A DNA stretch of 64,000 nucleotides from Turritopsis dohrnii (Eukaryota > Cnidaria > Hydrozoa > Anthoathecata > Oceaniidae), in NCBI GenBank assembly GCA_027922465.2, contig BQMF02000213.1, forward strand, positions 1-64,000, in the 5' to 3' direction. This document shows, one piece after another, positions 1-64,000 of the stretch. Each line of letters begins with the position of its first letter. The first letter of the stretch is position 1. The notes beneath the pieces were generated by a model, which was given only the letters and a program-made list of their open reading frames with translations, did no database searches and had not been told where the DNA came from. The position numbers and the translations under genes are program-made.

Positions 1-31
<31 letters not shown>
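1..31. repeat. Poly-C homopolymer at window edge
   Basis: The window opens with 31 consecutive C. This may be a genuine homopolymer or an assembly/long-read artefact. Confidence 0.9.
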
Positions 32-70
32 ATTGTTCAGAGAAAAAAAATCCACCCCTGCTCTTATTAA

Positions 71-158
71 GACCGTTGGATGTTTTGATATTTTCATATA
101 GGGTCTTGTTGTGAGACCGTTGGATGTTTTGATATTTTCATATAGGGTCTTGTTGTGA
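71..158. repeat. Two-copy tandem repeat, 44-bp unit
   Basis: Two identical 44-bp units lie head to tail (71-114 and 115-158), each beginning GACCGTTGGATG and ending GTCTTGTTGTGA. Absence of divergence implies a recent duplication or an assembly duplicate. Confidence 0.85.
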
Positions 159-1291
159 GAGAGTTTCACAAGTGTCTTTCCACGATCGAAGTCACGCCGC
201 TGATTAAAGTCACCCCACATTACGGTACCTACATCAAAAAGACAGCTAAGCTAATAGATGAATCCTTACTGTAGAGAATGGAATAACACACTTATGTGGG
301 ACAATTGTAAAATAATTGGATGTAATTAGATGTCATGAACATAAAAATTTCAAGAAACTCATAGGTGGAACCTCGAAAAGTCTGGACAATGAATGAAAAT
401 TTCTGTTATGTTGACTGATGGAAACATAGATTTTTGAAAATAGAATATACTTTCAGCAGAGAAATATTTGTGCAACTTATTTTTGTGAAGTAGTGTTATT
501 TATGCGAAATGCTTGTGGGGGAACTAAATTTTCAGATTTAACCCTTTAATCTTCAAAGCTTTATAAAATGTATTATATGATTAGAAATTCTCTATTTTAA
601 ACATTCGATCACACTTGATATAGTGATCTTGTATTACGAACGGCTTTGTGCAATTTTTAAATTTATTTTATGTTGTTTTTTTTGCGAAAGAAAAAAGTGT
701 ATTAAACTTAAGCAAAACTTACCCGAATTCTTCCATACAAAAAGGGGGTGCTTCTTCTGCTCCCCCTGTCTCTACTCAAAGTAGAATGTTACAGTATTTT
801 ACATTGTAGTATTGTACAGTATTGAGAATAAATCACATCAGTTCGAATTTGGTCAGATGTTGTGTGCGGAAAACATGGCTTTGGTTGACAGTTTAGATAA
901 GTAGTAATAAGACAAAAAAGTATATAAGTGTTTTCTGTTGGATAACATTGAAAATGGTATTCTCCTGCAACAAAGATTTTATGTTAATTTGTTTTGTTTT
1001 ATTAATTCTGTGATGAAATTACCTTGCACATTTATCAGTCATTGTATGCGGAAACATATTCTATTAAGGGGAAATAATCATTTATATTCGCAAAATGCAA
1101 AAGAAGAAAAAATTGCTAATCTTCCCCATCATATTCACCTATCTTTCTTCCTAATCTAAATGTGAATTTTGAGATGTTGCTTGAAGTATCTCTACTTGCT
1201 TCTTAATATTTTGTGTTTTGTTACTTGAGGAGTTTTGTTACTGATTTGTGATAAAATCGTTTTTGTTCTTTTTTCTTGCTTGTGCACAAGA
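159..1291. other. No gene recognised
   Basis: AT-rich DNA. Short open frames such as 938-1159 have AT-rich, low-information translations and no family resemblance, so nothing is called. Confidence 0.5.
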
Positions 1292-1363
1292 TAAGGGACC
1301 AAACACATATCGATTCTGTCAAAAAAACCCGTCAAAATGACGTTTTTTTTCAAGACCACCTTA

Positions 1364-1387
1364 GGGGGGGGGGGGGGGGGGGGGGGG
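1364..1387. repeat. Poly-G homopolymer (24)
   Basis: Twenty-four consecutive G inside the candidate TIR element. With the edge C31 run it is the second long G/C homopolymer in otherwise AT-rich DNA. Confidence 0.9.
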
Positions 1388-1540
1388 AGTCTTAAATTTT
1401 CAGTTTAAAGGTTTGCGGAGTGGGTGCGTGGAATCACCCGTTCGCCAGCGAAAACATGGAATGCGTGAAAGCCGGATATTCCTCCAACAAATTCCGACGA
1501 TAGAGTTGAATGCATGAATACGCATTAATCTATCTACCTT

Positions 1541-1723
1541 AGGCCGACTTTTTTTGCGTCTGTAAAATCTTGTGAAAATGGATGAACATGGATTTAACGC
1601 AACCTAATTTTAGCGAATTACCCCTTACTTACGGAGAATTACCAGTAAGTTTTGCTAAAGTTAAATTTTCCGCAACTTTAATTTAGCGAAAATATGCTCA
1701 TTCGACGCAAAAAAAGTCGGCCT
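1541..1723. mobile_element. 183-bp MITE with perfect 20-bp TIRs
   Basis: The left end AGGCCGACTTTTTTTGCGTC (1541-1560) is the exact reverse complement of 1704-1723. The 183-bp interior is AT-rich and non-coding, as expected of a MITE. Perfect arms suggest recent activity. No clear target-site duplication was found, so the superfamily is not assigned. Confidence 0.8.
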
Positions 1724-2868
1724 GGTATCTGCCATATTTTTTTACTGTGTTGGAGATGAGGGAGATAAAAAATTACCCAAACCCTAACCCTTAACTCAGA
1801 CCCTAAAACATCCTGGATGGAGAATGGGGGTGCGAAAAGGAAATAGCACCACTGAAAGAATATATGTAATTTTTGTTGGTTTTCTTAATATTGTATCCTA
1901 TCAATGTATCAATGTAATGTACATTTTAGTTATATTGCGATTCAAAGACCTTATTAATTCAAATGTCCCAATACCAAACTGTGCTCCCTTGCCTCATTTT
2001 GATGTGGTAATTTGATGAATATTATCAGAAATTGGCCCATTAGTAATTTTCAGTTATGAATAACATAATACTAAGTAATGTCACAATATAAAAATTCAAA
2101 ACAAAGTCGAATTTGATAATCTGATAATGTGTATTCAAGTATTTGATTTTGTCAATGTGGGATGGAGATAGAAAAGAGAAGGAAAACAATATGCTTCATG
2201 AATCAATCATTTCCTATTCTTTTGTATACACTGAATAAGTACAGATTCAAAAAATTTCTGACAGTCATAGTGGCAAAAAGAGCATGAATAAAGATGACCT
2301 ATTCTAAAAAACCCAGCGTTTTCAAAAGCATAAAGAAGCACTAGGAAGTAAACCAACAAGAAATACATAACAGGCATCTTCTAAACTTTGCCAGAATGTT
2401 CAGGTAACTTAACCCCAACTTTAAATGTCAATCAACAAAATTCAAATTCAATTACATGTTTCTTTCAAATGAATGATGAAAAACATTTTTGAATGTTTCC
2501 TGATAGTTATAGTCTCAAACCACTGGAAATGCCAGACACATCACACTTGTTACTCCTGTCTTGGTTCAGCAGTTCCATTGTTTCAAGTATATACAGCAGA
2601 TATTCCACGACCATAATGGTGATTCGTCTTCATTCACTGATATCAATTACTCTTGATAATGCATTATACACCTAAAATTAGTAAAACCAACAAACAAATT
2701 ATTAAAAGCATAAATTTTCCATTCGCGATACTGAAAGTAATCAAAATCATTAATTTCTTGTTTTGATTAAACAAGTTTATTTTAAAAACGTCAATGAAAT
2801 AAACCCCTCCCTCCTAAATGTCAATTTGACGTTTTACTGGACAAAATCGATATGTGTTTGGCCCCTAA

Positions 2869-3662
2869 CTGAATCAATTAAGGCGAAGATCTTATTAACC
2901 AATAGGAATAGCTGGTGTTTTGTTGGGTCTACCTCGCCCAGCTACGTTGTGATGGCTTCGGAACTTGGCAACTAGCTTTTGGTTATGGTAATGCAATAAT
3001 GATGAAATAATAATGAAATTTATAGTCTTTATAATCTTGTTTTGTTGTTACTATCAAACGAGAACAGACATCAAAGAGAGACCATTTAACTGTATTGACA
3101 ATATTGGCATGTCATTAAAAAAATTCACTGTGGCCAACAGTTAAAACAATTGAAAGATGGCGAATTTTATTTGCTAAACCAAACTGCCAATCAAACTTTC
3201 AAATAAACGTAGTATCAAGGCTGCTTTATTAGTTTAATATTATAATACACGGTAATGCAATGAATACTTTCAACGACTTCGACATATTGATGCAACAGGA
3301 TTCTTACATTCAACGGAAGTATATTCAACAACTCCATATTCATATTCATATGCAACGAACTTTCAGATATATTATATGCAACGACTCAACCAATTTTACA
3401 GTACGAGTCTGGTCTTTAATTTAAGATTTTAGTTGAAAAAGGAAAGCCCCAGAAATTTTGGCGGGGAGTGTGTTAAGCTAACAAGATGCGATCATGCTAT
3501 CGTTATGGTTACAAGTCTGTTATTTGCGTTTGAAAGAACGAGGCAATAACATCAGTTTTGCTCGTTTATTACAGATGTAAATAACAATGTTTTGACCACA
3601 AACTTTAATGATCGGATCTTGTTAGATTAACTGTATGGGGAATAAATAACAGCTTCTCTTAC
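2869..3662. other. No gene; scattered CAACGA/CGTTGAA words
   Basis: AT-rich, non-coding. From about 3280 short words like GCAACGA and ATTCAACG recur irregularly and continue to about 4080. No open frame resembles a known family. Confidence 0.4.
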
Positions 3663-3983
3663 CACTCCTTCACCCGTTTCTAGCTTCTCCTGTACTAGGA
3701 GATATTGAAGAAATTCAATTCCACGAGTCAAACCTTCTTTAAACAAAGAAACATCACCCTCTTCTTTCTCCACATCTTCAATTAATTGACTAAGTGCATT
3801 GAGAAATTCTCCATAAGCGTTTTGCGAGAACTTGGCTCAGAGAAATGCCTGTTCTCGTTTTCAGATTCTGTCATTTCTAGTTTCTGCACGTTTTTCTTTT
3901 TTCTTTTGATTTTTGTCTTCTAGGTTGGTATTTTCAAGACCAAAATAGTCATACTGTAATATATCATCGAAATTTTCGTTGAA
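3663..3983 (-). pseudogene. Unrecognised coding remnant with two in-frame TGA codons
   Basis: On the minus strand about 107 codons read as plausible protein with only two stops. An acidic start (NENFDDILQYDYFGLEN) leads to a lysine-rich stretch (EDKNQKKKEKR), then a helical, acidic region (EFLNALSQLIEDVEKEEGD) and GLTRGIEFLQYLLVQEKLE, ending at a GTAAGA donor-like site. Both stops sit where Arg (CGA) would fit, so both could be CGA to TGA changes. I do not recognise the family. It is likely one exon of a decayed gene or mobile-element protein. Confidence 0.4.
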
Positions 3984-4199
3984 TAAGAATCAACATTTTG
4001 TTAAATACAAACATACAAAAATTACGCCCGCTGAATAAGGATATACATTTTCGTTGAATACAAATACGCCCGTTGAATATAAATATGAAGATACAATACA
4101 ATACATCGAAGTCGTTGAATTTTGCAACATATGGGCAACCATATACTTAGAGATCCCAAAAAAATGACACGGTTGTGAAAAATTAGTAAGCAGGTGTTG

Positions 4200-4435
4200 T
4201 ATGTTGATAGAAAGTTGTGAGAAACCATACACACGCGTTGTGGGGACCCTATCGAAGAAGAAACCATACACACGCGTTGTGGGGACCATTAAGAAAAGAA
4301 GTAAAAACCATACACACGCATACACACGCGTTGGGGACCATTAAGAAAAGAAGTAAAAACCATACACACGCGTTGTGGGGACCGTATTGAAAAAAGTAAG
4401 AAGCCATACACATGCGTTGTGGGGACCACTTTTTG
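4200..4435. repeat. Irregular tandem array of a GCGTTGTGGGGACC motif
   Basis: The motif CACGCGTTGTGGGGACC recurs at about 4235, 4274, 4328 (shortened), 4370 and 4414, with spacers built from AAGAAAAGAAGTAAAAACCAT. Two more isolated motif copies are at 11911 and 11992. Open frames across this array (e.g. 3990-4325 minus) are artefacts of the repeat. Confidence 0.8.
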
Positions 4436-5341
4436 TCTTCAAGGAAAATTTAAAATGTAACAACGTAATCACAACTAAACTAACATTAACATAAAGATAA
4501 AGAAGATAAAAAACCTAAAATCAGATTAGAGCCGCTATATAAAACTACACTAATGAACGTGAGAGGTGAAATGAAATGAAATGAAATTCGTACAACAAAA
4601 CAGTTAATAACTTTCTGCTTCGTAAATGTTCAGCAACATTGCAATGAATGAGTCAAGGTAGTGTTCGATCGAAGACTGTGTGGTTTTTTTAGTTATTTAA
4701 GTTTTATGTAACTTCGCCATTTTACATGTTGGATTCGATGTTTTCCCTAACAGTTCAGTTCTAAAATTTCTTCGGTGATAAACTTCTTCTGCAAACCCCG
4801 CATCCGGTATAAAGATGTTAGATTAAAGTTCTTGATACATAATCATTCCAAGTCAGTTGTTCATTAAAGTTTACAGATTTCAATCTAAAACCACAAAAGA
4901 AGGATATAAACATAAGTTTCAAGTTGCATCGTGAAAAAAAGATTTCAACAAGATGGCATATAAAGCACTTTCTTAAAATTTTGACTAGTAGGATTCGTTT
5001 ATTACAGTATAATATAATATAATATAATATAATATGATATACAATATATGAAATATGAGTATGAAATACCAATATATGAACTAGCTTTTTATAGTTTTTA
5101 AAAATTCAAATATCTGCTGCTTAAATTCTGAAGAACAGGTTTTACATTAACATTTACTTTGGCATGTCTAGGCTCATCAGTATTTTAAAAAAAGTAATAT
5201 GGCCGGACATGGACAGACACCGTTGGGGTTTACGGACAAATGAATGCCACACCAGGGACCCAATATGCATCATGTATATTCGTCATTGCCTTAGCAAGGG
5301 AAGCCTAGGTTCTTCGATTGTATAGGCATTTCTTATTTCTG
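4436..5341. other. No gene; AT microsatellite at about 5010-5035
   Basis: AT-rich. A (TATAA)n run lies at about 5010-5035. No supported coding sequence. Confidence 0.4.
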
Positions 5342-5350
5342 ATTCTTAAT

Positions 5351-5429
5351 CAACCTCGAACCCAGGGTCTCTTGCCTTCTCGATATACGGATAGCGGCAA
5401 AAGGCAAGAAACCCTGGGTTCGAGGTTGA
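5351..5429. mobile_element. 79-bp fold-back mini-element with 9-bp target-site duplication
   Basis: Arms 5351-5378 and 5401-5428 are inverted copies with one mismatch in 28, starting CAACCTCGAACCCAGGG, around a 22-bp loop. The direct repeat ATTCTTAAT flanks both sides (5342-5350 and 5430-5438), which indicates insertion as a unit. It is far too short to code. The arm contains GGTTCGA, which resembles a tRNA B-box, but no tRNA fold is present. Confidence 0.8.
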
Positions 5430-5438
5430 ATTCTTAAT

Positions 5439-7435
5439 ACAAAACGTTTCATGAACTTCGTTGTATTGTGCATTTTTGGAAGTTTTTTAAAAAAGAATAT
5501 AATACAGAAAGTTTAATCCTCAGGCTCCTTTTGAAGCAAGTAAGGGAGCCTAGGGACGAGGTGGGTGTTGACGAAACTAACCTTCACAATCATGCTTGAT
5601 GATGCATTCAGCTGGAACAAATCCCTTTATTCCTTAAGATTGTATAGGCATCAATTTCTGCTAAACTAACTCTATACAGCGCGGGTCACGATTTTTCAAC
5701 CTTCACCAAGTTACCAAGATTTTCTGATTTCCAATTTCGTTTTGACATATCGAACCATACGATAGTCTCTGAGCCTCCACAGTGTGCCTCCCTATGCTTA
5801 GGTGTTATATAGAATTTTTTTATAATTAAACTTTATTATTATTATAGGGATAAGAACCATTTGTTTAATGGAACCCGAATAAATGTCAAATAAAATAAAT
5901 AAAAAAAAAATGTATACCATGACCAGAAAAAAAAATGTAAACATACATTTACATCTCATGTTTTTGTTGTTTTTTTGAGGTAAAAAATGATCTACAAAAC
6001 AGAAATAGAGGCTGTATAAAATTCTTGTGAACCAAAATGATAAAATGATAAGGTAGGTAAAGGTGAAAATAGAAAATAGAATATATTGAAGAATATCTGA
6101 TGCCTAATTTCTTCACAAGCAGGGTACAAAAGATGGAAACACACATAAAAAGAATGATCATATATTTTTTGCACACATATGGATAGCTTCTTGTTGAGCA
6201 AGGGAAGAATAACCAGAATTATGACTAGAATACTTAATAGAATAGAGAACTTGTAGTCAATGTTGTTAGCAACAAAAACTCTTCAACAAGATCAGTCAGT
6301 ATTTTGGAAGATGTAAATTTGTTTTTCAATTCATTATTAATTAACTGATTTTACATAGAAAATCCAAACGAAAAGGAATGAAGCAAATTCTTGTTGAATT
6401 GGCACAGTTGCAAGTTGGACTGCAACGAACTTGTTGGACAAAACATGTAGAAAACCTAAGAGTGAAGTTTGATTATGCAGGATTCGATGAAGATGTAGGA
6501 GGTGTTTCGAAGTCTCACTCTTAAAAAAAGAGCTGCCAATTTTCTAAGCACAGGACAAAAACCTTTTATTGCTTTTGACATTAGCTTGAAATTGGAAAGA
6601 AGATTATTCACACCAAAATGATTTCAAATGACTTCTTCATGCAGCTCAGTAAATAACAGAAAGTCCTCTTTGAGTAATAAAAATTTTACATAATTGTGTC
6701 TGTCTCAATCAAGCAAGCTTTTAATTGATTAATCTCTAAAGAATATTGCTTATTAAGATCATGAAATATTCTGTAACTTCTGTGAAGCATTTTAAATGTA
6801 GGCTGTACTAATTAGGATATTTGGATTTCTTAACCATGGAACACTTAATAGAACTTGATTTAATTACCACTTCAATCTAGGTGGCGTAAAAAATAAACAA
6901 ACAAACTTGCTCCCAGCTTGCAAAACAAAACATAAAATGAATGAGGAGAAAAAGATGTTGAAAACTAATTTACTTCAGGCTGGAGCATATTATTTAATTT
7001 ACTGAACGATGTCTGCAAAACTAGAACTTCATGATTGGAAGCGATTATATATTGCAATTATTTATCATTTACTATGAAACTTTATACTTTACACCTGCTT
7101 AAAGGATATTCCAAAACTCAAAGTCATTTTTAGATTTTTAGACTTCCTCTCTCAATTAGGGAGTAACCAAAAGTAAGAAATTTATATTTTTAACTAATAA
7201 AATTTTTATATGAATTAATTCATTTTTATTTCTCGCATTTTTATCAGACTCAAGGCTTAAATTCTCTAAGTCCGCTAGTTCTGTCTCGTAGCTTTAGCCT
7301 TTTATTCTTTGACTTTTGATATTTTAACCCAAATGAAATTTCATTAAGCTTTTACTTTCACTCAGCCATGCACATACACTCGATAGAGGCCACAAAGTGA
7401 TAACAGTTTTCTGACAAATTGAGCTCCTTCACGGT
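5439..7435. other. No gene recognised
   Basis: AT-rich. The word GATTGTATAGGCAT occurs on both sides of the fold-back element (about 5318 and 5638), suggesting old repeat-derived sequence. A run ending AATAAATAAAAAAAAAATG near 5880-5910 resembles a retroelement tail, but no body is identifiable. Confidence 0.35.
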
Positions 7436-7436
7436 G

Positions 7437-7793
7437 TTTGTTTACATGGAATGAATGAATGAAAATAACATATATTTGCGTAAAAAAAAGAATAGTTACA
7501 TAAGGCTAAAACCGAATCAACCCGTTTGGTGAGATCCTGATTTCATGGTAATAAGGAATTAAGAATTTTGTTTTTATGGACAGGAGGGCTGGTCCACTTG
7601 CCAAGATCTCAACTATTTTATCTGGGAAAAAAGTCCCAATGTAAACAGTCACAGACAAGCCAGCCCAGCAAACTGGCATATTTTATTTGCAGGATAAAGA
7701 GGTCAGCCCGTTTTCAGGGCCAGCTCGCTTCAAATAAACAGAGAAAATTTCCAGCCTGACTAAAGGGTTGGCTCAGCTTCCATATAAACAAGC
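7437..7793. mobile_element. Possible short inverted-repeat element
   Basis: TTGTTTACATGGA (near 7438) and TCCATATAAACAA (7779-7791) form imperfect inverted ends around a GC-richer block with GCCAGC/GCTGG words. The block contrasts with its AT-rich surroundings. The small open frame 7568-7759 inside is not protein-like. Confidence 0.3.
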
Positions 7794-9986
7794 CCTTAAA
7801 AAAAAGAATCACCTTTACCCGTGACACGATTAATAAAACAACACTCTGCCGTGAAGGCTTCATATTATTTTTTCGGTAGCATTAAGTTAGATAACTTATG
7901 TACCAACATGACCACATAGTAGAGCTCATCAAAATTATCTGCATGCAATGAAAGTCTCAAGGGTCAAAATCTATTTTGATTAAATTTGATTTAAGTTTGT
8001 TTTTGTTAAGTTTAGTTTTGTTGAGTTTTGGTTTTAGTTTGATTGATAGTGTAGTATGAATTATTACTGATGTGATTTGCATTTTGCAGAAATGTTTTAT
8101 TTGCATCCGAAGTTAGGAAGGCTGTCCGAAGTTAAGAAGAATGGCAGTATTATTTTTTACTAGTATCCCGTGTAAAATCTATGAAAGATAAAAACGAAAA
8201 ACACAATATGAATGATAAACGGAATTATACCTGCTAATGTTGCTTCGTTACTCCAATAACATTCATTACCATTTGTTATTTCATTGTTAGTTTCATTAGT
8301 TAGTTTACCAAAACATCAAACATTTTTCTAATTCTTTTCTAATTAATTTATCTAGCCTAAAAAAGAAGAAGATGTCCATGAAAAACAATATCGCTTAAAC
8401 ATATATACCACAGAAACAAAAAAAAGAAAAGCAAACTAAATGATTAACACAAATTTGATTTCAAACTCAAAAAAAGTAAAAACAACTTAAAATATGATGT
8501 CAGAGAGAGACACATGGACGAAAAGTAACAATAATTTTTAGCCACAGGATAAAAAGAAATATGACGAAACTACATATATAACCAAACATTCAAAATATAC
8601 AATTGGAGACACGTCAAAACAATAGTAAAGCAATTGATACTTTCCAATAACGTTTCTTTGCTCCAACATATCTAAATAACATCACCTTTGCTTATTTAAA
8701 GCATAGCGATAACATAGGGATGCTCCACGTCAAAGTTATTCTAACCAAGAAAACAATCAGTTCTCAATTAAATTTATACCAAGTAGTCAGCTCACCACAA
8801 AACTTTTCCCAGTGCATTTCAATATTACCTGAGTAAATATCTTTCTCCATGGAGCCGTTTTTAAGTTCTATAAACAAATAAGAAAGGTATTGTAATAAGT
8901 TAAGTGAGAAATTATGTAAAGGATTCTCCACTGTAAACAATAATTTACTCAACTTGATGAAGCTGAACAAAACCATCCCTAAACTTCAACTTTTTATTCA
9001 GTTCTTTCGTGAATTTAATTTCACTTGTTAATTCAATCTTAGTATGATCTTTTCGCCTAAAACGACTAAAACAATCAAATTTAATGTATAATTAAAAGAC
9101 CTTCGTTAAAAAAAAACATGTCTTCTTCACGATGTTATACTAATATATACTAATCGTATACTTTACGCGCTCTTAATAGGGTTTTGACCGGAAAATTTAG
9201 TTAAAATGGTCACTCTCTGATAAAAGTGTTACGTACATTGTGTATTATAATAAGACTTTATCTATGCAGGCCTGGTCGTAAGAAAATTAGCAGATATGTG
9301 GTCATCGCACGCCTTAACTGACAATATCAATTGTGACGTGGCCTTGTGTGATTTGTTGACGTGCGATCAATTTTTTCCAACTAAGATCGACAATCTTTTT
9401 TCTGTATGATAATCAAGTCAATTTTGAAAAGTGTCATATATGTAAAAATAACGAGATTGTCACGGAGAGTGAATGTAGCAAGAAATGAAACAAGAAATAA
9501 AACAAAATAATGTTTTCAAAGATTCGGAACGTAAAATATTATCTCTAAAGATAACTTTGATGATAAATAAAATCTATTCGAAAGATAATAAAGTGTGTGA
9601 AATGAAACGTGAAAATAAAAAAAATTGTGTTACTCTCCATCGTTTTGCTTTGAAGTTCAAATCGTTTTTGAATGAAAGTAAATACGTTTCCGTTCTATTG
9701 ATTTGTCACCACCTGGCTGGCTAATTTTTTTGCTAAAAGATTGTTTTTTCGAAACTGCAACCCTTGCGAATACTTTTGTAACTTTAAATTATGTTAAAAA
9801 AGTTAAAAACAAAGGGAAAATACACAAACTGTCTTCACATGAATCTCCTAAATCAAAATGATAGATAGGTGATAGACATTCTTTGAAGAAAAAAAAACTC
9901 AAATGATCACGCTATCATAAAAATTACTAGCATATTATTCCTTTTTTGGACAGCAAAAACCATATCCATTTGATTATTCAAAGGTC
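7794..9986. other. No gene recognised
   Basis: AT-rich intergenic DNA. Several short open frames have lysine/asparagine- or leucine/phenylalanine-rich translations typical of base composition. Confidence 0.4.
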
Positions 9987-11182
9987 TCATGAGACACATT
10001 GCATCAGCCTTACTTGACAAGGGCGAGTTAGCCTGTGGTGTGTTCGTCGATCTCCAGAAGGCCTTTGACACTGTTGATCATGAAATCTTACTTTCAAAAC
10101 TTAAGCACTATGGTATTAGAGCCGTTGCCAATAATTGGTTCAGGTCCTACCTTTCAGAACGCTTTCAATTTGTCACTATTCGCAGCTCTAATTCGAAACT
10201 AAAACTCATCAAACATGGAGTCCCTCAAGGCTCTGTTTTGGGTCCTCTCTTATTTTTGTTGTATATAAATGATCTCTGCTATTGTATTCGTACGTCAAAC
10301 ACATACCACTTTGCAGATGACACTCATCTACTTAACTTTGCAAATTCTGTGAAATCTCTCTGTGGAAGAGTTAATGCTGATCTCAGGATTCTGGTCGAAT
10401 GGTTGAATGTCAACAAAATCTCTCTCAACGCTAGCAAAACTGAGTTCATGATTTTTAGATCTCCCAGTAAGTATCTTGACTGCACTCCTCGCATTAAACT
10501 TGCAGGTCACTTTTTATCTCAAAGTAAAAGTGTTAAATATCTTGGTGTTTTGCTGGATGAACATCTCAATTGGAAAAGTCATGTCTCCTCACTAACCTCA
10601 AAACTCAGAAGAGCCAATGGTGGTCTCTCAAAACTTCGGCATTTTGTTTCAGTTGACGTCCTTCTCAATGTCTACCATGCCATTTTCATGTCCCATGCAA
10701 GATATGCCTGTCAAGTCTGGGGACTCTGTGATAACTCTGTTACTCACAGAGTTCTCACACTTCAAAACACGTCACTATTCTCCCATCCCAGAACCTCAGC
10801 CACTAAATTGTGTTCTGATCTTGGAGTTCTTAAATTTTTTGATCTAGTCAAAGTAATGAACATCCTATATGTTCATAGATTTCTCAACCAAAATCTACCG
10901 ACTGATAGCCTTTCTAATCTTAGGTTTGACAAAATAAGTCATTCATTTGGAACTAGAGGTGGCAGTAGGGGTCTTTTCAAGCTACAGTGTGTTAATACGT
11001 CATCGTTTGGTTTGAACTCTTTTTGTCGCACATCTTCCCTTCAGTGGAACCAGTTTCAACTAAATTTTCCTAATCTCAACCTTTCTGACATCACACCTTC
11101 TAAACTGAGATCCATTGCATCGCAATTTTCATATTACCTACTATCTCCAAAAGATATGAGAAAACCATGGCATGGAGACTAA
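9987..11182 (+). CDS. LINE reverse transcriptase, 5'-truncated, C-terminal 397 residues
   Basis: A non-LTR retrotransposon reverse transcriptase of the Jockey/CR1/L2 type. The palm is recognisable: VFVDLQKAFDTVDH (residues 18-31) carries the first catalytic Asp, GVPQGSVLGPLLF (77-89) is the usual turn, and FADDTHLL (108-115) carries the catalytic Asp pair. Thumb and C-terminal sequence follows without a break to a stop at 11180-11182. The fingers motifs and the endonuclease are missing; upstream of about 9985 the sequence is unrelated, as expected of 5' truncation during target-primed reverse transcription. The Met at 9989 is only the first in-frame one. The copy is immobile but relatively young, because 397 codons stay open. 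The 3' end of the element was not located. Confidence 0.9.
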
Positions 11183-11910
11183 ATTGAAAACTGCTCTTGG
11201 AGTTATAGATAGATCCAAACATATCACACAGAATGCTCTGTCTCAACTCTTTGCAAATGGCAAGAGTGCCTGGATAGCAAAGGCATGATAGGGACTGTGA
11301 TCGAATGGCCCTATCTAAGGCTTTTGAGCAAAGCTTACCTTTTTGAGTTCTTCCTTGTTGTGCTTCTTCTGTTCCCTCTCAGCAGCAGCAGAAACTTCAA
11401 AAAAAGTTCACCTTCCTTTGTGGTAAAAACAAAGACGTCAATGATATTTAATTATTGACATAAAAGTTTCGACCTCTGTTCGTTAAAAAGTACAAAATTG
11501 AAAACGTTCAAACCGGTTTGACCATCTTTACGACATTTACAGCCCGGGCTGTAAATGTTCACCAATCAAAGCACGAGAAATTAGAAGGCGCTAGTGAAAC
11601 TGGTGAACTGGTTGAATAAATAAAGTTCTAAGTTTTTAGTTTTTTTTTCTTTTCATAGAAATCCAATTAAATAATAAAAAACATTCACCTCTCCACCTCC
11701 CTGTTCTTATAATGTGCATCTTGTGTTGTACAGGGCGCAAGACTGGAGTGACTGTAAGAAGATTCGGAAATAATCGGAATTATAAATGGCTGCCGCCACC
11801 TTGTGTTTTTGCTTTGTGAAAGAGAATAAAAATAAGCTGCTGTTTTGTTGTATTTGAATTCTTTTGCTTCGTTTGAAGAATTCAAACTTCTAGCAGTATT
11901 ATATTAAACA
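11183..11910. other. LINE downstream region; 26-bp perfect palindrome at 11533-11558
   Basis: Possible LINE 3' flank with no coding sequence. Positions 11533-11558 form a perfect 26-bp palindrome centred on CAGCCCGGGCTG, and a smaller palindrome CAAACCGGTTTG lies at about 11510. Confidence 0.6.
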
Positions 11911-12005
11911 GCGTTGTGGGGACCATGCATGCAACCTTTGTGAGCCAAATGGTTGAAATATAAAATACGTTTTGTTGAAATTTACACAAATGCGTTGTGG
12001 GGACC
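11911..12005. repeat. Two dispersed copies of the GCGTTGTGGGGACC motif
   Basis: Exact copies at 11911-11924 and 11992-12005 match the array near 4.3 kb, about 7.5 kb away. Flanking sequences do not match, so only the short core is shared. Confidence 0.75.
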
Positions 12006-12475
12006 AATGAAACTTTCGGACAATTTAACTGGTGAGTATGCGCTAAAAATACTGTCTAAACTTAATATCCAAGTCTCAGTGCTTGGAGGAAAACAAGATT
12101 CAATTCTGTTTTTAAAAAGTTTAGTACTTTTTTTTGTTTTTGTGGATAACGTAATATTGCTATTGGATTTATTTTTTGGTGTTTTTGGTTAACCGTGTTT
12201 GAACCAGTAGGTAAAACAAAACAGAAACTAAAGAAAAGTAAGTCTGTATTAATTCATGTTTTTCTTTCCGTTGTGGGCTGTTTCGTTTCTAGCTAAGCCA
12301 AAAAGAAATATATATATTATATTATAATAATAGTCACTAGCTATATACCAGTTGTACTACTTTTGTGTGTGAAGCTACATCATGGAAATCTGTGACTGTC
12401 TTGTGAGTTGCACATTATGTTGAAGACTAATACTTTTTAGATGAATTCCGTTGTTTACATTTCTTATTATCCCGA

Positions 12476-12610
12476 AGTGACTATTCTTACGTGTGACTGT
12501 ATTCTTCATTTATGCGTAAATCGCAGTGACTATTATTCATACGTGACAGTATCTTAATTTATATTTTCTATTCGCTCTATAAGGTACAGTCACGTATGAA
12601 TAGTCACTGC
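12476..12610. repeat. Inverted plus direct repeat, AGTGACTATTC...ACGTGA family
   Basis: Left arm 12533-12565 (GCAGTGACTATTATTCATAC...) pairs with 12580-12610 in inverted orientation. A third, direct copy begins at 12476. This makes a compact hairpin plus tandem copy, likely a MITE relic. No coding sequence. Confidence 0.65.
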
Positions 12611-14445
12611 CTAATTATCGACTTTCATAAAGTCTTAGTTAAAAATCACCCCAAGGTTTCTCCCATTTTGACTTCTTTAATAAATAAATCGTTTTCACTA
12701 AAGTTAACCAAACAGATGTTCAGGGGGTGTAGTGTAGCACTGTCTGAAAATTGACAAAAACTCTGACTTTTTATGCAAAATTACCTTCAAACTAGGTGGG
12801 TTTTTTTGAAAAAGTTTGCTTTCTTTTTTGGTAATGAGTGGATATATACTGTCCGTCTTTTCTTCTTCTTAATATTATTTTTGTGTTTGAAACAGAAATG
12901 TTGATCTTTTATTAATTTTAACTTTTTCCCTCCCACTTAGCTTTATTAGGTGCCTCCACTTTGTTTATTAATAAAATTGTAATAATTGAGGAAATGAATT
13001 CGCCATGAATAATAAAGTTATTCAAAAAACCATATACATTATTTAAAAGTTTTCAAAAGCTTTTCAGAATAAAATCCATCCTCAGTGAAGGTATTGTACA
13101 AGTAATTGTATATCTCCGAATCAATTTTTAGATTTTGAATGCTTGCAAAATCTCTTGAAGATCAAGTTGAGATGTCTTTTCTTGTTTTAGGCAGGTTTCG
13201 TTTGATCTGTTATGAAAGCTGTCTACAATCTGTTGGTTTCCTGACCACGCCGTGGTGTAGCAGAAACTATTTAACTTAGGCTTCATCTAGATGTTTTCTT
13301 TTTTACTTATGAAACTAGTTTTTTTAGAGACAAAGTTAGTGTTGGAGTTGTAGTTGGTAGCTTGGCATATATATATAACACAAATGTCATTTGGGAAGGT
13401 ACAGCAGTTGCAAGTTATTTTTAAGTCTTTCTTGATATTGTTAAAATCTGTAACTAACATTTTTATCATTGCTGTTATGTTCACTGATATCTATTATTTT
13501 GAAAAACAGACTAATTGACTTTGAACACTTTTCAAATGAATATTGTATTATTTTCGTTTTTCCAATAGTAATAAGTTTTTCTTGGTTAAGAATAGAATAT
13601 TTGAATGTAGGAAACCGTAAAATAGACAGTGAATAGTTTTCATAGTGAATAAAATGCAGAAATCAAACAACAGAATAGCACATAGCCTTGAAGGCGAGAG
13701 AAAACATAAGAAAGTATTACTTTCAAATTTTGTTATGTTTAATTTTATTATGGAAAATGTTATGGTATTTAAGAACATTGTCTAAAATTACCAGGAAAAG
13801 AACTACAGGATACAGGATGTATATTCATATTGACATGTAACATAAACTGCCAGGAAAGAGAAAGTTTTAGAATGCCTTTGTTCACTCAAATTTTGCGATT
13901 ATGTTAAGGACGCTGCGCGAAATAGTTTAAAAAGACTTTTCCCGTGAATTTCGCTTGAATACGTCGATCAATTTTGGTGGGTGACCAACGCTTTGATTAT
14001 TTCGTGTGAGTTGAGGTTCTTATGGCAATTTTTGGAGAAAACAAAAATGAAGCGATAGATGGGTTTGGTTAACAATTTTTTCCCTTTGAATACGAAAATC
14101 AACTTTTATTCAAGTGTTCACAAGTGCTGGGAAATCCGCCAAAAATAAATCATGTGGAGTATGTGCGTTTTGTAATTTCTTGTTTTTTCTTTCCCGTTGT
14201 CTGGAGAATTTTGAGAGAAACACGGTAAAAATCGTGTTTTTGATCGATGAAATTGTTTTTCGGATGTTCGAGAAAGTATTATTTTTTCCGCTTAGCGATG
14301 TTTACAAACTGTCTTTAACTCTAAAGTGCGCAAAGATTATTGCGCGGAAATCAGATTTTACTGAGAACGCAAAAATTGAACTCGCGAAATTTGAGTGAAG
14401 TGATTTCAAATTGCTGATATTTATGATTTGTTTATGTATTTTCAG
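12611..14445. other. Intergenic; upstream region of the chimeric gene
   Basis: No exon is called. From about 13900 the sequence has more CpG (GCGCGAAAT, CGATCG, GCGCGG) than its surroundings, which would suit a promoter or first exon of the gene whose first recognised exon starts at 14446. No TATA box or start codon could be fixed. Confidence 0.3.
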
Positions 14446-17117
14446 AGAGAGAAGAGAGTAAAAATTGATCATGAGGAAGTGGCGAAAACCTACATCGCTA
14501 AAGGAGAAGATCGCAAGGGCCTTAATTTGACCTACATAAATTCATCTATTGGTAAGCGACCAATTTAGTGATAAGGAACCATCATCACCAAAATCATCTT
14601 GCAGGGATCGTTGCAGAATTCCAGCCACAAGAACCTTACTATACCTTAGCTCAACAGAAATCACAAGGCGTGCGAGTAGCAAAAAACTCATACACCTTTT
14701 CATTAATTACGTCACTTTCGATCTTTACAAGCATTGCCTCGTTTCTAATCAGCATATTAATGGCGTTTCTTTGCATGATAAAAAGATGTAATGTCTTGAG
14801 GGTTATAAACTTTTGTGATCATTATTATCATGTAAAAGGACGTCGTAATTATAATGATTAGAAACGAGGCCATGTTTGCAAGTAATGTCTATGTCTAAGT
14901 AATGTTACACTAATGACAAGTTTGTCAAAGTTTCCTGTTTCATTTAATTAGGAAAAAGTAACAGATATTTAGCAGAATTTAATTTAAAAACAAATTTGAA
15001 AAGAATAGAAAAGAATTGACCGTTCTCGGAATCTTAATATCTCCTTAATACATGAATACATCTACCACAATGCAATGCAGTAAAAGTCATTAAAAATGAA
15101 ATAACAAAAGGGCTTCACGAACGAAACTGATATTAAGGAGAACGTCGAATACACCTTTCCCGGATTCATGTTTATATGCTATATTTTGGCGGAGTTGTCC
15201 GCACGGGCCTCGTCTCTGTGCCTATAATTACTGAAAATTTTCCCACTGCGATTTACAAATTAGCTAAAGCACAATTTCCAGATTACAAAAGAACACATAA
15301 AAACGAGACCAGTACTGACATTACAGCCTGAATACAACATATAAAAACGAATTCGGGAAAGTTGTATTAGCGTGATTTAATAACTTTAGAAAGAGAGTCG
15401 TTTCTCCATTTCTATTCTCTTAGATCTGGGTTCGGACAATACAACCTTTCTAATTCACGTCAACACACGGCAATACAGAGAATTAAACTAATTAAACTAA
15501 TTAACGGCCACCTCTGATTAGCGGAAAAATTTTGTTTCACTGGCTGCTTTCTGATCAAAGTCTCATAAAAAAACTTTCTGAATAGCGGACACCCTAATTA
15601 GCGGACAATATTTTTTGTACAAGATAGTTAATATGGCTGTTTTTTTCCTTTCCAATTAGCGGGCAGTCCTAAAATATTAAGAGCCAGCAAGCAAAAATAG
15701 GGAAAAAGGAATAGTTTTTCAAATATTTCTTTTAAACACTTTGAAACTTCAGCTCGAACTTTTTTACTATCCAGTTTACCAACTTTTCTTGTCCATGAAA
15801 GCGGTAAATTACAGAAATCTCTAGACCATAGCCTCCTCTACGATTTAATCTCTTTCTACTAACTTGACTAATCGTACCGGCTTTTCGTCCACCTCATTAG
15901 ATGGCTTATGGCATGACTCCACTATCCTATCTCCTATCGGGATACTCACTAACTCACTCACTAACAATCATAATATGTTTTCGTAAAGAAATAAATAAAG
16001 ATTTTCGCAACAAACTATATTAAAAAATTGCAGCTTGTTATATATCTATAATTTATAGAAAAAAGTTTATAAACATATGATAAAGTTTATCAACTTTACA
16101 TGAGGTTCATTTTTGCATGCAACCTTAATCATTGGACTATATAGAGTGTGTCTATCTAACAATTTGAAACCATCAAACTTCTCGGTGAAAATTCTCTTAA
16201 AAGTGTTTGGAAGAACGAGACATCACGTTACCAAAAACTCACCCTCCCTAACAAATTTAACAAGGTTTTAACCATAAAGATTTGATGCTTTGTTAGATGA
16301 CTATATGTATACATACCCAAGGCTGAATATAAATGTTCAACCTCAGACTTTGCCCGACGCAAATATTCATACAGACATATGGATTATTTGATCAGAAAAA
16401 AATGAAGAAAAGATCAGGAGATTACGATTGTGAACTTGCAAACAATTTGTTCTTTTTCTTCGCGACAATAAATATTAATTGGTTCTGTAAATGCTACTCC
16501 TGTGGTAAGTCAGTCTAATGTATATAATTTCTGCAGAGATAGCTGTTGATGATTGGCCATGTTCCATACCCAATTTATTTATTGACTTCAAATAACGGAA
16601 GCCTAATATTTGTAGCAATCTGTCCCTTAGAACATTTAAGTCATTATCTACCAAATTTCTTTACAGGGTATGGTGTCTTTACTGATTGAAAATTCGTAAA
16701 GGGAGAGTTTCTCCTGGAATATCCAGGTGAACATATCTCAGCAACAGAAGGGAGAGCACGTCAAGAGAACTACGACGAATCAGATGGAAATTTTTTGTTC
16801 TTCTACAACAAGCTCTGGTAAAACTATATCTGTATAAATGACAGCAAATTACAACTGGGATAGAATTCAGCGGAATTTTGGACATAAATGGAAATTCTAA
16901 TGATTTTATCTAACTTTTATCTAGCATCGATGGAAAACGCGCCACGCGACTGGGCAAATATGTTAATGACAGCGCTGTAGTCCATTCCAATTGCAAAATG
17001 CGACCAGTCAGATTTAATGGGCGTGTAAATTTTTGTTTATTTGTCCTGCTAGACGAGATTCCATCTGGCACTGAACTACGCTATTCGTATGGTGAAAATG
17101 GTTTACCATGGAGACAG
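14446..17117 (+). CDS. SET8/KMT5A-like SET domain, exons 1-3 of the chimeric gene
   Basis: Three exons (14446-14551, 16667-16817, 16925-17117) join in phase into a SET domain of about 150 residues. It reads YIAKGEDRKGLNLTYINSSI, then GYGVFTD (cofactor-binding GxG), KFVKGEFLLEYPGEHI, CIDGKRATRLGKYVNDS, and LRYSYGENGLPW at the end. The layout matches PR-Set7/KMT5A lysine methyltransferases (SAM-dependent histone methylation). Two departures: the NHS motif is NDS, and the usual ELxYDYG is ELRYSYG. Codon 16687-16689 is an in-frame TGA between FTD and KFV, where CGA (Arg) would restore the frame. No Met lies in exon 1, so at least one upstream exon is missing from this call. Exon 3 runs in phase 0 into the linker and kinase exons. 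Confidence 0.8.
14728..14882. repeat. Intronic inverted repeat
   Basis: GCCTCGTTTCTAATCA near 14738 recurs inverted as TGATTAGAAACGAGGC at 14857-14872, in the first SET-gene intron. It is probably a small MITE. It accounts for the misleading open frames at 14549-14861. Confidence 0.6.
15148..15367. mobile_element. MITE family A, copy 1, intronic
   Basis: An approximately 220-bp palindromic element. The left end ACACCTTTCCCGGATTCATG pairs with the right end CGAATTCGGGAAAG, and subterminal GGGCCTCGTCTC pairs with AACGAGACC. It lies in the intron between SET exons 1 and 2. A second member is at 21850-22060 in a later intron of the same gene. Confidence 0.75.
15368..16666. other. Remainder of SET-gene intron 1
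   Basis: Non-coding. Short words TTAGCGGACA/TTAGCGGGCA recur between about 15515 and 15665, probably old repeat sequence. Confidence 0.5.
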
Positions 17118-17779
17118 GTAGTTATTCATCATCACTTGACGTTCAAATATTGTCAGTACTTCTAACCTTGTTTTTATGAAAGTTTCGCTAAATTTAATCT
17201 AAAATGAGACCTGATGACACTCAAAGAATACGTCACTAATTTGCCAACTGCTGTCGTTTGGCATTCTATGTTCTTTATTTACTCGTTTGTTGACTTTTTA
17301 AATGTAATTTACAAGCATGTAGTTTATTATTCTTAAGTTTTCAAAACATTTCAGCTGAGCTGCATCTTATAATTTCCTGGTTCTCTTAATTCAAAACGTT
17401 GTAACTGAAAGGTTTTCGATTTTTGATTGAAAAATCGTATGCGTTAAAAAATACAGCATGAAAACTTGTTTGCTTAAGGAATTATTAGAAGCGCACGAAA
17501 TGATAGTAAAGATTTGCGATTCCACACGACATTAGTTTGACGTCACAACAACGTTGATATGACGTTGTTTCAACGTCGATTTTACGTTATGTGCCGACTA
17601 GGCAATAATTTCTGTACCAAATTTCAATTCACCTAAACCATGTAGCACAAGTGAAACAATTGTACCCATAACGCCCTAAAGGAACGGAGTTTCCCATTTG
17701 CAATTCAGCATGTTTTACAAGATGGCATTTGAGTATAAAATGTGTCAAACGACTAACAATAAAAGAAACTTACTTATAG

Positions 17780-18129
17780 GATGAATCCACAAAGAAGCCA
17801 TTTCGAAATCCATTGAAAGCCTCTCAGGTACACTTCTAGATTGATAAAAGAATGATTTTAAATGATAAACTTGCAATATGAATCATCAATCATCCATGTA
17901 ATAACAGGTTTTGGCCGAGTTTGCACCTCCTAATTGTAGCAGTACAAGCTCACTTGAAAAGAAAGTAAGTGAAACTATATCAAAAAAACTATGTATACAG
18001 ATTTATTGTATACATTGTATACATTGTAGGTTTTTTAATTATTTTTAGGTTGAAATAGTTGGAATAAAAGACGTTGGTACGACAGAAGTCAAATTGCAAA
18101 ATCCAAAGTCAAATTCACAAATTGAACAC
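17780..18129 (+). CDS. Linker exons 4-6 of the chimeric gene
   Basis: Three small exons, all phase 0 and all multiples of three with GT-AG borders: 17780-17827 (48 nt, DESTKKPFRNPLKASQ), 17908-17964 (57 nt, VLAEFAPPNCSS...) and 18049-18129 (81 nt, VEIVGIKDVGTTEVKLQNPK...). They connect the end of the SET domain (LPWRQ) to the kinase without a stop. No known domain; probably flexible linker. Their coherent phases are the main evidence that SET and kinase belong to one transcript. Confidence 0.65.
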
Positions 18130-18441
18130 GTAAGATAATGATTGTTGGTTGTTAATTCTCGGTTGCCATGTTTTAAATTGTCGTGTTTTCCTAATTTGCA
18201 ATTTGGGAACGATGATCTGGCTACACTATGCCAAAATACATTTTATTCCGGCATAAAGAGATTTGTGGTTACATAGTGAAGACCAGGCCTACTGACTTAC
18301 AGTAATTTCATTGTTTTGAATCTTCGAATCTCTTGTAGTTTTCTCCCATTTCAACTGTGTTTGTCCCATTAGGCTCTCGCTACATTTTTTAATTCATTGA
18401 CATTTATATAGTTAGGGAAAAAGCCGAAAAATATTTTTTAG

Positions 18442-19491
18442 ATATTAGATTGGTCCCATTACGTGAAGACGAAGTTAGCAGGTGAAGGGCGCTTCGCACG
18501 TGTTTACGAGGGAAAAGATGTTACTTGTGAGAAGAAGGTTGCATTGCGTATTTTAAAAGCAAACGAAGCAGCTGCCTTAAACAATCGAAGATTGGTAGCG
18601 GAAGCAAGCATTTTACGCTCTGTTTACCATCCCAATGTTGTGTATTGCGAAGGACTGCTATTAGGTGGAGAAAAAGCCTTCGTTTTAGAATGGTGTGAAT
18701 TTTCCGTCTTTGATGGGTACGAGACAGTATGCGTCCATTCTTTGTATGGATTAATGAAAACCTTAGAAGAAAGCTTGCCATTTGATATGAAATTGTGTTG
18801 CCTTATTGACATTATGTCAGGCTTGGTTTTTCTTCACTGTAAAGAAATTGTATCGGGAGATTTGAAACCGGCAAACATTTTAACAGCAACTCGATCGGAC
18901 AACAGAATTCAGTTTAAAATTGCCGATTTTAGTGTCAGTACTCTTACATGGCACGCATCTTCATCGCTGGCTTCTTCCTGCGTAAATAAAGATATTGTAT
19001 ACAGTTTGTACTATCTTGCACCTGAACAAATAACATCTGCGTATGCAAAAACTAACAACTTACAATCATCTATGGATATTTTCGCATTCTCCATACTTGC
19101 CTATGAAGTTCTCTTTCCTGAAAAGCCTCTTCCAACCTATATATCTCCAGTACAGCATCTCCAAGCGATAAAAGATCAATGGCGACCAGTAATCCCCGAA
19201 ACAAAAGATGACCGTAAATTATTTGCGCCGATCTTAAAAGCTTGCTGGCACGAGTGTCCAAACATGAGATGGTCAGCTGAAAAGGCATTAGAAAGCTTAC
19301 AGACCATAAAAGCATCGGTAGGTAACCAAACAAATTCGACTGTTGAAACTGGATTCAAGACTAAATTAGTTAGTGAAACTTTTCAAAAACGCTTTATAAA
19401 TACTATACACAGATTTTTTCAGATTTTCATTTTTAAAAATGTTCATTTTGTTTAGATTGCTGAAGAAGCAGGCACAGGTGCTGAATTTTAA
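18442..19491 (+). CDS. Divergent protein kinase domain, exons 7-8 of the chimeric gene
   Basis: Exon 18442-19317 (292 codons, phase 0) holds a complete kinase fold: glycine loop GEGRFARVYEG, beta-3 VALRIL, hinge region ALEWCEF-like (VLEWCEF), catalytic loop SGDLKPANIL, metal-binding motif ADFSVST, activation-segment end YYLAPEQI, and subdomain XI CPNMRWSAEKALESL. Several normally invariant residues are changed: the VAxK lysine is Arg (codon 18547-18549), HRD is SGD and DFG is DFS. The catalytic Asp, the Asn and the DF Asp remain. It is either a weakly active or a pseudokinase. Exon 8 begins at 19456 (IAEEAG). It either terminates at 19489-19491 (GAEF then TAA), or uses a donor after 19477 and continues into the acidic linker. 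The second choice gives a coherent long frame. Confidence 0.85.
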
Positions 19492-19595
19492 CTCCTGACT
19501 TACTTAGTACATTGAACAACTTTCAATATCATTATTCCTTTTAATTAATTTACCTGGAGCCCTTTCAATTTCCGCGAACTTGGATTATGTTCATG

Positions 19596-20078
19596 CATGG
19601 AGGTATAAAACAGAAGGAGAAATCTTCTATTATAATATCCGTGATGCGCCGCATTGTTTAAGTCCTAAGTGTATAATAACATATAATTGGTATCATTTTG
19701 CATAATTTTTATAATTTTGGTGTCCTTGCGTGAAAATTCTCCAATGTGATTAAAGATCGTAAAGGTAAAGTGCTAAGCATGCATAATCTGGTGGAATTGG
19801 TAGAATTATGCAAAAACGTCACATATATGCAACGAAACCATTGCAACTTTAAGTCCATATATCTCGTGATCCCCCTTAAGCAGTTTCGCGGAGCTTTAGT
19901 TTTTGAAGAGAGAATAATCCTAAGTCTTCTTAATTTTTAAAACAGTATTCTTTTCACCGACAACCAGCCAAAAGCGCATCATGGATGACATCAAAGAGAT
20001 ACCGAAATGAATAGAATAGTCATTATCTGAATAACAGAATAATAAGAGTTCGTTCTCCTTCTGTTTTATACCTCCATG
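19596..20078. mobile_element. 483-bp intronic element with perfect 26-bp TIRs
   Basis: 19596-19621 (CATGGAGGTATAAAACAGAA...) is the exact inverse of 20053-20078. The interior is non-coding; the open frame 19746-19940 is not protein-like. It lies between the kinase exons and the acidic-linker exons. It is a MITE-type element whose superfamily is not assignable without a clear target duplication. Confidence 0.8.
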
Positions 20079-20330
20079 AATTATGGAACTAGATTTAACA
20101 GATTTCTAAGAGAGAGTCTCCACGAAAGAGCCAACCATTTGCTTATCCTTTGCTCATTATTTTGATATCGTTCGACCTCTCACACCGAAAAACGAACTTT
20201 TCGAAATTTCCACTTTGCAAATGTTGTTTGGATCGTTTTATAGAAACATACATTTCTCTGTTAAATTAAACACATTAAATGTTTAGTTTGACATGAAAAT
20301 TTCCATGAAGCTAAGAGTAATATGTTATAG

Positions 20331-21846
20331 ACTTTCGCTGCTTATCAAGAACAATCCCAGAAGTGTATGAAGTTCCCCTTGAGCAGTAAGTTGAATATTT
20401 TTGATTTTTATTACTTAATGCCAGAATAAACTTGATAGTTAGTTAACATCTTTTTTCATCTTTCTTTCTTTCTTTCATTTTAACATTCCCTTTAAAGATC
20501 AAAACATCAAGAAACAGAGCAAAAAGATTTCGTCAAAAAAGAGGTAACTAAATGTTCATCCATATTATTGCAATAATACAATATCATAATACAAATTGTA
20601 GTACAATATTCAAATATAGTGGAGCCTTTTTGTTTGATGCAGGTTTCTAAATACTTTGTCTGAAGTTATTATGTGACTTACTTGTACTTAATTGTACTTA
20701 TGTACATACCTGTTGTCAAAAATCATCAAAATCAAAAATCAAAATCATAACTAAAAAGGCTTTCTGTATAGATTGAATTCGCTGATAATAACGATATACT
20801 GTCGACTGAATGTATCAATAACGATGTTCAGGTACTTGTTTAGATTTATTTACTCAATAGAAAAGAAGTTTTAAAACAACATATTCACAAGAGAGTCTGG
20901 AAAGTCTTCAAAGTTTATTTCCTTTATTACTTTAATAGGATGAGAATCTAGAAGAAAACATTCCAATCGTAGAAGTAGGTCATTATGGTAGTTTTATTTG
21001 ATCCCAATTGTTTATCAAGAAAGTATTAGAAGCCTGTTTGAATACTAACTTCATTGTGTTACAGACTTGACAGCATTTTTTAACGCCTCAGATTTTTGCC
21101 TGACATTGCAATTCTCTGGCATTTCCAACATACAAAAATTGTAGACTCTAGTTTTGATCTCAAAAATTTGTACTATGACATCAGCATTATTTCATTTGCT
21201 TATTTATCTATTTGCTTATTTAAGTATTTCATTTATCGACTTTAATATGGAATATAAAAATATAAACAGTAATGTAGATCTACTCTCAGGTCCTGAATAG
21301 AACAGGAAAAGAAAGAACTTTTTTTTTTTCCAACACGTTTTCAGGCAGATTTTGTAACAGATAACAAATGTTGATTGTAACAATAATTAAAATTCAACCC
21401 CACCCCGGCTCATTAAGGACCCCACCATCCCACGTTTATTCAAGACTTAAAAGTAATGTTGAAAACTATCTTGTACATTGCTTGTAGAATAACATTATTA
21501 ATGACTCTGGGATACATGGAGAATTTCCAAGTGTGATAGATACAGAAGATGATGACGAAATTTCAGATAACCAATCCTTAGTGAGTAATTTTCAATGTCG
21601 ACTTCAGTTTATTCATTGTTGATTGTCTGAATTTGGAACTTTTTGCTTCTACATTTAAGGAATCAGTATCCACCGAGGATTCTGATTACAAAGTGTCTTC
21701 AGAAACTGATGAATCCGAGATCGTGAACTCAGATTGCGAAGATGAAGATCTCCATCAGGTTGTTAACAAAAATCATGAGGATAAAGATGTTGACGTTTTT
21801 GAATTTGGTTCCGCTAATTCAGAAGAAGAAGACGAAAATCAGTCTG
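20331..21846 (+). CDS. Acidic linker exons 9-14 of the chimeric gene
   Basis: Six exons splice in phase after 19477: 20331-20385 (DFRCLSRTIPEVYEVPLEQ across the junction), 20498-20543 (SKHQETEQKDFVKKE), 20772-20831 (IEFADNNDILSTECINNDVQ), 20939-20974 (DENLEENIPIVE), 21488-21580 (NNIINDSG...DTEDDDEISDNQSL) and 21660-21846 (ESVSTEDSDYKVSSETDESE...). The product is strongly acidic, Ser/Glu/Asp-rich and without a globular fold, like the N-terminal region of many transposase-derived nuclear proteins. The last exon ends at GCAAGT, the standard donor of a GC-AG intron, which abuts MITE copy 2. Assignment to one gene rests on phase continuity; no cDNA was available. Confidence 0.6.
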
Positions 21847-21849
21847 GCA

Positions 21850-22060
21850 AGTTATATTTGTATCAGCGTATTTTGTGTTGTCCATACGGGTCTCGTTTCT
21901 GTGCTCATAATTATCGAAGCTTTTCCCACTGCGATTTGCAAATGATCAAAATCTATAATTTAATAATTGTCAAATAACAAAAGAATACATCAAAACGAGG
22001 CCCGTATGGACAACAAAGCCAGCATACAACATATAAAAACGAATTCGGGAAAGGCGTATA
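21850..22060. mobile_element. MITE family A, copy 2, at an exon border
   Basis: Shares the interior (GGTCTCGTTTCTGTGC, CCCACTGCGATT) and the right end CGAATTCGGGAAAG with the copy at 15.1 kb. The left end is eroded and touches the GC donor of the preceding exon. Confidence 0.75.
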
Positions 22061-22483
22061 GCTAAACACCAATTCAATTTCCGTTAACGGTGACATATCG
22101 TATGACATTTAAACGCAGCTTTTCAAAATCCTCAACTTTCCATATTCTTTTTAATAGAAACCGCGCCAACTTCTTTTCTACCCTCTTATATACTATACAC
22201 CTTTCTCGCTTTCATCAACTTTTTACCCCTCTAAATCAGTATCAGTAATCAGACCTTTCTGTCATAGTTTCTGTCACAATTACAATGTAAAGTAGCTAGA
22301 ATTTGAATAATAAATAAAATGGATACTAAGATCTCTAGTGACGAATTAGAGGTCAAGTTAATAAATAACAGGAAAAAGGTGTATAACATATATACATATT
22401 ATTCCTTCTCTTTCTATATAGGATTTCTATAAGTGTTCCATTTAGAAATATAACAGAAATATAACAGTTTTTAATTTCTTTAG

Positions 22484-24315
22484 AAATAATAATCTCAAAG
22501 GCCAAAAAACAGACAGATTCTGGCCTGAGAATTTATGATCGCCACCATGCATGTTTTTATTGTGGTGTTTTGGTGGGTAAAATATCAGGACACCTGCAAA
22601 GGCATCATGGCAAAGAAATAGATGTAAAAAATTTTCTGGTTTTGTCAACCAAAGATTTTGAACAAGCGAAGAAGAGAAAGCTTATGATTGATTCGTTAAG
22701 AAAAAAAGGTGATTTTTATCACAATGCAAAGGTACTAAAGACGGGCACCAGAGAATTGATCGTTTACAGAAGAGAATCGATGGAGGCTGCCAGGAAAAAT
22801 TTTGCCAATTTTGTTCCCTGTAAGTTTTGTTTGGCCTTTGTGACAAAGACTGAGCTGCGGCGTCATTGCTCAAATTGCAGCCACAGGACTGGTGAAGGTT
22901 TGGATAACAGAGGCATACAGCAGCAGTGTGAGCTTCTTCTGTATCCCCACAAAAAGCCACTAGAATGCTCTCTGGAGGTACAAGAATTCATAATTAGACC
23001 AATGAACAATGACCAAGTGAAGGAATTAATAATCCGCGATGAGTTACTACTTATGTATGGTTCGTTCTTGGCTAGTGGGAAGGGAGTAACGAAAGCTAAC
23101 GGAATTTCTCAAAAACTACGTGTACTAGGTCGAGTAGTACTTGAAATGAGAAAACGCTTCCCTGAGTACCAATTGCTGAATTGTTTACAACCAAGTCACT
23201 TTGATGATCTTGTTGAATGCACAAAGGAGCTGGCTGGATTTGTGCAGGTAAATGGCGATGGAGAAAAGGTCCCAGGATTTCAAAAGCCATCTCTTGCTTT
23301 GAAAATTGGCTATGCACTTGATAATGTCGTGATGCTAATGCAGGGGTTAGCATTAAGGAGGAGTGATTGTGAGTTGCTGGAGAAAGCAAAACATTTTCAC
23401 CAGTTGTATGCCAGTGAATGGTCAATTCGAATCTCTTCTGCTTCGTTAAGATCACTTGCTGACAACAAGTTCAATAAGGAAGACCTGTTGCCATTGACTT
23501 CTGATCTCCTTCTGTTAAAAGAACACTGTGATGAAGAAATAAAGACCTTGACATCGTTGTTAAAAGAGAAACCTAATGTAGAAGATTGGAGGCAACTAGC
23601 AGAGCTTGTGTTAACATGGATCACAATTTTTAACAAGAGACGTGGAAACGAACCTTCCTCCTTACTGCTAAAAAGATATATTGACAGACATTTGCGTTGT
23701 AAAACTATCCATAGTGACATTACCGATTCCCTCTCAAACCTGGAAAAAACTCTTCTTAACAGGTATTTTATGAAAATATTTTGGATCTATAAACTAGAAA
23801 GTCATATATGAATTTTGTTTCATGTTTTTTTGTACCTAGGCTTGATTTAGTACACATTCGTGGAAAACGTGGAAGGCAAGTGCCACCACTATTGACGGAA
23901 GATGCCGTAGATGCAATGGATGTGCTTGTAAGTACGAGAAATGATGTTGGTGTTGCGGAGGACAACATTTACTTATTTGCGACACCTTCTCGGCTTTCCA
24001 AAAACCCACTTAGAGGTTATCAGTGTCTCAGCAATGTTGTCCACCGAATAGGTGGAATTGAGAAGCCGGAGTTAATCAAAAGTACGAAGCTTCGAAAATA
24101 TATAGCCACAGTGGCACAAATAGCGCAGCTAAAGTCCAATGAACTTGAGTGGTTAGCAAACCATATGGGTCACAATATTGATGTCCATAAGGAATACTAC
24201 CGCTTACACGAGTCGACTGTCGAGCTTGCGAAGGTTAGCAAATTGCTGTTGGCTGTTGATTCCGGGTTAGGCAAAGAATTAGTGGGGAAAAGTTTGGATC
24301 AGATTACTCTGACAG
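22484..24315 (+). CDS. Zinc-finger and tyrosine-recombinase (Crypton-like) domain, exons 15-16
   Basis: Exons 22484-23762 and 23840-24315 join in phase into 584 residues. The N-terminus has a C2H2-like finger (ACFYCGVLVGKISGHLQRHH), followed by a second Cys/His cluster (CKFCLAF...HCSNCSH). The C-terminal half has the tyrosine-recombinase layout: Arg I in FNKRRGNEPSSL, the beta-turn Lys in IRGKRGRQVP, LR of the HxxR box in STKLRKYIAT, GH in LANHMGH, and the nucleophile Tyr nine residues after that His (NIDVHKEYYR). The first His of HxxR is Thr here. Such recombinases join DNA through a covalent phosphotyrosine; Crypton transposons and domesticated relatives encode them. The frame is open throughout. 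It is either a Crypton-type transposase or a domesticated descendant. Confidence 0.8.
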
Positions 24316-24408
24316 GTTTGTTTTATTATCTCTCTCTGTTCTTTGTTTCTCTCTCTCTCTAAAAAGTAAAGATAAAAAATATAGCAAATAACTTTTTTGT
24401 CAATGTAG

Positions 24409-24955
24409 ATATTCCTTCCATAACTGATGAAGATCCTGTGACAGAGACTGCAAATGAGGAAAATATTGATAACAGCAATAGTGGTATGAAAAAATTTGAA
24501 ATTTGAATTTTATCTGAAATCGAACGGGTGCTGATAAGTTCTTCCATATACTTTAGATGGAAACTTTAAAAATTCACCTGCTGCTATGGATGCAAAGAAG
24601 TAACCGATGTCTAATGGTAGCTGATAATGGTAGTTTTCCTTTAAATCAAACCATGTCATGTTTCATATGAATGTTTATACTATTCATTATAGATTCTGAG
24701 CGTACAAAGACGTTGATAAGAAAACTTAAATAGAACACACATGTTCGAAATTGGAAAAAGTGGTCACCCGAAGAATCCAGTTTGATTTTAGAAACCTTCC
24801 ATCGAAATATCACAGAAGGGAAGTTGCCGGGAAAAAAAGAGTGCCTGGATATAATCCAGTGCAATCAAATTTTAGGAGAAAGATCGTGGAAAAATGTAAA
24901 AGATTTCATTAGAAATCATATTGAAAGAACACGAAAGCGAAAAGTAATTCTGTAA
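24409..24955 (+). CDS. C-terminal tail exons with Myb/SANT-like segment
   Basis: Exon 24409-24483 (phase 1 both ends, acidic: DIPSITDEDPVTETANEE...) follows the recombinase exon. It can splice to 24557-24603, which ends quickly at TAA (DGNFKNSPAAMDAKK), or to 24693-24955. The latter encodes a Trp-rich, Myb/SANT-like module: NWKKWSPEESSLILETF, then GKLPGKKECLDII, ERSWKNVKDFIRNHI and a basic end, stopping at TAA 24953-24955. In that exon codon 24731-24733 is TAG, just before the module; CAG would restore Gln. So the long isoform is broken or read through, while the short isoform is unaffected. A helical DNA-binding module at the C-terminus would suit target recognition. Confidence 0.6.
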
Positions 24956-25538
24956 TTTGTATACACAATGTTGTTTCCTTTTGTTTCTTTTGCTAACTAA
25001 TTCTTCTGTTCTTTAGATATAGACATATGGTAACCATGGAAATCTTTGATTATAGTATTGGTTGTTTGATTTATTTAGTTTTTCCAGGGCTGTAGCGAAG
25101 ATTTGATAATAAATATTTCATAGTTCTGTTTACATGGAGTTTGGACAGAAAGAGAAAGTTAGCAAGATTCGGTCTTTTATAGACTCTTCAAATTTCTTAC
25201 TGCTTCTAATCAGGAAATAGTTTATTCCTTTGAATTTTGAAAGAAAATATTTCCTTTCTTAATAAGCCTCCTTTCTTCGAAGTACGAGGAACGAATCATG
25301 GCAAGTTTTCTCTTAAATGATTTAGTTTATTGAATATTTCCTCTTTTTAGTGCACCCCTGCAATAAACGGCCCCCTCCAATAAGCGCCCCCCTAATTTTC
25401 GAATAAATTTAATAAGCGCCCGGGCGCTTTAATAGAGTTATAGGTAATTATGGCAGTAATTTATTCCTTACTTCCATTCCTTGAATTTTAAAATTTTAAA
25501 TTAAGAAGTATGTTTTATTTCAATAATTTATTTATCTA
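24956..25538. repeat. Non-coding, with GC-rich AATAAGCGCCC repeat words
   Basis: At 25345-25440 words such as AATAAACGGCCCCC, AATAAGCGCCCCCC and AATAAGCGCCCGGGCGCTT recur in a GC-rich patch. A related patch is at 36825-36905 (CGCCCGGCGCTTATT). This is probably a dispersed repeat family. Confidence 0.55.
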
Positions 25539-26476
25539 CTAGCCGCCAAGGCGGCGTCGCTCGCCGCCCATATCCACCTACTCTGTGTATCACTGTATCA
25601 ATAAACGGCAAATTACTTTATAAACGGCTCATACAACTTGGAAAAGATTCGAAGTCACAACTTCTGGTGTGCAGTCAGTGTTACATCAGTGTTACATTAA
25701 CTATTTTTCAGGTTTTTCATTATGTGTGACTTATTTATTTTTTAAAACCAATCGTTGATCAGTACAACAATACACTCAAAACGTAGGAAGAAAAACTTCC
25801 ACTTTTTATTAGCTTTTGTAAAAAAGCTTTTTTAAAAAAGTTACGCGCTCAAACATGGGTGCTATAAAACAGGTCGAAAATGGTTTCTCTTCTTAAAATG
25901 TTCACACGGGAGGAGAGAAAAATTGCACGTGCTAAATGAATAAAGAGAATAAAACAAACGTTCGATCAGATTAAAATAGATTAAAAGAAATCGATTAAAA
26001 GAAATTAAGACAACTATTACGACAAAAGCAAAAAAAAAAACATTTTGTTTTATGATACTCTTTTTATACCTATCGGTTTTTAAACATTTTGATAGCTGAA
26101 AAAGAAAGTTCACCCGTCTCAGACAGTCAGGCAAGAGTTAGTGACAAACCGAACATGCTGCCACGTTCTGCCACTGCTGCCTTTTTGTCCAAACTGTTTA
26201 ATCAGTTAGTTTCTTTGTATTTAGTTGATGTATTGTTGTCAAAGCCAAGTCAACGTGGAATATAAAACTAACAATAATAATAAAAACAAAACGTTATCTC
26301 TATTGGTTCACCAGCAAAAAAAAGTCACGTTCGATTGGGGGTTGCAATGTATTTGTTTCAAACTGACGTCGCACAAAACAAAATAAAATAAAATAATTAC
26401 TCTCAGAGCTCAATCTACCATTTTGCGTGACAGACAAACAAACAGACAAACAGAGAATCGGCTATTAATATATAGA
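25539..26476 (-). mobile_element. Non-autonomous Helitron, copy A
   Basis: Read on the minus strand it begins TCTATATATTAATAGCCGAT at 26476 and ends with the hairpin GCCGCCTTGGCGGC overlapping a terminal CTAG (25539-25542). The flanks are A before the 5' TC and T after the 3' CTAG. These are the Helitron hallmarks (5' TC, 3' hairpin plus CTRR, AT insertion, no TIR). It is 938 bp long, without Rep or helicase, and must be mobilised in trans. Copies B (32263) and C (45635) share most of the interior. Confidence 0.85.
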
Positions 26477-27326
26477 TTGGTGTACTGACTAGTAGAGAGA
26501 CGAAAATCGTTTCAAATTATTTATTATCTAATTTTCCAATTTTATTTGTATATTTTTTCAAAGTACTATAGTTCATTCCTTTGAATTTTGAAAGAAAACT
26601 GTTTCGCATGTTTTCTCTTAATAAGCCTCCTTTCTTGATTGAGTTCACAGTAGTCTCTCTCTCTGCGAAGATTTTGCGTTTTTTACTCATGACATTAAGC
26701 ACTCACTAAATATCGTAATGGACAAACAAACTTAGACATACAAACACTGAATAATAACAAGCGAGAACAACAACCAAGCGTCAATTCGAAATAGTTTTAC
26801 AGAATCGGATACTGTTTCATCATAAAATGGTTTTGATGCTGTTGTCAACCTAAGTCTCTAAGTTAACGACCATGGTACTACCATTCAATGATAACTGAAT
26901 GTTCTCTAGTCAAAACATCAGCTACAACCTCTAAAGTCATACCAGAAATAGATAGGCCATTGTCTACAATGTCACAAAATATGTCATAGAGCATAATAAG
27001 TTGACTCGAATCCCATTATTATTATTGTTATTAACGATATTTATTCAGGATAAAAGTTTCAGTTTACAAAATGTACAATATATACACATAAAACTGTTTT
27101 CCTGATCAAATAAACTAAAATTCAAAGATAAAAATAGAATATAGAAGTTTTAATGATAAAATGTACAATAAAAATAAAGATAAAGATAAAATTTCAGGTA
27201 GCTAGAGCGAGATCGCAAAACTAAATAAAGGTTGAATCCTCCAGCAAAATAGCACGAATTTATGACAGAAGAATGATGTACTACGAACAATAGACGTATT
27301 AGCTAGAAGGAGCCTTATCGGTAATT
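26477..27326. other. No gene recognised
   Basis: AT-rich DNA between the Helitron and the LINE remnant. Small open frames are not protein-like. Confidence 0.4.
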
Positions 27327-30300
27327 CTATGTATCTAAAAATCCTCTTTCAGAGATATCTAATTTGTTAAAAATTTTATCAGCACCAAAGTAAAAACTAC
27401 TTCTTGACGTCTTGAGGTTTATGGACGGAAGTTTTAAAGATCGCTTCTTATTTCTTGTCCCTTTAGTATGAACCAAGAGATCGAAATAGTTATCGAACAC
27501 GTTGTGTTGAATTTCTTTCTTCAAAGATTTCTTAACTAATGAACAAATAAATAACGGCTTTTGTATTTTTGACAGAGTTCGTACCAATGATTCTCGCTGC
27601 ACGGTGCTCTAAGGACTCGATCTTTGAGCTTTGACTGCGAGTGTAGGATGTTTTGATTGTGGAGCTGTACGTTAGTATTGGCAGAATCATTAAATCGTAA
27701 ATGATATTCGATGCTTTGACAGTTAACGATAACGTTACCAAGGTAGCAGTATTGATTGACGTTATTGACAATAGTATTATTATGGACTATTGTTAGCTGA
27801 TAACCATATCTTTTCATTCGTTGAGCTGTGCCTAAGAGCATTACCTGGGTTTTCCCTTTTTTAAAATTTAGGAGTAATTCATTTTCCTATTATATTTTCC
27901 TATTATATTTGGCAATCAATGGCAGTCACGTACTTTGCTCCAAAGAAATCCGCATATTGTATGACTTTTGATTGGCAGACATAGTCATTCAGATCGTTGA
28001 AAAATACGATAAACAGAAGGGGTCTAAGTATGGACCCCTACGGGACCCCAGACGTTATAGATTCTTTTCTTGATGAATGGTTGTTGATCTCAACAGTTTG
28101 CGTTCTATTGAACAAGTAATCGGTTACCCAGGATAATTCAGGTCCCAGAACACCATGTAACATTAACTTTTCAAGAATGATACTATGTCCCATGGTGTCA
28201 GACGCTTTTGAAAAGTCCAAGAACAAGCATCCTACAAGAAACCTATTCTCAAAGTTTTTGCGTACAGAGTCACAGAGTAATGTTGCGGCTAATTTAGTTG
28301 ATCGCCGTTTTCGGAATCCGAATTGGCAGTCACTGAGAAGATTGTTATTCTCTAGGTAAATATACAGCTGATCATGAACAGTTCTTTCGAGTAGCTTTGA
28401 CAGAATTGGTAAAATCGAAATGGATTGATAGTTTTCAACAATATCAGGATTACCAGATTTGAATATTGGGTTGATTTTTGCTGATTTCCACAGTGTAGGT
28501 ACTGTACTAGTACTAAGTGATAGGTTTATGATGCGAGCCAATGGACCTGCTATCTCCTCAGAACAGTCTTTTAGCATGTTAGGGGGGAGCAAATCGATAC
28601 CAGTAGCTTTGTTTCTCTTCAGGCTGTTTAGATGTTTTAGTACATATCCTGGTGTAATATATGAAAACTTGAAAATGTTCTTGGTTCTTAAAGGTTGCTT
28701 GTAGTCCATATGCTATCCCTCAGTGGAAAATTGATTGATTCCATTTTACGAACGATATTGGAGAAATAATCTGAAAAACGTTGGACACGATCAGATACTT
28801 CAGTTGTCCCAGACTCTGTAGATTTTGATTTGGTCGGGAATAACGACTTGATGGTTTTCCAGAACTTTTTCGGGTTGGTATTTTCCTCTTCATTTAGGAT
28901 TTTTCGATAGGATTATTCTGCCCAGCGAGCCTCAGACTCAGGATTGATTTTGCCTATATTGCTTTATGATGCAGAATCTTGGTGTCTGAGTGAAAAATTA
29001 TTTTCCATGCTGTGCATTTTTCATAACTGCTGTATTCGTGCTATGTGTAGAGTGACACTAAGAGACTGTTTTGAACAACGTATTAGTACCGATCAACTTC
29101 TTGACCGTATGAGCTTTCAATCGTCATTTATGTAACAAGAAGGCAACTCCGTTGGGCCGGCCATATCGCTAGAATGGACTTTACATGTCTACCGAGAAGA
29201 ATGTTATCAAGCTGGGTACCTTCTAAAAGACCTGTTGGCGCACCCGAATACACGTATGGTCGTGGGTTGTATAAGGCGCTTAAGAAAGCTGGCGTTGATA
29301 AAGATGCTTGGTACGATTTGGCCGCTGATAAATGTAATTGGACGAAAATTATCTCTGATATAAAATGATAGTTCTTTTATTTTATATTTTATACGTTTTA
29401 TTTTATTTTTTAGTATACACACGCGCTGTGACTACTAGGTTTTCTAGTCCAATTCCCTATTGGGATGGATCATTTCTCTCTCTCTCTCTCATTCATTTCT
29501 TTCTTAATGTTGTCATCTATCCAGTCACTGGGTTTTCCTTTGATACGCTTTTCTATCAAAGGAGCATGTCTATCAAAATGTACGTCAATATTGTTCTCAT
29601 ATACCGGATTCCAGTCAATATCTCTGACGTCATTGCGAAGATTAGCTGAATTATATCGACAATAGTTTCGACATTTGATTGTTCGGTAAGAAAATTTTGT
29701 TGCATTAATTTTTCGACGACAGTAAGTCATGATCACTAATACAAGTTGTGACAACACTCGATGACGGAAAATTTGATGGCTTTGTGACAAAAATATGGTC
29801 AATTAACGTGTAGGAGTTTTGACAATTTGTTTGAAGCCGTAAAAAGTCATTATATTCTGATGTAAAGAAGAATTATTATCATTTTCGTAATTTATGTTAA
29901 AATCACCCATAATTATCATCTCTTTATTTTCTTTAGACACCCGTTCAATGTTCTTGTTCAACTAGCCATTGAAATTATTTGATAAGTGCTTAGAACTGTC
30001 AGGAGGGCGATAAAAACAACCGAAAATAAACGGTTTTGATTTTTTGATTGATATCTCAATGAAAATGCTTTCTATAGAGTCTTGCTGAAGGTCTGTAAGA
30101 TGTTTATAAGAAATTCCTTCCGTGATGAAAATTCCGACACCTCCTCAAGCGCCCTTCGACCTGTTACGTCCAACAAAATTGTATCCTTCTATGTTAAGAT
30201 GACCGCTAATATCTAATTCATCGTGCGATTTTAAGAACTCTTCGAAGGAATCAAAATGTACTCCTAAACCTTATGTTTTGGTGTCCCATTTTTAAACCTT

Positions 30301-30360
30301 TTTTGGACAGTTTCTGCTTGAACTCGTCTCTTTGTTCTGGGTCCAGATTCAACATCTCCA
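27327..30360 (-). pseudogene. Decayed LINE (endonuclease plus reverse transcriptase), CR1/L2-like group
   Basis: On the minus strand, fragments in order show an AP-endonuclease (LKMGHQNIR near 30300, HLNIEGYNFVGRNRSKG, GGVGIFI, PFIFGCFYRPPD, IIMGDFNINYEN), the linker KRIKGKPSDWIDDNIKKEMN (29470-29802), and a reverse transcriptase (28038-28709) with RNKATGIDLLP, NYQSISILPILSKLLER and QFGFRKRRST. The RT frame stops at 28038-28040, where the expected GVPQG reads GVP-stop-G (CAG to TAG). Downstream the YADD box reads YADFF. C-terminal pieces continue to 27327 with frame changes. The length is close to a full ORF2, but it is dead. A second LINE piece is inserted between its endonuclease and RT parts. 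Confidence 0.85.
28944..29368 (+). pseudogene. C-terminal LINE fragment nested in the minus-strand LINE
   Basis: Plus-strand translation gives the C-terminal part of another LINE polyprotein: LPILLYDAESWCLSEKLFSM, then after a frameshift near 29131 RRQLRWAGHIARMD and KRPVGAPEYTYGRGLYKALK, ending at a stop at 29366-29368. The LLYxSE and WAGHxARM motifs are typical of endonuclease-RT C-termini. Its reverse orientation inside the other LINE shows it is the younger insertion. It is followed by a (CT)n run near 29480. Confidence 0.75.
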
Positions 30361-31303
30361 GATAATAATAACAACAAGTTTAAAGCCAGCTTCGGTTTTA
30401 AACATATAACTTTAAAGTTTTGTAGCATATACAACGATTCACAAACATAAGTAACTCCAGTACTTTAAATAATACCATGATAATAATCAAAACAAACTGA
30501 GTCACTGCTAATAAAAGGTTTTTTAACAAGCAAAATCATAAAAATTGCAACCAGTGATTTCAACATGACCGCACTTGCCGCCATCTTACCGCCAATAATT
30601 TGATAATAGCTATCTATAGGACTTGGGGAGTTATAGTTAAAACCATAAATTAGAACTGCACCGACCATTTTAGATTTCGCAAGAGCAGATTGCTAAGAGT
30701 GAATAACATTAGCCACATTCCGGAAAATCATGTTTTGTTTACACGAAACTATATTCGCTATGTAATTGTAGGGACTTTTATATAACTTGGTAGAGTTGTT
30801 TGTGAATTTTTTCCCCCAAAGTCTAAGCGTCTAAGCAATCAAACACAAACACAGATCATTTTCTTTGCAGCGGCGGTCTCCTGAAATAATGCCTATCCAG
30901 TAACCAACGGCGGCAGCCTCGACATCGTGTCAAGCAACAAAACGCAGTGTAGACAAACAAGTTCAATACCAAATGAAAACGTCGGCATTTAGTACCTACA
31001 TAGGAATTGGGAAGAAAAGTAATTTAGTGGTTTTAAATTCCACTGACATCTCTAAATACATTTGAATTCTTAAAGCATTCCTGAGCAACTGAGTGGCAGA
31101 TAACTTTTTGCTGTGATATCTGCCGTACCTGCTGGAATGTAAAATCAATTACTAAATATCATTTGAAAAAGAAATGTAAAGTATACAAAGTGTAGCGCTT
31201 AAAAACTTAGTGTACTCTTTAAACTTCATCATGTACATCATGTACATATGAGCTGTTGACTGTTGACTTTGAATTTATGAGCACCTGACGTTTGTCGTTC
31301 ATT
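30361..31303. other. No gene recognised
   Basis: AT-rich with a few GC-richer patches (about 30870-30960, GCGGCGG / GGCGGCAG). The minus-strand frame 30465-30668 precedes the LINE endonuclease and could be its 5' leader, but shows no domain. Confidence 0.35.
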
Positions 31304-31437
31304 AAAGCTAGGTTCTCACTAGAGGGCGCCAGGCTTAACACCGCAAGATTAAGATCTTAACGTCACGTTAACACCAAAAAGTATAAAAAGACGTTAACAA
31401 ACGTTAACAAAATGCGTTCTAGTGGGAACTAAGCTTA
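31304..31437. mobile_element. Short MITE with TCTAGTGGGAACTAAGCTT-type ends
   Basis: AAGCTAGGTTCTCACTAGAG at 31305 is inverted at 31418-31437 (CTAGTGGGAACTAAGCTT). The 134-bp body has repeated GTTAACAAACGTTAAC. Non-coding. Confidence 0.7.
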
Positions 31438-31559
31438 AAAGTGCCGTTAGTTTAATTCAGCACGTAATCCACGTTTGTTTCGTTACAAATTCACATATCA
31501 CGCGTGAGATTTTCGTGTTTTATCGTTAATCATGATCACGTGATTACGCCACTGTAAAT

Positions 31560-31987
31560 GTGTTTGTTTGTAAAAAGCAATGTGCAGGTCGTTTTATCTA
31601 CACTGAACCCCACTTTTCACACTTACATGTAAACAAACGTGGATTCCAATTCATATACACCACACTTTCTTTAGACTATAGTGGTTCAGCTGGAAGATCT
31701 TCCTTTGTAATACCTGGAAAAACTCTTGAATTATATATTATGTATAATTTCACTGAAAAGAAAATTGCTAACATTATTGGAGTAAGAAAATGCACAGCTC
31801 AGAGAAGAGTAAAGGAATTAAAGTCACAAGAGAGTCTTGAGACACAAATCATTGACGAAGAGCTGGATGATGTTGTGGAAAACATAGTAGGAGCATTTCC
31901 CAATTGTGGAATTAAGCGAATGAAGGGGTATCTATGTGCAGATGGTCTAAACATTCGATGGAATAAAGTTTGTGCATCTATGTGGTA
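31560..31987 (+). pseudogene. N-terminal fragment of an integrase-type transposase
   Basis: The C-terminal 100 residues of this frame have a helix-turn-helix-like start (YNFTEKKIANIIGVRKCTAQ, with RRVKELK) followed by EELDDVVENIVGAFPNCGIK, RMKGYLCADGLNI and VCASMW. This order (IAxxLGVS-type HTH, then FPNxGxRxMxGYL) is familiar from the N-termini of integrase-core transposon proteins in cnidarians and fish. The frame ends right after ASMW, either at a GT donor or by truncation; no DDE core follows. A second weaker copy of the ELDxxV...AFPN block lies at about 32040-32100. The start codon is arbitrary. Confidence 0.55.
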
Positions 31988-32262
31988 ATCCAACCTGATT
32001 TGATGAGAAATATAATGATAGTTGTTAATTATTAGAGCTGGAATTATCATTATTAGAGCTGGATCATATAGTGAGAAAAACAGTAGAAGCATTTCCCAAC
32101 ATAAATAAAAAAGGTCCGTCAGTCAATACAGAGGAAAAGTAACTGAAAAATTTGGAAGTGCGTTAAATCAAATAAAGGCTGTGTGTTAAGTGATTTTAAC
32201 TATCAACAAAATCAAATCAGGTAAATATATATCATTGACATATTTTATCTAGCGTTTTTTAT
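31988..32262 (+). other. Partial duplicate of the AFPN block
   Basis: Frame near 32036-32100 reads LELDHIVRKTVEAFPNINKK, echoing the block just upstream. Otherwise non-coding. Confidence 0.4.
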
Positions 32263-32925
32263 CTAGCCGCCCATGTTCAGCCTGCGTTGTATCACCACCT
32301 GCTCCAAATTATTGCACTTAAGACCAGCGATAAGACTTCCTTTGCTGCTGGCTTTATTGCTTAATAAAGCTCGTTTGCATGTGAAGAGAAATACGTTGCT
32401 GGTGTTTCAAATCTTGCATGTTCTTAACTCAGCCGTTCATTGTCGCGGTCGCATTTAAAATGTCAGCAGACTTTCTTGCTTTACACAATGCATTCCCAAC
32501 GTGAACTTCACGTGGTTGTTATTTGCGATTTTAAACCAATCAAATATCAGTTTAACAGTACACTCAAAACGCAGGGAGAAAAACTTTTCAACTTATTATT
32601 AGCTTCTGTTTTACGCGCTCTAACATGGGTGCTGTCAGAAGTAGGTGAAAAAATGGTTTCTCTTCTTAAAAAGATCACACAGGAGGAGAAAAAAATGCAC
32701 GTGCTAAATGAATGAAGTGAATTAAAAAATATTCGATCAAATTAAAATAGATTAAAAGTAATCAATTAAAAGAAATTAAGACAACTATTAAGACAAAAGC
32801 AAAAAAAAAATTTTTGTTTCATTTTTTACCTATCAGTTTTTAAACATTTTGATTGCTGGACAAAACGTTCACCCGTCTCAGACAGTCAGGCAAACGTTAG
32901 GATACACTGGCAAACCGAACATGCT
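32263..32925 (-). mobile_element. Non-autonomous Helitron, copy B, truncated
   Basis: Matches copies A and C from the CTAG end (32263-32266) through GCCCATGTTCAGCCTGCG and the AAACCGAACATGCT block, then diverges. The 5' half with TCTATATATTAATAG is lost, and the terminal GCCGCC hairpin is reduced. Confidence 0.75.
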
Positions 32926-33051
32926 TTTTTTTTATAAAAACGAGAATTTCATTTTTACACAGGCCACCGTTCACTGCGTTGCATCTATATACGAAATTTT
33001 CTTCCCAATCACAATAAAAAACTTTCAACAAGTAGACCAGGATATGAAGTG

Positions 33052-33617
33052 ATTCACTTGATTCTGCATTCGTTTGCAATAAAATTTAGATCATCAGATT
33101 CTTCAAATATTGATCTCCAATTGCGAGAGCCTCTGATACACAGGAGTTGACTTCAAAGTAAACTAAAGCTTAGGCTGGTACGTATCCAACTTTTGACGAT
33201 GCTGATGTCACTGCTTCTCTTCTCGGCTACTATTTGAGCAAATCTGTTGTAAAATGCAGTGTATTCTTTTGCCATACCTCCAAAGCATGTAGATACCAGT
33301 GGTGTAAAGCTACCTTGATGAACATGATTTACTCTCTTAGCATAATTTCTTTTCTTTTGTTTTTCATTTGCTCCATATGTGTCAACAAGTTTCTTGGTTA
33401 AGTATACTTTAGCAATTGGGTTAAATACCTTGACATCGAAGTACGCTACTTGACCTTTTACCCAGAAGCTTCGAGTGGCAACATCGACTCTAGCTTCCTC
33501 CGATAGTATATTTGATGGTGGTAGTCCCATCAACCAACAAAACTTTGAATGCGAAAAGACCAAACATATTCTGATCTTTAAATTACACATGTCCACACAC
33601 CAAGCATCATTCATCAT
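33052..33617 (-). pseudogene. Retroelement-associated C-terminal module
   Basis: The minus-strand frame gives ARVDVATRSFWVKGQVAYFD, VKVFNPIAKVYL, NEKQKKRNYAKRV, GSFTPLVSTCFGGMAKE and SDISIVKSWIRTSLSFSLL. After an in-frame TGA it continues LLCIRGSRNWRS. I recognise this pattern as a recurrent C-terminal part of long reverse-transcriptase-like proteins in cnidarian genomes; the D...FxD spacing could suit a nuclease fold, which is speculation. No reverse transcriptase is present next to it, so this is a truncated copy. It lies just outside the left end of the neighbouring piggyBac element. Confidence 0.5.
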
Positions 33618-33718
33618 ACAGTTAATAGTATTTTATTATAAATGAAATCGCTGTCCAGATTCGCGCACTAATTGTTTTATCCCCACAGGAACAAATGCAT
33701 TACACCACAAACTTTTAA

Positions 33719-36700
33719 CCCTTAGCCTCCGCTCTCATAATATTATTTGACCCTGGCGCGCGCAGTCGTTTTAGGCAAAATAACTAAAATTTTCAACCGG
33801 TCATATCTTAAGAACAGAAAGTGATATTGACTCCAAATAAAAAGCTCTTAAAAGCTGAAGAGCCATAGTTTAATAAATAATAAAGCATAAGCCTATAAAT
33901 AGTATCGTTAAAACTGTTATAATCCCTAAGTTGAGCAAAAAAAATTGCGGTTTCAAAAAACTTCAAATTTTCAGGATCCTTTTGAGAAAAAAAGTGGTGG
34001 AAAATACATTTTAACCAATAAATATGGCTGAAGTAGTTTCCCTGTATAATAACCTTTCTAACAAAAAAAACTGCTTGAATTTTCCACTACTCTTTCACAA
34101 AATATGGCCTATTGAATATATGTGAAATTAGAAAAAAAAATCAAATTTTCGTACTATTTCTCAAAGTTGTGCAATGATTCAGACCCATCCTTACTGTACA
34201 TGCCCTGTTAGGTTCTAGCAAGAATTGAAGTTGAAATGAAATGAAAAAGTTAGACCTTACCAATATTTCATATGTCTCATGCCATTAACACAACCCGCTT
34301 TCAGAATCACTTTCTACAACTTTCTCTTCGGTACTCGAAGTAACAGGAGATGTGTCCAAATAGTAATGTTTTTTGTGTGGTATATCTCAATACATGGTTC
34401 TATACATAGGGGAACATCACACGAGGCAAGAAGTGTCGGTGCATTTTTTCACTGCGGTGCAACGGATACGTTTCTTTCTTTTTCTCTTGTTAGCCAAATG
34501 CAGGAATTCGGCTGATGAAGTGCTTTTCCTTCAACCTCAACGGGTCTTTGTTGGCTGGTGAGGGCCCGGGTGCTTGGCTGGGTCCTTCCTTATTCAGGTG
34601 GTGCATAATTATGGCATCAATGAGCTGGAGGCGGAACTGCAGGTTGGTAAGCTTGCTGCTATTCAAGATCTTCCAAACAATATACGTGTTGTACATTGCA
34701 AAGTCGATAAATACTTGAGCGAGCTTTCTGTACCACTTCACACCTTTCCGTGCTAATGCATAGGGTACCAAGACACGACTTAGATTGTCAACACCGCCCA
34801 TTGACTTGTTATATGTAACAATGACATCTGGTTTGCGTATTGGCTGTTTCGTGGCATGGTGAATCTTTCCGGTGTCTTTTAATTCTTTGGTGTCCTTTGT
34901 TGACATCATTGAAACAATTTTGGTTGTCTTTGTTTTGTATGCGTCATTCCATCTCAGAACCATGTAAGTTTGATCACAAAACTTGACATCGGCTGGCTCA
35001 CCTTTCAGGGCTTCCATTCCCAAAAATTATGTGGCAGTCCTTCTATCTTACGCAAGGTACCATACCCATCCATGCCATTTTGAAAGAGGGCCTTCAGGAG
35101 CTCAGGTGATGTGTAAAGGTTATCAAGCGCAAGATTATAACCTTTAGAAAAATAGCCCTCCATCAGTGATAATACAACCTTAGAAGGGTTAGTATAATCA
35201 TCAAATTCCTTTGGCTATGATACTGACGGTGTTGGATATTTTGAATCAGCACCGGTGTAAACAATGAAGTCACATAGATAGCCCGTATCACTTTCACATA
35301 TCATATATATTTTGACACCATACCTCTCCCTCTTACTTGGAATGTACATGCGGAACTTTAGCCGTCCCTTCCACAGTGAGAGATATTCATCCACAGCAAC
35401 ATGTTGGGACGGAGTGTCATTGGACCGGAAAGTCGTTCTCAGGGCATCAAGAAAGGTATTCAATTTTGATAAGTTGTCGGTTGGATCTCAAAACGATCTC
35501 TCCTCATAAATCAATCAACTGAATATGGGTGTGGAAACAATGTGGTTTCTGCTCCAGTACATGTGGATTTGTGGTTTATGAATAATGCCCATAATAATAT
35601 CGACAATGGACAAGCTTGATCATAACTGTTATTGATTTTTACACCTGGGGAACCAGTAAAAGGAAATTCACGATAAGGTCGTTCATTGTCATCCCATTTG
35701 TACTCAGCATTATCTTTTTGTTGTTTTCGTTTTTTGGGCAGTTTTACCCCGGGTTTTTGCAGCAGTTGATCCTTGCACTTTTTTACACTTTGCAACACCT
35801 TTCATAACAATAGCGCTATCGCGAGGACTACCTTGCTGGGGTGTGTCTCCACCAGAACCATTTCCAGTTCCACCACCTCGTGTACGACCACCTCGTGTTG
35901 AACACCACGTCTACAGACACCACCACCACGCACACGAGCACTACGCAATCGAGCACCGCGACCAGTCTGACTTGTCCGAGCACGCTTAGAAGTAGGAGAC
36001 CGTGACTGTCCGGAAGATCCAGAAGGAGATCCAGGAGATATGGGAGATGCAGGAGACACAGGAGATGCAGGAGACTTTGGTGGAGAAGGTACATAAGGTT
36101 CAGGACAAAGGTAACTGCAGGAGGAGATTCAGGATAGTCACTAGAGTTTGAACCTTCGAGATCAGAAACACCAGCAGCTTGTATAATATCGGGTTGCGAA
36201 TCATCAGATATTGTATATTATTGTAGAAGGTAAAGAAGAATCTAAAAAGTAAGATATAAACTACGAAATATCAAGATTATAACACCACTTTCACCTTAGA
36301 CATTGGCTAATATGACAAAAAATTTAGGAAACAGGACAGAAAAACTTACAATCCTTCATCTGATGAATCAGAATCGTCCTTATCACTAACTTCATTGTCA
36401 GAAAGGTTGTTTATAAAGTTTTGTATAGCTTTTTCTTGCTCAGCTGCACTTGTAAATTTACTCATTTTGCTTGAATGTTCGTTTTCGTTTCTTCCCGCGA
36501 ACTGAAAATTGCTGTCTTTTCAAAATGCGATTTTGAGGGATCTGCGCATGTCCAGTCTAAAAGGTTGGTATCAAATGAACGGATTTTCTATCTAGTATTT
36601 GCCAAACTCAAAAGATTAGGTTGAAATGCTGTAGATAGCTAAGGAGCAGAGCTCAAAGTAGCTAGGGTCATAGAACGTGTTTTCGCGTCCTTCGGAAACA

Positions 36701-36738
36701 GCCGCGGACGTGTTTTCGCGTCCTTCGGAGCGGAAGGG
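33719..36738 (-). mobile_element. piggyBac element 1, 3.0 kb, TTAA-flanked
   Basis: TTAA at 33715-33718 and 36739-36742 flank inverted ends: CCCTTAGCCTCCGCTC on the left and GAGCGGAAGGG on the right, a match apart from a small indel. A piggyBac-type transposase lies between them on the minus strand. TTAA targets and CCC/GGG termini are piggyBac hallmarks. The right end holds a 21-bp direct repeat (36676-36696 and 36709-36729, core TTTTCGCGTCCTTCGGA). Confidence 0.8.
34435..36465 (-). pseudogene. piggyBac transposase 1, broken
   Basis: Minus strand. Exon 1 starts with ATG at 36465 (MSKFTSAAEQEKAIQNFINN...) and ends at a GTAAGT donor near 36350. A Ser/Pro- then Arg/Gly-rich low-complexity region follows (35800-36090: SPASPISPGSPSGSSG). 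The core has the three catalytic Asp contexts: AVDEYLSLWKGRLKFRMYIP (35215-35463), LALDNLYTSPELL (about 35130) and KSMGGVDNLSRVL (34490-35023). A basic, Cys-containing tail is near 34470. Breaks: an in-frame TAG near 35215, a frameshift near 35025, another before the Cys tail, and apparent loss of about 100 residues between the N-terminal part and RRDRFEIQP. It cannot make an intact DDE transposase. Confidence 0.8.
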
Positions 36739-36742
36739 TTAA

Positions 36743-37702
36743 GCATGCAATGCATAATTAATGTTAAGAGACCCTTATCTCGTTTTTATTTCTCACCCAC
36801 TATAAACTTTCTAACAAACATCCACCCTGTAATAAGCACTGTTCTCTAATATGCGCCCACCTTAAAAAAAAAAGTAAACGCCCGGCGCTTATTGCCTTTT
36901 ATTTAAAGTGATTATGATGTCAATAAAATAGTTAGCACACAAGTTTTTAAGTTTTTGAAAGCTTGAAAATTTAAGCTTTTACGAGCGTATCTTTGTGTGC
37001 CCATGTATGAATGGGAATCAGCCCACGGGGGTAATCACATCCTTTTCTCACCGCAAAGCTAGTTGGGATCTTTCAAATGTATTAGCTCTAGAATATTTTT
37101 CTAAATTTTATTGCGGGTATTTAACTTTGAGATTCCTCACCAAAGTGGCTCCACCTACTTTTAAAGTCAAAGGCCTTGTTTGGTAGAGATAAAATAGGAG
37201 AATACAAAAATAAGTACTATTGTTTAAAATAAGATGGAAATTTTATTGATCGTTCCATTACAAAAAACTCAGTCATAAAATAGTGATCTTGTGAGAGACA
37301 AGATACATAACACAAGTAAGAGTTGTGTGCGAGGACAGTTATGGGAGACAAAGAAATGGTGCATACCCGCTGTGAATGATTAAATCGCATTCAAGAATTG
37401 ATGATAAAGGTTAGAGGATTTGATTGGAGATGAAAGGAAAATTAGCTTTCGCCTTCCCGTCAAATGGGACACCGCAAGTGTTTTTTGAAAGATAAAATCA
37501 GGTATAGAAATTAAAAGTTTAAATCTAGTGAAAAGTGATGAAATTAGTTACTAACGAACTAATGACCAGGGTGTTTAATCTCGAATAACAACGACAATAA
37601 AAGTTATGAAAATGAAAAATTTCTAACCATGCCCTGGCTCAACTATAAAATAGTATTGCCAGGACAGATACAAAATTAGATTAATCTAATTTAACAACAG
37701 AA
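36743..37702. other. No gene; repeat patch
   Basis: A GC-rich patch at 36825-36905 shares the AATAAGCGCCC-type repeat seen at 25.4 kb. The remainder is AT-rich non-coding. Confidence 0.4.
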
Positions 37703-39686
37703 TCATGACCTATTCACAATTAGCGTGTCATATCGTCTGCCGTCGTATTTCAGGTTGGAACACTCAAGATGATACCATTGGTCACAATCATCGCAACATA
37801 TCCACCGGCAATGATTTACCTCATAGATTTCTGCGCATGTGAAACACGTATAGGTTTCTTGTTCGTTTTCAACAACCTCAACATCTTCTACTTCTTCTTC
37901 TTGTTGTCTTTTTCCTTCATTTTGAGCCGTTGCTGTTTTTCCTTCGTTCCTTTGCTTTTTTGAGGTGTTCAGTTTGTATCGATTTTCCTGGGATGACTTG
38001 TTTCTACCTCTTCCTCTTTTACGACTGCTCTTTGCCAATTCCCATTTGCGTTGTCAATAGCTCACACGTGGCTTCATTTAGTACATCCTTGTCAAGGTTT
38101 ACTTATTGCGGAATTCTTTTCAAGACTTTGAAATTCCACAAGCAACAAACCCTGAAATTATGTTGCGACTTGGAATGGCCGGAGAATTGAGAGAGTTCCA
38201 TTGGCATAAAAGTATGTTTTTGTTAAACGTACACATTGATATTGGTTTATCACGAGGCAAGAAAATGTAAATTTTTACCTCCAGCTTGATAATACTTTTT
38301 TCCAAGCTACTTTCAGAGGCCAGAAAACTGCCACATCTAGAGGCTGCGTAAGATGTGTACTGTTCGGTACAAGTGTTATAAATTTAATGTTATTACTTGT
38401 GGTACTCTTTAAAATCTAAAGAACCACAAATCCTATGAACTTGAAATGTGGTCCAGTAATAGATTAAAAAAACAAATTTCGAAAATAACTTTCTAAATTT
38501 TTTGTCACTTACCCCGCATAACCCCCGTTTTGGAAATGGCATTCAAAAAGAATGATGACGTCATCATGTGACGAAATTTTTTATACACAAATGCTTAGTA
38601 AGATTTCATATTTGTATCAAATTGTTATTTCATAATTCAAAGCCCTTCAAAGTTTATTCTCATTCTACCATATGGACGTAAAAAAAACAAAAATATATTT
38701 TTAAGTCAAAGGTTCTACGAAGGGTTAACACCGTCAAAGTGTGAGTCATATAATAATCGGGTTTTATTCCCTTTTCAAACGATTGTGCAAAAGTATCACC
38801 ATCAAACCAGCCGGAAGCTGTTGCTGCATATTCAGCATCATCTGGACCATCCACTGTCCACTCCCCATAGCAGTTTTTTGCCTTGTAAACCACCATGGGT
38901 GGTAGGAATTGGCCACTTGCGGTGGCAGAAAACATGACACTAAAAATATTACGGTTGTAAAAGTATGAAATGTTAGCAAAAAATTCTTTACTATTCTTTA
39001 CTGTTTCTTTTTATCATTACCTAAAACACTGTTTTGAATGCCGTTGGGTTTTCTGCACTCGCCTTCCATATCTTCTTGAAACTAGCACTTTTTCATTATC
39101 TGTGTCATCCCTCAGGTTGGTCTCATCACAGTTTATAATGTTTGTCGGTGGTATGTCCTGTATATAGATTTAAATTACTTTGAAGAAATAGTAACGTACG
39201 CTAACCGTATTGTGCTCAACTACATTCTTTAGCTAAGTTTGCCCTCACCTGCCTGTAAAGCTACGTAATTAAAGTCAATATCAATGAATAAGTATGCGAA
39301 ATTTCAGTCAGCTGTGACAACCCAATCTTCCCAAAGTGTTGTGGACAGATGGACAGACTAATGGACAGACGGACAGTAATTGTCAGATTCAACCGAAATT
39401 GAGAACTTTCGAGAGAAGAAAAAATTTCGTTTTTGTAGAATCTTTCAACATTCGGCATCTGCAAAACTGAAGTCAAACGAAAGTTTCTTCCCAACAGTTA
39501 CAATTACTAGGGTTGTAGTTAAACCTCAAAGGACGATTAAACTTTAACTAAGAAAGATTACCTTCAATTCATCAATTAAATGATCGAAGAATTCATTTAT
39601 TTCCTTTTCATTTATGCAGCTCCTGGCACGTTTTACTTTGTCCGCCTTTTTACGAAGCGCCTTATCCATGCCTCGCTGGGGATATT
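37703..39686 (-). pseudogene. pogo/Tigger-like DDE transposase with C-terminal PHD finger, decayed
   Basis: Minus-strand pieces in order: RSCINEKEINEFFDHLIDEL (exon ending near 39560), DIPPTNIINCDETNL (exon 39021-39157, first catalytic Asp), SVMFSATASGQFLPPMVVYK and SGWFDGDTFAQ (exon starting 38939), LVPNSTHLTQPLDVAVFWPL (about 38300-38370), and FVACGISKSLEKN (about 38150). The final frame 37703-38038 ends in a PHD-type zinc finger, CFTCAEIY...CRWICCDDCDQWYH. This is the usual order of pogo/Tigger DDE_1 proteins. The second-Asp GDN segment is missing between 38690 and 38380, and frames change repeatedly, so it is inactive. PHD tails are known on some pogo-group transposases and could bind chromatin. 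Confidence 0.75.
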
Positions 39687-40444
39687 ATCTTTAAAATTTG
39701 TTGTTATTCCTGTAAGAAAATGAATGTATTTTTTTACTTTGCAGGAAAAAGCTGATTGAAAAAGAGAGTTGACTTTAACCCTTTCCTTACCAATGATGAC
39801 ATATGGTGTCATTCACTTTGATAAGCCATAGATATTTTGCAAAACGCCCCGGTTGAACAATTTTTCATTTTCGTGTAGTTTTTTACATGGCACTTCAGAA
39901 CAAAGAGAAAGATGGCTGCTTTGGGCGCGATTTTTCGTTTGGTGTGCTGTGGAGTTTGTAGCTTGAAACTACGTAGTTTTGAAGTTCAGATAGTTAACTT
40001 TGGTTTGGTAAATTTTTAGATAAACGCTTCTGGTGCCTGTAAATGGTACGTTTTGACAATGTTTAGGCTTGCTTGTTTGTATCTCAGCTAAAGTTTTTGG
40101 TTGGGATGTTTTACTTTGTTCATAAAAATTTTTTTAAAACTCAATGATTCCATTTGGCTTCATTGGTGAGAAATGGCGTGTTTTTTATGTAAAATACCTT
40201 TGTACTCAAAAAAAATAAGTTCGTATACATCCACAATTCCTTTGATTTGTGCTGTTTAGATGTCATAAAGGTTTATTGGGGGCTTGCAGTACTCTCAGCT
40301 CTCTCTAAGTGACATATATATATATATATATACATAGTTATGGGTTCTTTACATTGGTACGAAAAGGTATGCCTAACGATGAATTATTTTTATTTAGTGA
40401 TAAATGAATATGTATATAAATAAACTGTATGAGTGTTTATAATA
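39687..40444. other. No gene; possible isolated piggyBac-type end
   Basis: TTAACCCTTTCCTTACC at about 39777 followed by ATGACATATGGTGTCAT looks like a single TTAA-flanked transposon end; no partner was found. An (AT)n run lies at 40313-40333. Confidence 0.4.
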
Positions 40445-42834
40445 GGATTTCTGCGAAAGCAAGAAATACTTTAAAACCGGCTTTGTTTTTTTTTGTTTTT
40501 TTTTTCTGCTGTCCAAACCTAGCGGTTTTTTGAAATCTCGTGCAAATGTTTACACGAAGCCAAAGTCACGCATTTCAGTCGAAGAATTCACAACAAAGAA
40601 CCAACCAAAAGGATTCCAAAGCAGCTTTAGTCAGTATAATTAAAGAAGATGCACATTTCCAAAACTTATGATGAAGAATAAAATTTGTAGCAGTAATTTA
40701 TTATTATCTTATATTATATTATTATGATTCAATAGTAATTTTTCGTTTCGTTTTATAAATAGAATGAAAAGGTATGTTTTGTTTTTGTGACTAGCTAATG
40801 TCTGAGATATTTTCTCTAAAAAAAGATCATTGTTCGTTTCAAATGTGGGCTGTAAAGTTTTTTAAGCTCTAGATGCGTACAGCTCAGCTTAAGTTCCATC
40901 TCAGCTCCATATGTCTGCCTGCTCAACATCACTTTTTAATATCTTCAGCTAATGTTTCACTCTAGCTATAAGCTTATGTGCTTGTATAATGCTTTGAAGT
41001 GCAGTATTGTTTTTTGTCGGTGATCAGTAGTTTTTAGGTTATCAGTGTCTCTAATTATGGACAGCTTTCCTAATTTTGATATATAATTCGAAACACTTCA
41101 CATCCTGTAAAAAACATTCAACTTTCAGTTTTGTATTTTTCATGATCAAAATTTTTGTTTACTTTTTTGTTTGCAATTAGTCCATTGGTAATTAGGAAGA
41201 TTGATAGCAATCTTTAATGGTTGAAGCATGTATATGATATACTTACGTAATTACTTTGAAATCAGAAATGATCTATGTACACTTAACATTATTCCGTATA
41301 CTTTATTTCAAAAAGAAAGTATATAAGTATTTTTCATTCAGATGTAAATAAATATATGGTCTGGTGGTATATATAGTTTAAAGTTTTTGTAGTGTCAATT
41401 ATGCTTTCATGAAGCTCTGGGGAGTACGTACACTTATATATAATAACTGTAGTGTGATAATTCTAAAAAGTTACAAATTAAGAAGTTTTTAGTCAAAAAG
41501 CTATGTATTTGTATTAGGGGAAAATGTTTCAATGTTTAAGCCTTTCAAGATACGAAAGAATATTTTTGTTTCTTGTTTGGGTTGAAATACTTTAACACAC
41601 CTTTTTCTCCTCAGCTCCAACATTACGTATAGGTTGTCTGCTCTGCACCACTTCTGCTTGATGATTTTTTAGCTTAGATATACTGACAATACCCCCATTT
41701 ACACATCTTCCTAATCACGACTGTTAACGAACATTTACATTGTGTTCAATTTTTACGTGCTGTGTGGACCCGTGTATGTAGTGTTAATGTCGTATTGTAT
41801 TGTTAGTCACAGTTGATATGTTTCTTTCTTGTTGAACGTTTTTATTTGCTCATGTTATCTGTTGTGAATTTATTCCTGTTTGTATGTGGCTTGTGTGTGG
41901 GTCGAGCCTCAGTATAAACTACGTATTTATTATTATGTTATGTTTGTTGATTTGTTTGTTGATGTTTTTTCTATAATCACGTTTTGTTTTGTAATAATAT
42001 AGCCCTAATCATCATCCTGGCAAATTGAAATGTTCTGTGTATAAATTCAAAATACTGTACTATTAGTAACACAATACAAAATTTTAGTAAATTTTAGTAT
42101 AAATTTATAGAGCATATATTTGCAACATTGGGAATTCTGTTTGTATGTAATTAAGAAGATTGGAAGTACATATCAAATGTTTAAAGTATATTACATGATT
42201 TTCATACGTAATCACTGTGATATCAGAAAAGATCAATATAAACTTAATCGTATGTTGTATACCCAAAATAAACAATGTTTCATGTCATTCAGATGTATAT
42301 ATGCAATAAAGTTTTACATAGTATCAATTACACTTTTGGCATGCCTTATAAAGATCATTCAACCTTTTCAAATTTCTAAAAGAATTTTTATCAACTTTTC
42401 TTCTATTGTGTTAGATTAAATTAGGTCATTTTGAGTTGATTGTTATGTCATGCGTTTCTTTTATATGTAATTTGTGTATTGTTTATGTAATTATATATAA
42501 GAGTAATTTTAACATTTCTCACTCTCATTCAAACATTCAAAAGAGACAACATATAATTTCAAATCATTTATTCATGAAAATTTTCACTGGTAGCACGCCT
42601 TTGGCCAGCTGTTTGAACATATTTAACTTCAAAATTTCAATAACAAAGCTCATTTTAATTTGTGTGTCACAATTCCCACCTGCTGTGTGCAGTCTATACT
42701 GAGCAGCAGTCAATGTTGTATTGTATTTTTCAATCCTTCAAAATCTTTCAAGTTTCAAGAACGTTATTGTTAGTCTTCCATTTTCATACTTCAGCTGATT
42801 TTGCAGAAATCCTTCTGCCCGTAAGGGCATCTTG
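40445..42834 (+). mobile_element. Helentron-like non-autonomous element, copy 1
   Basis: Starts GGATTTCTGCGAAAGCAAG. Near the other end the inverse GCAGAAATCC (42803-42812) is followed by a short hairpin GCCCGTAAGGGC (42817-42828) and the end ATCTTG. An inverted repeat that is terminal on one side and subterminal on the other, plus a 3' hairpin, is the Helentron/HINE arrangement. A second copy at 61776 has the same start, the same subterminal inverse and the same hairpin position. The body is non-coding and contains a diverged internal duplication (about 41185-41420 against 42125-42350). Confidence 0.6.
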
Positions 42835-42864
42835 TTAATATTTATGTCCATCTTCTTCTCCAGC

Positions 42865-44625
42865 AATGAGTAAATATGATATACAAGAAATTATAGACTT
42901 CATCACAGATGGTGATGTATCAGATCTTTAGGATCTGTCTGATGAAGAGAATGAAAATGATCCTGAAATAAACAGTTCAAACAAACTTACTGTCGATGAA
43001 ACTGAGTCAACTACTGAGGATGAAGATGACAATATACCTTTAGCACATATTACAGTGCAGCAGGATAATAAAATGAATGATCAAAGTAATAAGAATGAAA
43101 GTACTTGTGACATTACTCAAGGCACCGATCGAAGTGGCGAAAAAGGGACATACCTGAAACCAATAATGAATTTACAGGGACATTTAGTGATCCACCAGAG
43201 AATATGACATCACTACAGTATTTTAATACATTTTTTCCTGATAATTTAATAGGATTGATTGTTGAAAACACGAATCTCTATAGCGTTCAACGTCATAGTA
43301 AAAGCGTAGACACTAATGCAATTGAAATGAATACCTTCATTGGTATGAACATGTTGATGGCTATAGTGAAATTACCACAATATTTTCACTATTGGAAGAA
43401 TACCCTTAGATATCCTGCTATAGCAGATGTTATGCCACGGAATAGATTTTCCGAATTGAGGCGAAATTTACATTTTGTGGACAATAATTCTGAGCATGAC
43501 CAACATGACAAACTCTTCAAAATAGTTGAAGCAGTTAGGAACACATGTGTCAAGATAGAACCAGAAGAATTTCATAGTGTTGATGAACAAGTAATCCCGA
43601 CAAAAACAAAGTTTTCAAAAATTCGTCAATACAACCCAAAGAAACCGAAAAAATGGGGCTTCAAAAATCTGGTGCGTTCCCGTTCCAGTGGTTTTATGTA
43701 CGACTTTTATCTGTACGCAGGTAGTGAAAATACAGATGGTAATTAACCCTATAGCAACCTAAAAAAATCAGCACAAGTGGTAGCAAAGCTATGTTAAGAT
43801 TTACCTGGACATAAAGGACATGAACTCTTTTTTGATAATTGGTTTAGCACCCTGGACTTATTTCATTACTTGAAAGATAATAGAATCAATGCCGTTGACA
43901 CAATTCGTGCTAATCGTCTTAAACATCGCCTTAATCGTCTTAAGACTCCCTTAAGTCTGGAAAGGATCTGAAAAAACAAGTGCGGGGATCCTTTGATTAT
44001 TGCGTTGACATAAACTCTGGGTTAGTGATAGTATGATGGATGGACAACAGCATGGAACAATTAGCATCAAACTTTGTTGGGCTAAATCCTGTTGAACGAT
44101 GGGTAAAATCAGCAAACACGAGAACCCAAATTGACTGTCCTCAAATTGTACTCAATTACAACAAGAGCATGGGGGGAGTTGATTTAGCAGACATGCTCAT
44201 CCAGCTTTATCGTATTGAAGTCAAAACAACACACTGGTACATAAAGGTGTTTTGGCATATGGTTGATATTGCAAAAGTGAATGCATGGCTGCTTTATCGG
44301 CGTCACCAAAAGCAATTAGGTGTCTCTGTAAAAAAACAGAAAACACTTGTGAATTTTGCAAAGGAAATTGCTGAAGGATGTGTTGGCCAATAAATCATTA
44401 AGCTATCAAACAAAAAGTCGTGGAAGACCTAAGCGACAAAGTTTTGAACCAATAAAACGTGGTGGGAAAAAGCCGGCTATAGCAATACCTTGCAACGATG
44501 TTCGTTTCGATCAAATTGGACATACCAGCAGAGGACAAAAAACGATGTTGTGCTTGTCAATCGTACAGTCGTATGACTTGTGAGAAGTGTAAAATACCAT
44601 TATGCCTGACCAGTTCAATTAGAAA
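42865..44625 (+). pseudogene. piggyBac transposase 2 (PGBD-like), broken
   Basis: The frame starts ATGAGTAAATATGAT at 42865 (acidic N-terminus), continues after a frameshift into 43204-43746, and resumes at about 43760-44580. Visible motifs are NTFIGMNMLMAIVKLPQY, RNRFSELRRNLHFVDN, first Asp HSVDEQVIPTK, second Asp FFDNWFSTLD, third Asp SMGGVDLADML, and a C-terminal Cys cluster CCACQSYSRMTCEKCKIPLC (frame near 44540-44620). This is a complete piggyBac layout. Breaks include a TAG near 42931, a frameshift before 43204, a stop at 43744-43746 and further frame changes near 44000 and 44390. It begins 31 bp after the Helentron-like element ends. No TIR pair was located. Confidence 0.8.
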
Positions 44626-45634
44626 TTAGAAATTTATTAGAAATTTACTAGTATCTAGCGTTTACTAGTATCTTGCGTAAAAGTTTTTTACGGCTTTAAT
44701 TTCGAAAACGTTTTGCGTAAGTCATGTGACGAAATGAGGTGACGAAAAATTAAACCATGGAATCGTAAGTGGAAAGTGTATCCATGTTGTAGAGCTCGAA
44801 AAACTGAGCAAAAAAATGTATGGGAAATTTTTGGCCGATGACGAAAATTTTAACTGACAAAAATTTTGAAAAAGTGAAATTTATAAGTAAGTATTAGTAA
44901 CATTTTTCAAAATGACGAATTTTTAACCGACGAAATATTATAACCGCCGAAATAAATAACCGACATATTTTTAACCAAAAAGGTACAATGAATGAATGCA
45001 TTTGCTTAGAAAATACTGTGATATCAATATGCAAAAATATGATGATGAAAACATTGATACCTTCCAGTGATGATTCTTTCCACTAATGCAATATCAGAAT
45101 AACAAATTCTTTCAATATAATGATCTTCACCAACAAACTAACATCATGATTTAAACCATGACATTCCACTGCAACCATCTTATTATACCATTAACCTAAA
45201 AGAACACATTAAAAGGCAATCAAAATAAGGTTCTGGCAATGTCTGATGTAAAAAGAACGGTACAATAACACAGAAAAGCTTATTAAATAACGTTTTGATT
45301 AAGCATTAACCATTTTCTACGACATTTAAAAATCACTGTGACGGAGAGCATTTTTAGTGAAATTGTGTATAGATTTCTAAACTTCGAAGATGTTTTTTAA
45401 TAAATGTGGCGACTGAGAAAATATATTTTGAAAATTGTAAAATTTCTATTCGACACTAATTCAACACTAATTGATAGAGTGACAGACAGAACTAAACACA
45501 AATCACAGTTTCATGAACTGATGGTGTGAAAGCCAGAAAGCTAGTATACTGTGATGGAAGAGATAAGCAAAAGAAATTGAAACTAATAACTTCTATTCTG
45601 TTAAATAATTTAACCAATATAATAATAATCTATA
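44626..45634. other. No gene recognised
   Basis: AT-rich. Irregular TGACGAAAATTTTAAC-type words recur near 44830-44960. Non-coding. Confidence 0.4.
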
Positions 45635-46635
45635 CTAGCCGCCAAGGCGGCGTCGCTAGCCGCCTATGTTCAGCCTGCGTTGTATCACCACCTGCTCCAA
45701 ATTATTGCACTTAAAACCAGCGATAAGACTTCCTTTGCTGCTGGCTTTATCGCTAAATAAAGCTCGTTTGCACGTGAAGAGAAATACGTTCCTGGTGTTT
45801 CAAATCTTGCATGTTCTTAACTCAGCCGTTTATTGTCGCGGTCGCGTTTAAAATGTCAGCAAACTTTCTTGCTTTAAACAATGCATTCCGAACGTGAACT
45901 TCACGTGGTTTTTCTTTACGATTTTAAACCAATCAAATATCAGTTTAACAATACACTTAAAACGCAGAGAGAAAAAACTTTTCAACTTATTATTAGCTTT
46001 TGTTTTACGGGCTCTAACATGGGTGCTGTCAGAAGTAGGTGAAAAAATGGTTTCTCCTAAAAAGATCACACGGGAGGAGAGAAAAATGCACGTGCTAAAT
46101 GAATGATGTGAATAAAAAACGTTCGATCAGATTAAAATAGATTAAAAGAAATCGATTAAAAGAAATTGAGACAATTATTAAGACAAAAGCAAAAAAATAT
46201 TTTGTTTCATGGTACTCTTTTTTTACCTATCGGTTTTTAAACATTTTGATTGCTCGAAAAAAAGTTCACCCGTCTCAGACAGTCAGGCAAGCGTTAGGAT
46301 ACACTGGCAAACCGAACATGCTGCCACGTTCTGCCACTGCTGCTTTTTGTCCAAAATATTTAATCAGTTAGTTTCTTTGTATTTAGTTGATGTATTGTTT
46401 TCAAAGCCAAGTCAACGTGGAATATAAAACTAACAATAATAATAAAAACAAAACGTTATCTCTATTGGTTCACCAGCAAAAAAAAGCCACGTTTGATTGG
46501 GGTTGCAATGTATTTGTTTCGAACTCACGTCGCACACAGAAAAAGAAATAATTTCGCTCACAACTCAATCTACCATTTTGCGTGACTTACAAACAAACAA
46601 ACAGACAGACGGAGAATCGGCTATTAATATATAGA
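45635..46635 (-). mobile_element. Non-autonomous Helitron, copy C, full length
   Basis: Minus strand: 5' TCTATATATTAATAGCCGAT at 46635, 3' hairpin and CTAG at 45635-45638, flanked by A and T. It is 1,001 bp and collinear with copy A, with an extra GTTCAGCCTGCGTTGTATC block near the 3' end that copy B also has. Open frames inside (45666-45851, 45894-46106) recur in copy B but are shared non-coding sequence. Confidence 0.85.
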
Positions 46636-47263
46636 TATAGCTACATTAATAAACATTATGAAACTACCATACAATTGTTTGTATCATAGTATTATTGTGT
46701 ATTGAATAAGATATTGTTATTGAAAAACAAAGAAACTTTTCAGAATATTGTATCAGACTTGCTCAATGTATTGTAGTTTCATACCACCATCAGTTTTCAA
46801 TCCATTTCAGTGAGTCTATTTATGTTGTCATGAAGGCCTTAGGTGGCACTCTTATGAAAAGGTGGGTCAGATATTCATTCACCTATAGGCTCAACCAAAT
46901 GATTACCACAAAGAACTGTGTACTCACTTAAATGAATTGAAAACTGATGGGGAAAAATTATTATAAACAGTGTAGTGCCAGTTATCAGACACTACACTGT
47001 GATTGCTTTCAGGCGGACAGATGACTGGCTTTGTTTTTTTTGGTTTTTTTTGTTTCCTTTTCTCCATTTAAAACCTGCATGGTCCCGACCCCCAAGTTTT
47101 TGCCATATCCGGAATGCCGCCTGAGATGGGGGCCGGGATGACTCTGCCGGTACATTAAGAAGTCTTGATACGAATCTACAACATATTGTTGAAATAATTT
47201 TTATTAGTAAAGAAGCAAAAGGTTGATATTCAAATTGATAAATTCATATTGATAGAAACTTAC
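46636..47263. other. No gene recognised
   Basis: Non-coding. A GC-richer stretch at 47070-47150 contrasts with its surroundings and could be repeat-derived. Confidence 0.35.
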
Positions 47264-50200
47264 ATTCTTTTGTAGTAGCCAAGACACCATCTAAAATGCA
47301 AAATTTAATAATGACACAATAATTTTTTGACCTTATTATGTTAATCTTGTAATTGTAAGATATATTACCATTGCTTTTGGCTGCAGATGCTGATGATGAT
47401 GAAGCTAAATGAAAATGAAATAAGGCAATTGTTAAGTTAAAACATGTGTTACTAACAATGAATTGAAAAATTAATGTGTACACTCTTACTATCAGCCATT
47501 GGTAAAGCTTCATCTAAATAAAAAATGGTTTAAAAAGTAACTGTTATACAAAAACTTCATACACTGCTAACTTAAGGGGGAATTATGGTCAAAATTGGCC
47601 AAAAAATGATTTTTTCAAATTACCTCATTTAAGACCATTTAATGATCGCAGATTCACGTGGGTGTATCAGAAATTTCGATTTCCAACTAGAAAGTCGTCA
47701 ATTTTAACTTCTAAATCACTAGGTGACAAGATTTGGTAATTGTTTACCTTGGTTATGCCCTTAGCAACAGGTTATAATCTTCAAATGTAGTGCCTTTTGG
47801 GTAAATCTAGCATTCAAAATTTCTCCGCTCATTACACCTAATATATCCACTTTGACCTTGAATTAGGGAAATCAAGACAAAGCTTCTCAAAAAGTCAAAA
47901 TGTCTGGAAAACAGAAAGCAAGATCTGCTCGAAAAAGTAAAAAGAAATGTTTTAAAGGTGTTCCATCTTGGGCAAAACTTGTACATAATGTTAATACAAA
48001 TGAAGAAAATGTAAATAATGAAGATCACGATGTAAATATGTATATAAATGTTGAAGAAGGGACAGTTCCACCGAGCACACCACCGCCACAAACTACAGTA
48101 TCTCAAAGAAAAGTAAAAACAATTGAACCACTGACACCAAGTAAATTCAACAGAATCAGGCTATTGTATTATGGATATGGAATTATTGGCAGATATATTT
48201 ACTCAAAACACCCTCTGTCAGGAGTGCTTCAACCCCACACTTGTGCTATCAGAAAATGTTTCAAAAAAATCTGGTTTTTCGTCCAGTTTGTCATTGAAAT
48301 GCACGTCTTGTGATTTTTCACATGATTTCTCTACGTCTCGTCAAATTGGTAAATCTGATGATATCAATAGAAGAATAGTTTACACCTTCAGATCTCTTGG
48401 CCATGGGCATGCAGGCTTTGAAAAATTTGCTTCTCTTATGAACATGCCAGGTCCACTGGCTATCAAAACTTACGAGGACATTGTAACTATTGTTTCCAGT
48501 GCAACTAAAAATATCGCAAACGATACCATGATTGAAGCTGTTGATGAAATTAAAGCCAGTAAAATTAATGACACAGTTGATGAAACAGCTGCTGTAATTG
48601 TAGATACTGGTGTGTCTGTTGATGGTGCTTGGACAAACCGTGGCTATTCATCAATGAATTGTGTCGTTACCGCAATCTCATTGGACAATGGGAAAGTTGT
48701 TGACATTGAGCCAATGTCTAGAATGTGCAAAGCCTGTAACTTAAGAGAAGAGCTGAAAGAAAAGGACCCAATATATGCCAATTGGTTGGAACATCATAAG
48801 TGTTCCTACAGTTACAAAGGGTCCGCACCAGGAATGGAGCAACATGGCACCAAAAAAATATTTGAAAGATCTGCTGATAAGAATGACCTGCGGTACACAG
48901 AGTTTCTTGGTGATAGGGACACAAAAAGTCACACCGTAGTGAAAAATATATTCAAAAAATTCCAGTAATCAAGTTAGAGTGTGTGGGACACTATCAAAAG
49001 CGTATAGGCTCCCGCTTACGAAAACTTAAAAAAAAGACCAAAGGTCTTGGTGGTAAGGGTCGCCTTACTGATTCTATGATTGATCGGCTCCAAAACTATT
49101 TTGGAAGGGCCATTTGCCAAACTTGTCACGATTTAAAAGCCATGCAATCTGCTACTAGAGCATCACTTTTTCATTTTGCTTCTTCAAAGTAAAATAATTG
49201 GCACTATCCTCACTGTCCTGTTGGGCCCAACAGCTGGTGCGGTTACAACAGAGACATGGCAAATGAAACAAATTGCTACAAGCATGGTCCAGGATTGCCT
49301 GAGGATGTGGTGATGGAAATTAGGCCAATTTATGTTGAGCTTACAAGTGAGGAGAACTTGAAAAAATGTTAGCATGGGAAGACCCAAAATCAAAATGAGA
49401 GCTTCAACTCTACTATGTGGGACCGCATACCAAAAGCTCCGTATGTCTTGCTAAAGCATTTAGAGTTTGGTGTAATGGATGCTGTAGCAAATTTTAACAT
49501 TGGGAAGACAGCTAGCATTTTGATATTTGAGAAACTTGGAATGATTCCAGGCAAATACATGAATAATGGTTGTCTTAAATTAAATCGAAAGAGGTTGCGG
49601 AATTCCTCCATCAAAAATAATAAAACAGTGAAAGTCCGCCGCCAGATTATGCAGGCCAAGAAAATGAAAAAAATTGACAATGATGGGCACAAGGAAGGGA
49701 AAACTTATGCTCCTGGTGGTTTTTAGCTTTAGTGATTTTCTTGAAATACTAGCATATTTTTCATAGTAAACAAACACTTTTTACCAATTGTTAAACTTTG
49801 AATTGAGTTTTCTCCGCTTTAAATTTGCAAGTACGCCAACATCAATATCTCATTATCTAATCATTGGATTTGCTTCAAATTTTGACAGTGTGTTCATCTC
49901 ATTAGTATCTGTGTTCCTATGATTCATTTTTTAAAATCAACTTATAGCTGGAAAGTTATTGAAGGTCAAAATGTCAGAAAAAACCCTATTTGGAATACGC
50001 CGGATTTAAACTTCTGCTGAGTCAGAAAAAATTTTTATTTCAAAATGTTGAATCATAGGAACACAGACCCATGTATGCAGATCATGTAAACCAATTTCCA
50101 ACTCTTTTTGATGACTATAACTTGTAATATAACTGTTTTTGTACAACATGAATTTAAGTGGTTTTGGTCCAACCTTTGGTTGCTATGGCAACCTTTTCAA

Positions 50201-51029
50201 AAATATTTTTATGTTTTCTTCATAACTTTTGATACCCTATCAAAATATCCAAATGGTATTATCATTTTGACATTATTTGCCAAAAATGACTTTTAAACCA
50301 TAATTCCCCCTTAATGAGTTCAGTAGATGACAATAACTGGATAGAACCTCCAATGTTATTAAAATAATAATCCTTACTCTTTTCAAGGATCTCACTGGTA
50401 TCTGTATCAAATAAAGAAAAAGAAGATGTTATAATGACTGCATAGAAAGTGTTAGTGTTAGTGTTAGTGTTAGTGTTAGTGTTCATAAAAGAAAAGTAGT
50501 AGATTTTGATAAAAAAATAAAAACATGCTTGGTATAATATAGGAGATCATTTCAATTTGAATCCTTACTCTTATAGGCATTTTCTACATTACCAGTATCT
50601 AATGAAGGAAAGAATGATGTTATAATGGCAGCATACAGAAAGCGCAAATATTATAAGGATATTGTAAAAGTTATAACATATGGAAAGGAGGCATTAATGT
50701 GTGTGGATCCTTACTATTAGCTGTTGTAGAAGCATTTAAATAAAAAAAAGGTTTTAAAAAGTCGGTGTCATAAACTTCACACACTTTAAAAGAAAAAAAA
50801 GAGAGAAAACCAAAGTAGTTTAAATAACAATCCTTACTCCTTTCTACATTTTCTATATTTTCATTATCTATTGAAGGAAAGGATGATGTTATAATGGTAG
50901 CATACAGAAAAGCCTAAACATCATAAGAGTATGAGAATGAAAAGTTATTGATAAAATGAAAGTTCTGCAGAAATCTTCATCTGAAACAAAACAAAAGTTT
51001 ACCTCCTCCTAATAATCTATCTTCTGCTC
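47264..51029 (-). CDS. Array of tiny symmetric phase-1 exons (minus strand)
   Basis: At least seven candidate exons, each with AG before and GT after on the minus strand, each a multiple of three, and each in phase 1 (mostly opening as a split GAT codon): 51003-51029 (27 nt, GAEDRLLGG), 50838-50867 (30, DNENIENVER), 50569-50598 (30, DTGNVENAYK), 50378-50401 (24, DTSEILEK), 47490-47513 (24, DEALPMAD), 47369-47404 (36, ASSSSASAAKSN) and 47264-47290 (27, DGVLATTKE). An eighth, 50715-50735, has lost its acceptor AG. Intron flanks resemble one another (donor GTAAGG, upstream TTCCTTCA/TTTATTTAG), implying exon duplication. The encoded peptides are short and acidic. No domain-bearing exon was found. 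A 2.7-kb transposon sits in the intron between 47513 and 50378. The function is unknown. Confidence 0.45.
47576..50310 (+). mobile_element. TTAA-flanked transposon (Kolobok-type?) of 2.7 kb
   Basis: Ends GGGGGAATTATGGT (47576-47589) and ACCATAATTCCCCC (50297-50310) are perfect 14-bp inverted repeats, immediately flanked by TTAA at 47572-47575 and 50311-50314. The interior carries one transposase pseudogene. A TTAA duplication with G-rich ends suits Kolobok (or piggyBac), whereas classic Mutator elements make 9-10 bp duplications. Confidence 0.8.
47900..49726 (+). pseudogene. Transposase of the 'Mutator-like' domain family, broken
   Basis: From ATG 47900 the protein has a basic start (SGKQKARSARKSKKKC), then after a frameshift near 48165 MDMELLADIFTQNTLCQECF, LSLKCTSCDFSH, VSVDGAWTNRGYSS (candidate catalytic Asp), CKACNLREEL, and PGMEQHG. 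After a second frameshift near 48960 come IKLECVGHYQKRIGSRLRKL and LTDSMIDRLQNYFG. In-frame TAA at 49190-49192 interrupts before HYPHCPVGPNSWCGY, and TAG at 49370-49372 interrupts before HGKTQNQNESFNSTMW. It ends PGGF at 49726. The layout is that of the metazoan proteins usually annotated 'Mutator-like transposase domain'. It is nearly full length but inactivated four times. Confidence 0.8.
50449..50483. repeat. (GTGTTA)n hexamer microsatellite
   Basis: Nearly six perfect GTGTTA units. On the minus strand it creates a spurious Asn-Thr repeat frame. Confidence 0.9.
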
Positions 51030-51037
51030 CTGAAATG

Positions 51038-53610
51038 AAATCAATAGGCTTTAAGTATTTGAATTCCACTATAAAAATTATATATTCGTTATAGCTTCTT
51101 GATTTTTCTAACAAAAATTTGAAAATCCTGTTCTTGTCGAATTTCAGCAGGTAGATTGTTATAGAATATCGCACCAGTAAAGAAGAATGTTTTTTTTGGT
51201 GGATTCCAGTTTAATCTTTGGTGGACCAATAAGATGACCATTAATTTCATGCCATGATGCTGTGTTGACCGATTTCAAAACAATTTGAGAAAGCTTCAGT
51301 TTCACCTGTGATTGATTTTCGAACGGAACCGCAAACTCGTTTCGGGTGTTCACCCATGACTGTCGGTAATTTTCACTCACCAGCCACGATGATGTGTTTT
51401 GCCCTGAGAAGTCTTTGTCGATACGGTTGGTGGAAGTAGTTGACAAGTGAGCAGTACGTAATGGTTGGTAAAGCTGAAGTGCAGCCATTGTTGTTAGATT
51501 TGGACGAATCTTTCGAAGTAATCTGAGTCTGGAAGAGGCTTTATTGTATGTTGCTTTAAAATGATCGTATAGACTCGGTGTTGTGTCGATATTTATTCCC
51601 AATTATTTGTATGACTCAGTCCGATTTATCTGAACAGATTGATGTTTTATGTGGACTTCTCAATATTTTTGGCAAGTCGAACTCCCGTTCCAAATACCAT
51701 CACTTCGGTTTTACCCTTTTTAAGGTTTACGATCAGCTCATTTTGTTCGAGTCAGCTCGATAGTTGATTTAAGTCATCATTTAGTGCTTCTTCTATTCTC
51801 TTCAAGTTCTTATCGTGAAAATCAATAACGGTATCATCGGCGTAAGTAACGATCTTGCATTTTTAAAGCTGCATTTCAGCATCGTTTAAGTGGAGTAGGA
51901 ACAAAAGGGGTCCCAAGATGGACCCCTGGGGTACACCACCATGAACCGGTAATTTCGTAGAACTTGACTCTTTTAATTGAACGTACTGCCAACGGTTGAA
52001 GAGGTAGTCTGTGAGAAACTCCTTTTCTAAGTCAACTATACCGTATCTTGGAAGCTTGCTAATGATAGAGCTATGGCTAATAGTATTAAAAGCTTTAGTC
52101 AAGTCAATGAATATAGTTCCAGTTAGTTGTGACTTGTCCATTGCTATATGAATTTCATCCAAGAACAGAGTAGCCGCTGATTCCGTGGATCTACATTTAC
52201 GGAAACCAAACTGCCTCGATGATAGTACATTATTTGACTCAAGGTATTCTGCGAGTTGGTCGTAAATGCACCGTTCCATTATTTTTGAAATAATCGGTAG
52301 TATTGTTATCGGACGATAATTACTGAAAAGGCTTTTCTCACTACTTTTGTAACTTGGGATGACTTTTCCAATCTTCAAGTCTTTTGATACTGTTAACTTT
52401 GTGATACTTAGATTAATCAGATGAGCAATTGGTTGTGCAAGTTCAGTAGAAAAATCTCCTAAAAACCGTGCTGGAATATTGTCCATCCCCGAACACTTAA
52501 CTTTTAAACGATTTAAGTGACGTCTGGTCTTAGGTATGGATACATGTCTGAATTTGAAACGAGTGTTAGTATTTGTTGGGACAGATTGATGGTAAGCCCA
52601 TACAAAGTTTGTGAGTTTAAATACGTTTTTCTTTAAGCTTTAAGACGGCGGTATGGAAGTATGAACAAAAACTTTCGCTATATTTGGATTATTCGACGTA
52701 GGTTTTCCGTTAATAATGAACTTCGTAGTTGATATCTCCTACGTTGATGTTTTTGTTGGGAAAAGTTTTTTCAAGAATTCCCAAAATTTCTTCAGCTTAG
52801 AGATATTTTCTTCTAGGAGTTCTTTGTTGTAGTCAGAATTCGCTCTCTTTATAAGGTCATTTACGTTGTTCTTCTTCCTTTTATAGACTTCCCTGTGTAG
52901 AAAATTCTATTGTTGCTTTGACTTCCTTGCTTTACGTAATAGGCTATCGCGATAATTCATTTGTTCTTTCAAAGGTTGCGACAGCCAAGGACAGGGCTTC
53001 CCCTTAATCGTTTTCTTGGTGAGTGGGGCGTGTTTGTCGATACAATTGATAAGAACATTTCTTAACAGCTCCCAGCAATGGTTTACGTCATAACAATTCA
53101 TGATTGGTGCCCAGTCAATTCCTTTTAGTTCACATCTAATTACATCGTGATTGTAATTATCGTGATTGTAATTTTTGTAATTACGTGAAGTAACAGTCTT
53201 TGGTGCGTACTTTGTATGTGCGTCTTTTCTTTCTGACAAAACCAACATTTCGTGGTCGCTGAGATTTGAGGGTATTGTGTTCAAGAAATTAATAGTCTCA
53301 GGTGAGTTTGATAGTACAACAATTAAGGTAGAAGTAGTTTCAGTTATTCTCGTTGGTTTAGAAATCAACTGCTTGTATCCGAGAGCAATAAAAACGTCTA
53401 TGATATCTTTGTGATTTTTGTCTATTAAAAAGTCACAATTAATGTCTCCCAAGATGGTCGTTTCTTTGTTTTCTAGCGAGATATGTTGTAAGGTCTCTGT
53501 CAAGATTTTTACAAAGTTTTCATTCGTATGATTAGACGTGTCAGGGGGTCTGTAAATGATACCAATGATGAACTTTTTGGTATTTTTGAAGGAAATTTCA
53601 AGCCAAATTT
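51038..53610 (-). pseudogene. LINE (endonuclease C-terminal part plus reverse transcriptase), CR1/L2-like
   Basis: The minus-strand frame begins inside the endonuclease (WLEISFKNTKKFIIGIIYRP, LENKETTILGDINCDFL, PSNLSDHEMLVLSE) and passes the linker KTIKGKPCPWLSQPLKEQMN (52907-53503). The RT 51863-52486 has NYRPITILPIISKIMER, RQFGFRKCRSTESAAT, FIDLTKAFNTISHSSI and GGVPQGSILGPLLFLLHLND. After a frameshift near 51860 it continues CKIVTYADDTVIDFHD and a thumb region, ending at a stop near 51041. It is 5'-truncated at about 53610, beside a short direct repeat CAAATTTCAAGCC. Better preserved than the LINE at 27-30 kb, with canonical GVPQG and YADD, and clearly of the same group. Frame breaks make it inactive. 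Confidence 0.85.
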
Positions 53611-54047
53611 CAAGCCATATAATTTCAACTAGAAAAGTACACTTTCCAACAAATTCGTATGAAAGGTTCGTATGAAGGCAAATTTCAGTTGTTAACCTTT
53701 TAGTTTGATATTTTTAGATGAAACAATCCCAAAGTGATGCTTGTAATTAAAGTTTGTGATGTTGTTTTACATATATCTTATGCAGTATATTATGTAGTAG
53801 AATATAACATTTCACAGTTTATGTGTAGTTTCACCATTTATATGTAACATTGTGTCAGTTTTTGTTCTCTTTGTGTAGCTTTGAAAAAATTTGAAAGTAG
53901 CGGTAATAGGTCTGATGGCTGCAGTAGTAGTAGTTCAAAACAACTTCAGATTGAATGAACTTCGTAAATAGCACTCATTGAGCTTAATTCAATGGTTGAT
54001 GTAGATATTAGCTTTTGTTATGATATTCAAGCAAAAAAGAGCAAGGA
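53611..54047 (+). other. Mostly non-coding; possible Ser-rich exon at about 53880-53958
   Basis: A frame after TGTGTAG at about 53879 reads KKFESSGNRSDGCSSSSSKQ and stops. It may be an exon, but there is too little to call. Confidence 0.25.
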
Positions 54048-54092
54048 ATAACTTCAGGCCATCCAATTTCTCGGTTAAAATTCTTGCAGATT

Positions 54093-54567
54093 CTTCAACG
54101 GTTTGAAAGAATACGACATAGACAAACTTAATGTTTTCAACATAAAAAGAGTGGCTCAAGGTAAACAACTCTCTTATATATTACCTTTACTACAGAAAAT
54201 ATCTCTGATGAATAATCCCATTCCATTGGAGGTGAATAATGGGGGTCTCAAGGAAACACTTGGACTCGTTTCAGTTTAAATATAACAGTGGTTTTTTCAT
54301 CACAACAAATGAGTACCTTGACTTTGGTGATGGAAGAGATGGTGAGGCTATCACAAACCGATTGTGCATGTTTGCCACAAAGGTCCTGCCAAAGAAAAAT
54401 TCATCAGTAAGCAGTATGTGGGATTTGCACTTTCGTTCAACCCATTATGGGCGCCTGATGTTTATTTGCCATCGTTCTATTTGTTATTCTTTAATTTGAT
54501 CCCTTGGCTCAGAACGCACTGCATGGATGTTTTTCGTTACGTGGCCTCCAAAATACGTCAAAAATGA
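54093..54567 (+). pseudogene. Fragment resembling a superfamily-3 helicase C-terminal region
   Basis: An exon-like segment near 54093-54160 reads FFNGLKEYDIDKLNVFNIKR and ends CTCAAG before GTAAAC. The next segment (54239-54420) reads GVSRKHLDSFQFKYNSGFFI, TTNEYLDFGDGRDGEAITNR, and LCMFATKVLPKKNSSVS. FxITTNE followed by an Arg-containing DAI/DGEAIxxRL stretch resembles motif C and the arginine-finger region of SF3 helicases. In another frame WLRTHCMDVFRYVASKI (about 54505-54560) would continue it, separated by about 95 bp of unrelated reading. No Walker A site was found. So this is a broken fragment of a replication-type protein of uncertain origin. Confidence 0.35.
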
Positions 54568-54954
54568 GTGCCCTACTTGTGGGAACAGAGATGGAGCTGT
54601 TACAGCGACTTTGACTATAATTATTGTCAATTGATGTTCAACGATCATTATTTGTGGAGGTTCTCGCAAATCACCATTTCCAAGTCTGCTGAAGACATAG
54701 ATGAGTCTATCATACCGCGACCGACAGTGAATCATGCCTTTCAGGAAGCCGAGGGAATCAAAAGTGTTATTTACATTACATTGCCATTAGATACGGAATA
54801 CTTTCATTGCGAGACCAGCAGTGCCAACATAGAATACCAACAGAAAGTCTTTAATCTTGTAAAAGAAAACCTGTCTAATGTTATTATAAGCGAGGAGACA
54901 GCTGAAGTATTCTGTAAGCGGCACCAATCAGGATGGAACCAATTCTGTGTATGA
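54568..54954 (+). CDS. Open frame of unknown family
   Basis: 128 codons from TTG/ATG-like start 54568 to a stop at 54952-54954. The second half is protein-like (EGIKSVIYITLPLDTEYFHC, QKVFNLVKENLSNVIISEET, AEVFCKRHQSGWNQFCV) and could be an exon or a transposon fragment. In an overlapping frame just upstream lies KYVKNECPTCGNRDGA. No family recognised. Confidence 0.3.
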   Translation: MPYLWEQRWSCYSDFDYNYCQLMFNDHYLWRFSQITISKSAEDIDESIIPRPTVNHAFQEAEGIKSVIYITLPLDTEYFHCETSSANIEYQQKVFNLVKENLSNVIISEETAEVFCKRHQSGWNQFCV

Positions 54955-56199
54955 TGTGTTGTTTTACGTGAACAACCTGGAGTGATTTCCCATTTCCAAG
55001 TTTACACATCAATTCATCAATACCACTGACTGAGACAAACTCCAGGAAAGCAATGACCAAAATTCAACGAAAAGGCACACATGAGGGAAGAAAACTGAAA
55101 TACTCACCCACCGTTTTGTTGCTAAAACAACTTGTTTGGATACCATAGTGGTCAATAGTGATGATGAAGAAGATCGTTATGCTGTCCTGAAAGCCATGTA
55201 TGGGAAATAGTTTCTAATGGATGAGGATTTGTCTTCTAAAGATGAAACCACACTTCCACTGTTTTCTTGCAAGAGAGCTGCAGTGGAATTGGAAAATGTG
55301 TCACCAACTTCTCAAAAGAAACAGAGGCTTAACAAAGATGGAGAGGAGTGCAGCCACATTTCCAATATTTGCAATGCTTTGTAAGCAACATTGCAGCCAT
55401 TGTTATGAAGAAAATAGTTAAAACAATTAATTTCTATATACTTCCCCTTATCACCGAAAGTTTTGTTTACGGTCGAATGGGCCTCATTTATCCATACACA
55501 TTCTATTCTCAGCTGATTCTAGCAACATTTAGTTACACGTTGTCAAAAGTTAACAGGGAATGATATGTTTAATTCTTCCTTGGAAATGGAAAAGCTGTAA
55601 TAAAAATCAGCTGATATAAAGGGGTATGTGACACTATAGCAGATGACGTAGGAAATGAAGCTTATTCCTTGTAAAACTGTGAATAGGTGTAACAATATCA
55701 TATGATTTGTGGCAGTAGCGGAAAAGATAAGCTTTTGTCTTAGAAAGTTGTAAAAAGGTGTGGCAACCTGGCACTAGATATGGTAACATGTAAGCTAATA
55801 TGGCAGTATTAGCTAATTGTTTTTCATGTAATATTTTTTCAATTCATACATCTTTGTTTACACAATGTCTGAGCTCTTTTATTAATTATCATATATGCAC
55901 TGTCCTTGTGTAATCTCTTAAGGGCATAAATTTTCGCAGGGACAAATGTTTGCGGAATTTATTTTCACAGTAAAACGGTCTGAAAATGTCAAGTTTCGGG
56001 AGTGATAAGTATTTTTGCATTCCTCTAAAATATGATCAATTTTGTTATGTTTGGGAAGAACGGAGACACCAATTTCAAGCGTCTTTAAATATTTAAAAAA
56101 AAGTCAATCTTCTAGATTGTCAAATATTGCAGATTCTTTCACCTGACTGTACTACTTCCCATTCATCATTGGACGAATATTCTTGTCTATATTGGTTGT
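54955..56199 (+). other. Weak coding remnants, then non-coding
   Basis: Around 55150-55380 frames read NSDDEEDRYAVLKAMYGK and DEDLSSKDETTLPLFSCKR, acidic pieces with stops that may continue the 54-kb remnant. After 55560 the sequence is non-coding. Confidence 0.3.
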
Positions 56200-57590
56200 A
56201 AAAATCTATATCCTCGCAGTCAACCTCCATAAAGGGGTAAGGTCTTTGTGTGGAAACTGAATAAAGGGATCAAACCCCCAATCTCTTTAGACACTGTTTC
56301 AGTCATGTCTGCTGATTTCCAACAGTTATCGATTATCTTCCTTTCTGTCTCCGATTTGAAATAGTTGTAAGCTTCTTAAAGCCAACTTGCATGTAATGGT
56401 TTGAGTGCAGACAGTTTCAGCTTAAATTTGATGTCATCCAAGCACATTCCCTTTTCCAACTGGTTTGTTATTTCCTTGCTGCACCATTGCCTAACCTTTT
56501 TTTCATGAAGGCCTTGAAAAAACCATTCACTGTGAGGTCAAGCAGCTGGATGAGGTTGGTCATGTTAGCTGTAATATTTTATTCTCCCATAACATTCGAA
56601 GAATTGCCTCTGTCATTTGCCCAGTAAGTACATCCATGATGAGCAACGCATATTGGTCTTCAAAGGTATTTTTTTTGCATTTGTAATCTATGTATGGAAT
56701 AATGATTTCGTCTAGTTATTTTAGAGATTCTTGTGTATTACTTAAGTGTTTAGGATTAGCACTTAAGCTAAATTTGTCTGGGAATTTAACTTTAAGGAAA
56801 CTCATAGATGTTTTTCCAACATAAATTAGTTGCATTGGTAGAAAATTATTCGAAATTGTGCTACCAAAAGTCGCTGTAATTGCTTTCTTGAAAGAAGAGC
56901 CAGCAAATTCTTTGAATTCTTTTTGGCCATGGTAAAAGATGAAGCTGGGGCAAACTTTGACGGTGTTTGGTCAATGTTCATGATTAATGAATCTGGAATC
57001 TTTTCAACTTTAGATATGATGCCATGATGGAAAATGAGCTCTGCTTCTTTTCTTTCATGATTGGGTATTTCAGGTCTAGTAGTGGAAACTCGTCTGACAA
57101 AACCCATCTTTCGAAAAAGGCTCTTCATCCAATAGTAGCTTTTGAAGTCATTGCTGCTTCTTGCTATCAGGGCCTTCACAGTAGCATATGTGACAACCAT
57201 TATTAACAGCTTCGCCTTTTTGGCATACAGCAAATAAAAAATATTTCACATTTATGTCGATTTGTCCCAGAAGAAGTGGTCTACCGTGTTTCAAATGGGG
57301 CAGTTTCTTCACAATTGATTTATTAGTTTTGTTCCCTTTTAAAGCCTTGTGATACTTGTCACAAAAGGTTCTGACGGTACTTTCCTTCAGCTGGGGATTT
57401 TCTATAACTTTAACACCATTGACATGGGGCTATGCATTGCTGTACTTTCCAATCTCAAAGGGTTCTTCATCAGAAAATCGTTGGTATCTGCCTCTTTTTG
57501 GAAATCGTGATTTTTGCTGCTATTTCTAATCTGTATTATAAAATACAGGCATTGTACGTTCACATCCACAAAAATAAACCCAAACATTTT
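56200..57590 (-). pseudogene. Jerky/CENP-B-type DDE transposase remnant
   Basis: Minus strand, in order: RFPKRGRYQRFSDEEPFEIG (about 57500), LKESTVRTFCDKYHKALKGN, HLKHGRPLLLGQID, then KSYYWMKSLFRKMGFVRRVS (56826-57233), IPDSLIMNIDQTPSKFAPAS with the first catalytic Asp, KKAITATFGSTISNNFLPMQ, LSANPKHLSNTQESLK, and ALLIMDVLTGQMTEAILRML with the second Asp. Tail pieces (DDIKFKLKLSALKPLHASWL) reach about 56200. This is the common pogo-group layout of a CENP-B-like N-terminus and a DDE_1 core. Multiple frame changes and stops show it is dead. Confidence 0.8.
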
Positions 57591-57644
57591 CCTTAAGAAG
57601 CTCTGACTCGCAAAAAATAATCCTCTAAAAATAATCCTCTTTAG

Positions 57645-57966
57645 GTAGTAAAACTAGATTGTATCTGATGAGCAAAGCAAGGGCAGTTGTGGCATTTGAG
57701 GAAATTTTCTGCAAGAGCAATGTAGTTAACGTTACAGGTGATCAAACCAGTGATAGTGATGATTCCTTAGCAGGTAAGTTATTTTTCCTTAATCTGTTTT
57801 CTTTTTTATCACAGATTTGTTTTCTCCAATTTTGCCCATTTATTGGTAGTTTTGTGATATTCTACATTTTCTTCAGATTTCTTAGAGAAGCCTCTGAAAG
57901 GATCTCAATGCAAAAAGATGCAAGTGAAAGATGAACAAGAGGAGAAATTTTTGACCGAACAACTGG
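57645..57966 (+). CDS. Two phase-1 symmetric exons of an unknown gene
   Basis: 57645-57773 (129 nt, after TTTAG, ending at GTAAGT) reads SKTRLYLMSKARAVVAFEEI, FCKSNVVNVTGDQTSDSDDSLA. 57877-57966 (90 nt, after CTTCAG, before GTATAT) reads DFLEKPLKGSQCKKMQ, VKDEQEEKFLTEQL. Both are multiples of three in phase 1, like the microexons at 47-51 kb and the tail exon at 24409-24483. No domain recognised; neighbouring exons were not found. Confidence 0.4.
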
Positions 57967-60751
57967 GTATATATTTAATCAAAACCCTTTTTCATATTCC
58001 TGTTTCACATAAGAGGTAGTGTTAGAATTATTGGAATTAGAAAATATTTGATGATTTTTAATAAAATTTTCTCTATTTTTCATTGAAATTTGTGCTTGAG
58101 TTTTCTATAGTTATTCACTTTTTATATATTTAACCATAGGGTGAAATATATGTTAAAACCGGCATTTTCCTTCTCCTCCTTCTTCTTCTTCTCCGTTCAC
58201 TTTTATAGCCGGGGTTCGGTATTGAACTTTCGCCTAGCCGCCAAAGTAGATAAGAATAGAGGCTGGTCTACAGTCAAGTAGTCCGCCATGTTTTTTCAGT
58301 CAGATGGGCTGTAGAAGATTTTTGATTTTTCCACTAGCTTTTAAAATGATTCAAGAGAATTCAAATTAAATGATGGAAATAAATAGTTTTAGTTTAGTAT
58401 TGTCTAAAGGTTTAAAAACTTTTCAAGAAACATGTAGAAAACAGAAAGGTATTGTTTTGTTTTTGTTGATGACAAAAATGCTATGTATTATGATGATTGG
58501 TAATTAAATGCTTGGCACATTGAAGCTGCGATTTCAGTGCAAAGGCGAAAATTCTTTATCAATACAGGCTGGAGATTTATTTTTATTTTACGTCCTGATA
58601 TAATATGAACTGAAAGCACATCAGCTATAAAATACAAGAGTGACACACATCTGGTCGAAAAATGTGCTTCCCTGGATATTCATTTAATCTGACAACAGAA
58701 ACATAATTTACTATGGATTAATTCCATGATCACCTATACTGTTTTGATACTATGGTATTTCAGGAAAAATTGATATACTGTCAATTTTCACACAAACAAC
58801 AAACGTATATAAATCAAAGCTCAATCTAACAAACAATCTTATTATACTAATTCGCGATTGTGTGTCACACTTTTATTTTAGAGAGTGATATATTTGGTTT
58901 TTCTTTCACGGTCAAAACCTTCTTATTTTTTTCCCTTTTCGTCGTAAAGCCACCCAGAGGCGAGAGTGTTTTTTTTTATTTTCCGCGATTAGTAAATGCT
59001 CCTCTGTTTTGTTATTTTTGGTTTGCGCAGTGGAAATCAGCCGAAAAACGTCTTTGGAGGAGTGCGAGCAATGTAATCTTCTTCGTTCGAAATTTGTCAA
59101 CGATCATTTCGTGAGCAAGAAACTTCGCAAAGAAGACGTGTTTCTTTTTGTATACAAATATTTTTATTTAAATTTGATTGTTTTAGGCAGCAAATCGACG
59201 AAAGAACTGACAAAGAAACACAGGTTTGTATGCACGAAGGTATTGTTATTATTATAAAACGTTTTATTATCGTGTTTATTGCTAAACTTTTACTCTTATT
59301 AATAAAAGAACACAGGTAGCACGTGTAAGTGAGTTAGTTGTTTGTTTACAATGAAAAATCATATTTAGATATACAGAAGAAGTGCTATTATTACATTAAA
59401 AATGGTCCTGCAGCTATGAATGTTTTTATTTCTCATGACGCTGTGGAAGTGGGGAAAGTGTTATGCTGTCTAATTGTATCTATTGTATCTAATTATATCG
59501 ATGCTTGATGCTTTTGTCTGCCTGCCAAAAAGTACAAAATCTACTGGAAAATACAGAAAGTTTAGCAGTTTTTCCAAACGAAGAGAGCAGTTTTATTTTA
59601 TGTATTTCACTTAAAAAAATGGTATTGAAAGTGTTTATAAATACCTATGTATGTTTGTGCTGGAAAGTAAATAAAGTATTAGTAATTTTTTTACAGGTAT
59701 GAATATAGAAGTAAAGAGTTTAGAAGTGTTTGAAAATGTCTACAGAAGATGATCAATGCTGTTTAGTTTACTAACATGTGAATTTGCAGTGAAAGGTATC
59801 CTATTTTGTTTGAAGTTCAGCTAAAGTTAAAATAGTATAAATCTATTTAGTTATAACACAGTTGGTATGCTGGATAAATAAGAATAAAGGGTTGTTTAAC
59901 TGTTGTGAATTAGCCAGAGGAGATATTAACTCAGATTAAAAATGTGGATGTTTTCAATTTTTTATAAACTCTTTAGATATAAATTCTGTCATTACGTTTG
60001 TGTTTTTAATTATTATTCATAAGGTAAATGTGTTCTTGAAGTTTCTTTTAGTTTGTTTTGCTTTCTTTCAATATCGTCATAGTATGTTTAGGTTTTTTTC
60101 TATGTTGATTATTAAGTTTGTGTCTTCAATTATTGTTTTTAAGTATGTTCTCAAAGTTCCTTTTTGTTTGTCATAATACGATTAGGTATCTGAATCATTA
60201 TGCATTCAAAATATTTTTTCTTTTAGATAAGCACAATAAAACTCATGGTTTTAATCATGATGTTGATGGTTTTTGGGAAAGAACAGACTATATTATCATT
60301 TCAAAAATTCATTAATGATTGCAGGCCAGTAACAAGCATGAGCGAAACAGTTGGAAGGTATCAATTTGCTTTTATTTATTATTTTATTATTTCATTCAAT
60401 GTCAGGGTAAACAGATCTGTTTTAAATATTGCAACTTCTCTCTTGTGTATAAATATATATATTCTGTTATTGCTATTTGTTTGTGTTAAATCTTCTGCAT
60501 GTAAAAAACATGATTTCGCTAAATAGGTTATTTTAAGCATTTCAATGATTAAAATTCTTTATCATTTTGATGTTTGGTTGTGTTTAATGTCTCCAAGCGT
60601 TAATCATTATCCCAGGAGCAAATGTTAAGTATTTCAATGTTATTGCTGTTTAATTATTTTTATCTTTGGTTCTTTACAGGGGAAATTTATTTTATTAAGC
60701 TTTCAAATTTGATTTAACCATTGAAAATTGTTTACCCGGGTTAAAGAATTC
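57967..60751. other. No gene firmly recognised
   Basis: A CTAGCCGCCAAAG word at about 58233 recalls the Helitron 3' end. A CpG-richer block at 58900-59110 (AAGCCACCCAGAGGCGAGAG) has a diverged echo at about 60835 (AACCACATAGAGGCGAGAG), so it is a repeat. A possible small exon follows TTTTAG at about 59188 (SSKSTKELTKKHR). Nothing else is supportable. Confidence 0.35.
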
Positions 60752-61320
60752 TGCGACACAACGCATACTGAACATGGGTGGCGAGCGATATATTTACTTT
60801 TAATTTACGGTCATCGTCCTCTTATGTGCTCGTAAAACCACATAGAGGCGAGAGACACTTTTTTCACGATCATTCCAAAAGCACGTGGCATCATTTGACG
60901 TCAGTTTTTTATTATCACGGGGAATCATTGCATTGCATCCCCAATCGAACGTGACGTTTTTGGGGAAATATCTCAAGAACCAATAGGGATAACTGACGTT
61001 TTTTGGGGTCAGCGATACGGGTGATGGGATGACGCATCATTTGGGCCCAAATTTTATTTGTTACTGCGGATATGACGTCATCAAAATCTTTGATCAGCGA
61101 TATCTCTCTAACGGTTGGTCGTAGCAAAACGATCCCATACATTTTTTTGATCAGTTTTTTCGAGCTATACAACATGGTTACATTTTCTGTTTCCAATTCC
61201 TAAATTGAAATTTTCATCACGAGGATCGTTCACGGGAAAGTCGATTTTGACCCATCCTTTTCGAAGTTAAGTTTGGTAAAAAGTTTTTACCCGGGATACT
61301 AGTCTGTATATAAATTAAAT
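60752..61320. repeat. Helitron-related fragments
   Basis: 60752-60785 (ACAACGCATACTGAACATGG...) resembles the inverse of the 3' region of Helitron copies B/C. CCCCAATCGAACGTGAC with CCAATAGGGATAAC (about 60937-60995) resembles the inverse of their 5' region. The order is rearranged, so these are separate or shuffled fragments. Confidence 0.5.
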
Positions 61321-61634
61321 CAAGCCAGAACAAGAAACATCTACTTTCAGCTTTTTAGTGATTTGGTTATGGATGTGTAGTCTATTTTCACTACCAAAAT
61401 CTGTTGGGTTTTTTTTCATTTAGGATTTACAATGCAATGGCCATTTTTATCAAATAATAAATATATAAATACATTTATTTATTTATTCTGAACACTTGAA
61501 TTTAATTGTCACATTAAGCCCATGTCTTTTTTGAAAATAACTCTTCTGTCCGAATTTGAAGTGCTAATTTGAAGTGCCTTTGATAGTTATTTGCTTATAT
61601 ATTGAAGATATTCTTCAGGACGTAAAGCTTTAGT

Positions 61635-61775
61635 AAAAAGAGAGTAACAATAAGTTTCATTTTGATTTATAATTTAATTCAATATTTCGTCCTTCATCCG
61701 CAGAACACTGTCATGCAGGACGAAATATTGAATTAAATTATAAATCAAAATGAAACTTATTGTTATTCTCTTTTT
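61635..61775. repeat. Long hairpin, 59-bp arms, 23-bp loop
   Basis: 61635-61693 and 61717-61775 are inverted copies with one mismatch in 59. The right arm ends exactly where the second Helentron-like copy begins (61776). The arms are AT-rich (TTATAATTTAATTCAATATT) and flank a loop beginning TCATCCGCAG. Such near-identity implies recent formation. Confidence 0.9.
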
Positions 61776-62500
61776 GGATTTCTGCGGAAGCAAGAAATAC
61801 ATTAAAACCGGCTCTGGTTGTTTTTTGGGGTTTTTTGCTGTCCAAACCTAGTGGTTTTTTGAAATTTCGTGTGTGCCTTTACATGAAAGCTACAAAAACA
61901 TTCTTTATATAAGTATTTTAGTGTTTTGCCACTTTCAAAAAATAAGAGACATTTCTCCTAATAAAAACACAATGGAGAACTTCAGTTCCGCCAAATTCGA
62001 AGCATCACTTGTAATAAACTTAAGATTTTAAAAGGTCGTTGTTGGTAACATCTTGTGGTTCGAAGCTCTCTTGCATTCAGGAAAATTTATCCAAGTTGTA
62101 TATAAACTTTCTAAAAGCTATATTTTTAAATGCTTAGTAGCTAGATTAGGTAGGCAGACACGTAGTATGTCTGATGTGTATCTGTGGTTACAATTCACAC
62201 CTTATGTGTATTTCTTTTCTTTGTTGTTTTTAGTTAAGTCCTATTTCATCCCTGGAAATGAACAAAAGTTGATAAACTTTTTAGCGGGTTTAACTATTCT
62301 TGTTTTATTTTTGTTTTATCTATTTTTGATCTATGGTATATATCAGTTATGCTTTCATGGACTCCTAGGGAGTGTATGATCAAAAATGTGATGTATTGTA
62401 GAAGTCGTTCAATCTTCAAATTTGAAGAATATCACTAGTCTTTCATTTTTCATGCTTCAGCTGGTTTTGCAGAAATCCTTATGCCTGTCAGGGCATCTTG
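61776..62500 (+). mobile_element. Helentron-like non-autonomous element, copy 2 (725 bp)
   Basis: Same start as the 40.4-kb copy (GGATTTCTGCGGAAGCAAG, then AAACCGGCT and GCTGTCCAAACCTAG). Same 3' order: GCAGAAATCC at 62469-62478, hairpin GCCTGTCAGGGC, and end ATCTTG. Most of the interior of copy 1 is deleted. The open frame 62053-62379 is hydrophobic, recurs only loosely in copy 1 and is not called. Confidence 0.6.
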
Positions 62501-63203
62501 TTGGTTTTACCTTGTAGTATTTTTTAATACTTACATATACTGTAAAGTATTAGTTTGACAATTTTCTTTTCTTCTTTTGTAAATTTGATAGTATAATGCT
62601 GTAAGATAGTTTTATCTGAGTTACAAAAAGCAAGTGCAAAGTGTCTTCTGTTGAATTACACTGTTTTGTTATGAGTTTATGGTATAAAGGATGTCTGGCT
62701 TCTGCAACAATAAAGATCATATGTTTATTATGCTAAAATCGCCTTACATATTGGTGCAGTTGTTGATATTTAGTTGTTTAAAATTTATAAGAGTAACCTT
62801 ATCATTTGACCATGAACATCTTCATTTCTTAATAAATTCAAAATAAGTTCTTTTGTGGTATTAAATTCAATTCTACCCTGTTTAGTAAGGACAACATTTT
62901 TATATTTTTTTAACAATAATTAACAAAAGTTTCGCAACTTTGGGGAAATATATAGTCACATTTTTGCGAGTCTTGTTTTCAATACATATATATTTTACCT
63001 GATTTCGTTAGGGACTCTGTGGAAAGAACACTGTTATTTAATGAAATAGATGAAGCATTCACAACTTCTTTGACTGCTGATACAGAGAAAGCATTACGAC
63101 ATGTAGAAGATGAAAGGAAACAAATAAGATTATTAGATTTGATCACAATCACAAGAAAAAGAATAGTCTGGAAATAAGGCCGATGCAGGCCGCATATTCT
63201 TAG
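62501..63203 (+). other. Upstream of Helitron Rep; possible earlier exon
   Basis: Mostly AT-rich. After TTCGTTAG at about 63010 a frame reads DSVERTLLFNEIDEAFTTSL with KALRHVEDERKQIRLLD, which could be an upstream exon of the Rep gene; the junction is not resolved. Confidence 0.35.
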
Positions 63204-64000
63204 AGTCTTTATGCAGCTGCCTGCAAGCATATGGGTGAGGTAGAGGCTGAAGAATTGCAGAATACCAAAGAGCAAAATCGCCAACCATCTCTGGTAAATT
63301 ATTTAAAATTGAAATTTTTATAGGTTTCATTTCAAAATGTTTTGAATTTCAACTATATATTTAGGTTAGAATGCACCTGAGGAGTGCTGGCGATCGGCGG
63401 TGTTACAATCTACCCCACCACGATGAATTAGCTGCTGTTTTTGTTGGTGAAGATGGTGCACCACCTATGACACATGATAATGTTGTTTATCCTCAAGATA
63501 TTCCATTGCAATGTCTATCAACACATTCACCTCATCTAGACCCAATGGTTTATCCAGTTTTTTCCCGGAGGGGAGAGTCTGGCTGGACAATAGATATTCC
63601 TCATGTAGCTGAATATACTACAGGTAGTCGGTGCTGCACAACTGCATTGCAATATTATACCTATAGATTTGCGTATAGAAATGTTTTTAATCCAATCTTA
63701 AAAGGTAAAAAATTATTTCAGCAATTTGTAGTTGACTGCTACTGTAAGGTTAAAGCAGCACGTCTCAACTATATTCGGGCAAATCAGAAAGCATTACGTG
63801 TTGAGCAATATCAAGGTTTAATTGACCATCTTGCTAATGTTGCTCAAAGCAGAGGTTTAAATGCAGGTAGACCTGTAATTTTGCCATCTTCTTTTCAGGG
63901 TAGTCCCAGAGCTATGCAACAAAATTATCAAGATGCAATGGCTATGGTGACTAAAATAGGAAAACCTGATTTGTTCTGCACCACTACGTGTAATCCAAAA
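63204..64000 (+). CDS. Helitron Rep/helicase protein, N-terminal part, cut by window end
   Basis: Exon 63204-63293 (SLYAAACKHMGEVEAEELQN...) splices in phase 0 to 63365-64000, which stays open to the last base (212 codons). The sequence is the 'Helitron-like N' region that precedes and enters the HUH Rep domain of rolling-circle transposases: RRCYNLPHHDELAAVFVGED, STHSPHLDPMVYPVF, GESGWTIDIPHV, QQFVVDCYCKVKAARLNYIR, QKALRVEQYQGLIDHL, VILPSSFQGSPRAMQQNYQD and GKPDLFCTTTCNPK. The HUH and Tyr residues and the SF1 helicase would lie beyond 64000. No stop or frameshift is visible, unlike most transposases here, so it may be a live autonomous source able to mobilise the short Helitrons at 25.5, 32.3 and 45.6 kb. 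That link is inference. Confidence 0.88.

Follow-up and report, generated by a model that had tools for sequence, protein, structure and literature searches.

An 18-exon gene model in the window

The window, that is, the whole 64,000-nucleotide stretch of Turritopsis dohrnii DNA that was analysed, carries an 18-exon gene copy at 14446-24955 on the + strand, in which 16 of the 17 junctions have GT-AG borders and one is GC-AG. In the final exon model, a single frame passes through all 18 exons (1,368 codons including the stop), and the domains follow the order KMT5A-like SET, linker, kinase fold, acidic linker, zinc fingers, tyrosine recombinase (YR) and Myb-like tail. A sequence-only reading had described 17 junctions in one frame of about 1,370 codons; all of its borders, the order and 1,368 codons were recovered, but it had overlooked two in-frame stops. 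The features are as follows.

11762-12322, no strand assigned: upstream block, probable 5' flank or promoter of the family, 82-83% identical at contigs C33, C401, C310 and C235
14446-14551, + strand: exon 1, pre-SET segment (REKRVKIDHEEVAKTYIAKGEDRKGLNLTYINSSIG), AG acceptor, GTAAGC donor, phase 1 exit
16667-16817, + strand: exon 2, first half of SET, containing the in-frame TGA 16687-16689
16925-17117, + strand: exon 3, second half of SET with KYVNDS and RYSYGE motifs (Pfam SET E 0.01 for this piece alone, below cut-off)
17780-17827, 17908-17964 and 18049-18129, + strand: exons 4-6, SET-kinase linker, GT-AG borders
18442-19317, + strand: exon 7, protein-kinase fold, pseudokinase-like (Pkinase E 1.8e-33)
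19456-19477, 20331-20385, 20498-20543, 20772-20831 and 20939-20974, + strand: exons 8-12, short post-kinase linkers
21488-21580 and 21660-21846, + strand: exons 13-14, acidic linker with a conserved NDSGIHGEF motif
22484-23762, + strand: exon 15, two zinc fingers (C2H2-like by eye; no Pfam zinc-finger match), N-terminal part of YR, catalytic Arg-I at 23641-23643 by residue mapping
23840-24315, + strand: exon 16, catalytic part of YR, with Lys 23865-23867, Arg-II 24093-24095, His 24171-24173 and Tyr 24198-24200
24409-24483 and 24693-24955, + strand: exons 17-18, acidic piece and Myb/SANT-like tail (Myb E 0.058, below cut-off), final TAA 24953-24955

Exon 1 is not bounded by a start codon, as position 14446 directly follows an AG acceptor. 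A candidate start exon lies at 12382-12402 (MEICDCL, GTGAGT donor); it was found again in C567, a contig copy 97.7% identical to the window, and as MEICVFL in C33, and the start candidates of C87 and C578 include no exon of this type. The DNA of exon 1 is 80% identical to C33, and a similar pre-SET segment was recognized by eye in the relatives P0001, P0061 and P0043. The exon 2/3 junction is phase 2 in the window, C567, C33, C87 and C578, the GC donor of exon 14 at 21847 is likewise GC in C567 and is GT in C33, and exons 8-10 are readable in C33 too. Inspection by eye also located an NDSGIHGEF-type motif in the Hydractinia proteins P0001 and P0002 and in P0043.

One further exon (14605-14667, GC donor) was left out of the model, because the Hydractinia, urchin and P0043 sequences join "..IG" directly to the SET start and because splicing exon 1 to 16667 keeps the phase. 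A kinase C-terminus at the TAA ending at 19491 was rejected since this TAA is intronic: exon 19456-19477 stops short of it at a GT donor (19478) and is followed by exon 20331-20385 (DFRCLSRTIPEVYEV), with counterparts in C33, C482 and C87.

The SET, kinase and recombinase domains

The family SET has its best PDB matches in KMT5A/SETD8/PR-Set7 (KMT5A/SETD8, E about 1e-13 with the joined C567-type sequence), but differs from these enzymes in being part of a recombinase protein and in the NH(S) motif, which reads ND in 20 of the 21 readable members (of 26 SET members) and NH only in Solemya. Because ND stands where KMT5A has NH, methyltransferase activity is unsure.

The kinase named in the sequence-only reading was confirmed as to its fold (best PDB match of exon 7, RIPK1, E 9e-16), but its catalytic motifs are degenerate. 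The window reads VALR, SGD and DFS where VAIK, HRD and DFG are usual, with the VAIK Lys, the HRD His/Arg and the DFG Gly missing; all eight aligned kinase sequences of this genome (an alignment that leaves aside a weak C776 match) show Arg for the VAIK Lys, xGD, and DFS, DLN or DIN. Judged by these motifs, the domain is pseudokinase-like and falls short of the pattern of an active kinase.

The YR active site is R in 139, K in 142, R in 142, H in 139 and Y in 141 of 142 sequences, with Thr as the first box-II residue in 138 of the 142. The modelled fold of the relative P0042 matches XerH, Cre and topo IB, and on this model the family recombinase is assigned a YR fold. When the zinc finger-YR exon was searched against PDB sequences, no meaningful match came up, and in the proteins scanned every Pfam match over the zinc finger-YR-Myb unit stayed below cut-off, the nearest approach being Phage_integrase in P0085 (26.7 bits vs 27.1). 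The Myb-like tail, of which the window has one, was found by a loose motif in 12 of the 26 SET members including P0001, and by eye in about 7 more.

Paralogues in the same genome

Predicted junctions coincide in position and phase with those of the window in 17 of 17 cases for C567, which is open over 1,366 codons, in 15 of 16 for C33, and in 7 of 8 for the C87 piece. The far more diverged C578 has 7 of 20; its model is weak in the linkers and kinase and includes one predicted intron of 9 bp; in the C33 model, introns of 10 and 33 bp are predicted where the linkers are weak. Since the exon aligner can bypass a stop via a false intron, absence of stops can be asserted firmly only in C567 and in single large exons. 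Between C567 and C33, dN/dS was 0.034 for SET and 0.089 for the kinase with dS near saturation (1.8-1.9), ratios that indicate purifying selection on both domains of the family. The exon 4-6 linker is fast evolving (dN/dS 0.43 vs C33, whose linker model is uncertain).

Exon 15 has 105 matches in its own genome, 23 of which contain stops, and YR matches form local clusters on C28, C46 and C176. Genome-wide, SET lies 5' of YR on the same strand within 10 kb at 22 loci, vs 1 in other arrangements; several loci are near-identical pairs and hence not independent, and only the best candidates were scored. This count took 136 of 136 SET matches (which do not include the SET of the window itself), all 105 YR matches and 93 of 125 kinase matches, the 32 left out being mostly weak. 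At C521, C575, C154, C582 and C32 (an incomplete piece), no kinase was found at E<1 among plus-strand matches relative to YR, loci having been turned to the YR strand and minus-strand matches dropped.

Relatives in other animals

SET and YR occur within one protein in a hydroid, echinoderms, a nemertean, a clam, a frog and fish. Annotated single proteins combine SET with zinc fingers and YR, and in some of them (P0001, P0043) the linker contains the motif NDSG[IVL].G[ED]F. SET is present in 26 of the 146 family proteins examined, 3 of the 26 being models of this genome; the set comprises 142 database proteins (P0001, P0002 and P0042-P0181) and 4 models of this genome, and P0003-P0041, mostly generic kinases, stand outside it. 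These single proteins, with the intron positions and phases common to the paralogues, bear out the earlier proposal of one gene, which relatives with SET and YR always separate would have contradicted: the two domains are joined in several phyla. The view of a single, unusual fusion has to be given up, as SET recurs in the 26 proteins from several animal groups. The kinase was seen together with both only in this genome; of the relatives listed from outside it, the fish protein P0092 alone has a kinase, a different one, and no SET match. P0046 carries a Ulp1/C48 peptidase.

On a YR tree (FastTree, 142 of the 146 rows, shortened annotations scored as SET-free), SET presence needs 18 changes vs 23.4 when shuffled, with 0 of 500 shuffles as low. 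The zebrafish Chr4R SET genes of gene tree ENSGT00540000072423, as presented in the available part of PMC11075544, may belong to the family. The literature searched, including the accessible portions of PMC3212892, PMC12730594, PMC11075544 and PMC8455134, gave no description of the family. Among the proteins listed (120 of 316 in one listing), relatives are mostly annotated "uncharacterized".

Flanks and mobility

Comparing paralogue flanks, recommended earlier as a route to element boundaries, revealed no ends of a SET-kinase-YR element. Homology fades gradually upstream, and position 11762 was for this reason rejected as an element end; C87 and C482, compared with each other, showed no sharp outer ends. 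The upstream block persists at C310, where the match of a 9 kb stretch to C33 reaches no further than ~1.8 kb before the first exon, and no YR or kinase match lies in this stretch among the genome matches listed; C310 may be a deletion or an empty site. A SET-free sister YR element is present in six near-identical copies with a common left boundary. Its left end sits in a (GT)n tract, which is at most a hint of insertion into such tracts.

Interpretation of the locus

The locus is probably a broken copy of a single long gene with many exons, whose intact relatives are predicted to encode a nuclear SET-pseudokinase-zinc finger-YR-Myb protein of ~1,370 residues. In such a protein, the zinc fingers and Myb tail would hold a specific DNA site, the YR would cut and rejoin DNA via a 3'-phosphotyrosine, and the SET would methylate lysine on nearby chromatin and thereby open or shield either the bound site or the locus of the element itself; the pseudokinase would act as a scaffold and the acidic segment as a hinge. 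The family would go back to a lineage of animal YR transposons into which SET was incorporated early; in the ancestry of this genome, a kinase would later have been inserted, separating SET from the acidic hinge. As part of the same explanation, it seems likely that the SET-free sister element moved recently and that the SET-kinase form now mostly spreads as duplicated genes. The ability to mark chromatin and cut DNA, previously ascribed to the locus, is plausible for intact relatives, but the window copy has two premature stops.

We consider it rather unlikely that the SET-kinase-YR genes are instead a domesticated host family, immobile, serving the host (in chromatin regulation or genome defence, for instance) and expanding by ordinary duplication. 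The low dN/dS over SET and kinase, the failure to find element ends, and the upstream block common to paralogues favor such a family, and the introns (up to 17) and local clusters fit it equally well. However, the YR catalytic residues are nearly always kept, unlike those of domesticated Crypton genes, which lost them according to the available text of PMC3212892; the stops in 23 of the 105 YR matches and the scattering of SET over the YR tree (18 changes) also argue against it.

As for the stops, the TGA at 16687-16689 lies within SET at an Arg codon of C567 and C33, and the TAG at 24731-24733, upstream of the Myb-like tail, at a Lys codon of C567 and C780. It is improbable that both are sequencing errors in a copy intact in the animal: each is one base away from the near-identical C567, and dN/dS between the two copies (0.68 at dS 0.009) rests on changes too few to judge, but both are substitutions rather than homopolymer indels, and the TGA difference is a C-to-T at a CpG, a common natural change. 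C567 may represent a second haplotype of this locus or a segmental duplication of it; the flank probe at 50-52 kb is repetitive, with no C567 or C780 among its 49 matches. That SET, kinase and YR are three adjacent genes merely kept in order is very improbable, for although the model comes from genomic sequence and spans introns up to 2.1 kb, phase-conserved linker exons in C567 and C33 and single annotated SET-YR proteins in several phyla argue otherwise.

Beyond the broken-copy reading of the locus, we tentatively propose an undescribed, animal-wide superfamily of YR elements, in which a KMT5A-like SET and a recombinase would share one polypeptide, N-terminal modules (SET, kinase, Ulp1, BRCT) would be swapped, the pseudokinase would have been added here, and one protein would mark chromatin where it recombines DNA. 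If true, a SET built into a recombinase whose active site is conserved would offer a direct test of mobile DNA carrying its own chromatin modifiers. SET-YR proteins are already spread across several animal phyla, and the kinase insertion, with SET, kinase and YR together seen only in this genome, would mean that the family's N-terminal half is still under rebuilding.

Comparison with known systems

SETMAR is a SET domain fused to a mariner DDE transposase; it resembles the family as a fusion of SET with a transposon enzyme, and differs in that this enzyme is the mariner DDE transposase. Harbinger and MuDR are also DDE transposons. The HarbingerS and MuDR families carry SET methyltransferase genes, as stated in the accessible part of PMC12730594, and are likewise transposon lineages with an acquired SET histone methyltransferase, whereas here SET and the tyrosine recombinase are in one chain.

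The sequence-only reading had called the recombinase Crypton-like; the YR fold stood, on P0042, but the Crypton assignment is not supported. DUF3504 (PF12012) occurs at 13 places in this genome and at none of the family's 105; no match was found at E<=1 in seven window pieces and P0001-P0003 (with filters that drop most matches above 0.1), or at E<=0.01 in 27 family proteins. According to the available text of PMC3212892, animal Cryptons (CryptonA and CryptonI; Kojima and Jurka 2011) are without terminal repeats and have no C-terminal domain after the YR, and some oomycete Cryptons carry a Ulp1/C48 peptidase. The family is like Cryptons in being animal YR-encoding elements and in the Ulp1/C48 of P0046, and differs in its zinc fingers, Myb-like C-terminal domain, SET, kinase, many introns and absence of a DUF3504 match.

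The DIRS/Ngaro YR retrotransposons share a tyrosine recombinase with the family; unlike in these, no reverse transcriptase was found in the seven exon pieces scanned. The reverse transcriptase ORFs nearby are all outside the model, and the nearest, at 9974-11182, is upstream, mostly in a stretch unaligned between C567 and the window.

A single spliced gene and its copies

The sequence-only reading had placed a SET methyltransferase, a kinase and a tyrosine recombinase (YR) in one gene at 14446-24955, and its exon model was borne out: 18 exons are joined in one frame across 17 junctions, all GT-AG except one GC-AG at 21847, to give 1,368 codons counting the stop. The exons and frame stood, but two in-frame stops of the window copy had been overlooked, a TGA at 16687-16689 inside the SET domain and a TAG at 24731-24733 ahead of the Myb-like tail. 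A 19th exon at 14605-14667 was dropped; relatives join exon 1 straight to the SET exon. A small candidate 5' coding exon at 12382-12402 was found again in contigs C567 and C33 of the same genome, and has no counterpart in C87 or C578, both of which were compared. The window is the start of contig C213 of the 436-Mb assembly and also contains the following features.

1-160: poly-C run at the contig start; a 44-bp tandem repeat follows at 70-160
9974-11182: reverse transcriptase ORF (RVT_1)
28038-28712: reverse transcriptase ORF (RVT_1)
34490-35026, 43111-43746, 48135-48968: DDE_Tnp_1_7 pieces and a Mutator-like transposase ORF
51863-52639: reverse transcriptase ORF (RVT_1)

The C567 copy matches the window in blocks of 96-99% identity across 8146 to 26893 (97.7% over the gene), and all 17 of its junctions read through without a stop, to 1,366 codons. 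The C33 paralogue is 86-87% identical to the window in SET, 74% in the kinase, 66% in the zinc finger-YR exon, 78% in the YR catalytic exon and 62% in the tail. Predicted introns lie at the window's place and phase in 15 of 16 cases in C33, 7/8 in the C87 piece and just 7/20 in C578, the most diverged. Between C567 and C33, dN/dS was 0.034 for SET, 0.089 for the kinase and 0.24 for the acidic linker (dS 1.6-1.9; in the YR exons, synonymous change has reached saturation), which shows purifying selection on these three parts. The most fitting reading of the window copy is that of a degenerate member of a genuine, little-studied gene family. A third near-copy lies at C780:107501-116957; its tblastn pieces have frame breaks in the kinase and, at an A run, near the Myb start, perhaps sequencing errors.

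Among 12 loci compared by matches on the YR strand, YR was present in 12, SET in 11 (the exception, C780, ends before the SET position) and the kinase in 7, in constant order. Genome-wide, SET within 10 kb of YR lay upstream on the same strand in 22 cases, upstream on the opposite strand in one and downstream in none; the chance expectation for SET is about 0.11. For the kinase, with counts resting on 93 of the 125 kinase rows, the corresponding numbers were 20, 0 and 1 + 1 downstream; within 20 kb they were 29, 1, 2 and 0 for SET and 24, 0, 3 and 5 for the kinase. The YR gene clusters at C28:853-935 kb and C46:141-183 kb are alike in layout and are possibly haplotypes.

Relatives in other animals

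A database protein search found the nearest named relatives in Hydractinia, with which the window type also groups in the YR tree. The search for the same module order returned SET, zinc fingers and YR on single chains in Hydractinia (P0001), sea urchin (P0061), sea cucumber (P0149), the clam Solemya (P0095), frog (P0091) and fish (P0107, P0133 and others), and with a partial SET in a nemertean (P0055); none outside this genome, among the matches listed, carried the kinase as well. Precomputed annotation gave SET in 20 of 120 proteins among the matches listed, and our own profile in 26/146 family proteins. The Myb-like tail was recognized in 12 of these 26 by a loose motif and in about 7 more by eye; by both it was absent from the other 7, some plainly truncated. 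Other N-terminal modules in the YR family are Ulp1 (P0046) and BRCT (P0054), and fish P0092 has an N-terminal kinase with canonical VAVK, HRD and DFG motifs. SET presence on the YR tree required 18 changes against 23.4 by chance, scattered yet more clustered than expected, which would fit an ancient SET-YR fusion lost many times, repeated acquisition of SET, or annotations cut short.

Mobility

One SET-free sister gene with zinc fingers and YR has an open frame of 726 codons. Its element (C862:44001-49500) has near-identical copies on C870, C584, C786, C33 and, in two pieces, C867, and every match starts within one shared (GT)n tract, where the left junction lies. The left flank of the C862 element is matched instead on C87, C355, C69, C28 and C46, in matches that extend no further than the end of the tract, after which C87 has different sequence. 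Because the copies share this junction while the C862 flank matches elsewhere, the wider YR lineage probably moved recently; duplicated assembly pieces keep a small chance of explaining the near-identical copies. The different sequence at C87:305357-305900 is a high-copy repeat with dozens of further matches. Comparison of paralogous copies yielded no ends for the SET-kinase-YR form, and an upstream block, 11762-12322, recurs at C33, C401, C310 and C235 with no abrupt boundary. This form may move as a unit or may have been domesticated.

Domains and comparison with Cryptons

The SET domain has KMT5A as its nearest match, with ND instead of NH in 20 of the 21 readable SET members. The kinase domain is RIPK1-like by sequence, but its catalytic motifs are degenerate: in all eight aligned sequences of this genome the VAIK Lys is Arg, HRD is xGD and DFG is DFS, DLN or DIN, which makes it a probable pseudokinase. 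In the window copy no residue of the YR active site is missing, and the site is nearly invariant across the family. Over residues 277-646, a structure model of the relative P0042 can be matched to XerH, Cre, integron integrase and topoisomerase IB (best Foldseek E 1.1e-3); model confidence is low near the catalytic Tyr. Most likely, the protein would act like a YR transposon recombinase carrying an extra chromatin-modifying arm. SET in transposons has a precedent in HarbingerS, mentioned in PMC12730594; our literature search turned up no description of a YR fused with SET or with a kinase.

The label Crypton-like was not supported. Set against the criteria for animal Cryptons in Kojima and Jurka (2011; PMC3212892), the window gene differs in showing no match to DUF3504, either in its exon pieces or in the family proteins scanned, and in possessing a C-terminal domain. 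The DUF3504 profile matched 13 places in this genome, 7 near-equal in score, and since none of the 13 coincides with places of the SET/YR family, Crypton-like genes are present and separate from it. The seven near-equal matches, on C39, C83 (two), C90 (two), C270 and C23, have open frames of 347-416 codons and may represent a separate Crypton family.
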